Assembly (NCBI GenBank): GCA_022605955.1
Contig: JAKCOZ010000015.1
Coordinates: forward strand, 8,995,287 to 9,059,286
DNA length: 64,000 nucleotides
Direction of reading: 5' to 3'
From: Rallus limicola
Lineage: Eukaryota; Chordata; Aves; Gruiformes; Rallidae
Shown: positions 1-64,000 of the stretch, one piece after another
Layout: each line of letters starts with the position of its first letter
How positions within the stretch are numbered: the stretch's first letter is position 1
Notes under the pieces: generated by a model
Told to the model about the DNA's origin: nothing
Seen by the model: only the letters and a program-made list of their open reading frames with translations
Databases searched by the model: none
Position numbers and translations under genes: made by a program

Positions 1-3000
1 GAAAAAAAAAAACAGCAATAAGAAAATAATCTGAAATTGTCACTTTAAGAATATTGTTTCTGATTTTTAAGAAACATGGTTCAAGCAACACTGACAAAGA
101 AAATTATGTTAGCAACATGAAGCCTTACAGGTTGCTATTTCTAGGACAGCAAGAAAAACTGGAATGTTTTATGTTTTCAGGCTCCCATGGGAGCCTGAAA
201 AATCAGGACATGGAAGTAAAGCAACTTTTCCAAAACACAGTAGTGTCTATACTGCTGCAGACATCAGATTCAAATTCTTAACATTAACTATGATTTATGA
301 AAATACAAAAACCTTAGTATACATGGGAATATTTTGCTTACCCCAACCACATTGTTCAGCCTGATATTATACTAGAGACAGTAATTCTGTTCTCTTCTTA
401 CACTTCAGAGGCAGCAGCTGTTGGGAGTCCAAGATACAATCACCATTAAACCCACAAGATGGGTTCACAGAAGTATGGCCATTTGCCATTAGTACGTGTA
501 AGACCAGTATCAGTTCCCCAACATCAATCTGTAATTGCATGTTTCTCACTCTGGATTTAAGTATGTATAATGAGAATTAAATTTCACTTAAGATGGTCTA
601 TTAGAAAAAACCCCACCCAATAACAAAACATTTCCTTTATTTTATGCACTAAACCCGTTGTTTTTAACAGTGCTGGGAGGTTAGAGGTAATCTCAAATGT
701 CAATACAGTCCTTCCCTTTCAGCAGGGATCAATATCACACCTGAGTATTTGTTAGGGGGAGGCTACAGAGGCGTACCTGAGGCCTTACAGGTGTTATTGC
801 TGAACTGGGTTATTTACTGCAATTAAGTGGAAAGACCTGGGTGATCCAGCACTGAACTACAAGCACAGATTTAATGCCAGTCTCCACTGGCCTGTCAGGA
901 GGCTTTAGTCCAGCCACTTCTTCCCTCTTTGCCCTTCTGTTCCCACACACAAAGTGAGCACCGCAGCACAGAAGCACAATTTGTAAAACACTTCAAAAGT
1001 AGATAAATCCAGTGAGTAGGATCACTGCTACTTCAGTAGCTAGCTCATATGTCTAAGCCATACAGCATTATATAAGGTATACAGGGAACAATTTCCCCTT
1101 CCCTTTTGAAGATGCACATTTAAAACATTAAGGCAGTTTGGATGAAGTCTCACGTATCCAGTTCATTGTTACATATGTGAGTGAATTAAGCGAAGCAAGC
1201 CTTTCATCAGTGATCACAGATACCATACACTCTACCTGAGCAGGACATCCCACTAAAACAGCACAAATACTACAGCCCAGGACATGCCACATGTAGCACC
1301 TCAGCTGCACTGGAGCTTAATGGGAAATGTGGCTGTCCAAGATGCTATCTGAATGTTTCTTTCACAGACAGCTTCCAAGTCTGCCCAGGAATCCTCTTGA
1401 AGAGAACCCAGATCATGGCATAAAGTCAATACACAATCCCTAAAAGCAAAAAAGAGAAAAGGAAACAAGAGCCACTGCCACCTTATAAAGCAATGAAGAG
1501 TCATGGACAAATTCACTGCTACCATACCTTGTAAGCTTTTTTCCCCTTCCCTTAAAATCATATACAAACATATACAGCACATCAACTGTGATGGACTGAC
1601 AGTATGTTTTTAAACTCTCAGGACAGCCACAGTCCACTTACTCATTTCTGTAATAACATGGAAGTATGTAATTCACAATATCACGCCCATGTTTTCTGAG
1701 GTATTTAAACACAAGTCAACCACCAAATCGGAAAGGAGCCTTGGACAGCAGCCAGTCTCAGAACTGAACTAATAATTGGTTATAAATCTAACTAACATCT
1801 CAAAAGTAACTCAAGAGTACTGAGCAAAGCAGGTAATTCCCTTTCCAAGCTAACCTTCACACCACATTCCCCTACAAACCATCAGAACATCAATAACCAA
1901 GTCCTCAGACAGTCACTTTTGCGAGCTGGAGCTCATAAAGAGCTGATCCAATTCAACTTCCCCAACACAGAGACATCCTAGTGCAGGTAGGCAGCCCTGT
2001 AATTTATACAACTAGCACCATCAGAGACAAAGGCTCACAGGATGATTTAATAGTTGAACACAGACACAGAAGCTTTTTATTGTGTCTTCCTTGGGGGGGG
2101 GGGGGGGGGGGGGGGAGGGGAGGAGGGAGAAAAACCAGTAAAAATTAAATTATATGCATCCAATGCAAGGTAGTATTTCACTACAGGAAGGCCAGTACCT
2201 TATTTCTCTGAACCCCAAGAAACTGTGTTATTCATCTATAATGTTTACTAAAAGTTTGAGATCAATTCCCTTTTACAAAATCAAAGATGGGACTCAACCA
2301 ATAGGTTTACCTGGGTAGGCAGCTGGGATGTAAATTTAGTTCTCTCAAATTAACACGACAGAGGAAATGCAGGACAAGTTATCATAAAACATATGAGATT
2401 ACATCAGCATGCAAGGAGGTAAGAAAAACTCTGAAAGAGTCAACACTTTATCAAGGACCCTGATTGAAGAGAAGATGATACAGAGCCCCAGTGCAAGGTC
2501 AAAACAGGTCCCCAGCTTCGCATGGAGGACTTCAACTGCAAATACTGTGTGAACACAGACACCTTTATAAAAACTGCACACAGCTAAGAGGATGTCATCT
2601 GTACTCTCCAAAGGGATAAAATCATTAAGGCTATGAAATTCTGCCACAGTTGGGGTTGGGGAGCAAGTAGGACAACCTGACCAGAAAGCTATGGAAGATG
2701 CGGTGACAGTAACAGAAAAGCCTGTACTGTCAACAAACTGTATGACCAAGTTCCCACGCTCACAGCCCATTTACAGCCCATTTATGAGTAGGGCCATGAT
2801 ACATGGTACTTCTTAATGTTAAGCAAATTAAAGTATATCCAAATCTGCAACACCCAGCAGGACAGGAAACTCTGCTATGTGCCGGCACAGCATTCAGCGT
2901 AACGTGGCCTCGAGCTACCAAGGTCTCTGGATACAGCAGAGAATACCACCACAAGATTTACACAGACTGGGATTGCTGTGCTTTGAATACCTGCATGAAG

Positions 3001-5200
3001 TCACAGTTAAGAAGCCAGAGATTGAAAGCACTCTTGTTCTAGACAGACATGCCACCATCAATGCCCTGCCTTCCCCAGGAACAACCCCAGATAACCCAAG
3101 GTGGAGTCCCTTTAGGTTGGAGCAAGTCTTGTAAGCGATGTTCCTCTAGCTGAGCCTGGGAAAAGCAGGAAGTTGCATTAACAATAAAGAAGATAAACTC
3201 CCCCTCTGAGAGCATGCTTCATGCATCTGCTAAAGGTTTACAAGACCTAATGCAGAACAGATTCTCCCACAGCATCACAAGAAAGCTAGAGAAGCAATGC
3301 TGTTTCCCTGTGTAGGTTAACTAACAGAATCCTCAATTGTTCCCAGAATTGTTTGCCTCCCAGGTCTTGACTTAATTAAGACGGGACATGCACACACAAA
3401 GCAAATCCTTCAGAACATTAAAAGCAAAACTGAGTGAATCATTGCTGATCCTGCCATTGTTATTTTTTTAATCTCTTTTACAAGTAATCCCAGAAGAATT
3501 AAGAGAGTTATCCTTCAAGTCTTTTTCCATCTGAAAGCCAACATGTGTAATGCCCAAGTGAACTGGCACAGCCCAGTGAATAGTCTTACCTGTGACTGAG
3601 GCAACCTGGATTCCACTCCTGTCAGGCAGTGACTTGCTGAATGAGGTTATGCCTGTCCCTTCACCTCTCCATGCCATGTTTCCCATCCCACCCACTGAAG
3701 TCTACTGACTTTTCTTTCCCTTTAACACAACTCTACTGCTTTCACTGTCTCTTCAAGCCTGCCCTTACCTTTGACTTCCACATAGCATCTCTGCTACTGT
3801 ATGCTGCTGCAAACGTGTTGGTCTCGAGCAGCTTTACTTATAGCAGTACATTAGTTCAGCTTGCATATTTAGTTAACCAATCTACACCTTGTAATTCAAA
3901 ACAATTAACCTCTTCTGCTTATGCTCTAAAGCTTTATGTACAAAGGCAAAAGACACACAGGATGCAGGAAGCAAGGGCGTTCACAGATGCAGCTAAATTT
4001 GCACCAGTCCACTTACAAGTATTTACTTTCCCTTTGAAATATCATGTTTTAACGTTACTTCAAATCCGTTTCCAACTGAATGAGCTAAACAGTTTTCACC
4101 GGTCAGATAAATCCACATCCATTCACATGTATCAGATCTTCTGCAATCAAGGCAAGGCCTAAATCGCTTGGAAAGCAGCACGGGGTTTGCCTACACAGGA
4201 ACAGGCACCACGGTCACCTCGGGAAGGGGCAGGCAAACGCGTTCCCGTGGGACACTGGATGCGGCAGACTGGCAGGGGATGAGCTCAGCTCTCCAGCCAC
4301 TTGCCTTACGATTCTGGCGAGCCAGTGCCAGGGCGCATGGGCTTTCCCCGAGCAGCCTTTTCACCGTGTTATGGGCCGAGAGAGCCTCGTGCGTCAGCTG
4401 AGCTAAGAAAACGGCATTTCTCCCGACAGACCCCGTACAGCTCAAATTGATATAAAAAAAAATAATAACAATTAAAAAAAAAAAAAAGCCAACTGCGCCA
4501 AAACAAAGCCGTGTGAGCCAAGCCCGCTGCCTGCTCTCCGTGGTGGTTCGCGCTAAGGAGCCCATGAACACCAACGCGAGATTTCTCAGGCATGCGACAG
4601 CCGCTCTTTGTGCCGGGCCCTCCAGAGAGGCGTCCCGGCCCCCCCGCCCCGCTGCCCCTGCAGCTCGGTCCCTGCCCGTGGAGCAGCGCGGTGACAACAG
4701 CGGACAGCGCCCGGCCGGCGGCAGAGCCCGGGGGCTCCTCCCGGCCTCCTCGGGCCACCCGGCGCCTCTGCCCGAGGCTGAACGGGTGAGAAGGGACGGC
4801 GTTTACCCGCTTCACCCTCGCACCGCCCTGGAGCTAGGGGCAAAAAAAACCCTTCCCCCCCCCCCCCCCCCCCCCCCCCTTCTTTCTCCGTTTTCCTTTC
4901 CCCATGTGAAAGGAAAAGGCAACTGGCCCTGCGCTGTCACTCTGGAGAGGGAAGAGCTTAACCGTGCAGCCTGGAGTAGGACCGAGGCCTAGTCATCCTC
5001 CTCCGAGTTCTGCCCCGGGCGGGGGGTTCCTGACGGCGCCCCCCGCCCCCGACAGCCCTGCAGCAGCCTCGGGGTCCTTCAGCCTACCAACCCCCTGGCT
5101 CCGCACACGGCCATCTGCTCCGCTCCCACTGCCCCCGAACCGCCTCGGCAGCCCCGATCTCTGGCAGCACCTGCCGCCGGGCTCCCAGCCGCCGCCTCAC
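1..5200 (-). other. Intron 1 of the BICD-family gene (downstream part off window)
   Basis: This stretch follows the splice donor of the BICD-family first exon on the minus strand and contains no further recognisable BICD exon, so I read it as intron 1. It holds a G23 run at 2093-2115 and a C25 run at 4855-4879. A pair of splice-compatible open frames at about 1301-1632 on the minus strand is described separately. No transposable element was recognised. Confidence 0.55.
1301..1632 (-). other. Possible two-exon open frame of unknown gene
   Basis: On the minus strand an open frame ends at a donor-like AAG|GTATGG (exon edge 1528). After an intron-like 88 bp with a long pyrimidine tract and TTTTAG, a second open frame runs from 1439 to a TGA at 1301-1303. 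Phases match (AG + G), giving a joined peptide with segments such as VDVLYMFVYDFKGRGKKL and GSLQEDSWADLEAVCERN. The upstream edge is unclear because a TAA lies just before about 1637. I do not recognise the protein. It could be a nested gene, a gene relic or chance. Confidence 0.25.
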
Positions 5201-6330
5201 CTCCTTCAGCTGCTCCATCTCGTTGCGGATGGTCTCATACTCCAGCTCCAGCTCCTCGTACTGCTGCTTCAGCTGCTGCTTCTCCTCCAGCACAGCCAGC
5301 CCGTACTCCGCCGCCTGGATCTTCTCCCTCGTGGTCTCGCCCAGCTCCTGGAAGAGCCGCTTGATCTCGCTCCGCAGCCACTCGGGCTCCGACTCCATCA
5401 CCAGTCTGGAGTACTCCTCCTCCTCCATGGCCAGCGACATGTCGGCGGCGAAAGGCGGCCGCCAAGGCGGGCGAAAAGGCGAACGCACAGCCCGTCTGCC
5501 GCTCCTAACAGCGCCGCGGCCAGCGGGGGGGCATGGCAGGGCCCGCTCGGGCTGCCATCAACGGGCAGGGCGCCCGCTGCGCTGCGCCGCGGACCCCCTC
5601 ACACCGCGCCGCCGCCAAACTCTCCCCGAGCACCGCCGGCAGTGAAATCATTCAAAAGGAACGGTCGGCCCGGCGCCCCGCGGCACGCTGGGACCGGTAG
5701 TCCCTGCCCGACGCTTCCCTCGGGAAGATCCGCCCTCCGGACTGCGGCTCCCGGCATGCTTCGCGAAGGGCGGTGGCGGCGCAGAGCGACCCCTGCCGGG
5801 CGACGACAACCACTACCGTCCGCTCGCCCACGAGGGATGAGGAGGTCGGAAAGCGGCCGGGCCGTGCGCCGCTGCCCGAGAGCGAGCCCCGCTGCGGCGG
5901 GAAGCGCTCGGCCCCGGCGGCTAGCGGCTTGCTAACGGGCACTGCATGGAGGGTGGGAAGCCAGGAGGCGCGGCAGAGCGTAACGCCGTGCATGGGAGAG
6001 CTGGCGGCAGCCGCGCGTGGGGACGGAGCCGCAGGTGCGGTGGGACGGTTCCCGCTTGGCAGCACGGAGGGGCCGCCCGTGAGGTGAGGACGCGGTGCCA
6101 GCCCCCAAGGCCGCGCAAGAGCCGCGGCATCTCGCTCGTTTCCGGTGCTCCACATCGCCGGTGCGGTTCCTGCTGGCCGGCCCCGCTCCCCGGCGTCACG
6201 GCGAGGACAGCACGTCCGCCGGACGAGCTGCTTGGGTGCTGCCCTATGGCCCGGGGGACCGGGGAAATAGGGAGCCGTGAGCCAGCGGTACCGGGGCTGG
6301 AAAAGGAGTTGCCGGTCCGGTAGCCACCGT
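4590..6330. promoter_or_regulatory. CpG island spanning the BICD-family first exon
   Basis: The composition changes sharply here to GC-rich sequence dense in CpG, against AT-rich flanks. The island covers the first coding exon (5201-5440, minus), its 5' UTR and about 0.9 kb upstream. Long overlapping open frames on both strands are what such composition produces and are not called as genes. A divergent plus-strand transcript is possible but nothing supports a coding one. Confidence 0.75.
5201..5440 (-). CDS. BICD2: Bicaudal D family adaptor, first coding exon (partial gene)
   Basis: The first coding exon gives 80 residues, from the ATG at 5440-5438 to a consensus donor (GAG|GTGAGG, exon edge 5201). 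It has an acidic start ([20 protein letters not shown]), then [19 protein letters not shown] and a charged coiled coil ending in EMEQLKE. This is the N-terminal coiled coil by which BICD proteins bind dynein/dynactin. The EEEEY and PEWLR features favour BICD2 over BICD1, but QQYEELE resembles BICD1, and by my recollection identity to mammalian BICD2 is lower than I would expect, so a BICD2-like paralog is possible. An upstream in-frame start exists at about 5488; the chosen ATG matches the family N-terminus. Remaining exons lie off the left edge. Confidence 0.75.
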
Positions 6331-9300
6331 GATCAGCTGTCACACACCATTAACAGTAGGAAAAGCACCGGGATTGGGATGCCACAGGCAGAGCTAATTT
6401 CTGAAACAGAATGAAGGCTGAACAGAGCCAAACGCCTCTCGTAGTTGGACTGTGGTAATTCCTAAGCAGCTCTGTAAAGGTGGTGTGAATGTGGCTCTGC
6501 TTTACGCCGGGACAGAAGAGACAACACAACCCCTTGTCCCCAGCAGCGGGAGAGCTGGCCCGGCTCCCCTGCTGCTTCATCCTCCGTTCCTGCAGCACAT
6601 GCTGCCCCGAGCTTCTCCCAGTGTCAAAAGTCTGGTAAGGAAATGCCAAACACAACAAAAACAATTACATCTTTGAGCACTCTACAAGCTGTAGAACATA
6701 AAGCAGTATTTGCTCTTGGCTGCGGGGTTTTTCAAGCTACTTTACACTTCTGCCTGTGTTCATCATACTCTGCCCTGGCACATATAAACCCTTATCCCTT
6801 TAATAAACTGCATAGTGGCTGAAAACAGCCTCTTAGTCACGAACCTGCCTTGGCCAGTTTTTCTTCAGAGCCCTGACACTGCCTGGAGCTCCCAGCGCCT
6901 CACATGCAGGGATGTATTTGTCCCATGAGCACCAATGTAGCACTCGGTCACCTGGATCTAAGAAATAGCAAGTTGATGTCCTGAGCATACAATCTGTATG
7001 TGGAATTGCTTTATTTGTTTGTCAGAATTTCTCAGGGAAAGTTGTTTGGGGCTTTTTTTTTGTTAACAGCCAATAAATACCTAGTTGGCCTAAGCCAGAA
7101 AATCCTCACGTGTCCATTCTGAAATCATTGTCGGCATCAGAGTGCTGTTGGGCTTGTATGTTCCTCTGAAGCCATGTCAACTACATGTGCCAAAGCTCCT
7201 TTAAAATCCACATCTGTTACTTTTAGCCACTGTCTGAGGCTGCCTGTGAGCTTGGTTCATTTTCAACCAGTACAAAACACACTACTGCCCTCAGTAGATC
7301 AGATCATATGGCTGCAGGACTGTAAAACCTCCAGGCAACCCTGTTTCATGTGAAATTACTTGAAATGCACTTTGCCACCACTACCCCCTGAGAGAACTGG
7401 TAGGCTGGTAAAAGCTCAGTACACAGACAGAGGAGAGCATCTCTCATGCTGGCCTGCTCATGGACCAATGGAGAAGATGGATGGCTGGCAGGTGTGACTG
7501 CCACATCGGCTTTCCCTTCTCATTTCCAACTTCTACATGAAACCTGAGACTTCAAATGGTTTTGGAGGGGCAGAGGTGTTGGTTGGGTGTTTGTTTTAGG
7601 AATGTGTTGCATTAGTAAACACTAGTATTACATCCCAAAGGGACCATTAAAATCCAGGTAGCTGCTTCATCATGAATTGTGCGGGTTTGGGTGCTGAGGG
7701 GCACTTCTGACAGCTGTCCTCAGGGGAAGGAGAGATGCATTGGGTGAAGAACAAAGATGTAGTCAGAGGGTCACATAAAATCAGTAATATTTTCTCAGTT
7801 ACTTTTTAATCCCTCAATTCAGGTGTCCCTGGGAGTTAATGTGCCTTAGCCAACACACTGGGAAAGCAGAAAAACACATCACAAACAAGGTCTAAATTAA
7901 CAAAGTCATCGTCTTCTTCCGAGTCAAGCCATCCTGCCACTCTGCAGTGGGAATCTTGCAGCAGCTCTGAATTCCTTGAACCCCACCAGGATGGGTGAGT
8001 GACACCAGGGACAGGGCCATGCCTGGCTGGGGACCTTCCTTGGACCTCACCCCCAAGCAGGCTCAGCTCAAGTGGCAGTCATCTTCTGCAACTTGTCTGG
8101 TGCCTCCCTCATGGATTTATCAAGAAATGCTCACATGAAAATGGCAGTAGCTGCAACCCACCATTTCTAGATGAAATTATCATGAAAACAGAAGTTTAAT
8201 GCTATCTAAGGCTGAGTTCTCATATAAAGGTGGCCTTACTCTCTTGCACTGGACTTAGGCTGCTGTACCACCACAATCATCACTAGGCAACCCAGAACAA
8301 TTTTGGGGCTTTAAACACCCTGATTCTTTTTGAAACCAAAGTGAGAAAATAAAAACATTGTCTCTCAGAGTCTCCTCCACACTGTGTTTTTAAGTACTAG
8401 GATTTCTTCTCAGATCTGTTGCCTTTTATGTTTCTCTTCTGTCTGCCCCTGCTAGGTAGCATTGCCGATCCCACCCATTCACAACTGATTCATCAATAAA
8501 TTTTTAATAAGAAGTTCTGGCTTGTTTTCTTTTGCCTCGTACTTTCTGAGCCTTCACTTTGCCCCAGGCTTTTTTTCTGCAGCTCTAGACCCAAACAAAT
8601 GAGCTACCCTTTGGTGCCCATCCCTTTCCGAACCTGAAATCTGCATGTAATGACTCGCTCTCATGATACAGAGCTTCAGTTCACATCCTGAATAGCACTG
8701 GGCTTACAAGTAAATTGTGAGACCTGACCAGTTCTGGGGATTAATTGAGATGAGCTGATCAACTCATCGTAGCACAAGCGACTTCACTGGGTAATTATTT
8801 GTTTTCTAGGTCATTCTTAAAATGAAGATCTCTTGCTAGGTTTCACACTTTGTTATTTTGCTAAACTGCCCAGGATGCAAAGGCAGATATCCAGCAGCAA
8901 TTATAAATATCACAATAGCTATTTCAAAAGCATTTCTGCACAGCTTTAGAAAACTGGAGTGCCTTGTCAAAGCTGAGGTCCCCATCATTCCAGGTAATGA
9001 TGCAGCATCATAACAGCTTGTAATGAGTGCAGAGCAGCCTGGCCCGTGCCCATCACCTCATCCCAGGCACAGGCTTAGCACCCCACTGATTCAATGTGTC
9101 ATGGCCACATGCATTTATGGTGTCATGATCCTTATACAATAGATGGAAAAGGCAGACTGCCAGGGTTTTTTTGCCCTGCTGAAATTTTAAAGCTAACCAC
9201 TGAGCACAGGATGGTAGAATCACACCAGAACCATCCCGAATATTAAAATCAAGATCAATAGTGCTTCTTCTTGTGGGAGTTACCTCACAGAAAATATTTC

Positions 9301-10222
9301 CCCAGTGGAAAGATCACAGCAAAGGCAAAGCCCTGCAGTGACAGTATTATTTAATCTGAGTCCAAACCCTGGAGCATGTACTATCTCTAATCCAACACTG
9401 CAAAATATTCAGGCATCTGCAGGCACCATCAACTCTAAAACCCAAATTCTCTGATAACACCTGCTGAGTGAATGCAGATAGCCACCCTAACATGGGACAT
9501 GAGTGCAGGCATGAGAATCCATGAAAATGCCTTTCCTTTTGCATCTTACTATGGATTAGTTCAAGCATACCTAAATAAAGTGGTGCACCACACCCTTGTT
9601 TCATTCTCCTTTTATCCATTGCATTTGTGTACAGCTCACTTATAGCAAATATCAGGACAAAAAAGTCTGTAAACAGGGCCTGAAATGGCCGTAAGAAACC
9701 CGGGTGAGCGAGCAGTCCCCAATTCCTCCCCTCATTTTCTATTTAAGAAAAAAAAGGTTCTTCAGGAGTAAGAACACTTAGTGAGTGGCTAGATACTTAG
9801 GCAAAGTATGGTTATGATTGGTCTTAACCTGAAACGCTTAGGTGGCTTGAAAATATTTATTTTCAGAAGTTTGGTGAGTTTCTGGCAGAAAGATGCTGGA
9901 GCTAACATTGATGTGCAAGAAATGAGCAGGGGAATTAAGTGCTGTTTGCCATGAAAGAGAATTCTGAAGATGTCTAAGCATCAGGAAAATGATGTAACTT
10001 AACTTTGGTCCATTAATGGACTGCCTCGGCTAGATTTGAGAGCCTACAAAAACCACAGGGATTGCTCCTTGACCCAAGCAGTTGGATATCCACCTGATAA
10101 GTGCTGGAACTTGGAAGGAGGAATGGCCTGAATGCCTGCATAGTGATGTGTCTGACATGCCCTCTGCTAGGCATAGCAGGCAGCAGATGCTCAGGAAACT
10201 TCCTTACTCTGCCAGAAAAATC
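6331..10222. other. Intergenic, nothing recognised
   Basis: AT-rich, with stop codons in all frames and only short chance open frames. I see no RNA gene, LTR or CR1 end in this stretch. Confidence 0.5.
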
Positions 10223-11236
10223 TCAGAATCACTAGGTTGGAAAAGATCTTTGAGATCATCAAGTCCAACCATACCTGCACTCTACTAAACCATATCCCTA
10301 AGCACCTCATCTACCCGTCTGTTAAATACATCCAGGAATGGTGTCTCAACCCCTCCCTGGGCAGCCTGTGCCAGCGCTCAATAACCCTTCTGGTGAAGAA
10401 TTTTTTCCTAATGTCTAATCTAAACCAGCTTGAGGCTTTTCCCCCTCATCCTATCACCTGTTGCTTGGGTGAAGAGACCAACCCTCACCTCTCTACAACC
10501 TGCTTTCAGGTAATTATAGGCAGTGATAAGGTCTCCCCTCAGCCTCCTCCAGCCTAAACATCCCCAGCTCCCTCAGCTGCTTCTCATAAGGTTTGGTCTC
10601 CAGCCCCTTCACCAGCCTGATTGCCCTTCTCTTGACACACTCCAGGACCTCAATGTCTTTCTTCTAGTGAGGGGCCCAAAATTGAATGGCATTGAGGTGC
10701 AGCCTCACCAATGCCAACTGCAGGGGCACAATCCCTTCCCTGGACCTGCTGGCCATGCTATTTCTGATACATTCCAAGATGCCATTAGCCTACTTGGCCA
10801 CCTGGGCACACTGCTGTCTCATATTCAGTCTGCAGTCACCCAACCTCCCCAGGTCCTCTGGCAGGCGGCTTTCTAGCCACTCCGCCCCCAGCCTGTAACA
10901 CTGCACAGGGTTGTTATATCCCAAGTGCAGACACCTGCACTTGATCTTGTTGAACCTCATCCCGTTGATCTCAGCCCATTAATCCAGCCTGTGCAGATCC
11001 CTCTGAAGAGTTGCCCTATCCTCAGGCAGACCAGCACTTCCTCCCAGCTCAGTGTCATCAGGAAACTTAGTGAGTGAATATTTGATTCCTTCCTCCAGGT
11101 CACTGATAAAGATACTGAAGAGGACTGGACCCAGGACTGAGCCCTGAGGAACATGACTTATGACCATCCTCCAGCTGGATTTAACTCCCTTTATAACAAC
11201 TTCTTGCAAGAGCAGGTGTCCCAGTGAAGTAGGCAC
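10223..11236 (-). mobile_element. CR1 LINE, 5'-truncated, with reverse transcriptase C-terminus
   Basis: On the minus strand a reverse transcriptase fragment (about 11236-10957) reads [20 protein letters not shown] and then [10 protein letters not shown], the CR1 ORF2 core with the DD box as PDDTELG. It is followed by the usual CR1 ORF2 tail and 3' end, appearing on the plus strand as AGAATCACTAGGTTGGAAAAG at the left boundary. Frames are broken, so this is a dead copy. Confidence 0.9.
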
Positions 11237-13000
11237 ACCTGTGGTCAGTTTTCAGCATTTTATACCCTATTCCTGTCAAAAATCCCTCCCTTCTTTACCT
11301 ATGAATTAGGTACTTCCAAGGTGTTTAGAGGCTCAACCAAGGCACCTTCTACACAACAGTACATAACAGAATACACATTGCACATGGCATGTCTGGCAGG
11401 TTCCTGCTTCCCCTCAGTGAAGAGAAGAATATTCATGAGCTCACCGAGCAAAATGCAGTATGTGTCTAAGTTACTGTTGTTCATCTTACATAGCCCTTAA
11501 CTGTTGCCCTTTTATTAACATATCTTGATTGACAATTGTCCTTTATCTTCCTTTTATCTTCTAAGACTTAGCTTTAGGCCTCCATTTCCCATAAGACCAC
11601 TTAAGTCTTTGATAAATGGATCTTGATGAGGCACCTTGAGTCTTTTATTTGTCAAGTCAATACAGAAAAATATTATACTTACTCTACACTTTGCAAAAGC
11701 AACATTCCTCAGCATTTTCTACACCTTTGGAAAAGGGGTGCAGCAACTTTGATGCCTCTGAAGAGCACTTCTGCAACCCCCTGCAATATGCCAGGGTCCC
11801 AGGATGCTGCTGGCACCTCCACAATTTTTGCTGAATAGCTAATCTGAGAGAAACAGAGAGGCAGCATCTCTGCAGTCAGATGATCTACTCACTGCTAGAA
11901 CATCTTCCTGGCAATGCCAGTTTTCCTAACATAAAGCAAGCCTCTGTGAATCGCAACAGATCTACTTGAGATTCAAAACAAGGCTCGTATGAAAGTCACT
12001 TAATTTTTTCTCTACTTCCAAGCAAGCACACTTCTGTGGCACTTCACATCTGGGCCAGAATTTACCTGTTTTGAATGACTTAATGTCTCTCAATAGATGA
12101 GTTTAAAACAGAGTTTATAGTTAAACCCAGAGAATTTTCAACAGTCAGGGAAGCCAAACTCTAAATTACATCTCTTGCTTACTATTCACATGTCGATTTT
12201 GCTGCCAAGTAGCTCAATAAGGCCAGAAACAGCTGTTAGTCCTTTATCTACTCATTTTGCCCTGTTCTAAACATAGGATTCCTCAGTGCCAATTTTCCAC
12301 ATTAGATGAAGGAAAAAAATTTTCAAAACCCACAATACAATAGAAACCTAACTGTGGCATTAAATTAATGAATTTAAAAGCCAATCAATCAACTAAATAA
12401 TTCACAGTAGGTCTGTGCTAATTGTTATTTTCCTCTGCTACATAAATGTAAGGTCCCTCAATGAGAAAAGCATCATGTTTACATGAAGAAGAATCAGAAG
12501 CTGGTGAAGCTGTGTGGGCTGGCAGCAAAGCAAAGGTACTGCATTTTAGAGAAAGGTAGAAGCACACAGAGAGGTCACAGCACGCAGGGAGGAAAGGGTC
12601 AAATCCCTGACAATCCTTGACTAAGACCCTACTGTGATGCATAAAAGCACTCACTACCTCTCTGGGAAAAACTCCAGAAGATGTAGAAGACAGCTGATGT
12701 TACACATGAGCTGCAGAACCCCAACAAGGACACTTGGATGGGACATATTTTTTTGTATTTTATGGGTGGATTACTAACCTGTTGCAAACATTCATCATTA
12801 CTATCATTTGTGTTACTGTAATAAGTATTGCTGCCAAGTTGTGTTAAAATAATGATGGTAAAATCTCTCCCTCAGGTAAGGGTTCACCTGCAATCTGGGG
12901 AATACACGGCTTCATTGAAGTGTGCAGAAGAAACTTATGCCCCTACATCAGCCAATGAACATATATAAGTAGTTAAACTGTGACTCAGGTCACGGGGTGG
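11237..13000. other. Intergenic, nothing recognised
   Basis: Only short non-conserved open frames; no repeat family recognised with confidence. Confidence 0.45.
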
Positions 13001-13830
13001 AATTTAAAGATTACCTGGCTCTAGTACACCAGGGACTCATGGGGGAGCTGCCTGTAAAAGTGACTCTGCCTTGGACTGCCTTGATGCCCTATCTCTTCAG
13101 AGACAGCCCATGGGGGAGCTGCATAGATAGCTCAAACCCTAGTTGTCCTGTAAGCTGAAACTAAACAGGGTTGTGTTGTGTAAGTCAAAGAACCAAAACC
13201 TTGTGTGAGCCTTGAATTCCTTCAACAGATAATAGACCCCAACCAAACCACTATTCAGCTCACTAAAGTCAAGCCAGAGGGTTTCCATTGGGTTCTGATG
13301 GGCCCAGACAATATAAAGATATGCAAAAGAGAGAGCACACAGGAGTGAACCTCCACAGTGAATAAATAAAGGGGGAACACTGCTAATGACAAACCCCCCA
13401 GGTGATATCATCCTCTCCCTTACAGTCCTGCCTGCTGCCAGGTAGAGCTGGAAATCCAGGCAATCCATGGCTGAAGAATGGCCATGACTATATATGGGCA
13501 AAGGAAGCCCGAAGTTCAACTAGCAGACAGTGAGGGGAAGACTATGGATGACCACTGGAGGGTGAAGAGACCCTAACCCTAATTTTACTGCACATGTTTG
13601 GACTACGTAAATGAATTCCAAGAACACATCAGCACAGGGCTGCCCTTTCCAGGAAATCTGATGAATATGTATGAAATGTTTGTATGTGAACTGATGCTCA
13701 TATGCTAACCAACCCATTGGAGCTCTCATGGCAGAATGATCCCCAGTGCTGCCCAGCACTGTATTAAAGCATGCCTGCTTAATACCAAACTCGCTTGGTT
13801 ATTCATCTTGGAAAACCATACTGACTGCAG
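13000..13830 (+). mobile_element. Possible LTR-like element
   Basis: Near 13750-13800 a stretch with GTGCTGCCCAGCACTG, then ATTAAA, then GCATGCCTGCTTAATACC resembles the R/U5 end of avian LTRs, with a poly(A) signal followed by a short tail. The body from about 13000 has repeated GGGGGAGCTGC elements. The boundaries and family are uncertain. Confidence 0.3.
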
Positions 13831-15257
13831 GTTCAGTACAAGCTTTGTTGTTTCAGGGACAATGCTGCAAGCCAGACAGCTCCCTGGCAAGGGTATGGTA
13901 AAGGAAATTGCATGTGATCCATAGCCCAGCTGAAAAATGTCTAATGAGTTATGGAGCAGAAAGGTACGGGGGGGTGGGGGGGGGGCTTGTAGAGTGTTAC
14001 TTCAGCTTATGTGTTTTGGGAAGTTACTAAGAAATTTAATTCATATTAAATTCTCATTATTCAAAATTAAAATGTTTTATGAAAGCAAAATGTATCATTG
14101 TGGTCAATGTCAGCAGCTGGTAACTGAGGCAGGGCTCAACTTTAGCACTTGGAAATATTACTGTGTGGATTTAAGACTGTAGCAGGCAGTTCTGATTTTA
14201 TACCTCTGATTAGAAATAGACTCACACTTTTGTCCTTGTCCTTTGATGTTTTTCCTTTATCCTTTGATATTTGTCCCTCCGCTCTGGCCTTAAGGCAATG
14301 CTGCCTTCTCAGAACTGAATAAAAACACTGGTTATCAGGAAACCCCAAACCAAACAAACCTCCAAATCCAGAAGGTGGCAACCCCAGGTGACAAAAACCA
14401 TCAGACATATAAAAAGGGGATCACTAATGTGTTGATGGGGGCACCATTTTCACTGGATGCTAAAACCCACAATTAAAATATCACTAAATGCTTTACTACT
14501 TAGTTCAGAGTCTCTGTGGGAGGGCTCAGGGAAGCACAGCACCAAGTTAAATGCAGCAATTTAAACAACTAGACTGTCATGGGGTACTCTCCATACCCAC
14601 TGCAGTTTTAGACCTTTGAATTACTGTCCAAAGCACCTTTCTGGGCACATGCAGAGGTGCGTTGGCACAGGATGTACATTTGCAGGCTGTGTAGCAGATA
14701 TCTATTCACACTAGTTATAGACAAATACAGCTGTACTGTCTCCACTGGAGATACTGTTGGTACACAGCAGGAGTCAAGTCCCTTCTACAGAGAAATTTTT
14801 TTATAAAGCATCTATATTTATAAAAAAAAAACCAGAGGTGTGGTGCTTCAGAAGCATATGCTGGTACCCAGCAGTCAAATTCTTTGCTGCTCTAAACATA
14901 ATTAATTCCACAGAGAAAAACAGACATGCCACAGTTTTTTCTAAGCAATGTCTGTGGTATTAGATGCCTCCACCCATAGCATCAGCCTGCCAGACTGGGC
15001 ACTAGACCTTGCAAGGGAAGAGGTGCACTTTCCTTTTAGCACATGCCCCACAGTAGCTGACCAGGGCTCCCCATATGATGGTGGGCCATCAGTAACATAT
15101 AAAAAAGATAACAGTTGGCAAAAATATGAACAAAATCAGAATTAGCCTTTCCTGACAGAAGAAGAAAGCAAAAGTCTATCAGATGCCCAAAGCATAAGCT
15201 GCATCTAACCATATCTGCCAAAAGACTTGTAGCTGGAGAAACTTTTAGTTGGAGCTT
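13831..15257. other. Intergenic, nothing recognised
   Basis: Contains a G-rich run near 13968-13985 and otherwise AT-rich sequence without recognisable genes. Confidence 0.45.
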
Positions 15258-15815
15258 GTATCAGCAATACAGCCAGCAGGACCAGGGCAGTGACCGTCCC
15301 CTGTACTGGGCACTGGTGACACTGCACCTTGAGTGCTGTGTTCAGGTTTGGGCCCCTCACTACAAGGAGGGCATTGAGGTGCTGGAGCAGGTCCAGAGAA
15401 AGGAAATGGAGTGGTGAGAGGTCTGGAGCACAAGTCTGCTGGGGAGTGACTAAGGACCTGGGAGGAAGGGGGGTGGTTAGGAGGAGGCTGAGGGGAGACC
15501 CGATTGTTCCCTACAACTACCTTGTCTAGTGAGATGGGTGTTGGTCTCTTCTCCTAAGTAACTAGGAAGAGGACAGGAAGAAATGGTCTCAAGTTGCTGC
15601 AGGAAAGGTTTCAGTTGGGTATTAGGAAAAACAGTCAAGCACTGGACTAGATTCCCAGTGCGGTGGTGGAGTCACAATCCCTGGAGGGGATCAAAACACA
15701 TAGACATGGCACTCCGTGACATGGTTCAGTTGGCATGGTGGTGTTGGACAAACAGTTGGATTTCATGATCTTAAAAGTCTTTTCCAACCTTAAAAATTCT
15801 ATGATTCTATGAGAA
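15258..15815 (+). mobile_element. CR1 LINE 3' fragment
   Basis: Sequence matches the CR1 ORF2 tail and 3' UTR in sense: CACCTTGAGTGCTGTGTTCA, a degenerate GGTCCAGAGAAAGG, and a 3' end with two ATTCTATG-like octamers at about 15797-15812. It is 5'-truncated. Confidence 0.88.
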
Positions 15816-16645
15816 GAGCTGGAAGCCAGTGATTCCCTGATGTGACACTGCAAAGAGCTACAACCCTCTACTATCCTGTCATGAAGAAAGTCACACTTAC
15901 ACACAGGTAACATCATTCAACATGTAGCACTGATAAAATAAATGGTAACAGTCCTGTTCTTGACTGGAACACCTGCAATTCTTAGAGGCAGTAATGAATG
16001 CAAATTATATGGCAATTATAGCCCATCATGACAATGAGAATGTCCACTGACAAAGTGCTACCATAAATGAAAACCCACACCACACATGATGCCAAGAACA
16101 CAACCAGCATTCTCCTGTTTCCATCTCAGCATGCCTTCCACACAGACATCCCATATATATCCCAGATCTGCCACACTTGAAAAAGATGCTCCACATATTT
16201 GTCACTTCACTGAAACGAGCTGTATTTTTCCTGTGAGAGTGTGGCTGTTAGTTCTTAAGAGCACTGCATTTATCAGTATTTCACCTGTATGTTTTCTCTT
16301 ACAACCTTTGCTTCTTTCCCATCTCCCAGAGCTCTTCTTGCTTCCTTCCCATCTTCCCCTGCTCAGCTCAGTGCAAGGGGCCAGGGTTCAGTCACCTGGG
16401 AAGCTCCTCTTTGTCCCAAACGTGCATGGTCCCTGGCACACTGCAGTGCCACTCACAACACTTCTAGCTCCATCATCCTTGTCTTTACTTGTTAGCACTG
16501 AATGCTAAATCTTTCCTGCTGCAGACAGCTAACTAATGTCACATTGCCTCTGGAAGATGTTCTTAAGAAGAGAGTAAACCAAATGTTTTACTTGACTGGC
16601 TGATTATCTACTGCTATGTTGCATCTTTAAAATGGCAATTTATTA
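15816..16645. other. Intergenic, nothing recognised
   Basis: No gene or repeat family recognised. Confidence 0.4.
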
Positions 16646-16850
16646 TAAGCATAGATTCATAGCATTATTTATCCTGGAATAGACCCTTATGATCATTGAG
16701 TTCAACCATTAACCTCCCACTGCCAGGGCCACCACTAACCCTTGTCCCAAAGTGCCACATCTACACACTTAAAATCCCTTCAAGGATGGCTACTCACCCA
16801 CTTCCCTGGGCAGTTTGTTCCAGCATTTGACAGCATAATTCAGGTCAAAG
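16646..16850 (-). mobile_element. CR1 LINE 3' fragment
   Basis: An antisense CR1 3' end starts near TAGATTCATAG and continues through a degenerate CCCTGGGCAGTTTGTTCCAG. It is short and diverged. Confidence 0.7.
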
Positions 16851-18293
16851 AAAGAAACATTAAGAAAAATTAAATAAAAATTAAACAAACTTGGAATCAT
16901 CAAGTTGGGCTTTGAACATGTATTTAGGAATAAGGACCATGCCAGGACCAAACAAAGCAGAGTTTTGGTAAGAAATACCTGTCTCAAATAGCAACACCAG
17001 TTAGGCAAACCACAGTCCAATTTTTGCAAACACTTTTATATTTGAGTAACTCCAGAGATCTTATTGACATGAGCAGATGTCCCTGCCTGAACATCTCCAT
17101 GGTCATGCAGGAGCCAGTATGGCTAAAGAAGTATTTTATTCTGATCCTTAATTATTGCTAGTCCGGTAAGGAAGGGGATACTGCCTCCCATACCCAGTTT
17201 GCCATGTTTCAGGACAAGACTAAAATTTAATTTCATTGAACCCTTCAAAAAATAGGCCTCCTGTCCTTTCTAGCAGTTGTATGACGGTTTACTTTCAGGA
17301 GAAGAAAAAAAATCCCTCCTTTCCCTTCTCCATAGCACAGCACATTCCCCACACAAAAAGATTTTTTAACCTACCACGTTTTCAGTTTGGTGCAAACGGC
17401 CAAGCAGTAACTCAAGGTGATGCTCACCAGTAACTCACCCACTCAGGCATTGCAGGCCAGTTTCTGAAGGGAAAACCAGCCAAAGCCAAGCCCCTGCTGT
17501 TATTTGCATTGGGTGACCCAGACACCCCCAGAGGAAAATATTTCAAAAGTAAATGGAGAAATCAGACCTCAGGCAGCGCCTTTGAAAAATCTCTCCCCAA
17601 AAGCACAAAGCAAAAAGCCATCAGTAGGGTAGAGAGGTTTTGTTATCTGAAGCATCTTTATCAAATCCCTTTCCCTTGAGGAGAATGGCACCCAGCTGTG
17701 AAATGGAAGGCAGTTAATGGATGGCAGCTGCAGGAACTAAATGCATTTTCTCCTATAAATGAAAAAAAAAAAAAAAAACAAAAAAAAAGAAAAGGACCAT
17801 TTTTTTTCAGGCTGCAGAGGCTGCCTGCTGCTCTGATTCCCCAGGTATCCCATCACTTTCACAGCCTCTTAGAAGACTTTGCATATAGCCAATTCAGATG
17901 CTCTGCCCTGGGAGAAGAATTACTCCTTCCTGAGTAACACTGGCAAAAATACTCATGTCAAACAGCTGTGCACAAAGGTAGCTGAAAAGGCTGGAGATGA
18001 CCTACTGTTCCAGTGATGGCTGTGATAGACCAGGTCTCTGGGGTGCAGACTGCCCTTCCAGCCTCTCCTGTGGGCACAAGACCTCTGCCCAGCCCCAGGT
18101 CAAGGAAGGGCAGGTTGGAAGGATGCACCTAGGGGGGGGACACAGGCTAACATCCCACTGGAATATCGCCTCTCCCATAGCTTGGTTCAGCTACTCCCAG
18201 CCTCTCTGGGTAACTTTTACCATTTTGCTACTTCCTCATTTAGGCAGAACTGCTGGTGTGCAATGGCCTCTCCCAACTATGACTGTAGATCTC
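16851..18293. other. Intergenic, nothing recognised
   Basis: Contains a purine/A-rich run at 17762-17790. No gene recognised. Confidence 0.4.
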
Positions 18294-18668
18294 AGAGTCA
18301 CAGGATCACAGTGTGCATTAGGTTGGCAGGGACCTTTAAAGGCCATTGAGTCTAACCCCCCTGTAGTGAGTAGGGACACCTTTAGATCAGATTGCTCAAA
18401 GCTTCATCAAGCCTGACCTTGAATGTCTCCAGGGATGGGACCTTCACCATCTCTCTGGGCAACCTGTGCCAGGGTCTCATCAGCCTCAGAGTGAAGAACT
18501 TCTTCCTAATGTCTGATCTAAACCTCCACTGCTCTAGTTTCAAACCACTTCCTTTTGTCCTATCGCTACATGCCCTTGGAAACAGTCCCTCCCCAGCTTT
18601 CCTGTGGGTCCCTTCAGGGACTGGAAGGGGCTCTGACGTCTCCCTAGAGCCTTCTCTTCTCTTTGAGA
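18294..18668 (-). mobile_element. CR1 LINE 3' fragment
   Basis: Antisense CR1 3' region, with elements such as GGGACCTTTAAAGGCCATTG, CTGGGCAACCTGTGCCAGGG and GTGAAGAACTTCTTCCTAAT. It ends next to the ERVK-like LTR at 18712. A related CR1 copy in the opposite orientation is at 26509-26972. Confidence 0.88.
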
Positions 18669-18711
18669 AACAGATGCTGAGGTGGCATCTCCACTTCTGG
18701 CAGACAGCTGG

Positions 18712-19372
18712 TGTTTCCTGTGATGCCTCGGAAAGCCAGAATCAAAACTCAGTAGCCTTGGTGACTATGAAGAAGGAATCCTTTATTGCAGCGCTGGGCA
18801 CACAGGGGATCAATCGCTCTTCCGAATGTGTGCGCCCAGTAAAGCCAAATTGCTCATATTTATACAGATTAACTATACACATTCATTACATTTTCTAAGA
18901 GAAGGCTGGGTTATGCAAATTATTTCCAGGAAGTCATTTATATTCATTCCTCCCAGACAGAGCATGCTCAGTGACACTGAGGGGGTCTCCTGATGGTCTT
19001 CAGGGACGAAGGCTGGATGTCTTCCTTGCTCTCAGCGCATGCTCTTTACATTTCTTCTCCATGGTTACCTGAGCTCAAAAACACATTCCCTTTCACTGAA
19101 AACAAGATATACTCTGTCTCTTAATTGGTCGTTAGTCTCATTATTTATGACTCCCCTATCTCCTCTGGATCCTGCAAGACTGTTGCACTGTTACGGCTAA
19201 GCTTTCTAGCTGCTTTCATGAAACAGCTCATATGATTGCAGCAAAATTCTGCTAAAATCCCAAACTAATCTATTCTTAAACCCAGGAAAATTCTTATATT
19301 AAAGTTATATTAATTGCCTCTTAAGCTACACCTACATCAATCTATTCAGCATGATTACATTTCATTGAATCA
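18712..19372 (-). mobile_element. Apparent solo LTR of an ERVK-like retrovirus
   Basis: The 661-bp element starts TG and ends CA. Read on the minus strand it has a TATA-like TATAAAT near 18862-18855 and an AATAAA signal (plus TTTATT at 18782-18787) before a short 3' end, as expected for U3-R-U5. No polypurine tract or internal sequence flanks it, so it looks like a solo LTR. No obvious target-site duplication was seen. The U3 part closely resembles the ERV fragment at 53632-54008. Confidence 0.75.
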
Positions 19373-22300
19373 CCAGTGATGTTTGTGGGGTTGAATTTCT
19401 CTTCTATTCAGTTGTTGGGTTTTTTCCCCATGTGTTTAGGATGCTTGTCTAGCCAGCAAATCTTCAAAAGGCTCAACTCCAGCTTTAGATCAAACACTTG
19501 CAGATGACCACAACCTCCTTTACTAGAGCATTATCATCATAGTCTTCAGCACAATTCCTGCCATAATTCTTTCTCCTGCATGGTTGCATTCCCCATATTC
19601 CCACTTGGAATGCTTCACTGCATCACCCCTGCTTTGCTGTCATATCTGGGCTACAAAAATATCTCAGAACACACTTATTTTTTGCAGGCTTTGGGCCTGT
19701 CTGTCTGTCACTGGGTCACCAGGAGCAGCTGGACAAGCTTGCTGTCCTGCACCCCAGCTTATTTTCCCACAGGATGACTGCAGCTGCAACACTATGAGAT
19801 GCTGAAGTACATCCTTAGCACTTTGCAGACATTAAGGAGGACAAGCCCTGGTGCTGCGTGCCCAGAGAGGGAAACTGCAGATGCCTGAGAAGAGCTGTCA
19901 TCACAGAAGGAATGCAAGTAAAAAGACTGTGTTCAGCAGAGAAGGGTAGAAGTGGTAAGACCTGACCAGTGAACAATAGTTGCATTGGTACAGAGATGCC
20001 TCCACACCTACTTTGTTGAGAAGCAGTAGGTCTTGCATCACTGAAAATGGGTTTAATTATACACTCGAGTGACAAATGATTCCTACAAATATTCATTTAC
20101 TGAAAAAAAAAATCCAAGGATAAAATTTATGGGTACTAGGTTTGTCAGAGCAACGCCACTGATGTCAATCCTCACCAACTGGGAGGAAGATGTGCCTTTT
20201 TTACCAGAACACTAGGAGCCTTCAATGTGTTCTGCTAACGTTCTTGAGCCATCACATAGCACTGCTCTCTCTGTCCTGCCAATAACTGAGGGAGTGGTAG
20301 CTGTAAGCAGAAGGCCGCCTCAGGTCAATTGTACGTGGGCTCTTGATCCTATCAATTTTTCCAACCATGACACTTACTGTGCCAAGCATGGTTTTAGCAG
20401 CACACAGTACTCTCCCGTAGTACAGAATCCTGTGCAGCAGCTTGCCCCAAGCAGAGATGTTTTTATTTTTTCTAGAATAAAGTCAGTATAAGATTATAAG
20501 GGATTTATTCACATTTTGAGGAAAATAATATTTTAATATAAAGCAATAAAGTATAATTTAAATATAAAAATAATTTTGCAAAGACAAATACGATATATTG
20601 TAATTCTTCCCTCTCCCTATAGCATCAATCCAAGACACATTCACCTGGCTGCTTAAGAACATTATTAACTGTAAATTCTTCAGAGTAATGAGACTTAATC
20701 ATCCCTTTCATAATTACCCCTACTCCCTGGGCCTGGGAGTTTGTGATTGAAGGTAAGCATAATCTGACCTGAGACAAGAGTGCAGGAAAAAGAGGGTGTG
20801 GAGATTACTGACAAGGAGAGAAAGGTAAGAGCAATTGCTCAGCCAGCCAAGCTTTTTGGGAAGGATTATAAAAAAGGAAAAACAACTTCAGTGTGGAAAT
20901 GGAGAAGTTACCAGGAGAGAGCAGGGCAGCTGTGACAGAATTAGCAACTGTGCAGCTCCTGGGGGTGGCTGAAATAATGAAGAGTGTTTGTTCAGTGCTT
21001 CATCTTTAGGAAGACAAGGAAAAAGAGCAGGAATGAAGAAATAGCTGGGAATATGGTGGCAGAAACAGACAAAAGGGGGAAATACGGTCTCTTGGGTTCC
21101 AGGAGATGACTGTAGTGGGAAAAGTTGAATAAAATACTGCCACTGACTGCTGTCATTCCTTGCCCTCACCGTTCCCCAGCACTGCCTGACTCTGGTACAG
21201 GTCTGGTAACATAATGCCATGACAGAAGGTTGTGCAGTGTGCCGGCAGAGGGCCTCAAGTGGGGTGTGGGTCCTCTGGCCATGCTCTGCTCCAACTGGGG
21301 CTGGTGGCACGGGAAGGAAGACGTAGGGGATGTTGAGATGAGTTTTGTGTCCTCTCAAGTCCATTTTGTTCCTTGCAAGGGGTGACCCCCGGGCAGAATC
21401 AGGTGAGACTTCCATCTAGTGAGCACCTGGGCAGGTCCATGCTGCTCTGCACCAAGGTCTGGGCCATGGGCTGCCTCTCGCTTCTCACTCTTTAAGAAAA
21501 AGCTCCTAGAAACAGCACCAGCCAATTCTTATGCATCAGTCCTGCTGGGATCAGCTTACCCAGGAGAAAAGCTCTCAGGTTTCTACCTGGGTATGCAAAT
21601 TCAGAAAGTTCAATCTGATTGCACAGGTTGCTGAGAACATGATGCCTTGGGACATAGGTATTTCATCCAGGAGTGCTAAGGTAGAGTTTAGACGTGGCTG
21701 ACAGGCTTCAACAGCTCATTTCCAAACCTAATCCCAGTTCCATCGAAGCTCATCCGAAGTTTAGATGAACAGATAGATCAGGGATAATGAGTCACCTGCA
21801 GGCTGAGTAAAAATGAATGTAAAGTCTTCCTTGCCATTCGGTATATGTACCAAATGGCATTCAGTATATGTACCGAATGGCATGTCAAAGGGGAAAAACC
21901 CCACTGTTTTTCTAAGTGTTAAAACTCATTCTGAAGAAAAAAGGAACTGCCTGATCACCTTGAAAATACCCAGAGGGGATTTCAGAAGAGAAGTTTCTCC
22001 CATCTGTTCTATACAACCACCACAGTAAAACCCAGAGAAACTGTCTGGCAGCACCAACACACTTAATGCAGATTGCAAGAATGAGTCGGATGCTTTTTTC
22101 CTGTTTTTTACAGCTGTGAGGATTAAAAGTTGACATGCTTTTGCTAGGAACACTGAAATCCTTCTATTTCAAGCCTCTACACACAGATTGTCAAGAGAAA
22201 TTTAACAAACAAAACACAAATACTCAAGTCCCAGACCCTAAAGTGAGATAATATCTCTACTCTGCTTTCTGAACAGCTGGTGGATTTGACCAGCTGAATC

Positions 22301-23525
22301 ACTTCAGGTGACCTCTATGATCTGCAAGGAAAATTTCCAAGAAAAGAGATAAATCAGCTGATGAATTAGCACAAATGCTCTGATTAGGCTGGTCTGGAAA
22401 GGGGAGAAGGGAAAGGGAAAGAAGGGAGATTATATACATTCAGATTTCAGCTTTGTTATTCAAATCGATCTGCACAGCTCTTGAAATTGCTGTTGCTAGA
22501 GCTGCTACTCCATTTCCTATGGATCATTGCCATTCTCAATTCTGCTCTGTCCTTTATAGTCAGCAACTGCTCTTTCCATGAGAATGTGAAACCCAGGCAG
22601 TGCTCTGGCTTCCAGGTGCACTGTGGATGGAGGTGTTTGACACAGTTACATTGTAGTCAATTCAGAATTTATTAATAGCATAAAGTAAATTAAAGGTTAA
22701 ATTTTAACAGCACTTAATGACTGACTAATTTTAAAGGTTTACATGTAATCTGTAAAATATATTATTATCAAAACAGCAATTTAATTACAGATCCAAAGAT
22801 GACAAGATTCACACTACTTTGCTATAAGGTATCTTAAATCGGAGTGTATAGCTAGACATACATGCACATACATATATTTTTATATATATAAAAACATAAA
22901 ACATAAGACAAACAAGTGCAAACAAATGAACAGAAATACTTGGCCCCAGCGATATATGCCACCAACACGCGAGTGTGTGTATTTAAACACATATGTAAGC
23001 AGTGAGGCGGATGAAGGCTGCTTGTAGCTGAAATTTCCCTCCTCACATTTAGAATAAATACTCACAGTGTATCAGCGTTCCCCGGCGGGTGATGGCTGGG
23101 ACTCAAGAACCTGGCTTCCCCTGGCAGGTGACTCTTGCAAGGTTTGTTTGTGCCTCCGATACGTCCCAGCTCAGGGTGGGGAGATGCTGGTCACAGCCCG
23201 CTGGGATCCAGGAGGAGAGCTCCAAGGGTCTCGCTCAGAATTGCTGTTTATGGGGTCTGAGGTAACTGACTTTTCTCAGGTACTTTTCCATTCCAGCCCA
23301 GCTCGGACAGTGACATGTTCTGGTGCTTTCCACCTGCTGCGCAGACTCAGAACTTCTCTGGCATCACCTGCTCTAGGCTGCAGCCCAGGTACAGGCGTAC
23401 CAGGTTGTCTGGAGGTGATTAATTGTTGTTATTGTTCCAGAGTAATGAAGGAACAAGAATGTCACAGTTCAAGCACAGACATACCAGGTAATTGTTGCTA
23501 CCAAGTGAGCAAGAACCAGACACAT
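19373..23525. other. Intergenic, no gene recognised; tandem palindrome inside
   Basis: No coding evidence. It contains the tandem palindromes at 21834-21880 (listed separately) and an AT-rich stretch with TATA/CATA repeats at 22855-22905. Confidence 0.45.
21834..21880. repeat. Two tandem near-palindromes
   Basis: Two adjacent units of about 23 bp each read CATT(C/T).GTA around a TATG centre and TACC.AATGG. Each unit can fold as a hairpin (arm CCATT..GGTA against TACC..AATGG), and the two are near-identical direct copies. Confidence 0.7.
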
Positions 23526-23805
23526 CACAGAATCACATAAAGATCGCAAACGATGGGGGTTGGCAGTGACCTCTGGAGATCATCCAGTCCAACCCCCTGC
23601 CAGACCAGGGACACCTCAAGCAGGCTGCACAGGACAGCGTCCAGGTGGGCTTTGAATGTCTCCAGAGATGGAGACTCCACAGCCTCTCTGGGCAGCCACT
23701 CCAGGGCTCTGCCACCCTCCCAGGGAAGAATTTCCTCCTCATGTTTAGGTGGAACTTCCTATAGTCAAGTTCATGCTCATCACCCATTTGCCCAGAAACT
23801 GAAGA
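23526..23805 (-). mobile_element. CR1 LINE 3' fragment
   Basis: Antisense CR1 3' end: ATCATCCAGTCCAACCCCCT near the left edge, then CCTCTCTGGGCAGCC and AAGAATTTCCTCCTCATGTT. Confidence 0.9.
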
Positions 23806-25099
23806 ATTCTTTTATGATTACTTAGCAAAAATATGTGACTTCAAGTGTTTAAAGCCTAGGAGATTTCAGTATATCCAGGCTACTGACAATACTGTTGAAC
23901 ACAACTGTCTTCTGCTTAGTAATTCCCAGCATCTGATAAGGCCGTGCATGGCCAGGCCATGCTCAGGGAGTGGTGGCTCACATCTTTCACTGGTAACAAG
24001 TTGTTGTTATCAGATAATCTGGGTGTTTGTCATATGTCTACAGTGTTAAATATTTAATTATTGTCTCCTGTATAGCGTATGTGTAGTCTATGTCCTAAAA
24101 CCCTTAAAGGTTTAACCAAAACCCTTCATGTTTATGCTCCATTTCTCCATGAGGCTGCTGAACACAAATGGCACTGTTCTGTTATCCATTATAAATCTGT
24201 TAAACCAAATAAACCATTATTTTCAATGTAATGTTACTTAAAGCTTTTGTCATTTTTATTTTGTCTGTTTGCTAACAGTCTTTAGAAGTAAAAATAGAAG
24301 GGAGAAAGATCAAGCAGCAACAGAAATAACCAGAACATTTCCCCATCCCTCCTCCCCAGGGACATATCCCATTGTTTCATGGGGACATTTTGCCAGCCTT
24401 AGTCTTTCTGGATTAAATCAAATGAAACTTCAGCTTAACCATAGAAAATTACAAGAAGTTCTGACTTTTTGTATGCCTGATACCAACTGTGATTCTTTCC
24501 CGTTAAAGAAAAAATTAAAAAATCAAGAAATAAGTTTGTTTTAAGATCATAAGCTGACATAGGTCACACATATTTCTCAGATCCTGGTAGGAAAAAAATT
24601 TTTTTATACTTGTTGGTTTGCATCTTTTCTACTATGTCAAGTTCTTGGCCATCCCTGCTAGCCTGAATGCTTCCCAGATAGTCCTGTTTGCCTGTGACAT
24701 CCTGAATTGCACTGACAGTCTTATTAGAGCAATCACATTGATTTGTGACAAATGCAATTGTTCTCCATGAAAAAGACTTAATGTTAGGGAGCTTTTTAAG
24801 TTAACTTCTTTACAATGAGCACATTCAAGTAACAGTAAAAGTAATTTTGCTATTGTAACATAAATAGAAGTAGTAAGCAACCTCTTCTACCTATTCAATC
24901 CTTGCACTCTATTTGCAGTCAAAGCATCTACCTTCAGGCACAGACATCGAAACATACAGCACCTTGCATTTGCTCATATGGTTGACTGGAATAAATAGGA
25001 GAAAGACTGTATTAACCCTGAATAGCACAGCACTAGCTACAGAACAGATGTGCTGCTACGTGAGAGCACAGTTCAAGCTCTGGTTTTACCTTTGTCAGT
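23806..25099. other. Intergenic, nothing recognised
   Basis: AT-rich, with short chance open frames only. Confidence 0.45.
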
Positions 25100-25590
25100 C
25101 AGTTAATAGCAGACATAATCAAGACAGGAATATTCAAGATGGTAAATCTCCCCTCTACTGATTTAAAATCATTAGTCCTTGTCCTGTTGCAACACGTCTT
25201 ACTAAAAGGTCTGTCCCCATCTTTCTTATAAGCTCTCTTTAAGTATTGAAAGGCCACAATCAGGTCTCTCCGGAGCCTTCTCTTCTCCAGGCTGAACCAC
25301 CCCAACTTCCTCAGCCAGTCTCCAGAGCAGAGGTGCTCCAGCCCTTGGATCATCCCCATGGCCTCCACTGGACTTGCTCCAATAGCTCCATGACCTTCTT
25401 GTCCTGGGGACCCCCAAGCTGGAACAGCACTGCAAGGTGGAGTCTCCTGATAGAGGAGCAGAGGGGCAGAATCCTGCCCCGCTCCCCTCTAGACCTGCTG
25501 GTCACACTGCTGGGGATGCAGCCCAGGACATGGCTGGGTTTCTAGGATGACAGCGCACGTTGCCAGGTCAAAAATTAATTAGTGATCCCC
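25100..25590 (-). mobile_element. CR1 LINE fragment
   Basis: Antisense CR1 ORF2 tail: GAGCCTTCTCTTCTCCAGGC, CCAGAGCAGAGGTGCTCCAG and TTCTTGTCCTGGGGACCCCC. It is truncated on both sides. Confidence 0.88.
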
Positions 25591-25851
25591 ACACCTAAAA
25601 AGAGTGATTGATTGATTGATTACAACACTGCACAAAAGTGCAGTGGCTTTGTATCTTAAAGATCTATCACTGATTAGGCCACAAAGAGCATAACAAGTTA
25701 CATCTCCACACAAAGTCATGTAATACTGTCATGCTTTTAGAATTACAAAGTCAGATGATAACAGAGCATCTTACTAAGTCCTATCTGTTTCAGTTTGTCT
25801 GTTTATATTTCAGTTTATCAATTTATTATTTTTTCAGTTTATCTGTTTCAG

Positions 25852-26132
25852 TTGTCTGTGGAGATAGGACAAGGGGCAATGGCTTCAAGTTGGAGAATAG
25901 GAAGTTCCTCACCAATATGCAGAAGAACTTTTTCACAGTGAGGGTGACAGAGCCCTGGGACAGGCTGCCCAGGGGGGTGTAGAATCTCCTCTGGAGATAT
26001 TCAAGACTCATCTGGACGCTGACCTGTCTGACCTGTCCTAGGGAGCTGCTTTGGCAGGGGGGTTGGACCCAATGCTCTCTGGAGGTCCCTTCCAACTCCT
26101 ACAATTCTGTGAATCTATTCTGTGAATCTGTG
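25852..26132 (+). mobile_element. CR1 LINE 3' fragment
   Basis: Sense CR1 3' region (GATAGGACAAGGGGCAATGG, GACAGGCTGCCCAGGGGGG), ending in ATTCTGTGAATCT repeats typical of the CR1 3' octamer array. Confidence 0.88.
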
Positions 26133-26508
26133 GTCCATGTTAAAAAAAACAAGTCCTACAGGTTCCATTGTGTTAGCTGGTGAAGCCAAGCACAGGAAGC
26201 ATCTTTAAAAAGCCAAACCCCTGAATGTCATTATTCTGTTCGCAACTTTAACAGACTAATCTGACCAGCCTGATTTATTGGGCACTAGATGAGAGACAAA
26301 CCACTCCATGCAGATGAATGGTTCCTGATGCACAAGCATCTTCTATGTATAACCTGATGCAAGAAGGGTCATAGGTACTGAGAAAGAATTCTCCCCAAAA
26401 CCGGCTTAATTTTGATTCTTTGCTTATGTGGTTGATATTGGCATAGCACTGAGAGAAGCGGGGATAAAAGACAACAGATAATCAGGGCTGATATTTGGTT
26501 TTCTTTGG

Positions 26509-26972
26509 GTCCAGAGGACTGCTACAAGGATGACCCAAGGGCTGGAGCACGTCTCCTACAAAGACAGCCTGAGAGAGTTGGGCTTCTTCAGCCTGGAGAA
26601 GAGAAGGCTCCAGGGAGACCTCAGAGCCCCTTCCAGTCCCTGAAGGGACCCACAGGAAAGCTGGGGAGGGACTGTTTGCAAGGGCTTGTAGTGATAGAAT
26701 GAGGGGAAATGGTTTGAAACAAGAGCAGGCAAGGTTTAGATCAGACATTAGGAAGAAGTACTTCACTCTGAGGGGGGTGAGACCCTGGCACAGGCTGCCC
26801 AGAGAGGTGGTGGAGGCCCCATCCCTGGAGACATTCCAGGTCAGGCTTGATGAAGCTCTGAGCAACCTGATCTAGTGGAGATGGCCCTGCTCACTGCAAG
26901 CCAGTTGGATTAGATGGCCTTTAAAGGTCCCTGACAACCTAACACAGTCAGTGATTCTGTGATTCTACAATT
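26509..26972 (+). mobile_element. CR1 LINE 3' fragment
   Basis: Sense CR1 3' region (GCCTGGAGAAGAGAAGGCTC, CAGGCTGCCCAGAGAGGTGG), ending in GTGATTCTGTGATTCTAC. Confidence 0.9.
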
Positions 26973-29900
26973 CCTCAAATTATTAGAAAGCTTGCTGTGA
27001 TTTACCATGGTATAGGCAAATCCAGGCAACAGGACCCCTGAGCTGTCTCAGTAGATGGTATACAAGTGCATTGCTTTGCAGGTTGTGAGGCAGATGACAT
27101 ACAGTCTGGCAACTCTTCTGCTCCTTTGCAATTTCTCTTCCCTCTAGCAGCTCTTGACAACAGGCCATAGCCAATAGGACCAAAAAATAAAAGTCTAACT
27201 GTACAAAACTTAGAGATGTGCTTTGAGCATGTGCATGCTGAAATACAACAGCAGAAAATATTTAGAGGCCATAATACTTCATTGTTCACCTACAGTGCAC
27301 TAGGTACCCACAAAGTTAGGAGCTGTCTCAAGGTAGGCTTGGCAAATTATAATTCATATGTACATAGAAAGTAAGAATCCATCATATATATTCCCTGGGA
27401 TAGTTTCTTATCAAAGGCTTCTGTTTCTTGCTGAAGAATTTCTGAGTGAGAAAAATTTTACCAAGAAAGGAAAATTTTATCAGGTCTCCCTTTTCAGTAC
27501 ACCCAGCCTACACAGGGCTTTGAGCAAGGCTTGGTTAATGCAGCACATCCTTTCTACTTAAGGACATAAAAAGATAGGAGGCTTGGTTTTGGTTTTAGTC
27601 AGTGACTCATTTTTACCTTGCGTTTATTTAGAAATACGGAAAGGGAAACAATCTGCTCAGATGTCTCTTTGGGGGTTTGAAAATCAGAGATCTCTGATGT
27701 TGAATCATCATGCCAATTCATACTCTAGTTCACTTTTGATGAAATGGGTCTGATGAACTATCTCAAATATTTTGAGAGCATCTACACTACTTCCCTTTTT
27801 CTCTTTCGATTTGACTTGTTAAATTCTCTGGAAACAATGCAAATCCTAGAGGCACTGCACCGCAAGGTCTTTAGCACGCCGTGTGTCTGCTAACTAGGAG
27901 TTGTGCTGATTCTCCCCTACCCAAAGGCTTGGCGTGCCGAAGGGGAGGCTCCAACTCTACAACATCCTTGTAAATCCCTGTCAGTCAAGGTAGAGTCATC
28001 CAGGAGCAAAAAAGGGCCTCCTAAAATCCTCCTATGTATAAAACAAACCAGAAGACATTTTACCGCTTCAAGGATCCTCCCATTCTTCAGTGAGATCAGC
28101 ACTGCCAGCTCTGCTCCACTGTGCTTTTCCCAAAGAGCCTCCTTGTTCCAAACACAAGGGCAAGGGCAGGCTGGGGTAAACGGTTACTGGCTTCTTCTAC
28201 ACCATGTTGGCCATCTGTCTTCTCCTCAGGGCTGTCCATGCAGCTGAACAAAAACCTAGCAAACCTTTACATCAACATTCACCATCTCAACACAGGTGAC
28301 AGGTCCCAGCATGACAGTGCACCCCAGGCACTCTCTGAGATATGAGCTTTGTGAAATTGGAGATATGGCAAGGAGGAAACAGGGTCTTGGCTTCAGAGAG
28401 CTCCAGCAAGGCTGTTTGAGGACTTTGGGGTATTTTGGAATGAACTCCTGCACTGAATCCTCATCCTCACCACTGTTAAGTCAGCAGCCCTTACTAGCAC
28501 TCTGATTAGTTTCTTAGTGTCTGTTTTCCATTTGGGCCATTTAGTGCAGGCTTCAGACAAGTTTCAGTGTTTACCTGCCGCCTGGAACAAACAGAGGCTT
28601 CCTGAGCCAAAGATGCACCTTCACAACATCTTCCTCAACTACAAGACATGCTTGTTTTCATCAGTTTTTATTTCAGTGCTCATTGGATGGTGTATAAGAA
28701 CTCATTATTACTGCTGATCAAAACACAGCCTAGTAAAGTAAGCGCAAGGGCCCTGACAAGTTGGTGCTTTATGCGGTTGATGCAGAGGTAGAGATAAACC
28801 TTCCTGTGACGTTGACCACTAAGAGACATTTCTTTGCACCAACACCCAGAGAAGTCCCCAACATATGTACTAGATCCCAAATCACAGAAAAAGTTTAAGC
28901 CTTTTCATCCATTTGGCACCTGTTTTCCAGGGCCTGTTCAGGTTCTTGTGAGGTTACAGGTTGGGGGTAGATGTTAGGGCAGGAGCAGGCACCTGGCTTG
29001 GGCAGGTGCTTGTGGTATCATTAAGAAATCACAGGCTCAGGATGTTAATTGGGATGTTATTACTACTCTCACAACTTAAGAGCTCTAGAGTTTATGGTAA
29101 ATGACCGAAAACGCACATAATCACTCCCCTGTATCAGATGGACAAAAGATGAACTGAAGGTGGTGCCCCAGACCCTGGGAGAGCCCCAGATCACAGACCC
29201 ACTGCTCTGAGGGAGAGGGCCTCAAAATGGCTCTCTCACTGGGCCCCATTTATACCAAATTTGAATCAGATCTTTGGCCAAAGACCCCAACTTCTTCACT
29301 TTTCCACCGAAGTGACCACGACCATGTGTGTATAACACAAGCTGTGCTGGGAAGTTTTTGTCAGGTTTTTGTTTGATTTTCATGGGGTTTTTTCAGATCT
29401 TCTCTGATCTTTGGGCTTTGTCAGAGCAGGCACATGGGGTTGGGGACCACTGGGAGGGATGTGGGGGGAGTCTAAGGCAGACCAGACTATGGGAAGCATA
29501 CTATGTTACTTAAAGTACAGATTTTAGGACTAACTATTTTAGGACTATATTTTTTCTATAGCAGCTTTTAAATACAAATCTGGAGATTAACTATTTTTTT
29601 TCAACGTATTGTATTTACAGCCTAAAAATGTCTTAGCTGATTATACCAGTCTGGCAGTGTGAGACAGCCCTCTCCCTCATCCCTGGCCATGCTCACTCCT
29701 CATCCATCTGAATAGTTGGTGAAACTAGGAGGGTCATGGATCACCACTGGTGAATGGGCCATGGCATAGCCAATGGCAGGGTGAGGAGAGCAGGGCTACC
29801 AGGAGGGCTGGCTGGGATGGGCAGGTCAGGTAGTCAGCTGCTTGTGGCCTTGGGGAGGAGCAGTGACAGAAGGTGCATGTATCACCACTGACAGGGTGCT

Positions 29901-30134
29901 TAAGCAAATTAAAGCTGGACAGATCTTGGGCTGCTGGTAAGGATATCAGGATGTGAGTGTGGGAACCTTGGTAACCCATCTCACCCTTATGCCATGGGGA
30001 CATGTGGGAAGCAGGAAGGGACCTGTGAGGACACAGGAGGGACAGGTGGGGCGGTGGAAGGGAAGTTTGAGATGAGGAAGGGGTCCAGCACCAGGGATGT
30101 GTGGGGAGGAAAAGGGACGTTACAGTTGGGGGAA
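26973..30134. other. Intergenic, nothing recognised
   Basis: About 3.2 kb without a supported gene, RNA or repeat. Open frames are short and non-conserved. Confidence 0.45.
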
Positions 30135-30555
30135 GGTGTCAGGGTTCAGCTGAACATCAACCAACCGCTCGCTCATATCCCCTGGTGGGTTGGGGAGAAG
30201 GCAAAGGCAAACCTCATGGCTTGGGATAAGGACAGTTTACGGGGACAGCAGAGGGACAATAGCACTTAGAATATTTGTGATACCTACATGGTTTCTTCAC
30301 CCAGTGACTACACAACTCAGACTGCACACTAAGACCCATACCAAAGGCAGACCATCTGCAAGCCATGCATCCATCCCGGACCTGTGCCACCCCTCCCCTC
30401 CTAGCCCCGTTTTATGCTGAGCATGGTGTCAATGGTATGGAATGCCCCTTTGGGTGGTTTGGGTCTCCTGCCCTGGCTGTACCCCCACCCAGCTTCTGGA
30501 AAAAATTATCCGAGCTGAACCCAGAACAGAAGGGTACACAGTGGGAAGAGGATTG
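30135..30555 (-). mobile_element. LTR-like retroviral fragment
   Basis: Elements such as CAACCGCTCGCTCATATCCCC, TTGGGATAAGGACAGTTTA and a downstream GGAATGCCCCTTTGGGTGG resemble a common avian endogenous retrovirus LTR read backwards. No boundaries or target-site duplication could be fixed. Confidence 0.45.
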
Positions 30556-30559
30556 AGGA

Positions 30560-31080
30560 AGGGTGCAAGAGAGAGTGCCTGGGTGGGCAGGTAAGGGGAA
30601 GCCCCTTACCCAAGGGGTCACAGAAGGATGGGAAGACTGGGCTGGGCTGCCCTGACATGGGGCTACAGGTGCTGGGGACATTTGGATGGGAGCAAGGACA
30701 TCCCTGTGGCTACAGGTGGGGTTCCCCATAGCCACAGTGGCACCCTGACACCTGAGACAGTGCAAGTGACTCAAGCCCTCTTCTCTACCTCCAATGCAGG
30801 TGTGGGTGCTACCTGGATGTGAACTTCAGCCACTGTCCCCAGTGGGAATGTCCTTTGCTGATACACCTGACAAAAGACTCTGGGGTCCTGCTCTAACAGA
30901 CATGCCTTTCCCATCTGTGCTGGTGCCCCCAGCACTCAACCAGGCAGGTTTGTCCCAGTGCAGTTGAGTTTCCTGTGGGGGATGTGAACCTTGCTCCCAC
31001 ATCTGGCTGCATGCCTGGGCTCCCCATACCCCCAAGCTGTGTGGTGGCCCCATGCCTGTTTGTCACCATTCCCTAGTCCC
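30560..31080 (-). pseudogene. Degraded copy of a CD1 5' flank
   Basis: The segment resembles the 5' flank of CD1-C (about 45720-46015). Shared pieces include GTGCTGGGGACATTTGGATG, related to the GGGGAATTTGGGTGGG block upstream of CD1-A and CD1-C; AGTGGGAATGTCCTTTGCTG; and a terminal CCATGCCTGTTTGTCACC. No CD1 exon remains beside it. It suggests that the CD1 tandem array once extended further. Confidence 0.4.
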
Positions 31081-31372
31081 AGGGACTGGGATCTGGTACA
31101 GAGGCTTTGACAGACCCTGAGAAGTGTGAGTGGTAGAAAATGGTCATAGCCGGCCCCAGCCTGCGTTGGTGCTAGCTAAGCCCTGCTGTTATGTGCAGAC
31201 CCTGGTGCTCCCTGGGACAAGGGTTTGGGGCCAGGGATACCACATTGGTGTTGGGGGCTGTCCTAGTGTTTCAACCTGGGATGAGAAATGTGAGCTGCAC
31301 TAGGGCTCTTCCCATTTTTCCTGGGGTGGGCACACAAGGAGTTTCCACGTGCATAAAGGTGTTAATTAGTGG

Positions 31373-31378
31373 TTTATT
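31373..31378 (-). promoter_or_regulatory. Poly(A) signal of CD1-A
   Basis: TTTATT on the plus strand is AATAAA in the sense of CD1-A, 54 bases downstream of its stop codon. Confidence 0.6.
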
Positions 31379-31431
31379 ATCAGGGAGATGTGGATGGCTG
31401 GGGCATTCCTGGTGTGGTGTGTCCTGTGCTC

Positions 31432-34400
31432 TCATCTCCTGCAGGAGAGAAGAAGGTGAGTGAGGCTGGACAGGGGCAGGCAGCACTGCCTGGGCATCTC
31501 CCACCCAATGTGTCCAGGAGTTGATGGAGCTGGTGCATCTGGATGAGGAGGAAACCTCACCTGCGTCTGTAGCACCAGATGGCCCCAGCCAGGGATGCAG
31601 CTATGGTCAGCAGAACTGCAATGATGATCCCAACACTGGAAGCTACCTTGGAGCTACCTGTAGGAGAGAGGAGAAAGGAGAGAGAAGGGTTGTGGGCACA
31701 CCAGAAGCCATGGCTAGACATGCCATCAGAGCCATCCTCCAGGAACCTGCATGGGACCAGTGGCTGCTACCTGCATCCTGTGCCCTATCCCCACAGGTGG
31801 CACCTACCCCATGGGATGAGGAGGCTGCGGGTGCCCAGGCTGCGATGACGCACACGGCAGGCGTAGCTGTGCCCGTCACGAGGGGCCACGACCAGGATGC
31901 TGCGGAGCTGGTAGGTGAGGTCGGCGTTGGGCAGGATGGCGCTGGTGTTGAGTGCTGGGCCCGGCGGCACCTCCTGGCCATCCCGCAGCCAGGCCACACT
32001 GATGGGCCGTGGGTAGAAGCCGGTGACGCGGCAAACCAGCAGAAGCTGCTCTGGTCTGGATGTGCGGGCAAAGACTGTGGCCACAGGCATCTCTAGGGGG
32101 TGAGAAGGAAAGGGTGGGGGGAGCCCCGCTGGGGCACTGCTTGGCCCCAGTGTGAGGGGCTTTGGGGTGGCTGTGCCAGGGTTGAGGGTGCTCTCACCTT
32201 GTCTCTCCAGAGTTGCCTTTCCATACTCAATGAATTTCTTCATATGGTCAACACAGGTGACATTGAGAAGGTACTGCAGGGTCACAGAGAATTCAGTGAG
32301 AGTGTTGTACAGCCTCTCAATTTGTGCTGCCAGCTCACTCTCCTGATGCCTGTCCCAGTGTCTCTTGTCCACATCGAAGCTGAGGAAGTCATGGGCCTTG
32401 TAGGCCAGACGATAGAAACTGGTATAGGAGCCATTGGAATACAAGTCGCAGCCAGTCAAACACTGGAACACAAAGGGGTCTGGGGGAGATGACGGGCATC
32501 ATGAGTGCAGCTCAACCTGAAGCTTGATATTGCAGCTTGGCACTTACTTCTTTGGGCACAGCCCTTTCCCCTTCCCTCTGCACCCCAAGTCATTCTCCCT
32601 GAGAAGGAGACACAAAAGGCCAAAGCTCAGTTAGAGTTGAAACTGGCCAGTGTTGTTTCAGAGAAGAAAGGCTTTTTTTAGGTACATTAATAGTAAGAGG
32701 AGGTCTAAAGAAAACATTGGGCTCATCCTTGTTGATGATGGTCACCTGACTAGTAGGGATGAAGAAAAAGTTAGGGATTCACTGTTGGTTTTGCCTCAGT
32801 CTTTACTGATCCTAGTAGACCTTGGGCTGCCTGGTCCTCTGAGTCAGGTTGCAGGAGCAGTGACTTTCTCTTTGTGGACACTAGAACTGTCAGGGCCCAG
32901 CTGTAGCAGCTGAATATTCACAAGTCCATGGGGCCTGGTGGGATTCATCCCAGAGTGCTGAAGGAGGTGGTGGGTGTTATGGCAGGACCCTCTCAGTCAT
33001 CTACCAAAGGTCTTGAGAGTCTGGGGAGGTCCCTGCTGACTGCAAGCAAGCCAGCATCATTCTAATTTACAAGATGGTCACAAGGGAAGACCCAGAGAAC
33101 TACAGACTCTTAATCTAACATCAGTACCTGTAAAAAGCATGGAGAACATCACACTGGGTACTACTGAAAGCCATTTACAGGATTATGGAACTCATTCAAC
33201 ATGAGTTCACAAAGGGAAAGCCCTGTAACTAATTAGGAGATGAGGGGAAGGCAGATGTAATTTGTATAGACTTTAGTAAGGCTTTTGATATTGCCCCTTA
33301 CAGCATCTTTCTAGACAAGCTGTCAAACTGAAGAATTGGCTGTACATCAGGCCTCAAAGGTCTACATCTGGGTGGTGACTGGTCACCAGTGGTGTTCCTC
33401 AGGGCTCAATCCTAGGGCCAGTGCTGTGCAGTATTTTGCATACACCATTACCAATTAAATGCCCTATTAGCAAGTTTGCTGACAGCATCAAACCATGAGG
33501 TGCTTTTGACTCTCCTGAGGGATAGGAGGCCTTGCAGAGGGATCTGGATAGGTTACATTGAGTAACCAGTAGGCATGAAATTCAACAAGAACAAACTTCA
33601 GATTCTGCACCAGGGGCAGAGTAACACTGAACACAAATATTAATTGGCAGGGGAGTGACTGGAGAGCAGCCCTGCAGAAAGGGTCCTGGGGATGCTGGCT
33701 TGCAGCAGACTCAGTAAGAGCCAGCAGTGTGGCCTAGTAGCCCAGAAAGAAAACCACATCCTGGGAGACATCAAACGCAGCATAAGCAGCTGGTGAAGAG
33801 AGGGGATTATCCCACTGTATTTAGTGTTGGTGCAGCCTCACCTTGAGTACTGTGTGCAGTGCTGGGCCCCATCATTTAAGATAGATATGAAGGTACTAGA
33901 ATGCATCCAGAGAAGGGCAACAAAGTTGGTGAAAGGACTGGAAGGCAGTCCTGAGGACTCTGAGAAACCTGCCCTGAGGCCTGTAGCTTCTAGTCCTCAA
34001 GCTGTCCTTGACCACAGCATGATTGGAAACCATGGCAAAGCAGAAAGCACTGCTTTGGGGGAGTGACAGGACATAAGGTGCAGGTGATCAGGAGGACAGT
34101 GGCACTCTGCCCAGCTCCCTGCCCTAGATTAACCAGCACTGCACCAGTATTTTGGGCCAGGTGCTTGCTCCATGTGTCCTGTTCCACACACTTGAGCAGA
34201 GATGCCTCTGACCTTCTCCTTCACTTTCTCAGATTACTTCTCTGGTGGGGTTTGGTGTGCCTGTGGAGCAATAACAGGGGCTGGTGTTGAGGGTGTAAGT
34301 GGAGCTAAACATGGCCAAGTATTTTGCTGGGGACTAGGATGGGCCCATGTGATCTCCACACAAGACAGGATAGTTTGGAAATTTTTCAGGTTCAGGATGA

Positions 34401-35906
34401 GGCCTACTCCCTCCTGCCAGCCCTGGTTTGGGAAAGCTGTGATTACTGAGTCTGAGCTGCTACTTCTAGAATTCTGAAATAGGTAAGGAGGTGCTGAGCA
34501 CCTGGTACTCACAGGGTGTATGGTACAGCGTGGCATCATTACTCACGAGCAGTATGAAGTCATGCACATAGCTCCTGAACAGGTTGTTAAGGCTGTTCCA
34601 CTCTGCTGCAGGAAGGGCTGGGTAGACCCATGGGTAGAGGTAGACAATATTCCAGGTGTATTTCTGCAGTGCAGCAAAGACAAGGTCTTCCAGGGTGGCC
34701 CAGGATGAAGCATCCACAAAGCTGGTGTTGTGGAAGACCAAGGTTTGGAAAAGGTGCATTTTAAAAGAACCTGTGGGGAGAGAGGGGAGAGGAAGTGACA
34801 TTGGGTTACTCAAGGATGAAGGGATGGTGGCAGCCCCAGGAGGAAGGATGGTCTGCAGTGTCCCTGGGGACAGGCAGAGCAAGATGGGGCAGATGGGCAG
34901 GGTGGAGGATCTCCCTTAGTTTCACTTGGTTTGCAGTTTCCTTCCATAACTCAGACTCTTTCTGCTTCTCTAATTTTTCTTTTTTTAGTCATTCCTAAAG
35001 TCCCTACTGTGACCTTCTGGGAGCTGTCAGTTATCCACGTGGAAGGGATGGCAGTGCTATTATGGGGTGATGCTCCCTTGGCAAGGAGCACCCATGCCAG
35101 ACCCAGATCCACAAGAGACCTGCACATAGTGCAGGGGCTGGGGGAGCAAGGAGGGAGGGGAATTTCACCTATTTGAGGCTCCCAAGCAGTGATCAAGACT
35201 GAATCCTAGCAGGAGATAGGAGACTGAGTTCAATGCTCAGTGAGGCTCTTGGTAGCAAGCAGGGCAGAGTGGAACCTGTTTTGGAGCAGTGGCTGCACCC
35301 CTGGCCAGTGCTGATGAGTGCCTGCCTCCAGCATGGGGAACTGGCTGGGGATGCAGGCAGAGGCTCATACTAGCAGCAGGAGGAACCTTAGAGCATTGTT
35401 TCATGAGGAGAGAATGCAGAGGATCCAGGGACCCTTCAATTACAAGAAAAATGATCCCATGGGCCGAGGGCAGTGCCCAGGACCTTCTTAAGGAATTGGA
35501 GCCCAGTGCAGGGTTGTTGAGCTGTGAGGGGCTGAGAAACCCTGCTGCACACAGGCTCCCTGCCAGAGGAAGGTCATTCTGGGGGCACCCCAACACTCCA
35601 GACCTGGCTGAGGGACCCTTGCCTCCTGGCTGCTCAAGTGCCTGAAACCCAGTTCCAGTGGTGCTGAGCAGGCAGGCAGGGATTGGGCACCTTTGGGTGC
35701 TATGGGGTGGGGGTGGTCCCTTGGTGTTGGGACAGCCTGTCTGTGCCCACCCCCTGCCACCTCTATCAGGTCCTGCAGTGCAGGGATGGGATCAAGGGGG
35801 GGGGGGGGGGGGGGGGGGTGAGCCACAACTCCCACTTACCCTCTGGATCTGCACATGTCCCAGGGAGGAGGAGAAGGAAGAACAGGAGGCAGCAAGATGG
35901 CTGCAT
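31432..35906 (-). CDS. CD1: CD1 antigen-presenting molecule, CD1-A
   Basis: A complete six-exon gene encoding a beta2-microglobulin-associated lipid-antigen-presenting glycoprotein at the cell surface or in endosomes. Exons (minus): signal 35840-35906, alpha1 34513-34770, alpha2 32198-32479, alpha3 31808-32092, transmembrane 31561-31657, tail 31432-31438. All have GT/AG borders in phase 1, with phase 2 before the tail, giving 331 aa. The signal starts [19 protein letters not shown]. Alpha2 opens YPFVFQC..GCDLY and has the partner cysteine in NVTCVDH. Alpha3 is a C1-set Ig domain ([26 protein letters not shown]); ILPNAD separates CD1 from classical class I. N-glycosylation sites are HNTS, SNGS, NVT and LNTS. 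The membrane helix ends AIWCYRRRR and then stops, so the tail is almost absent, with no tyrosine sorting motif. Intron 2 is enlarged to 2033 bp by an antisense CR1. Confidence 0.93.
32640..33945 (+). mobile_element. CR1 LINE inside intron 2 of CD1-A
   Basis: Sense CR1 on the plus strand, antisense to CD1-A. It has ORF2 remnants [14 protein letters not shown] at about 32680 and [15 protein letters not shown] at about 33830, with [12 protein letters not shown] after it. Frames are broken by many stops. It explains why this intron is 2.0 kb when the same intron is 499 bp in CD1-B and 158 bp in CD1-C. Confidence 0.9.
35796..35818. repeat. G23 homopolymer in CD1-A intron 1
   Basis: A run of 23 G on the plus strand (C on the CD1-A sense strand), starting about 15 bases after the signal-exon donor. 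Confidence 0.9.
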
Positions 35907-36029
35907 GGTGCCAGCAGCAAGTGTGCAGGAGCAGCTGTTGCAGGAGGAAGGACCATCAGAGCTCTTACAGCAGAGTTCTCCCTGTGGCTGCACTGCCTGG
36001 GGAAGCTCTGATGGTTCCAGTCCATAGGG

Positions 36030-36170
36030 CAACCCCAGTAACCAATGAGGCTGGTGCTGTGGTTTTGGGGAGGACCTGGCTGTTCGTTCCCCAGGGGGAG
36101 GTGGTGTGGCTGGCAGAGGGTTAGGGTATTCTGTCTGACAGTTGCAAGTGCTAGGGGAATTTGGGTGGGT
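36030..36170 (-). promoter_or_regulatory. CD1-A proximal promoter block
   Basis: A CCAAT box (36042-36046, ATTGG in gene sense) lies about 138 bp upstream of the CD1-A ATG, inside a block of about 40 bp (CCAATGAGGCTGGTGCTGTG, GTTTTGGGGAGG) shared with the other CD1 genes. A kappaB-like GGGGAATTTG is at 36154-36163. There is no TATA box. Inverted CCAAT elements are part of MHC class I/II promoters; here no X box was recognised. Confidence 0.5.
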
Positions 36171-36261
36171 GCAAAGTCATCCCTCCTGACTGCAGCAGTA
36201 CCCTGACACCCAGGACAGCGTAAACTGCCTCCCATAACCCCCAGAGAGTTACTCTGTAGAG

Positions 36262-37070
36262 TGTATTTGGTTTACATGGCAAAGTTTTGGTAGCAGGAGG
36301 CCTGCAGGGGTGGCTTGTGTGAGAAGAAACAAGAAGCTGCCCCCATGTCCAATAGAGTCAGTTCTAGCCAGCTCTAAGATGGACCCACCACTGGCCACAG
36401 CTGAGCCACTCAGCAATGTTGGTAGAGCCTCTGTGATAATGCATTTTAGAAGTAGTAAAAACTGTTGTGCAATTTTTTTGGGAGAGAGAAATTAGAGTAT
36501 GTGAGAGAAACAACTACAGAGACAATGAGGAAGGAGGAGGAGGTGCCAAAGGCATTTGATGGTGCCCATGCAGTCTGGTGAAAGACCATGGTGGAACAGA
36601 TACCTTTCTGCAGTCCATGCAGGACAACACAGTGGAGCAGATGAATGTGCCTAAAAGACACTGTGACCCATGGAGAGTACCTCATGGAGGAGCAGGTCTT
36701 CTGGTAGGACTTTTGACCTCACAGGGTCCCACGCTGGAGCAGTCTGCTCCTGAAGGACTGCATTTCTGTTAAAGGGACCCACACTGGAGCAGTCCATGAA
36801 CAACTGCAGCCCATGGGAAGCACTCAGGCTGGAGAAATGCATGAAGGACTCTCTCCTGTGGGTGGGACCCTGTGCTGGAACAGGGTGGAGAGGAAGGAGC
36901 AACAGAGACAATGCATAACAAACTGATGGCAATCTTCATTCCCCATCCCATTGTGCCTCTTGGGAGGAGGAGGCAGAAAAGTCAAGAGTGAAGCTGCCCT
37001 GGAAAGAAGGAAGGGGTGGGGTGAAGGTGTTTTTAGATTTGTTCTTATTTCTTATTATCCTATCTCTGTG
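36262..37070 (+). mobile_element. ERVL-like LTR
   Basis: A plus-strand element starting TGTATTTGGTTTACATGGCA. It has CTAAGATGGACCCACCACTG, CCTCTGTGATAATGCATTTT and repeated GGGACCCACACTGGAGCAG-type units, and ends in an AT-rich TTTCTTATTATCCT. This arrangement fits a widespread avian ERVL-type LTR. It lies just behind the CD1-B poly(A) signal in the opposite orientation. A related copy is at 46460-47660 on the minus strand. Confidence 0.7.
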
Positions 37071-37142
37071 GGGTTTTCTGGGGTGACCTTGTGGGGGGAA
37101 AGGAGGATAAGAGCCACATGCAACTGGGAAAAGTTCTAGCTG

Positions 37143-37148
37143 TTTAAT
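37143..37148 (-). promoter_or_regulatory. Poly(A) signal of CD1-B
   Basis: TTTAAT on plus is ATTAAA in gene sense, about 113 bases after the CD1-B stop codon and just before the 3' edge of the oppositely oriented ERVL-like LTR. Confidence 0.5.
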
Positions 37149-37260
37149 ACAGTGTTTTCCAGAGTACAATCCCTACAATTCTGATGGGTCGGGGATGGGA
37201 GATGAGATAAACAGGGAGATCTGGTGATGAGGGAGCTCACTGATGGTGGGTAGCCAGACC

Positions 37261-40200
37261 TCAAATGACGAATTCCTGGGTATCCTGAGCAGCCCCATCG
37301 CCTTTTCTGCAAGGGAGAGCCACTGTAAGACACATGCAGGGATGAGGAGTACACCCCTACAGAGCTGCCTCTGCAACCCTCTGGCCTGACACATCTGCCT
37401 ATAAACCTGAGACCAGGGATGCCTCACCTGCGCTTCCACCACCAAAACATCCCAGCAGAGGCTGCAGCCACAAGGAGCAGCAGTGCGATGGTGATCCCAA
37501 GAGTTGGAGCTGTACTGCAGCTTTCTGGAACTGGGAGAGAAAAGGGGGGACCATGGGAGTGTGGCAGCACCATGCAGGAGCCACGCCTCACAGGGCCAGC
37601 GGCTGCTAGCTGCACCCTCTGCCCCATCCCCATGAGAGGCACCTACCCCATGGGATGAGGAGGCTGCGGGTGCCCAGGCTGCGATGACGCACACGGCAGG
37701 CGTAGCTGTGCCCGTCACGAGGGGCCACGACCAGGATGCTGCGGAGCTGGTAGGTGAGGTCGGCGTTGGGCAGGATGGCGCTGGTGTTGAGTGCTGGGCC
37801 CGGCGGCACCTCCTGGCCATCCCGCAGCCAGGCCACACTGATGGGCCGTGGGTAGAAGCCGGTGACGCGGCAAACCAGCAGAAGCTGCTCTGGTCTGGAT
37901 GTGCGGGCAAAGACTGTGGCCACAGGCATCTCTAGGGGGTGAGAAGGAAAGGGTGGGGGGAGCCTCGCTGGGGCACTGCTTGGCCCCAGTGTGTGGGACT
38001 TTGGGGTGGCTGTGCCAGGGTTGGGATGCTCTCACCTTGTCTCTCCAGAGTTTCCCTTCCATACTTCCACAAGATAAGGATGTAATTCTTACAGGAGATG
38101 GAGAGGATGTGTTCCAGGAGTGCCGTGACAGACTTCTTACTCGTAAGGGACTTGCTGACGACATCTGCCAGACGGGATTGCTGCTGGGGCTCCCAGCACT
38201 GCCTCTCCATGTCAAAAGCTATAAGGTCTCTGCCATCCTCTCCAATGTTCACGAAGCCCCAGCTTGTCCTGTTGGGGTGCAGCACACAGCCTCCACGCAT
38301 CTGGACCACCAATGGGTCTGCCAAGGATATGGCCAGGGGAGAGATTCTGTGAGTCTGTGCGGCATGAGGTACGTGCAGGGGTGTGATGGGCAGCGGGGTG
38401 CACTTGGCAGCAGGCTTCAGGGAGCCCAAGGACACCCTGCAAGACCTTAGTCCCCTTGGAGAGCCAGCATGGATAGCAGGCCAGTTAGCAATTAGCTCAA
38501 ACAGAATGTCTCCCAGAATATTTGCCCTCAGCTTTCTCCTTCCCTTATCTGTACTGTACAGGTCCCACAGCCCTGCTAAATTTGGTGGCATCTCCCTGGT
38601 GTGCAGAGAGGTCCTCTTGTGCCAGCAGGCAGGAGCCCTTAGGGGTATTTTCAGTGTACTGACCTCCCCACCCCTGCTTGCCATGAGCCCCATCAACTGC
38701 AGTGTTTGCCATTATCCTTTCAGGAGCTGCTGCACCCCATGAGACCCCTCAGATGCGACCCCAGTAGGAAGGAGGGCACAACTGGAACCCAGGGCTGGGG
38801 TTGTCCCCATACTCACAGTCCCATTGTGCCTGCTGGACTATTTCATGCACGTAACGGATCAGATTGCGCAGGAGGAGCTTGGAGTGGGACTTGATCTTCT
38901 CCTCATCACCTTCATCTGTGGCTTGGCTGGCCCACGGCCAATGGAACTGAATAGTCCAGTTGGCAGGATCCAGCGCCAAGATGGGCACATCCCCCAGCAG
39001 AGCCACCCCAGACACCGTGGCAGAGGTGGCACTGGTGAAGAGGCTTGTCTGGAGCAGCTGGAAAACCTGCAGCTCTTCTAGGAAAAAGGATGGGGATAGG
39101 AAGGGCTACAGGAAATGAGCAGGGGAGTACGTAAGGAAAGCAAGGGATTCAGACAAGATATAAGGAAGACAGTTTCTACACTGAGGTTGCTAATGCGCCC
39201 AGGTTGCCCAGAGAGGTGATAGGTGCCCCATACCCAAAAGGGCAGTTTACTGAGAAAAATCACCATGAAAGGAGAACAATAACAGCCTGGGAAAAGTTTC
39301 ACTTACACCCAGTGATAATACAGAGTACCTTATTGACCTGAAAATGACACAGAGTACTGCACCACTGTAAGAACACCTCAGCCACACTTGGACTGCCATA
39401 GAAGCACCCAAGGACACTTCTCCCCAGCTAGCCCCTTTTATGGAGGAGTGATGTCAGGTGGTGTGGGAACAGCCCAGGCTCACTCAGCTCACCTGGGCTC
39501 ACTCAGGTGCCCTGTGCTGGCTGCTTGGGAATGTTAACTCTGACCTGGCCAGAATCAGGACCCCCCATCCATGTCTTCACTGGACTCCCATCTCCTTGTT
39601 CACTCAGGGTTGCTTTCCTATCTGAACTTCCTCTGCCTCCACACTGCTCTTTTTCCTTCCCTGTTTTACTTTCAGTGAGGTCTTTCTCACCCTTACAGGA
39701 TTTCAGGCACCTCATCTCCTCCCTGCCTCCCTCTGGAGCAGATGGTGAGAGGCACCTCAGCATTTTGGGGTGAGTCTACCTTCAAAGAAGCACTGTGCCA
39801 AGACCTAGGTCTGCCAGAGACCTGCACATGATGCAGAGGACAGGGAGGATGGAGGATGGGAAAGGACATTGCATCCAGGTGTGAGAGCTCAGGAGCTCAA
39901 TGAGACTGAACACTGCCAGGGGCAGGGGAGTAGCCCAGACCAGAGATCAATCCTGCATTCCAATGTCTGCTGCTGCTTCCCGGGAAACATGAGGTCTCAC
40001 AGGGTTGTGGTGAAACACTGTGTGACAGCAGCACCCCAAACACCCTCTGGCCAGTGCAGCTCCCCAACAAACAAGGCCCACAGCACCAGATGATGCTGAG
40101 ACTCCCCTGGTACCCTCAGGCTCCCTGCAGGAGGAAGGGACCTTTGGGGTAACCTCGTCCCAGGCCATCCTGCAGACCCCTGTGCCCCACTTCTGCTTGG

Positions 40201-40512
40201 GTGCCCAAGCCCCTGTGTAGGAGGCAGTGAGGCTTAAAGCCCTCAGCTAGAGGCAGGAAAATAGAAGGCAGTCAGGGATAGGGCACCTTTGAGTTCTGCA
40301 CGGTTGGGGGTGGCCCTTTGATGCTGAGGATCCTCGTTCCCCATGCAGGGGACAGTAGCCATGCCTCCCCTGAGGAGCCTGTGAGGGCCTCTGACAGGGG
40401 TGGTGAGATTGGTTGAGGTGAGTCAGAGCTCCCACTTACCCTCTGGGTCTGCCCACATCCCAGGGAGGACGAGGGGGATAAAGAGGAAGAGGATAAGTTG
40501 AGGGGGCTGCAT
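37261..40512 (-). CDS. CD1: CD1 antigen-presenting molecule, CD1-B
   Basis: A complete six-exon CD1 gene. Exons (minus): signal 40440-40512, alpha1 38817-39077, alpha2 38036-38317, alpha3 37647-37931, transmembrane 37428-37530, tail 37261-37306, giving 349 aa with all phases closing. The signal starts MQPPQLILFLFIPLVLPG. Alpha1 has VFQLLQTSLF, WTIQFHWPW and a helix ending VHEIVQQAQWDC. Alpha2 opens YPLVVQMRGGC and has ISCKNY for the disulphide; it lacks the extra cysteine (QC) seen in CD1-A and -C. Alpha3 reads identical to that of CD1-A. N-glycosylation sites are NWT, NRT and LNTS. The membrane segment is rich in L/A and ends FWWWKRR. The cytoplasmic tail is KGDGAAQDTQEFVI, without a YxxZ sorting motif. 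Alpha1 and alpha2 are strongly diverged from A and C, so a different ligand range is likely. Confidence 0.93.
39125..39245 (+). mobile_element. Short CR1 fragment in CD1-B intron 1
   Basis: A diverged piece of CR1 3' sequence (AAGATATAAGGAAGACAGTT, GGTTGCCCAGAGAGGTGATA), antisense to CD1-B. Confidence 0.65.
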
Positions 40513-40599
40513 GGCGCACACAGCCAGGTCAAAGCAGCGGCAGCAGGAGTAACTGCAGGAGGAAGAAGCAGCCCTACAGTCAGACACTTCAGCCCAGAA

Positions 40600-40680
40600 G
40601 TCATAGCGGTGGCTCTCCGCCAATGGGACTCGTGCGGGTGTGTTGGGGAGGGCCCCAGAGGTCCCCAGCTGGGGGCTGAG
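40600..40680 (-). promoter_or_regulatory. CD1-B proximal promoter block
   Basis: A CCAAT box at 40620-40624 (ATTGG in gene sense) lies 108 bp upstream of the ATG, followed by GTGTTGGGGAGGGCCCC, corresponding to GGTTTTGGGGAGG in the CD1-A and -C flanks. No TATA box. Confidence 0.5.
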
Positions 40681-41099
40681 ACATGTGTGAGTGAGCAAAT
40701 ACAAAATAAGATCTAAAGGTCAAGTATAGTGACGGTTTGGGGCTGGGGAGGAGACAGGAGGAGGGGGCAGGGGAAGGGAAGATCAGGAAATGGCTCTGTA
40801 AGAAAATGTGTTCTTGAGGAACCTGCTCCTGCTGACTGCTCCTACCTGCCGGTGGTATCTGGCCCCCATGCCTGTATTTGTGGGATGCATCAGATCTGAT
40901 GGAGGGGACGGTGGCCCTGACTGGAGAAAGATGGCTACTGAGCTCTCAGCCCCACACTGAGAGAGGGCATCTTTGGCCACAATGCCTCCCCGATACCTCC
41001 AGCACAGGCTCCTCCTGCCCAACCCTGCAAATGGGGCTCCCCAGCAAAGAAGTGACTCGTGGTTCTTGCCTGGCCCATGGCAGCACAAACTGTGCTGGG
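40681..41099. other. Intergenic between CD1-B and the segmental duplication
   Basis: GC-moderate sequence without a supported gene or repeat. Confidence 0.4.
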
Positions 41100-42187
41100 C
41101 AGCTCCAACTCTCCTCTAACCTCCCCCAGAGAGGGCCTGGGGCTGGGCTGCAGCCTGGCACTCCTCTTTACGTCCCAACTTATGTGGTGGGGAACCCTGT
41201 CCCCTGCTACAAATGTCCCTGGGAACAGGAACAGGAATGGTGGGGTCCATCCCCCGGCTCTGTCCCCATTGTCCCCCAAGTGGCCAGTGCTGGAGGGACA
41301 AAAGGGCAGCCAGAGCTGGATCACCCCCACACTGTTCCCTACCCACTGCTCCTCCATGGCTGTCCCCTGGCACCTTGCTTCACCCTGCAGTTTCTCTTCC
41401 CCTTTCCTGGGGGTGTCCATGATGGGGGCAAAGGCGGAAACGAAACCAGAGAAAGGGGAACTTTAGGGTGGGACGGCCCGCTAACTAAACACAGCCTGGG
41501 GCCAAGGCCTCCCCCTGGTGACATGTGTCTGGGCAACACATGACCCTTCCAAGCACAACTGGGACCAGGGATCCCTGCTCCATCTCTTCATCTCAGATGA
41601 CCCCAGCTGTGGTGAGCACACAGAGAAGATCCATATGGGGCTGCTGCAGGCTGAGCTCCCCCACTCCATGACACCAGATCAGACACGCGGAGACTAGGAC
41701 ACCGTACCCCTTCCTTTCTGTGGAGCTGTCCCATAGAGGAGTAGGGGTGCTGCGGTGGCCTGGCAGGCCCAGAAATGGTACCAACTTCTCCAGCAGCTCA
41801 CCTTGGCATCACCCAGGGGATGTCTGGCCACGCCACCACATTGCCCACATCCCTCCTGGCAGGGCCACTAAGTGCTAGAGTCAGAGGAGAGTGTTTGGCT
41901 GGTGGGATGGCTTAGCTCAGCCATGGAGTGGCCAGGGAGGGAAGAGGCAGTGGCATGTTTGCCCACACCGTCCTATGAGGTTTGTCCTCAGGCCCCATTC
42001 CAAAGGGGGACCCTTTGGTCACCTCTTGCTGAGCAGCTGACAGGCCAGTAGCAGACCTCTGGCTTGTGCCAGTGTGTTGTCAGGTCACTGACACCTCTCC
42101 TCCCACTTGCCAGTCTCATCTCCCCTCCTTACTGTCACAGGTTAACAGTCATTTCCTTCTGTACGGTTGCAGCAGTATGGGAGGCTG
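41100..42187 (+). repeat. 1088-bp segmental duplication, copy 1
   Basis: This segment recurs at 47784-48871 in the same orientation at a constant offset of 6684, so there is no net insertion or deletion. By eye there are about 15-20 substitutions (about 98.5% identity). Open frames inside are not convincing genes. It contains the composite element at 41436-41445. The two copies flank CD1-C as direct repeats. Confidence 0.9.
41436..41445 (+). promoter_or_regulatory. ETS-IRF composite element (EICE)-like site
   Basis: GGAAACGAAA fits GGAANNGAAA, the PU.1/IRF4/IRF8 composite site, followed by AGAGAAAGGGGAACTTT. The second duplication copy keeps the match with a changed spacer (GGAAATGAAA, 48120-48129). 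Confidence 0.35.
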
Positions 42188-43618
42188 TGCTTGATGCACA
42201 GCCATTCCCTTCTGAAGGTTGGGTGTGTGTTAGGTAGGGTCTCTTGGGAGGTCAGGCACATGACCACCTCTTCGTATCAGGTTTGCCCACCGCCAGCACC
42301 TGCAGTTAAGATTTGGTGGGTGAGCTTCTTCCCCATGTCCCATGAGTCCTGCTGGGTGTTTCAGTCTGGGAGATGAATTGCCACGTGCGCCTGATGGTGC
42401 TGAGGCTGTAGGGTCCCAACATGAGGTGAGCCCTGCCTGCACAGGACAACTTTCATCTGTCTGTCATAGATCAGTGAAGGCTGGGTAGCACTAAGTATCA
42501 CTCTACGTGCAGTGAGATCCTTGAGCCCCACACTGCCAGCCGGCAACTCTGATTGTCAGGGAAATACAGCCCTGCCCACAGCACTGTGGTACTTGGGGTT
42601 TGGCCAGGGGACAACCAGCTCCCACCAAGTGTGGTGGATGTGGCCAGTTGGGTTTTCCTCTGACTCAGCTGGTAGTTGGCTCACACATGGCTTCTGGAGA
42701 TGTTTCCACTGAAACCTTGCCAGGAAGTTGTCCTGTGAAGCCAACCCTTTTGAAGCCACACATTGATGTTTGTGGTTGATAGGAAGCATCAACTAAATTC
42801 CCTCCTATGTCTGTCTCATCTCCACTGTCTCAAATGGGAGACTGGCTTCCTTTTTTCTTAACTGGGAGGCCTGGGGGCATTTTACCCCCACGTGCATAGT
42901 TGCTTATGTAAGACTGTTTGTATAGACACAAACACTTTTACTTTTTCCCCTCTTTTTATTTCTTTGCTGTTTCCTTTAATTAGCACCAGTAATTCAGTGG
43001 TGCTCCAGCTTCCATTCACAGCTGGTCATAACCATCCTGAGACAATCCAAACCCTGAGGAGAGGCATGTGTTCTTAGAGAAAACATGAATATTTTAATTG
43101 CATTTTATACATACCAGCAGGTCACAGATTACATCAGAGTCTCAGTGTTACTCAGCACTTTATAAAATGCATTGTGGGCAGGTGCTGTTAGGCTGTGGTG
43201 GCACAGTTCAGTCTCAGATCAAATATTTTTGGAATGTGATTAAAAAAGACAGCTTTAAGATAAAGTACCAGAAAGTGACAGTAGAAGGGCACAGTTTACC
43301 ACCAACCCATAGATTTGTTATTTTCCAGAAGAAATTGACACCGGGAATTGGTGTGCCCTGAAGTGCCTCAGTGGGTGCATGAAGCTCTGACACAAGGTAA
43401 GAGGTGATCATGCATAATGTGTGAGGAGGTCTCAGACTTGCACCCTTGTGTGTCTAGCAAACTGAAGCAGTTAGGAGCCCCCCCAGGTTTCTCCTCTGCA
43501 CCTCCAAGTTGAGTTGGTCTCACACTCAGCAGTGCCCAGAATTTTGTCAAAGCAGAAAAAGGTTTTTGACCCTGTGAAGGTGGTAGAAGGAAACAAAAGC
43601 TGCTGGCTCCCTTCTGGG
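42188..43618. other. Spacer 3' of CD1-C
   Basis: No gene recognised. It presumably contains the CD1-C 3' UTR; a candidate ATTAAA in gene sense is at 43093-43098 and an AATAAA candidate is near 42955. Confidence 0.4.
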
Positions 43619-45508
43619 CTAAGCTTCTTTGCTCAGGATGGAGTTCCTGGACTCTGATTCCTCCATTTGCTGGTGCTTTCTGAAATGAGAGCGGGACAGC
43701 TAATGGACACTCCATGGAAGAGATCTCATGGGGGTGCAGACAGCAGCTGTCAAGGCCAAAGCAGGAGCTTTGGGGCTAAGTGCAGCCATCTCTTAGGGCA
43801 TTTCCCCTCATCCTCTCCCACTGCTGCTCCATGGGGCAGACAGGGCCTCACCTGTGTTTCCATGCCCAAAGCGCTATGACAGCAGCCACAGCCACAGCTG
43901 CCAGTAGCCCAGCCCCAATCCCTGCGATCAGCACCACCTCTGAGTTCCCTGAAAAATATGAGCAGAGGCTCCCATGAGTTTTCCTGTCTTTGTTCCATCC
44001 CACAAGGCAGGGCTGCTTATAAGCCCCATGAGAGGCACCTACCCCATGGGATGAGGAGGCTGCGGGTGCCCAGGCTGCGATGACGCACACGGCAGGCGTA
44101 GCTGTGCCCGTCACGAGGGGCCACGGCCAGGATGCTGCGGAGCTGGTAGGTGAGGTCGGCGTTGGGCAGGATGGCGCTGGTGTTGAGTGCTGGGCCCGGC
44201 GGCACCTCCTGGCCATCCCGCAGCCAGGCCACACTGATGGGCCGTGGGTAGAAGCCGGTGACGCGGCAAACCAGCAGAAGCTGCTCTGGTCTGGATGTGC
44301 GGGCAAAGACTGTGGCCACAGGCATCTCTAGGGGGTGAGAAGGAAAGGGTGGGGGGAGCCCCGCTGGGGCACTGCTTGGCCCCAGTGTGTGGGGCTTTGG
44401 GGTGGCTGTGCTCTCACCTGTGCTCTCACCTTGTCTCTCCAGAGCTGCTTTCCCATAGTGCAGTAACACCTCCATGTCATCGACACAAGTATAATTGAAG
44501 AGGACTTCCACCAGCTCGCTGAAGGCGGTATAGTTCTGGAGAACAGCCTGGACATACCGTGACAGATTGGTGTCTTGGGAGAGGAGCCAGGTAGCATTGT
44601 CCACACTGAAGCTGAGGAAGTCCTGGCCATTGTAACCCACATAGGCGAAGGCTCGGGAGGTCCTATTGTGGTAGAGCTCACAGCCTGCTACGCATTGGGC
44701 CACAAAGGGGTCTGGAGGTGCAGAGAAGAGAGAGAGGTTGCATGAGGGGCTGGGACAGCCTTTCTGGGGATGTGGTCAGCAACTCTTATGTAGTACTAGC
44801 ACTACTGAGTCCTTCCCCATGCTCCATATGCTGTTTAGAGATCAGATGCAAAGATGACCGGGTACTCACAGGGCACATCCCTCTGCATTGCACCTTCATT
44901 GATCAGGTGGCTGAACTGCTGCAAATAGATCTTGAGCATGTTCTCAATGGTGTCCCAGTCACTGCGGGGCAGGGCTGGGCGCACCCAGGGCTGATAGAAG
45001 CGGATGGACCAAGTATGCTTATCAAGGGAACCAAGCTCGATGTCTTCCAGCAGGCCCAGCCCTTCTATGTCCACAAAGGAAGTATTTTGGAAGATGGAGG
45101 TTTGGAGCAGCCGGAGGGTGAAGGTCCCTACATGAGATGGAGGTCAACATGGGGAGAGAGCTGGGGAATGTGGAAGGGCTGAGGTATGGGTCCTCAAGTT
45201 TGCAGGGACCTGCAGGGTCCCGTAAGCCCCTGTATCCTGGGCAGCCCCAGTTCCCACCCTCTACACCTACATGAGGTGGCTGCATCCCTACCAGGAAGGA
45301 GATGTGGGACCAGGGGACAAGGAAGTGCGAGAACACAAGTGCCTAGGGCAGGTAGGGAGCAGGAAGCCCCTCGCCCGCTGGGTCTCATGGTAGCATAGCA
45401 GCATATGAGCCATGGCTCCTACTTACCTTCCTGGTCTGCCCATGTCCCAGAGAGGAGGAGGAGGTGGATAGGAAGGAGAAGAAGGAGGCAGCAGTGAGGG
45501 GGTTGCAT
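43619..45508 (-). CDS. CD1: CD1 antigen-presenting molecule, CD1-C
   Basis: The most compact CD1 gene: signal 45427-45508, alpha1 44870-45127, alpha2 44430-44711, alpha3 44043-44327, transmembrane 43852-43948, tail 43619-43679 (minus), giving 354 aa with all phases closing. The signal starts MQPPHCCLLLLLPIHLLLL. Alpha1 has TLRLLQTSIFQNTSF and WSIRFYQPW. Alpha2 opens YPFVAQCVAGCELY, with FNYTCVDD for the disulphide. N-glycosylation sites are numerous (QNTS, NRT, DNATW, QNYT, FNYT, LNTS). Alpha3 differs from A and B at one residue by eye (LAVAPRDG for LVVAPRDG). The transmembrane helix is Ala/Val-rich and ends LWAWKHR. The tail is the longest and ends ESESRNSILSKEA, with no tyrosine. A second in-frame donor 12 nt beyond the alpha2 donor could add four residues. 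Confidence 0.93.
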
Positions 45509-45634
45509 GGTACTAGCAGCAAGACCCAGTGCGTGTAGTAGTGGGTGCAGCAGTAGGACGAAGGGGCTGAGAGAGACGTGGCTGCACACTTCTCTTCAGT
45601 GTGGCTTTGCCCAGGCAGCTCTGCTGGTCCTAGT

Positions 45635-45760
45635 GGTCCTGGCAGCCAACGGGGCTGGCACTGAGGTTTTGGGGAGGGCCCTGAGGTTCCTGCTTGGCAT
45701 GGGCTGGTCTGGGGCACCCTGAGTATGGCTGTGAGTGCTGGGGGAATTTGGGTGGGAGAT
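45635..45760 (-). promoter_or_regulatory. CD1-C proximal promoter block
   Basis: The block aligned with the CD1-A promoter reads GCCAACGGGGCTGGCACTGA then GGTTTTGGGGAGGGCC. The CCAAT box is changed to CCAAC (45646-45650), 138 bp upstream of the ATG. A kappaB-like GGGGAATTTG is at 45741-45750, matching the CD1-A flank. Confidence 0.45.
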
Positions 45761-46017
45761 GCCATGGGCTGCATCCACTGTCCCTTGATGGGAATGTCCC
45801 TTGCTGCCATTTGTTCTGGGCATGACTTGGCCCTGTGTAGCACAGATGTTTCCATCTGCTCTGTGCTGCCTTCTTAAACCAGATGGGTTCACCCTGACAC
45901 TGCTGTCTTTCTCATAGGGAAGATAAATCCCATTCCCACAGCCTGGCATCATGCCTGGGCTCCCCATGCGCCCAGGCTGTGTGATGGCCCCATGCCTCTT
46001 TGTCACCTTTCAATGGT

Positions 46018-46140
46018 CCCTTAGCCAGACCATGCTGATGGGTCACAGGTAGAAGCTGGTGATGTGACAAACCACTGGATGTAGAGCTGGGCTGGGCATG
46101 CAGGGGAAGACAGTGACCATGGATGACTCCAAGTGGTAGG
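46018..46140 (-). pseudogene. CD1 alpha3 exon relic
   Basis: On the minus strand the sequence aligns with the first about 40 codons of the CD1 alpha3 exon. It encodes MVTVFPCMPSPALHPVVCHI, then TSFYL, a TGA in place of the arginine codon of GFYPRP, then PISMVWLRD. Alignment stops after WLRD. It lies behind a second copy of CD1-type flanking sequence, so this is the remnant of a further tandem CD1 gene in the same orientation. Confidence 0.8.
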
Positions 46141-46459
46141 AGTGAGGAGAACAGGTGATATCTTCTGATCCTTTGGCAGCATTGGCCTGATCCTGGGTAA
46201 GAGGTTCCCCAGGGAGGATGGGACAAGCCGTTCCTACCTGGTCTATCACTGCATGGCTGGGGATGGTTGCAGGCAGGGCTGGAGGAAGTGACTCTCTCAG
46301 GAGCTCCTCTCAGAGCAAGGGAAGTAAATGGGCTGGAGCAGCTGTAGTGTGATGGTCATAAAAGGGACAGATGGGCTGCAGGGCCTGAAGAGTCAGAGTC
46401 ATCAGAGCCTTGGAGAAACGGCACTTGGCCAGGCACTTGGCCAGGCAGGATCGCCAAGT

Positions 46460-47660
46460 TGTCATGGGGTATGGTGGTATGACCCTGGCTGAAGGCCAGA
46501 TGCCCATCAAAGCCTCTCCATCACTTCCCGTTTCAGCTGGACAAGGGAAAAAATACATATTGAAGGGCTTAGGAGTGGAGATAAGGACAGAGAGAGATCA
46601 TTCTGCAATTAGTGTCATGGGCAGAACAGACTCAACACAGAATAAAGGAAAGAAAACTCTCTAATTTATTACACTGCCCTGCACAGCCAGTGACACCAGT
46701 CAGGTAATAAGAAGCGCGACCAGATCTTAAAGCACCTCCCCCACCCCTCCCTTCTTAACAGACTGCACTTTAGCAGGGATTTCTCTCCCTTCTTCCCTCC
46801 CATTGTGGCACAGGGAGGGGCAGCGACTGGGGGAATGGGGGGTTCAGTCAGTTCCTCACAAGATGTTCTCCTTCTTATCTAGGGGGACATTCCTCACACC
46901 CTTGCTTCCACCCATGGGAGACAGTCCTTTAAAACCTTCTCCAACACGACTCTTTTCCCACAGGGTTTCAGCTCTTCCCCAGCTGCCCTGGCATGGGGGT
47001 GACAAATCACAACATGTCTCTCAGTCTCTCGAGCCCAGACTGCTCCAGCCTGGTCCCCAACGGAGTCACAAGCCCTGCCTCCCCCAGCCCCCACCCCCAC
47101 CCCAGCAAACCTGCTCTGGCATGGAGATCTCTCATCTCTGTGTCTCTGTCTGTGTCTCTCTCCATGGGCTGCAAGTGCTGGCAGGGGCTTGCTCCAACGC
47201 AGGTCACAGCATCCCCTGTGTGTCTCCCCCTGCTCCAGTGTGGGGCCTCTCCACAGGCCGCAGGTGGGGTCTCAGCCTCTTCCATGGGCTGCAGGGGGAC
47301 ACCCGCTCCACCATGGGTTTCTCCATAGGCTGCAGGGGCATCTTTCTCTCCGGCACCTCGGGCACCTCCTGCCTTCCCCTCCAACCCCACCTTCTTCACT
47401 AACCGTGGTGTCTGCAAAATTTCTTAAGTATTCTCACTCGCTTCTCTGGTGGCAAAGAGCAGCAGCTAACATGTTTCTTCTCCTAAATGTGATTCCCAGA
47501 GGTGTTACGATCATCACCAATTGGCTCGGCCCTGGTCAACTCCTGCCTTGAGCCAGCCGGTGTTTGCTCTGTGGGGCCTGCAGAGAACTTCTGGCTGCTT
47601 CTGCAGAAGCCACCTGTGCAGCCCCCGTTCTACACCAGAACCCAGCAACACAAAACTACA
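46460..47660 (-). mobile_element. ERVL-like LTR
   Basis: The minus-strand counterpart of the element at 36262-37070 and more complete: it starts TGTAGTTTTGTG in sense (plus 47660 leftwards) and ends near GTATGACCCTGGCTG at 46470. Internal CTGCAGGGGGACACCCGCTC-type repeats and GCTCGGCCCTGG are typical. It separates the CD1 block from the T-gene array. Confidence 0.65.
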
Positions 47661-47783
47661 CCACTGGGATAGGACCTCAGTGCATGCAAGCTAAGGCCTA
47701 TTGAGGGGCATGGTGAATAAATTTCCTTGGAGACATAGGAGCTGCCTCTGCTTCTCTGCTTCTCTGCAACCTGCAATGCCAGT

Positions 47784-48871
47784 CAGCTCCAACTCTCCTC
47801 TAACCTCCCCCAGAGAGGGCCTGGGGCTGGGCTGCAGCCTGGCACTCCTCTTTACATCCCAACTTATGTGGTGGGGAACCCTGTCCCCTGCTACAAATGT
47901 CCCTGGGAACAGGAACAGGAATGGTGGGGTCCATCCCCCGGCTCTGTCCCCATTGTCCCCCAAGTGGCCAGTGCTGGAGGGACAAAGGGGCAGCCAGAGC
48001 TGGGTCACCCCCACACTGTTCCCTACCCACTGCTCCTCCATGGCTGTCCCCTGGCACCTTGCTTCACCCTGCAGTTTCTCTTCCCCTTTCCTGGGGGTGT
48101 CCATGATGGGGGCAAAGGCGGAAATGAAACCAGAGAAAGGGGAACTTTAGGGTGGGACGGCCCGCTAACTAAACACAGCCTGGGGCCAAGGCCTCCCCCT
48201 GGTGACATGCGTCTGGGCAACACATGACCCTTCCAAGCACAACTGGGACCAGGGATCCCTGCTCCATCTCTTCATCTCAGATGACCCCAGCTGTGGTGAG
48301 CACACAGAGAAGATCCATATGGGGCTGCTGCAGGCTGAGCTCCCCCACTCCATGACACCAGATCAGACACGCGGAGACTAGGACACCATACCCCTTCCTT
48401 TCTGTGGAGCTGTCCCATAGAGAAGTAGGGGTGCTGCGGTGGCCTGGCAGGCCCAGAAATGGTACCAACTTCTCCAGCAGCTCACCTTGGCATCACCCAG
48501 GGGATGTCTGGCCATGCCACCACATTGCCCACATCCCTCCTGGCAGGGCCACTAAGTGCTAGGGTCAGAGGAGAGTGTTTGGTTGGTGGGATGGCTTAGC
48601 TCAGCCATGGAGTGGCCAGGGAGGGAAGAGGCAGTGGCATGTTTGCCCACACCGTCCTATGAGGTTTGTCCTTAGGCCCCATTCCAAAGGGGGACCCTTT
48701 GGTCACCTCTTGCTGAGCAGCTGACAGGCCAGTAGCAGACCTCTGGCTTGTGCCAGTGTGTTGTCAGGTCACTGACACCTCTCCTCCCCCTTGCCAGTCT
48801 CATCTCCCCTCCTTACTGTCACAGGTTAACAGTCATTTCCTTCTGTGCGGTGGCAGCAGCATGGGAGGCTG
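47784..48871 (+). repeat. 1088-bp segmental duplication, copy 2
   Basis: Second copy of 41100-42187 in direct orientation. Its right end joins directly to the T-gene tandem unit. Carries the EICE-like variant GGAAATGAAA at 48120-48129. Confidence 0.9.
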
Positions 48872-50033
48872 CTCCTGGCACTCGCTTCTGAAGCATTGGG
48901 AGGTGCTGTTTTGCTTTGAGGGCTTTAGTGGCTTTCCCCTGCAGTAAAAAAAACGCTGAGGGGCTGCTATGTTGGTGCATCTGCTCCTCGAGGGTGTTGC
49001 AGCTGGGGTTTATGACCAGGGTCAGAGCTTCCAGAGGGGCCTTGCCGTGCCAGTTAGCACCGCCAGCTTCACAGCGCTGCTGGCCTGTAAGAGGGACTGC
49101 TCTTTGGCTGCTGTGTTTCTGTGCTAGGAAACGCAACACATTTCTGCAAGCAGCCTCAGCTGGGAAAGCACATTTTGCTTTGCAGACAGCAGTCTGAGCT
49201 GGCCTTTGGTTCTGCGTTAATTGCACCCAGAACGGAAGGCCGTGAAAGCCAAAGCTGCTTGTTTCAGAGCACCGCTGTAGAAGAGCCCCCCGAGGCTGGA
49301 AAGGGCTGGCTCGGGCAGGCTGCAACCACTGTCCCTGCGGCAGGCTGGGACACCCTGTGCCTGCAAAGGCCTGCAGAGCCGAGCATCAGCAGAGCCAAGT
49401 AAAACTACAGAACAGCTACACTACAGAACGGCATTGCACCAACGGCATTCAAACGGATCTGATGAAATGCACAGTCTTCACTCAGCCTCATGAGCTGCTG
49501 GTGGCAGCACCCAAGGAGGCCAGTAACTCTCCCGAGAGCAAGGCCTCCTGGGGCACACCGTCCATTTATTTAGCCTGCTCCAACAAGTGGCACGCAGAAG
49601 CCAAGGGCATGCGCCAGGCCCCCTCTCCCACCCCAGGCCAGCCCTTTGTTTCTTTCATGAAGTGGCAAGGAAAGTGATTGTCAGGTCCCTGGCTCTCTGC
49701 TAACGTCTGCAGAAGCAGGCTGAGGCCGGACACCTCACGCCAAGGCAGCTGCAAGAAGGGAGAGCTCGTGCAGTCTCAAGAGGTTGGGTTGTTGCTTCTT
49801 GCAGGCCCAAAAGCCGTGGGCTGAGTTTCCCCATTGCTCTGGGGTGTGCCAGTTCCTCACTCCCCTGTGACAGTGCCCGGAAAACAGGGCAGAGCTGTGG
49901 GCTCAGCCTGTGTGGGTCTGTGTCCCAGCCCTTGCACGGAGCTGCCCAGCGGGACATGCTCCCCTCCCCACCAGGGCCCCAACTGTGCACAAGCTTCTCT
50001 CCCTGAGCACCCTGAGAGCCCTCTGCATGCAGC

Positions 50034-50074
50034 ATTGGCACAGCCAATGGGGTCACAGAGGGGCTGTGAGGTCA
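50034..50074 (+). promoter_or_regulatory. T1 promoter: inverted CCAAT pair and CRE-like site
   Basis: ATTGGCACAGCCAAT is a palindrome of two opposed CCAAT boxes, followed by TGAGGTCA at 50067-50074, one base from a CRE. The same arrangement is kept in T2 (about 57876-57917). No TATA box. The position, 135-175 bp before the signal-peptide ATG, fits a core promoter. Confidence 0.45.
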
Positions 50075-50147
50075 TAGAGCCCAGCCATGATGCAACAGCC
50101 TTAGAAGGCAGAATCTCAGCCCCTGGCTCTCACTTCAGTTGCAGTTT

Positions 50148-50183
<36 letters not shown>
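50148..50183 (+). repeat. (CAG)12 tract just upstream of T1 start
   Basis: Twelve perfect CAG units end 25 bases before the ATG. T2 has a longer but interrupted tract (CAG, CAC and GAG units, about 57985-58031). The length difference is a multiple of three, and an upstream in-frame ATG (50047) would read the tract as polyserine. Confidence 0.85.
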
Positions 50184-50185
<2 letters not shown>

Positions 50186-50208
50186 TTATTGGACACGTGT
50201 GTAGGAAC

Positions 50209-53200
50209 ATGGCCCTGACCCGCCATGTTCTCCTTGTCTTCCTTCTCCTCGTGGCCCTGCATGCCAGGGCTGCCTGGGCTGCTCCTTTCTCTCCAATGCA
50301 GGGAGCAGGTGAGCAGGTGGCGGGGTGCAGGCTTTCACTGGCTACAGGCCAGTGGGCTTTTCTCCCAGAGAGGCGCGGGTGGTGGGCTTTTGCCTCAAGG
50401 GCTTTAGTCAGGCTCACTTTGCCTTCCAAAGCTCCACGCTGGCCCTTCTGAGCCTGAGCCAACAGCCCCGGAGTCCTTTCTCCTGGCAGCTCCCCACATG
50501 CTTCCTTTTGTCCCAGCATGGTGCCACTGCAGGCACACAGTGAGTCTCTGCACCATGCTACAGAGGGGAAGGGAGAGACAAGGGCTGTGCAGGAACCTCC
50601 TCTGGGACTTGCACTCCACACCACTCTGATCACAAGCACCCTCTAAAACTGTGTCACGGGAGCTGTTCTGGCCTGTGCTTGTTTGCAGCTCTGCCCATGG
50701 GGGAAGGGGATCCATCTGCCTGGCTGGCTTCCTGGACTGACGCTCCGGCAGATCGCATGGGTATGTCAAGGCTTTTTCCGCCCGCCCTCTGAGAGCTGCC
50801 AGCTCAAAGCCCAAAGGGCAGCCAGGCGGGCGCCTCTGCGGCTGTGAGGATGGAGACCTGCACGCGTGTGCCCTCTCCGCACGCGATCTCCCCTCACCGC
50901 TTCTGCCCATGTGGATTGCAATCCATGACGGAACCTCCTCTGGTGGCTCAGTTACAGATGTGCCTGTAGGAACGACTGTTCCAGCTCCTGGCCTGGATGC
51001 TGTGCCCCAGCCCCGCTGGCATCGCAGGGGTGAGTCAGTCAGTCTCTGCTGGCCTCACTGGCTAAGCATTGCTTTTCCAGAATGTACTGGTGTGGAACGG
51101 ACCCGTATGCTTTTCTCTTCAGGTCCTCCAAGAGGGCGGTACCAACCTGAGGGAGTCAAAATGAACCCGGAGTCCTCTCTGCACCTAAAGAAAATGCTAG
51201 ACGACCTGGAGAGGCAACACGGTGAGTGTATTTCATTCTGCCTTAGTCATGAGATGTGGCAGCTGGAGGTTTTACATACACGCTGTGGCTTGTGCCACAG
51301 GAAAGGATTGATTGAAGCCTTGCAGCAGCCATGCTGGGTTTCAGGCGCTGGAAGTCAGGTGGCAATGCTGATTCAGCAGGCTTTCTGGGCTGTGCTGCAT
51401 TTTCCACCTGCCTCTCAACAGCTGGAGTGGGACAAATGCGTGTGGTGCTGATGCTTGCAGGGAGAGGCACAAGGGCCCTTCTCAGAAGGGCTGTTTCCCT
51501 GTCTGGCCTGGCTGCAGCTTCTGGCTGCCCTCTTTGAAGGCAGGCATTTAGCATTCCCTTACAGCGTGCCAAAAACGCACAGCATGCCACCCACACTGGA
51601 ACATCACACGCCATTTCCTGGCCTCCCAGCAGGTCAGGTGTGACTGTGGTCTGGAGCAGTGACTAGGTGCAGCCCCAAAAGCCCAGGCATTCTTCCTAAA
51701 CCATATTGGTGTCTTGCCTTGCCGCCTGAGGATGCCATCTCCCTCATGGGGAACACTCCCATCTAATCCAGCTGTCCTGCTTGCTTTCTCAAGAGACGGA
51801 CCAGGAGGCTGCAAGAGAGCTGTTGTCTCCAGAAAGAAGCAGCGGCTTACTGCCAGTCCCGAGGGGAGAAACAGAGGCAATGCCAGGCGCCGGTGTGCCA
51901 GGTAGTGTCCGTCATGCACAGTCAGCCAGTGTCACCTGTCAGGATGGCTGTGTGTCCCCCCATGCCAGCTCTTGCCCGTCATGTCAACTGCCAAAGCTGA
52001 ACAGGTTTTGGGTTCGAGGCATCTGGGCCACGTTCTGCAGCTGACCGGAACCGTGACTTTTCCGTGACACACACCTCTGTCTGTAGCTGCACCCCAGAGC
52101 TTGTCGTGAGCCCCAGGAGGCCCAAGAGCAGCACAAGTGGGATCCCTCCCCTGATCTGAGGTCCAGAGCAACGCCCGGACTCTCACCTGGCTTGCACAGG
52201 GGCTTTGGGGAACCTCTGGGTGGTCCTGCATCCTCCATGCCTGAGCCATGCTGAGGCTTTACATGTTGTCTCTTCTATTCGGCAGCGCGTTCCAAGTCCA
52301 GAGAAGACCACCACAGCAGAACGTATGAATTCTTTCCAGTAGACTCAGGTACTGACCCAAAATGGGAGACACCTCCCAAAACCTGGGAGCATCTGCGAGC
52401 AGTGCCCAGGCTGGAGAAAAGGCAGAAGGGGAGAACAAAAGTTTCAGGTGTCCCTTGAGAAGGCCTCGGGCTGTGGGAGCTGGCCTGGCAGGGAGGGAGG
52501 GATGGGGTTGGCGCTCTCTGCTGCCGGGATGGCTTTTGCCCGTGTCCCTCGAAGGAGCGAGTGAGTGGTCAAGCAGCTGAGGTCTGCCATGTGCTCTCCT
52601 CCTGGCAGCCTGTGTTTTCTTGGGTGGCACGAGCTGTCCCAAGGGTGCAAGCGTGCCTCCAGGCACAGGCATGGAGAGGAAACCGAGGACTTCCCGGCCG
52701 TGCCCACCAAAGACGCCACAAGCTCACCAGTGGTGCACAGGATGGACTAACATCCCAATTTGCTCCTCCAGATGCAGGCAGAGAGAGGACAAGTGCTGAC
52801 AGTCCCATAAAGGCCTCTGGTGTATTCTGCCCCGAAGAAGTGCGCTGGAAGTGTATGACTGGCACAGCGGTTGCATTCGGTTTCCTGCTAGTTGCAGTCA
52901 TGGTGGTGTGTGTGATGCGGTGGCGGAGGCGGCAAAAGAAAAAACAGTGAGTTGTGGATCTATTCTACCTCCCTCCCGGCAAAGACATGCACCCACGCTG
53001 CTTGCTTTGGTGGCTGCTCCTAGCCAGGAAGGATTTCTAGTCAGGCTGCTGCAGAGTGGCCAGTTAGTGCTAGGCTAAGAACTCTGCTGAGCTTTCTGGT
53101 GCTGTCAGATGCTTCAGCCTAATTCCTGGGCGGCCAGCTCAGGAGCCTGCTCTGACTGCAGCCAGTATCAGCTCCAACTGACCCTGCCTGGACAAGAGCA

Positions 53201-53589
53201 GCCCCAGGAGCGGGCTCAGGAAGAGAAAGAGCAGGCCTGAGGTCGCTCTACCAACAGAGCCATGCACTAGCACCCAGTGCTGAGCACGAGCCCTGCTCAG
53301 AGGAATGCCGCTGCTGGGTGGTGCAGTGAGGGGCAGTGTCCACCTCAGACCAGGGGTGCCAGCAGCTCCACCGTGGCTGTGAGCCTTGCTGCTCTGGGCC
53401 ACCGGGGAAAGGAGAGGGCCTGAGTCCCATGAGTGGCCAAGGGCCTGAGCCGCCTCCTCTCTCCTCAGGTACGCATCTGGTGCTTCAAGAGGCGGGTACG
53501 AAATGGGCAGCCGCCCCTCAGATATGGAGAGTGGCTACATGTACAACACCCATCCCGGAGTGCCAGAGGCACGGCACCAGTACCAATAG
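50209..53589 (+). CDS. Unknown type I membrane protein T1 (short tail)
   Basis: Family not recognised. Eight exons with consensus borders: 50209-50308, 50689-50760, 50958-51029, 51123-51221, 51794-51901, 52286-52348, 52772-52946, 53469-53589. Phase 1 throughout, phase 2 before the last; 269 aa. The signal peptide is MALTRHVLLVFLLLVALHAR. The ectodomain (about 175 residues) is Pro/Arg/Glu-rich and cysteine-free until FCPEEVRWKCMTG next to the membrane. The membrane helix AVAFGFLLVAVMVVCVM is followed by RWRRRQKKKQ. The tail has RGGYEMGSRPSDMESGYMYN and stops at a TAG (53587-53589) where T2 reads on into a proline-rich region. I chose the ATG before the signal peptide; an in-frame upstream ATG exists at 50047. 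The early stop and the ERV sequence behind it suggest a shortened or decaying copy, but the other exons are intact. Confidence 0.7.
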
Positions 53590-53631
53590 ATGCCACAGCA
53601 CCCTGCCAAACCGGCACAGCCACCTCCATGC

Positions 53632-54008
53632 TCCTTACGTTACTTCTCCATGGTTATCTGAACTTAAAAAATACATTCCTTTCTGTCTCTTAACTGGTCG
53701 CTAGTCTCATTACTTACGTCTCCCCGATCTCCTCCGGATCCTGCAAGGCTGGCTGTTATGGCTAAGCTTTGTAGCTGCTTTCACAAAACAGTTCACAGCA
53801 CAGCCATATCCTACTAAAATCCAAAACAAATATATTCTTACAAATACACAAATTAAGGTTATATTAATTGTCTAAAGCTACATCTTCATCAATCTATTCA
53901 GCATTATATTTCACTGAATCATTCCCCCCTTTTCATTACCCTTGCAAATTCTTTTGTAATCTCAAATGATACTATCCTATCTTAATGATTTTGGAAAGTA
54001 TTTACCTG
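53632..54008 (-). mobile_element. ERVK-like 3' fragment (polypurine tract and part of LTR)
   Basis: The left part matches the U3 half of the LTR at 18712-19372. On the minus strand a polypurine tract (AAAAGGGGGGAA) lies just before the LTR-start TGATTCAGTG at about 53920, and internal retroviral sequence continues to about 54008. It is therefore the 3' end of a provirus, truncated inside the LTR. It splits the T1 tail exon region; host sequence on both sides overlaps by about 80 bp, too long for a target-site duplication. Confidence 0.7.
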
Positions 54009-54012
54009 CCAC

Positions 54013-54905
54013 AGCATCCATCCCGGAGTGAGAGGCTTGGCCGCAGTACCATCAGTACCACCAGGCGCCGCAGCAGCCTGCCAAACCGGCACGGCCGCCT
54101 CCGCCAGTGTCTCCAGGTCCGGCTTCAGCGCGGCCTCCACAGGCACCGTCCCACTCGGACAGCCACCTCCGCCCGGACCGCCCCAAAAATTCACAGGATG
54201 CAAGGCTGGTTTGGCACATTGCAGCCCAAACCAAAAGGGCCCCCCCAACCCCGCTTCACCAGCCCACTGGCTTCACCTCCCCAAGGTGGGCCACCACTGC
54301 CCGTGCCGGGAGCACCCCTAAAATTCACATGATGCAAGACCAGATTGGTACACAGGCCCGCCTCTCTCACAGTCTCCGCAACGGGCTTCACCGCAGCCTC
54401 CACAAAACCTGACCTCCCTCTGACCACCAGAACCCCCCTTACTGCTGCCTCAGCCTGGACCACCCGCAACCTTCCATAGGGTGAAGGACCAGAGTTGCAC
54501 CTTGCAGCCCCAACCAAAAAGGCCCCCCTGCCCCACAAGCCAACTGGCTCAGCGGTTGAAGATGGACATGCCAGGGCAGAGGTTGGGGAATACCAACAGC
54601 GACCAGAAAGATGGAGCTGTTTCACAAGTGCCCGAGCAGTTCCAACAGCAAACCCTGCGAGGCACCAGCCTCTCTGCAGCCGTTGGATGCTCACAGAGCA
54701 GGAGTCATATTATAAACTGCAGGACAAAAGATTAAGGATAGGAGAACCCACAGAGCTGGACCCAATGCCAGCGACCACTACACCAGGCTGGCAAACCAGC
54801 ACTTGCTACGGCCCCACACATGGCTGCTCCAAAGCCTGCACAGCCTCCAAGCCTGGCTTCACCACAGCCTCACCAGAGCAGTGAATGCTCACAGTGTCGG
54901 CAGGC
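54013..54905 (+). pseudogene. Displaced T-family tail and 3' modules
   Basis: Host sequence resumes with a second copy of the tail: CAGTACCATCAGTACCACCA, then the frame QAPQQPAKPARPPPPVSP, without the TAG found in T1. It degrades into three diverged copies of the 3' module (near 54190, 54320 and 54475; AAAATTCACAGGATGCAAGG type). The proximal AATAAA present in T2 and T3 is deleted here (around 54605). Not spliced to T1 as it stands. Confidence 0.6.
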
Positions 54906-54911
54906 AGGGGC

Positions 54912-56541
54912 CATAATTTATCAAATCCAATCATCCGAATTTAGCCATTGACAATATGCATCCTGGAATTCCGCATTCATGAAACCATGTGTCCAATTCA
55001 GAGAATTCAATTTTCATGTCATCATTCGTTTTTGACCTATTAATTTCTTAATGCTGAGTGGCCAGACAGATTTTTATAACAAATACAATAAGGCAGCAAC
55101 AAAGGGCAGTTACTGCCTGCTTCTGAGAGTCATATCTATAGCTAGATACGTTAATAGTTTGAATGTTGTATTTGTTTGTTTTGCCAATCAGGAGTGGTAG
55201 GAGTGCAGGTAACACTAGGCTCACGTTTGTGTAGGCACCCCTTGTAGTCTGTGTTCTTTAATTTTGCAGTTATCACAAACACACATATTTCAAAGACTAT
55301 TAGACGATCGAAAACGTTCCGCAGCAAAACTGGTGATCCATTATTGCTGCACTGGAAAAGTTGACTTCAGTTACTGCGATCAGGATCCCATCCCGGTTCA
55401 TGGGCATGCTCATGTCTTCTTCTGGATCAATGGTCGTTTCCACTTGGTTCACGTATCTGTAATGACATAGGCAAGTCTCCTTGCCCAAGTTAGTACGTGC
55501 TTTGTTTTTTGGGGTTTTTTTTGTGTTTTTTTTTTTTTTTAGCAACATTTGTTCAAACATATAGCATATACAACAAACAACAAAGAACGAACTGCAAACC
55601 GATTTATCAAACAAATAACATCGCAAAACGCGAATCCACTCAGTTTGGGGGGGGGGGGGGAGGGACGGACTGAGTGTCAGGACCGCCGCGCGGTCGGCAT
55701 GCTTCCTTCATCTCTTGTGAGGCTGTTTGGATGAATAACTCAGCTGTCCGGGAGCGGGAACTGCAGCTACGATTACCTCCTTGCGTCTCGTCCCGCCCCA
55801 TTCTTTTGAAGTCTTTCACCAGGTCTTTCAAGGGATCGTTCTCGCTCTCTGAGTCAAAGCTGCCTGACTCCTCCCCCATTCCCGGCGGATGTGCCTTTTG
55901 TCTCCACCCCTGCACCCGGTCGACGCCATCTTTATCTTTTTGTGGCGCAGCAATTTTTTTTCCATCTCAAGAGGTCCCCGGGCGCCCCCCCATCCGTGGA
56001 CGCATTGATATTTGTCTCATCTACCCCTTTTTCCTCATCTGTCCCTTTCTTTGCCTTTCTTTGCCCACTGCGACCGCATCCACGTTCCAGGGAGCCAGTC
56101 CTCTGGTTCAACTAGCACATACGGGCATGTATCCTCCTGCTCGGTTGATTCCTCTCCCCGGTCCCCGCTGTGCTTCCCCTCCGGTCGGCGACCAGACTCC
56201 CGTCCACTCTCCGCCGACCCTGCTCCCGATTTCTCCGTCTCTCGCAAATCATCGAAAGGGTAAAGTGGAGACGCATTCGCAGTGCGTGGGTGAGGGGGTG
56301 GAGGAGGGTCGGGCGCAAGTCCGGGCTGCGTTTGCGGTTGTTTTTTAGGAGAATTCCCGCGTTTGTCAATTGGAAGGACTTGCCGTTTTCCTCCCTCCTC
56401 CACACCCTGCTGTTCCTCTTTCTGCCTCACGATGTCTCCCCACTCCTCTTCTAAATTCCCCGTTTCTCTTTTGTGCTTAATTAGGTCTGTGTCGGTTTGA
56501 GTCCCTGCCGCGACGCTTTGATACAGCAGCTCCCTGGCCTG
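54912..56541 (-). mobile_element. ERVK-like internal fragment with broken gag
   Basis: An insertion relative to unit 2: host homology leaves at 54911 and returns at 56542. On the minus strand, open frames at about 56514-56035 and 55915-55640 in different frames read like retroviral gag (IKHKRETGNLEEEW, a PPPPPHP proline run, ASPLYPFDDL). The remainder to 54912 is AT-rich and lacks a clear domain. The copy is truncated, frameshifted and without LTRs at its borders, so it is not functional. A G14 run is at 55647-55660. Its orientation matches the 3' fragment at 53632-54008. Confidence 0.55.
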
Positions 56542-57024
56542 CCTTCTCATCAAAGCCAGCACAGCCTCCAAGCCTGGCTTCACCACAGCCTGCAAGGCCC
56601 TGCGGCCCTCTTCACTGCCTCTACCAGCCATCAGGGAGCCCCAGAGAGATGGACCTGTTGCCAGCAGGCACCACAATGGCCTGGCAAACGGGCACGGCTG
56701 CCCTCCCCACGGTCCCCACCCCAGCCCTCCGCCAACCCTCCTGCAACGGCAGGACCAGATTGGCGCATGCCAGCACCGACCAAAAGGCCCCCCTCTCCCG
56801 ACCCCAAAAGCCCACTAGATCAGCCTTTGGGTACCTGCTGAAGGTGACCCCCAAAGAGTAGGAGTCGGCCTGCGAAAAGCAGCACGAGCGATTATACGGC
56901 CAACGGAATGTCCAGTTCTGATAATCTGTCTCCAAATAAAGATGGATGGAGCTGTTCCACCTGTGTCCACTGGGACAGAAACAGAAACTCAAATGTCACA
57001 GCAAAGGCCTTTGTCAGCTGGGGT
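56542..57024 (+). repeat. Second 3' module of unit 1
   Basis: It matches unit 2 from 62213 on, with an internal deletion, and carries a second poly(A)-like AATAAA at 56935-56940. Long open frames here follow from GC-rich repeats (GGCTTC.CC..GCCT motif). Confidence 0.6.
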
Positions 57025-57875
57025 TTATGACCAGCTTCCAGAGGTGCCGTGCCGTGCCGGTTAGCGCCACCAGAACGGAAGGCCGTGAAAGCCAAAGCTG
57101 CTTGTTTCAGAGCACCGCTGTAGAAGAGCCCCCCGAGGCTGGAAAGGGCTGGCTCGGGCAGGCTGCAACCACTGTCCCTGCGGCAGGCTGGGACACCCTG
57201 TGCCTGCAAAGGCCTGCAGAGCTGAGCATCAGCAGAGCCAAGTAAAACTACAGAACAGCCACACTACAGAACGGCATTGCACCAACGGCATTCAAACGGA
57301 TCTGATGAAATGCACAGTCTTCACTCAGCCTCATGAGCTGCTGGTGGCAGCACCCAAGGAGGCCAGTAACTCTCCCAAGAGCAAGGCCTCCTGGGGCACA
57401 CCGTCCATTTATTTAGCCTGCTCCAACAAGTGGCACGCAGAAGCCCAGAGCATGCGCCAGGCCCCCTCTCCCACCCCAGGCCAGCCCTTTGTGTCTTTCA
57501 TGAAGTGGCAAGGAAAGTGATTGTCAGGTCCCTGGCTCTCTGCTAATGTCTGCAGAAGCAGGCTGAGGCCGGACACCTCACGCCAAGGCAGCTGCAAGAA
57601 GGGAGAGCTCGTGCGGTCTCAAGAGGTTGGGCTGTTGCTTCTTGCAGGCCCAAAAGCCGTGGGCTGAGTTTCCCTGTTGCTCTGGGGTGTTCCAATTCCT
57701 CACTCCCCTGTGACAGTGCCCGGAAAACAGGGCAGAGCTGTGGGCTCAGCCTGTGTGGGTCTGTGTCCCAGCCCTTGCACGGAGCTGCCCAGCGGGACAT
57801 GCTCCCCTCCCCACCAGGGCCCCAACTGTGCATAAGCTTCTCTCCCTGAGCACCCTGAGAGCCCTCTGCATGCAG

Positions 57876-57917
57876 CATTGGCACAGCCAATGGGGTCACA
57901 GAGGGGCTGTGAGGTCA
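57876..57917 (+). promoter_or_regulatory. T2 promoter: inverted CCAAT pair and CRE-like site
   Basis: Same layout as T1: ATTGG/CCAAT palindrome, then TGAGGTCA at 57910-57917, about 140-180 bp before the ATG. Confidence 0.45.
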
Positions 57918-58057
57918 TAGAGCCCAGCCATGATGCAGCAGCCTTAGAAAACAGAATCTCAGCCTTTGGCCCTCACTTCAGTTGCAGCACCAGCAGGAGC
58001 ACCAGCAGGACCAGCAGCAGCAGCAGCAGCGGCATTATTGGACACGTGTGTGGGAAC

Positions 58058-61000
58058 ATGGCCCTGACCCGCCGTGTTCTCGTTGTCTTCCTTCTCTTCG
58101 TGGCCCTGCATGCCAGAGCTGCCTGGGCTGCTCCTTTCTCTCCAATGCAGGGAGCAGGTGAGCAGGCGGCAGGGGTGCAGGCTTTCACTGGCTGCAGGCC
58201 AGTGGGCTCTTCTCCCAGAGAGGCGCGGGTGGTGGGCTTTTGCCTCAATGGCTTTAGTGGCTTTCCTCTGTGGTAAAAAAGCCCTGAGGGGCTGTTATGT
58301 TGGTGCACCTGCTCCCCGATAGTGTTGCACATGGCCTGGAAAGCGGGTTTGCAGAACTGCCGGGGGCCAGGCGAGAGGTCATGGGCAAGCTCAGCCTACA
58401 TCTGGCTCCCACATTGTTACCTGGCCCCTTTCCAGGGGGGAGCCTGGAATTTGCCAACGCAGCAGAGGATCCCAACCTGCAATGGAAACGTTTCTCATCT
58501 GTGCTTGCTTGTAGATGAGGATGGTGGTGAGGGTGGCAATGGTGGCTCCTTTTGTCCCAGCACGGTGCCACTGCAGGCACACAGTGAGTCTCAGCACCGT
58601 GCTGTGGAGGGGAAGGGAGAGACAAGGGCCATGCAGGAACCTCCTCTGGGACTTGCACTCCACACCACTCTGATCGCAAGCACCCTCTAAAACTGTGTCA
58701 CGGGAGCTGTTCTGGCCTGTGCTTGTTTGCAGCTCTGCCCATGGGGGAAGGGGATCCATCTGCCTGGCTGGCTTCCTGGACCGACGCTCCGGCAGATCGC
58801 ATGGGTATGTCAAGGCTTTTTCCGCCCGCCCTCTGAGAGCTGCCAGCTCAAAGCCCAAAGGGCAGCCAGGCGGGCGCCTCTGCGGCTGTGAGGATGGAGA
58901 CCTGCACGCGTGTGCCCTCTCCGCACGCGATCTCCCCTCACCGCTTCTGCCCATGTGGATTGCAATCCATGACGGAACCTCCTCTGGTGGCTCAGTTACA
59001 GATGTGCCTGTAGGAACGACTGTTCCAGCTCCTGGCCTGGATGCTGTGCCCCAGCCCCGCTGGCATCGCAGGGGTGAGTCAGTCAGTCTCTGCCGGCCTC
59101 ACTGGCTAAGCACTGGTTTTCCAGAATGTACTGGTGTGGAACGGACCCGTATGCTTTTCTCTTCAGGTCCTCCAAGAGGGCGGTACCAACCTGAGGGAGT
59201 CAAAATGAGCCCGGAGGCCTCTCTGCGTTTAAAGAAAATGCTAGACGACCTGGAGAGGCAACACGGTGAGTGTATTTCATTCTGCCTTAGTCATGAGATG
59301 TGGCAGCTGGAGGTTTTACATACACGCTGTGGCTTGTGCCACAGGAAAGGATTGATTGAAGCCTCGCAGCAGCCATGCTGGGTTTCAGGCCCTGAACTTG
59401 TGTTGATCACACGTGTAGCAGCGCTCGCCCGCTGGGCCAGCTGTTCTTCCTAAACCATATTGGTGTCTTGGAGAAGCCTTGCCTCCTGAGGATGCCATCT
59501 CCCTGATGGGGAATACTTCCATCTAATCCAGCTGTCCTGCTTGCTTTCTCAAGAGACGGACCGGGAGGCTGCGAGAGAGCTGTTGTCTCCAGAAAGAAGC
59601 AGCGGCTTACTGCCAGTCCCGAGGGGAGAAACAGAGGCAATGCCAGGCGCCGGTGTGCCAGGTAGTGTCCGTCATGCACAGCCAGCCAGTGTCACCTGTC
59701 AGGATGGCTGTGTGTCAGCAGGCTCTTCCCCCAGGCCTGCCCTTGCCCGTCATGTCAGCTGCCAAAGCCGAACAGGTTTTGGGTTTGAGGCATCTTCTGC
59801 GTGACACGCACCTCTGTCTGTAGCTGCACCCCAGAGCTTGTCGTGAGCCCCAGGAGGCCCGAGAGCAGCACAAGTGGGATCCCTCCCCTGATCTGAGGTC
59901 CAGAGCAACGCCCGGACTCTCACCTGGCTTGGACAGGGGCTTTGGGGAACCTCCGGGTAGTCTTGCATCCTCCATGCCTGAGCCATGCTGAGGCTTTACA
60001 TGTTGTCTCTTCTATTCAGCAGCACGTTCCAAGTCCAGAGAAGACCACCACAGCAGAACGTATGAATTCTATCCAGTGGATTCAGGTACTGAGCAGTCCT
60101 GATGGGGTCCCAAAGTGGGAGACACCTCCCAAAACCTGGGAGCATCTGCGAGCAGTGCCCAGGCTGGAGAAAAGGCAGAAGGGGAGAGCAAGGTTCAGGT
60201 GTCCCTTGAGAAGGCCTCAGACTGTGGGAGCTGGCCTAGCAGGAAGGGTGGGTTGGGGTTGGCGCTCTCTGCTGCCGGGAGCTCTTGCCCGTGTCCCTCG
60301 AAGGAGCGAGTGAGTGGTCAAGCAGCTGAGGTCTGCCATGTGCTCTCCTCCTGGCAGCCTGTGTTTTCTTGGGTGGCACGAGCTGTCCCAAGGGCGGAAG
60401 CGTGCCTCCAGGCACAGGCATGGAGAGGAAACCGAGGACTTCCCGGCCGTGCCCACAGAAGACGCCACAAGCTCACCAGTGGTGCACAGGATGGACTAAC
60501 ATCCCAATTTTTTCCTCCAGATGTAGGCAGAGAGAGGACAAGTGCTGACAGTCCCATAAAGGCCTCTGGTGTATTCTGCCCCGAAGAAGTGCGCTGGAAG
60601 TGTATGACTGGCACAGCGGTTGCATTCGGTTTCCTGCTAGTTGCAGTCATGGTGGTGTGTGTGATGCGGTGGAGGAGGCGGCAAAAGAAAAAACAGTGAG
60701 TTGTGGATCTATTCTACCTCCCTCCCGGCAAAGACACGCACCCACTCTGCTTGCTTTGGTGTCTGCTCCTAGCCAGGAAGGATTCCTAGTCAGGCTGCTG
60801 CAGAATGGCCAGTTAGTGCTGGGCTAAGAACTCTGCTGAGCTTTCTGGTGCTGTCAGATGCTTCAACCTAATTCCTGGGCGGCCAGCTCAGGAGCCTGCT
60901 CTGACTGCAGCCAGTATCAGCTCCAACTGACCCTGCCTGGACAAGAGCAGCCCCAGGAGCGGGCTCAGGAAGAGAAAGAGCAGGCCTGAGGTCGCTCTAC

Positions 61001-61661
61001 CAACCGAGCCATGCACTAGCACCCAGTGCTGAGCACGAGCCCTGCTCAGAGGAATGCCGCTGCTGGGCGGTGCACAGAGCGGCAATGTCCACCTCGGCCC
61101 AGGGGTGCCAGCAGCTCCACCCGTGGCGGTGAGCCTTGCCGGCTCTGGGCCACCGGGGAAAGGAGAGGGCCTGAGTCCCATGAGTGGCCAAGGGCCTGAG
61201 CCGCCTCCTCTCTCCTCAGGTACGCATCTGGTGCTTCAAGAGGCGGGCACGAAATGGGCGGCCGCCCCTCAGATACGGAGAGTGGCTACAGGTACAACAC
61301 CCATCCCGGAGTGCCAGAGGAACGGCCGCAGTACCATCAGTACCACCAGGCACCGCAGCAGCCTGCCAAACCGGCACGTCCACCCACGCCAGTGTCTCCG
61401 CGCCCAATTTCACCGCGGCTTCCACAGACACCGTCGCACCGTGGACTGCAGCCTCGCTCCGGACCGCCATCTCCCCCCGGACCTCCACCTCCCCCCGGAC
61501 CGCCACCTCCAACCGGACCCCCACCTCCCCCCGGACCGCCACCTCCCCCCGGACCGCCACCTCCAACCGGACCCCCACCTCCCCCCGGACCGCCACCTCC
61601 CCCCGGACCGCCCCCCTCCACCCGGACCCCCACCTCCCTCTGGACTGCCAACCCCGACTAG
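58058..61661 (+). CDS. Unknown type I membrane protein T2 (proline-rich tail)
   Basis: The best preserved copy. Exons 58058-58157, 58733-58804, 59002-59073, 59167-59265, 59554-59661, 60023-60085, 60521-60695, 61220-61661; 376 aa with all phases closing. The layout is that of T1: signal MALTRRVLVVFLLFVALHAR, low-complexity ectodomain containing a helical KKMLDDLERQH and TYEFYPVDS, two juxtamembrane cysteines, transmembrane helix, RWRRRQKKKQ. The cytoplasmic tail starts YASGASRGGHEMGGRPSDTE, has repeated QYH, then KPARPPTPVSPRP and 11 units of a PPPPGP-type minisatellite. The ninth unit has 19 bases, so the end is read in a different frame (..TSLWTANPD, stop 61659-61661) from T3. Such a tail could bind SH3, WW or EVH1 domains (inference). 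No N-glycosylation site was seen. Function unknown. Confidence 0.72.
61461..61659 (+). repeat. 18-bp coding minisatellite in T2 tail
   Basis: Eleven units of GGACCGCCACCTCCCCCC type (Pro-Gly-Pro rich). Units 3-5 and 6-8 form a 54-bp higher-order repeat. Unit 9 (61605-61623) is 19 bp, one extra C. T3 has only three units and T1 one degraded unit. Confidence 0.9.
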
Positions 61662-61818
61662 ACGGCCTGCAGCATTCCATAGGTTGCAGGAGCGGAATCG
61701 CACCTAGCACCTCTAAACAAAAGGGCACCCCCGGCTGCAGGGGCTCACTTGGATCACCATTCAGTGTGGCCGTGCCAGCAGAGAGGTCGGGGCATAGCAA
61801 CAACGACCAGCTCTTTGA

Positions 61819-61824
61819 AATAAA
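61819..61824 (+). promoter_or_regulatory. Poly(A) signal of T2
   Basis: AATAAA about 160 bases after the T2 stop codon, conserved in T3 (63716-63721) and deleted in unit 1. A second AATAAA lies at 62662-62667 in a diverged copy of the same 3' module. Confidence 0.55.
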
Positions 61825-61899
61825 GACAGAGGGAGCTGTTTCACAAGTACCTGCGTTGTACCAACAGCAAACCCTGCGAAGCACCAGCCCCTCTGCAGC

Positions 61900-62560
61900 C
61901 GAGGATGCTCACAGTGTCGGCAGGCAGGGGCTGGACCCTCTGGAGAAGATCGATGCAGGTGCCACGTTAGGGGTGCTCACAGCCAGCCCGGCAAAATGGC
62001 AACACCGCCTTGCCCAGGCGCCCGCACCCGGCTTCTGGAAAGCCTGCACCGCACACACGGCCCTCGCGCCAGGCTTCCCCACAGCCTCCAGAGCCCCCGC
62101 TGTCTCCCAGCTTGCCCATGTCCTGCGGCCTGCACTGCTCCCGTGCTTGGCTTCTCCAAAGGCTCCAGGCCCCCCGACCCCGCTTCTCCACTGCCTCCAT
62201 GGCCCCCCTTCTCATCAAAGCCTGCACAGCCTCCAAGCCTGGCTTCACCACAGCCTGCAAGGCCCTGCGGCCCTCTTCACTGCCTCTACCAGCCATCAGG
62301 GAGCCCCAGAGAGATGGACCTGTTGCCAGCAGGCACCACAATGGCCTGGCAAACGGGCACGGCTGCCCTCCCCATGGTCCCCACCCCTGGATTTGCCAAA
62401 TCCTTCACAGCCCCCATGCTCGGCTTCTCCAAGGCCCTCGCAAAACCCCAGCCCTCCGCCAACCCTCCTGCAATGGCAGGACCAGACTGGCGCATGCCAG
62501 CACCGACCAAAAGGCCCCCCTCTCCCGACCCCAAAAGCCCACTAGATCAGCCTTTGGGTA
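61900..62560 (+). repeat. Degenerate GGCTTC-type repeats, 3' of T2
   Basis: A degenerate motif (GGCTTCTCCAAAGCCT and variants) recurs at irregular 30-60 bp spacing. All three plus-strand frames stay open for long distances, which I attribute to GC-rich repeats rather than a gene. Confidence 0.5.
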
Positions 62561-62746
62561 CCTGCTGAAGGTGACCCCCAAAGGGTAGGAGTCGGCCTGC
62601 GAAAAGCAGCACGAGCAATTATACGGCCAACGGAACGTCCAGTTCTGATAATCTGTCTCCAAATAAAGATGGATGGAGCTGTTCCACCTGTGTCCACTGG
62701 GACAGAAACAGAAACTCAAATGTCACAGCAAAGGCCTTTGTCAGCT

Positions 62747-64000
62747 GGGGTTTATGACCAGGGTCTGAGCTTCCAGAGGGGCCGTGCCGTGCCAGTTAGC
62801 ACCGCCAGCTTCTCAGTGCTGCTGGCCTGTAAGAGGGACTGCTCTTTGGCTGCTGTGTTTCTGTGCTAGGAAACGCAACACATTTCTGCAAGCAGCCTCA
62901 GCTGGGAAAGCACGTTTTGCTTTGCAGGCAGCAGTCTGAGCTGGCCTTTGGTTCTGGGTTAATTGCACCCAGAACGGAAGGCCGTGAAAGCCAAAGCTGC
63001 TTGTTTCAGAGCACCGCTGTAGAAGAGCCCCCCGAGGCTGGAAAGGGCTGGCTCGGGCAGGCTGCAACCACTGTCCCTGCGGCAGGCTGGGACACCCTGT
63101 GCCTGCAAAGGCCTGCAGAGCCGAGCATCAGCAGAGCCAAGTAAAACTACAGAACAGCCACACTACAGAACGGCTCTGGGCCACCGGGGAAAGGAGAGGG
63201 CCTGAGTCCCATGAGTGGCCAAGGGCCTGAGCCGCCTCCTCTCTCCTCAGGTACGCATCCGGTGCTTCAAGAGGCGGGCACGAAATGGGCGGCCGCCCCT
63301 CAGATAGGGAGAGTGGCTACATGTACAACAACCATCCCAGAGTGCCAAAGGAACGGCCGCAGTACCATCAGTACCACCAGGCACCGCAGCAGCCTGCCAA
63401 ACCGGCACGTCCGCCCACGCCAGTGTCTCCGCGCCCAACTTCACCGCGGCCTCCACGGACACCGTCCCACCGTGGACTGCCGCCTCGCCCCGGACCGCCA
63501 CCTCCCACCGGACCTCCACCTCCCTCTGGACTGCCACCCCCGACCAGACGGCCTCCAGCATTCCACAGGTTGCAGGAGCGGAATCGCACCAAGCCCCTCT
63601 AAACAAAACGGCAGCCCCAGCTGCAGGGGCTCACTGGAAGAGTCCTTCGGTCACCATTCAGTGTGGCCGTGCCAGCACAGAGGTCGGGGCATAGCAACAA
63701 CGACCAGCTCTTTGAAATAAAGACAGAGGGAGCTGTTTCACAAGTACCTGCCTTGTACCAACAGCAAACCCTGCGAAGCACCAGCCCCTCTGCAGCCGAG
63801 GATGCTCACAGTGTCGGCAGGCAGGGGCTGGACCCTCTGGAGAAGATCGAGGCAGGTGCCACGTTAGGGGTGCTCACAGCCAGCCCGGCAAAATGGCAAC
63901 ACCGCCTTGCCCAGGCGCCCGCACCCGGCTTCTGGAAAGCCTGCACCGCACACACGGCCCTCGCGCCAGGCTTCCCCACAGCCTCCAGAGCCCCCGCTGT
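62747..64000 (+). repeat. T-gene tandem unit 3 (partial, internally deleted)
   Basis: It starts like unit 1 (49003), then jumps at 63171-63174 directly to the intron before the last exon. From 63786 it follows unit 2 (61886 on) to the window edge, so the array continues. Confidence 0.85.
63251..63602 (+). pseudogene. T3: isolated last exon of T family
   Basis: Only the tail exon remains, with its splice acceptor (CTCTCCTCAG). It reads YASGASRGGHEMGGRPSDRE, QYHQYHQ, three proline units, then FHRLQERNRTKPL and a TAA at 63600-63602. This is probably the ancestral reading frame of the C-terminus. The signal, ectodomain and membrane exons are deleted, so on its own it cannot give the membrane protein. 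It could only be used as an alternative last exon of an upstream copy. Confidence 0.75.

Follow-up and report, generated by a model that had tools for sequence, protein, structure and literature searches.

Among described proteins that bear some likeness to those considered here, the BG proteins of the chicken possess an Ig-V domain, and PRIMA1 is a small single-pass protein containing a proline-rich region. TMEM40 (PF15817) is a different protein, and its likeness lies in its position as a neighbour and in the name given to one crane model. The chicken BG genes (cf. PMC4046983 and PMC8813856) are a multigene family of birds; they encode single-pass membrane proteins, with separate shuffling of the outer and the inner parts, and in these respects they resemble the tandem T genes in a 64-kb window (the whole stretch of DNA analysed) of the Rallus limicola genome. 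Unlike BG proteins, T1 and T2, the two eight-exon genes in this window, match no Ig family in Pfam at E<=1, and on this ground membership among the Ig-superfamily receptors (BG, CHIR) was rejected. Homologous signal peptides and exon modules are found in uncharacterised bird proteins, which include LOC129211146 of Grus americana, LOC142603224 of Balearica, LOC128141371 of Harpia and LOC127473534 of Manacus. These proteins carry neither a name nor a function, and many also have a CPQDVRRRC-like juxtamembrane segment, a transmembrane segment and a proline-rich tail, as the T genes do. The T genes of the window differ from them in keeping one early exon merely as a relic, in the GPPPPP minisatellite of the tail and in the amplification of exon 8 alone. 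No account of the T family was found in these searches of open papers.

The original prediction of two eight-exon genes with matching splice phases was reproduced, including a 269-aa model for T1 (50209-53589) and a 376-aa model for T2 (58058-61661), and these gene models are real. Exons 1-7 have identical lengths in the two genes (100/72/72/99/108/63/175 nt), all seven introns of each have GT-AG borders, exons 2-6 have phase 1 at both ends (1-1), and exon 8 is entered in phase 2. The signal peptide, single transmembrane helix and basic stop-transfer that had been read from both genes are all present in the models. Every feature listed here lies on the + strand. In T1, exon 1 (50209-50308) holds the start codon and the signal peptide MALTRHVLLVFLLLVALHARAAWA, for which there is a homologous segment in bird proteins. 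The gene model then places exon 2 (50689-50760), exon 3 (50958-51029; DVPVGTTVPAPGLDAVPQPRWHRRG), exon 4 (51123-51221; a possible helix, LKKMLDDLERQH), exon 5 (51794-51901) and exon 6 (52286-52348; EDHHSRTYEFFPVDS). Exon 7 (52772-52946), whose T4 counterpart was checked, encodes the juxtamembrane cysteine pair, the transmembrane helix and the stop-transfer, and exon 8 (53469-53589) encodes a shortened tail. With an alternative AG 6 nt upstream, exon 3 of T1 would gain the VT that several other birds have. The gene model of T2 consists of exons 1 (58058-58157), 2 (58733-58804), 3 (59002-59073), 4 (59167-59265), 5 (59554-59661), 6 (60023-60085), 7 (60521-60695; transmembrane) and 8 (61220-61661; proline-rich tail). 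Intron 1 of T2 retains, at 58514-58561, what is left of the beginning of the DE-GGNG exon that other birds have; it reads DEDGGEGGNGG and then continues in unrelated letters. A search for a second early-exon relic gave nothing convincing.

The array consists of near-identical copies in tandem just upstream of TMEM40, and it continues beyond the window with three further eight-exon copies and one seven-exon copy. Outside the window, T4 has a reading frame that is open throughout and T6 has a frameshift; T5 is also open throughout, yet is counted as having a shifted tail. T7 has exons 1-6 in common with the other copies and a different exon 7, and a search for its exon 8 found none. TMEM40 follows on the same strand about 15 kb past T7; this adjacency is true in the Rallus limicola genome, and in Grus japonensis it is inferred from a fused model. 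CD1 genes also neighbour the array. The window had no Rfam match at gathering scores, and no tRNA was found in it.

In T1 an insertion from about 53606 breaks exon 8, and tail homology picks up again at 54011. Exon 8 of T4, T5 and T6 terminates in ...FHRLQERNRT, and the T2 tail terminates in ...TSLWTANPD, its frame having shifted near the end in comparison with T4. The GPPPPP stretch of T2 is the product of an 18-bp minisatellite in exon 8 at 61459-61650, and the gene has its own A[AT]TAAA match at 61819. GPPPPP was not seen in the 16 long-tailed (40+ aa) homologues compared. A core of [AV]RP[PAST][ST]P recurs in T4 and in 8 of these 16, three of the 8 being paralogues from one species.

It had been proposed that this tail recruits SH3, WW or EVH1 proteins, and the motif counts do not support this. 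The whole T4 tail has 2 SH3-I and 2 SH3-II motifs, fewer than shuffled tails (about 4 each); without the repeat, the 2 SH3-II motifs compare with 0.41 in shuffles, which is borderline (p 0.058). SH3 motifs are at chance level in the Harpia and Theristicus tails. A WW- or EVH1-recruiting adaptor was rejected, as neither PPxY nor [FWYL]Px.P occurs in the T4 tail. The tail may bind such proteins, SH3 partners among them, in spite of these counts.

The claim that the protein has no nameable domain has stood, with no Pfam family above cut-off for T1 or T2; a comparison of the first 284 residues with the PDB gave no match. PRIMA1 (PF16101) was considered and rejected, since it was hit by T1 only, over residues 190-247, at E 0.24 with a score of 11.6 bits, where the cut-off is 38.6. 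Of 3790 candidate proteins, 19 match at E<=1 (E 8.6e-72 to 2.6e-18), and a wider search gave 52 homologues at E<=0.01 among 7997 candidates scored. The relatives come from 21 bird species and are uncharacterised or judged misnamed. The suggestion of a fast-changing multicopy family is borne out. The signal-peptide exon and ectodomain modules are homologous to those of the LOC129211146/LOC142603224 group, to which the T genes belong. The labels 'ZC3H18-like' (P0020) and 'PRRC2C' (P0052) were rejected as uninformative because both sequences show T-family segments. Identity with TMEM40, a separate neighbouring gene, was likewise rejected; the Grus japonensis model P0007 looks like a fusion of a T-family gene with TMEM40, which would account for the name on that crane model. 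In a tree, T1, T4 and T7 cluster with four crane proteins (support 100/99). No galliform, anseriform or palaeognath relative was seen in the homologue searches, an absence that carries little weight because these searches depend on shared 5-residue words and the wider one scored only 7997 candidates.

The ectodomain is built of symmetric phase-1 exons, the modules being duplicated or dropped, and their number is 5 or 6 across 12 manakin isoform models. FCPEEVRWKC contains the sole two cysteines of the T4 ectodomain, which agrees with the predicted juxtamembrane pair in a cysteine-poor ectodomain. A C-x(6-8)-C arrangement before the membrane is found in T4 and in 20 of 28 homologues that bear a transmembrane segment. 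The T4 ectodomain is rich in Pro, Arg, Ala and Glu and lacks Asn, and its charge-hydropathy value lies barely on the disordered side (0.017 vs -0.011). HRRGPPR recurs in the homologue alignment, and the transmembrane segment, the stop-transfer and long tails also recur across species. No transmembrane window (maximum KD under 2.0) was present in 15 of the 43 homologues scanned; our guess is that many of these models are partial or misjoined.

The interpretation that we favour, with moderate confidence, is that the T genes represent an undescribed multigene family, apparently confined to Neoaves in these searches, whose products are type I single-pass membrane proteins. Counting against it are the T6 frameshift, the shifted tails of T2 and T5, the broken tail of T1 and the failure to find exon 8 in T7, as well as the softness of the selection estimate and the homologues that have no transmembrane window. 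The protein would reach the cell surface, and composition suggests that its ectodomain could be largely disordered, with a short helix and the juxtamembrane cysteine pair holding it as a dimer. The tail may signal when spliced in; read-through of the exon-7 donor in T2 meets a stop right after KKKQ and would give a tail-less form resembling the short-tailed homologues. A weaker suggestion, prompted by the fast turnover, the multiple copies and the CD1 genes nearby, is that the protein acts in recognition or adhesion, in cells of the immune system or the germ line. Its relatives have outer parts made of modules and tails either short or long, a second branch is dispersed, and the family, unnamed in databases across many birds, offers a test case for the origin of lineage-specific surface proteins. 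Expression in immune or germ cells would make it a new group of fast-evolving bird surface proteins.

The array also provides an example of an exon that was amplified on its own, with the remaining exons of the gene left out. The third copy, predicted to be cut down to the last exon, does contain that exon, but it is unit 1 of 14 tandem units of 1.88-1.90 kb which carry exon 8 alone. Within the window, which ends at 64000, unit 1 is counted from 62742, a start point chosen arbitrarily (exon 8 at 63251-63602), and the other 13 lie beyond the window, between 64639 and about 89157 if its numbering is continued. These units are probably a passive macrosatellite: a full unit would have lost a stretch that began about 760 nt upstream of its start codon and reached to within about 80 nt of exon 8, and the remnant would then have been amplified by unequal exchange. 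The junction is consistent with this origin, as 62742-63187 matches 49000-49445 and 63171-63259 then matches 61140-61228. Also in keeping are the two length classes, 18 bp apart, with one unit a base longer, and the substitution rates, which over the first 81 codons of 91 unit pairs have a mean dN of 0.0102 and dS of 0.0083, as expected under neutrality; the units thus look neutral. The tail frame is open to its usual stop (...RNRTKPL) in 13 of 14 units, which is less expected of a passive repeat, though a young array would show likewise.

It is possible, although unlikely, that the whole array is decaying and consists of relics of a once-functional family held open through recent duplication. 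Besides the defects or altered tails of T1, T2, T5 and T6 and the missing tail exon of T7, this would fit the identity of T4 and T5 across exons 1-6 and the rise of dN/dS between T1 and T2 to 0.46 (NG86), 0.69 (YN00) or 0.72 (ML) over a longer stretch, comprising exons 1-7 and the beginning of exon 8, where 13 of the codon changes are replacements and 8 are silent. T2 and T7 give 0.67. Against decay, related frames with conserved segments occur in 21 species, and exons 1-6 of T1 compared with T2, T4 and T5 are gap-free with dN 0.021 and dS 0.065 (dN/dS about 0.33), introns 1-5 in the same comparison having 28-29 gaps. Across exons 1-7, 18 of 689 positions distinguish T1 from T2 and no gap occurs; across introns 1-7 the figure is 89 of 2231, with 582 gapped columns. 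The best reading of these rates is that the family may be under weak purifying selection, the estimate being soft, with dN/dS between T1 and T2 ranging over 0.33-0.72 by method and stretch.

A more doubtful proposal for the exon-8 units is that the head exons of T2 splice to any of 15 terminal exons, its own and those of the 14 units, possibly giving a single ectodomain with a series of tails. All 14 units, on the same strand and 1.6-26.1 kb past the T2 stop, have an intact acceptor as well as an A[AT]TAAA match, their frames are mostly intact, and variation within the unit is highest in exon 8 (pi 0.0086 vs 0 to 0.0058 elsewhere). However, the neutral rates given above argue against it, the tails differ in only a few residues and by a step of six residues, T2 already has an A[AT]TAAA match of its own, and the unit at 76458 is frameshifted. 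Since the units are 99.1-99.95% identical to one another, their open frames may merely reflect youth. The passive repeat is the likelier explanation. It seems equally improbable that the protein is the precursor of a secreted or proteolytically released peptide with the membrane anchor as mere carrier, for although RWHRRGPPR resembles a dibasic cleavage site, its core recurs in homologues and some homologue models have no membrane window, the anchor and long tails are found across species and the models without one are perhaps partial.

The second branch, family B, is divergent, with matches to exon 1 at 38 further sites in the genome; dozens of its sites lie on contigs other than that of the array, most of them small. 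The T genes are relatives of family B outside its clade: in the tree, family B and the crane protein P0054 group together (support 100/100) separately from the T genes, with family B filling 41% of columns. A far more ambitious reading would make the T array and the dozens of family-B places one dispersed superfamily, a bird-specific recognition system with an outer part varying by module number and exon skipping and, in this bird, one gene drawing its signalling tail from 15 terminal exons; we consider this very improbable. Family B also has a crane relative, LOC142603772.

The original prediction had recognised two eight-exon genes and a third copy reduced to its last exon, an observation that is correct but understated. 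Both genes are borne out: T1 has exons at 50209-50308, 50689-50760, 50958-51029, 51123-51221, 51794-51901, 52286-52348, 52772-52946 and 53469-53589, and T2, which encodes 376 aa as claimed, at 58058-58157, 58733-58804, 59002-59073, 59167-59265, 59554-59661, 60023-60085, 60521-60695 and 61220-61661. Every intron is GT-AG, and exons 1-7, equal in length between the two, show 18 differences over 689 positions and no gaps; the introns differ at 89 of 2231 positions, with 582 gapped columns. Intron 1 of T2 contains the relic of an exon that other birds retain. A CAG/GCA repeat lies directly upstream of each start codon (50148-50184 in T1, 57984-58034 in T2). The tail exon of T1 has an AT-rich insertion at 53606-54010, part of which (53627-53921) resembles 19038-19372 at 75%, and between the genes an unassigned stretch at 54900-56500, with minus-strand ORFs at 55300-55707 and 56035-56814, has no Pfam match.

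Matches in the genome to the T2 transmembrane exon number at least five full and at least one partial, all on C15, the contig on which the window occupies 8995287-9059286. Another 70 kb past the window was read, and in continued window coordinates the array runs T1, T2, fourteen tandem units, as assembled, carrying exon 8 only (exon starts 63251 to 87769), T4 at 90372, T5 at 96318, T6 at 102268 and T7 at 108170. The open frame reaches a stop in both T4 and T5, although the T5 tail departs from frame and later re-enters it, and in exon 4 of T6 there is one added base after which stops are read. T7 retains exons 1-6, and the start of its exon 7 resembles the other copies (35 of 175 bases matched); this exon reads NVCRNCMIGAVAVVICVPLIMVACYIGIRMQAGI, then a stop, and no exon 8 match was found downstream of it. 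The transmembrane segment (TM) of T7 is 52% identical to that of a crane protein, against 43-45% for the other copies. TMEM40 (L012; C15:9121391-9121629) is on the plus strand, as is the array, some 15 kb downstream of T7.

This family is genuine, and in the open papers searched it has no name. With the T2 model minus its repeat tail (296 aa) as query, 3790 candidates yielded 19 proteins at E<=1, the strongest at 8.6e-72, and a search with the family alignment A1 found 52 at E<=0.01, with 7997 candidates scored. Together these relatives come from 21 bird species, all of which we take to be Neoaves, and with three exceptions their names are 'uncharacterized', 'hypothetical' or 'unnamed'; the labels TMEM40, ZC3H18-like and PRRC2C on three relatives were judged mistaken. 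No Pfam family exceeded the cut-off, the best being matches to the TM region (Sema4F_C 0.015, TM_ErbB1 0.013-0.02), and the first 284 residues matched no PDB chain at E<=1.

The protein comprises a signal peptide, symmetric phase-1 exons, a YxF segment, the TM, a basic stop-transfer and a tail, and we take the segment LxxMLxELERxHETDREA for a helix. Among 43 homologues scanned for TM and cysteines (11 manakin isoforms were excluded), 15 have no TM window; the juxtamembrane cysteine pair is present in T4 and in 20 of the 28 that bear a TM. Tails span 8 to 170 residues. Modules are duplicated in the crane proteins P0001 and P0002, and the manakin gene has five or six across 12 isoform models whose main differences are entire modules. 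Isoform models of this kind, whose numbering in the manakin reaches X31, are usually based on RNA reads. The most likely mechanism would be that of a modular, mostly disordered and disulphide-paired surface protein in which the tail may be optional.

Tail motifs were counted against 2000 shuffles. The T4 tail has two SH3-I and two SH3-II motifs, both below the shuffle means (3.96 and 3.98), and no PPxY or EVH1 motif; without the repeat it has two SH3-II where 0.41 are expected (p 0.058) and four [ST]P where 2.01 are expected (p 0.10). Counts in the tails of Harpia and Theristicus are at chance level. The core KPxRPxxP, picked after looking, is rare in shuffles (p 0.031 for T4, 0.002 for T4 without the repeat, 0.003 for Harpia) and as written is absent from the Theristicus tail.

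Substitutions among the T copies suggest constraint that is present but weak, from few changes. Over exons 1-6 (NG86; T6 excluded for its frameshift), dN and dS are 0.021 and 0.065 for T1 against T2, T4 or T5, 0.021 and 0.082 for T1 against T7, 0.0105 and 0.032 for T7 against T4 or T5, 0.0105 and 0.0157 for T2 against T7, and 0 and 0.0156 for T2 against T4 or T5, the last two being identical to each other. In a longer T1-T2 comparison, which takes in exons 1-7 plus the first part of exon 8, 13 codon changes are replacements and 8 are silent; NG86 gives dN 0.022 and dS 0.049, YN00 0.025 and 0.036, and ML 0.025 and 0.035.

Each exon-8-only unit resembles a full unit that lacks the whole interval from about 760 nt 5' of the start codon to some 80 nt short of exon 8. 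The units are 1879, 1897 or 1898 bp long (13 spacings measured), with a mean pairwise identity of 99.55%, the end of unit 14 being our choice. It is possible that their exons are alternative tails for T2, a putative tail bank. In all 14 the acceptor is retained and one A[AT]TAAA match lies within 1100 nt, and in 13 the tail frame runs to ...RNRTKPL, that of unit 76458 being shifted. Variation within the unit is highest in exon 8 (pi 0.0086 versus 0 to 0.0058 elsewhere); the first 81 codons of this exon contain five residue-changing and two silent codons and give, over 91 pairs, a mean dN of 0.0102 and dS of 0.0083, which we read as neutral. The exon-8 array that marks out this Rallus limicola genome is most likely a neutral repeat.

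A second, divergent branch (family B) is dispersed in the same genome. The crane protein P0003 has at least 58 matches, at least 20 of them on C15 and at least 38 on twelve other contigs, with at least 22 on C48. Eight stretches, two of them overlapping, were fetched (L022-L029), representing seven of the 38 places. They carry a separate family with a signal-peptide exon, segments resembling exons 2, 4, 5, 6, 7 and 8, and a short tail containing PPPPLQLSKF. The signal peptide and exon plan are in common with the T genes, and exon-1 matches occur at at least 38 places. Aligned exons are 94-99% identical to L023 outside contig C19 and 73-92% within it; in L024 the exon 7 match is of 30 bases only, and L027 is interrupted by the end of the stretch. 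At 94 nt, the putative coding exon 4 of family B is not divisible by three, and it is gap-free in the five other loci that could be aligned. A database search over 954 candidates gave a single related protein, from Balearica (1.2e-26). In the tree family B pairs with this protein at 100/100, and four crane proteins join the T genes at 100/99; P0031, also from Balearica, is placed elsewhere. From this the bird of the window is probably crane-like. Balearica P0003 has a serine run ahead of its signal peptide, as does the family-B frame.

Upstream of T1, roughly 31.8-45 kb into the window, CD1-like genes are encoded on the minus strand. By Pfam this array (31785-45143) has three Ig-type and several alpha-domain exons, and the best PDB match of 44017-44775 is chicken CD1A1 (1.4e-64). 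These genes are on a 25-Mb contig shared with TMEM40, whereas the chicken CD1 pair is placed in the MHC on chromosome 16 by PMC8813856. The segment 41316-42187 recurs at 48000-48871 with 98.5% identity, and the first exon of BICD2 is at 5084-5557 on the minus strand (PDB match 8.6e-34).
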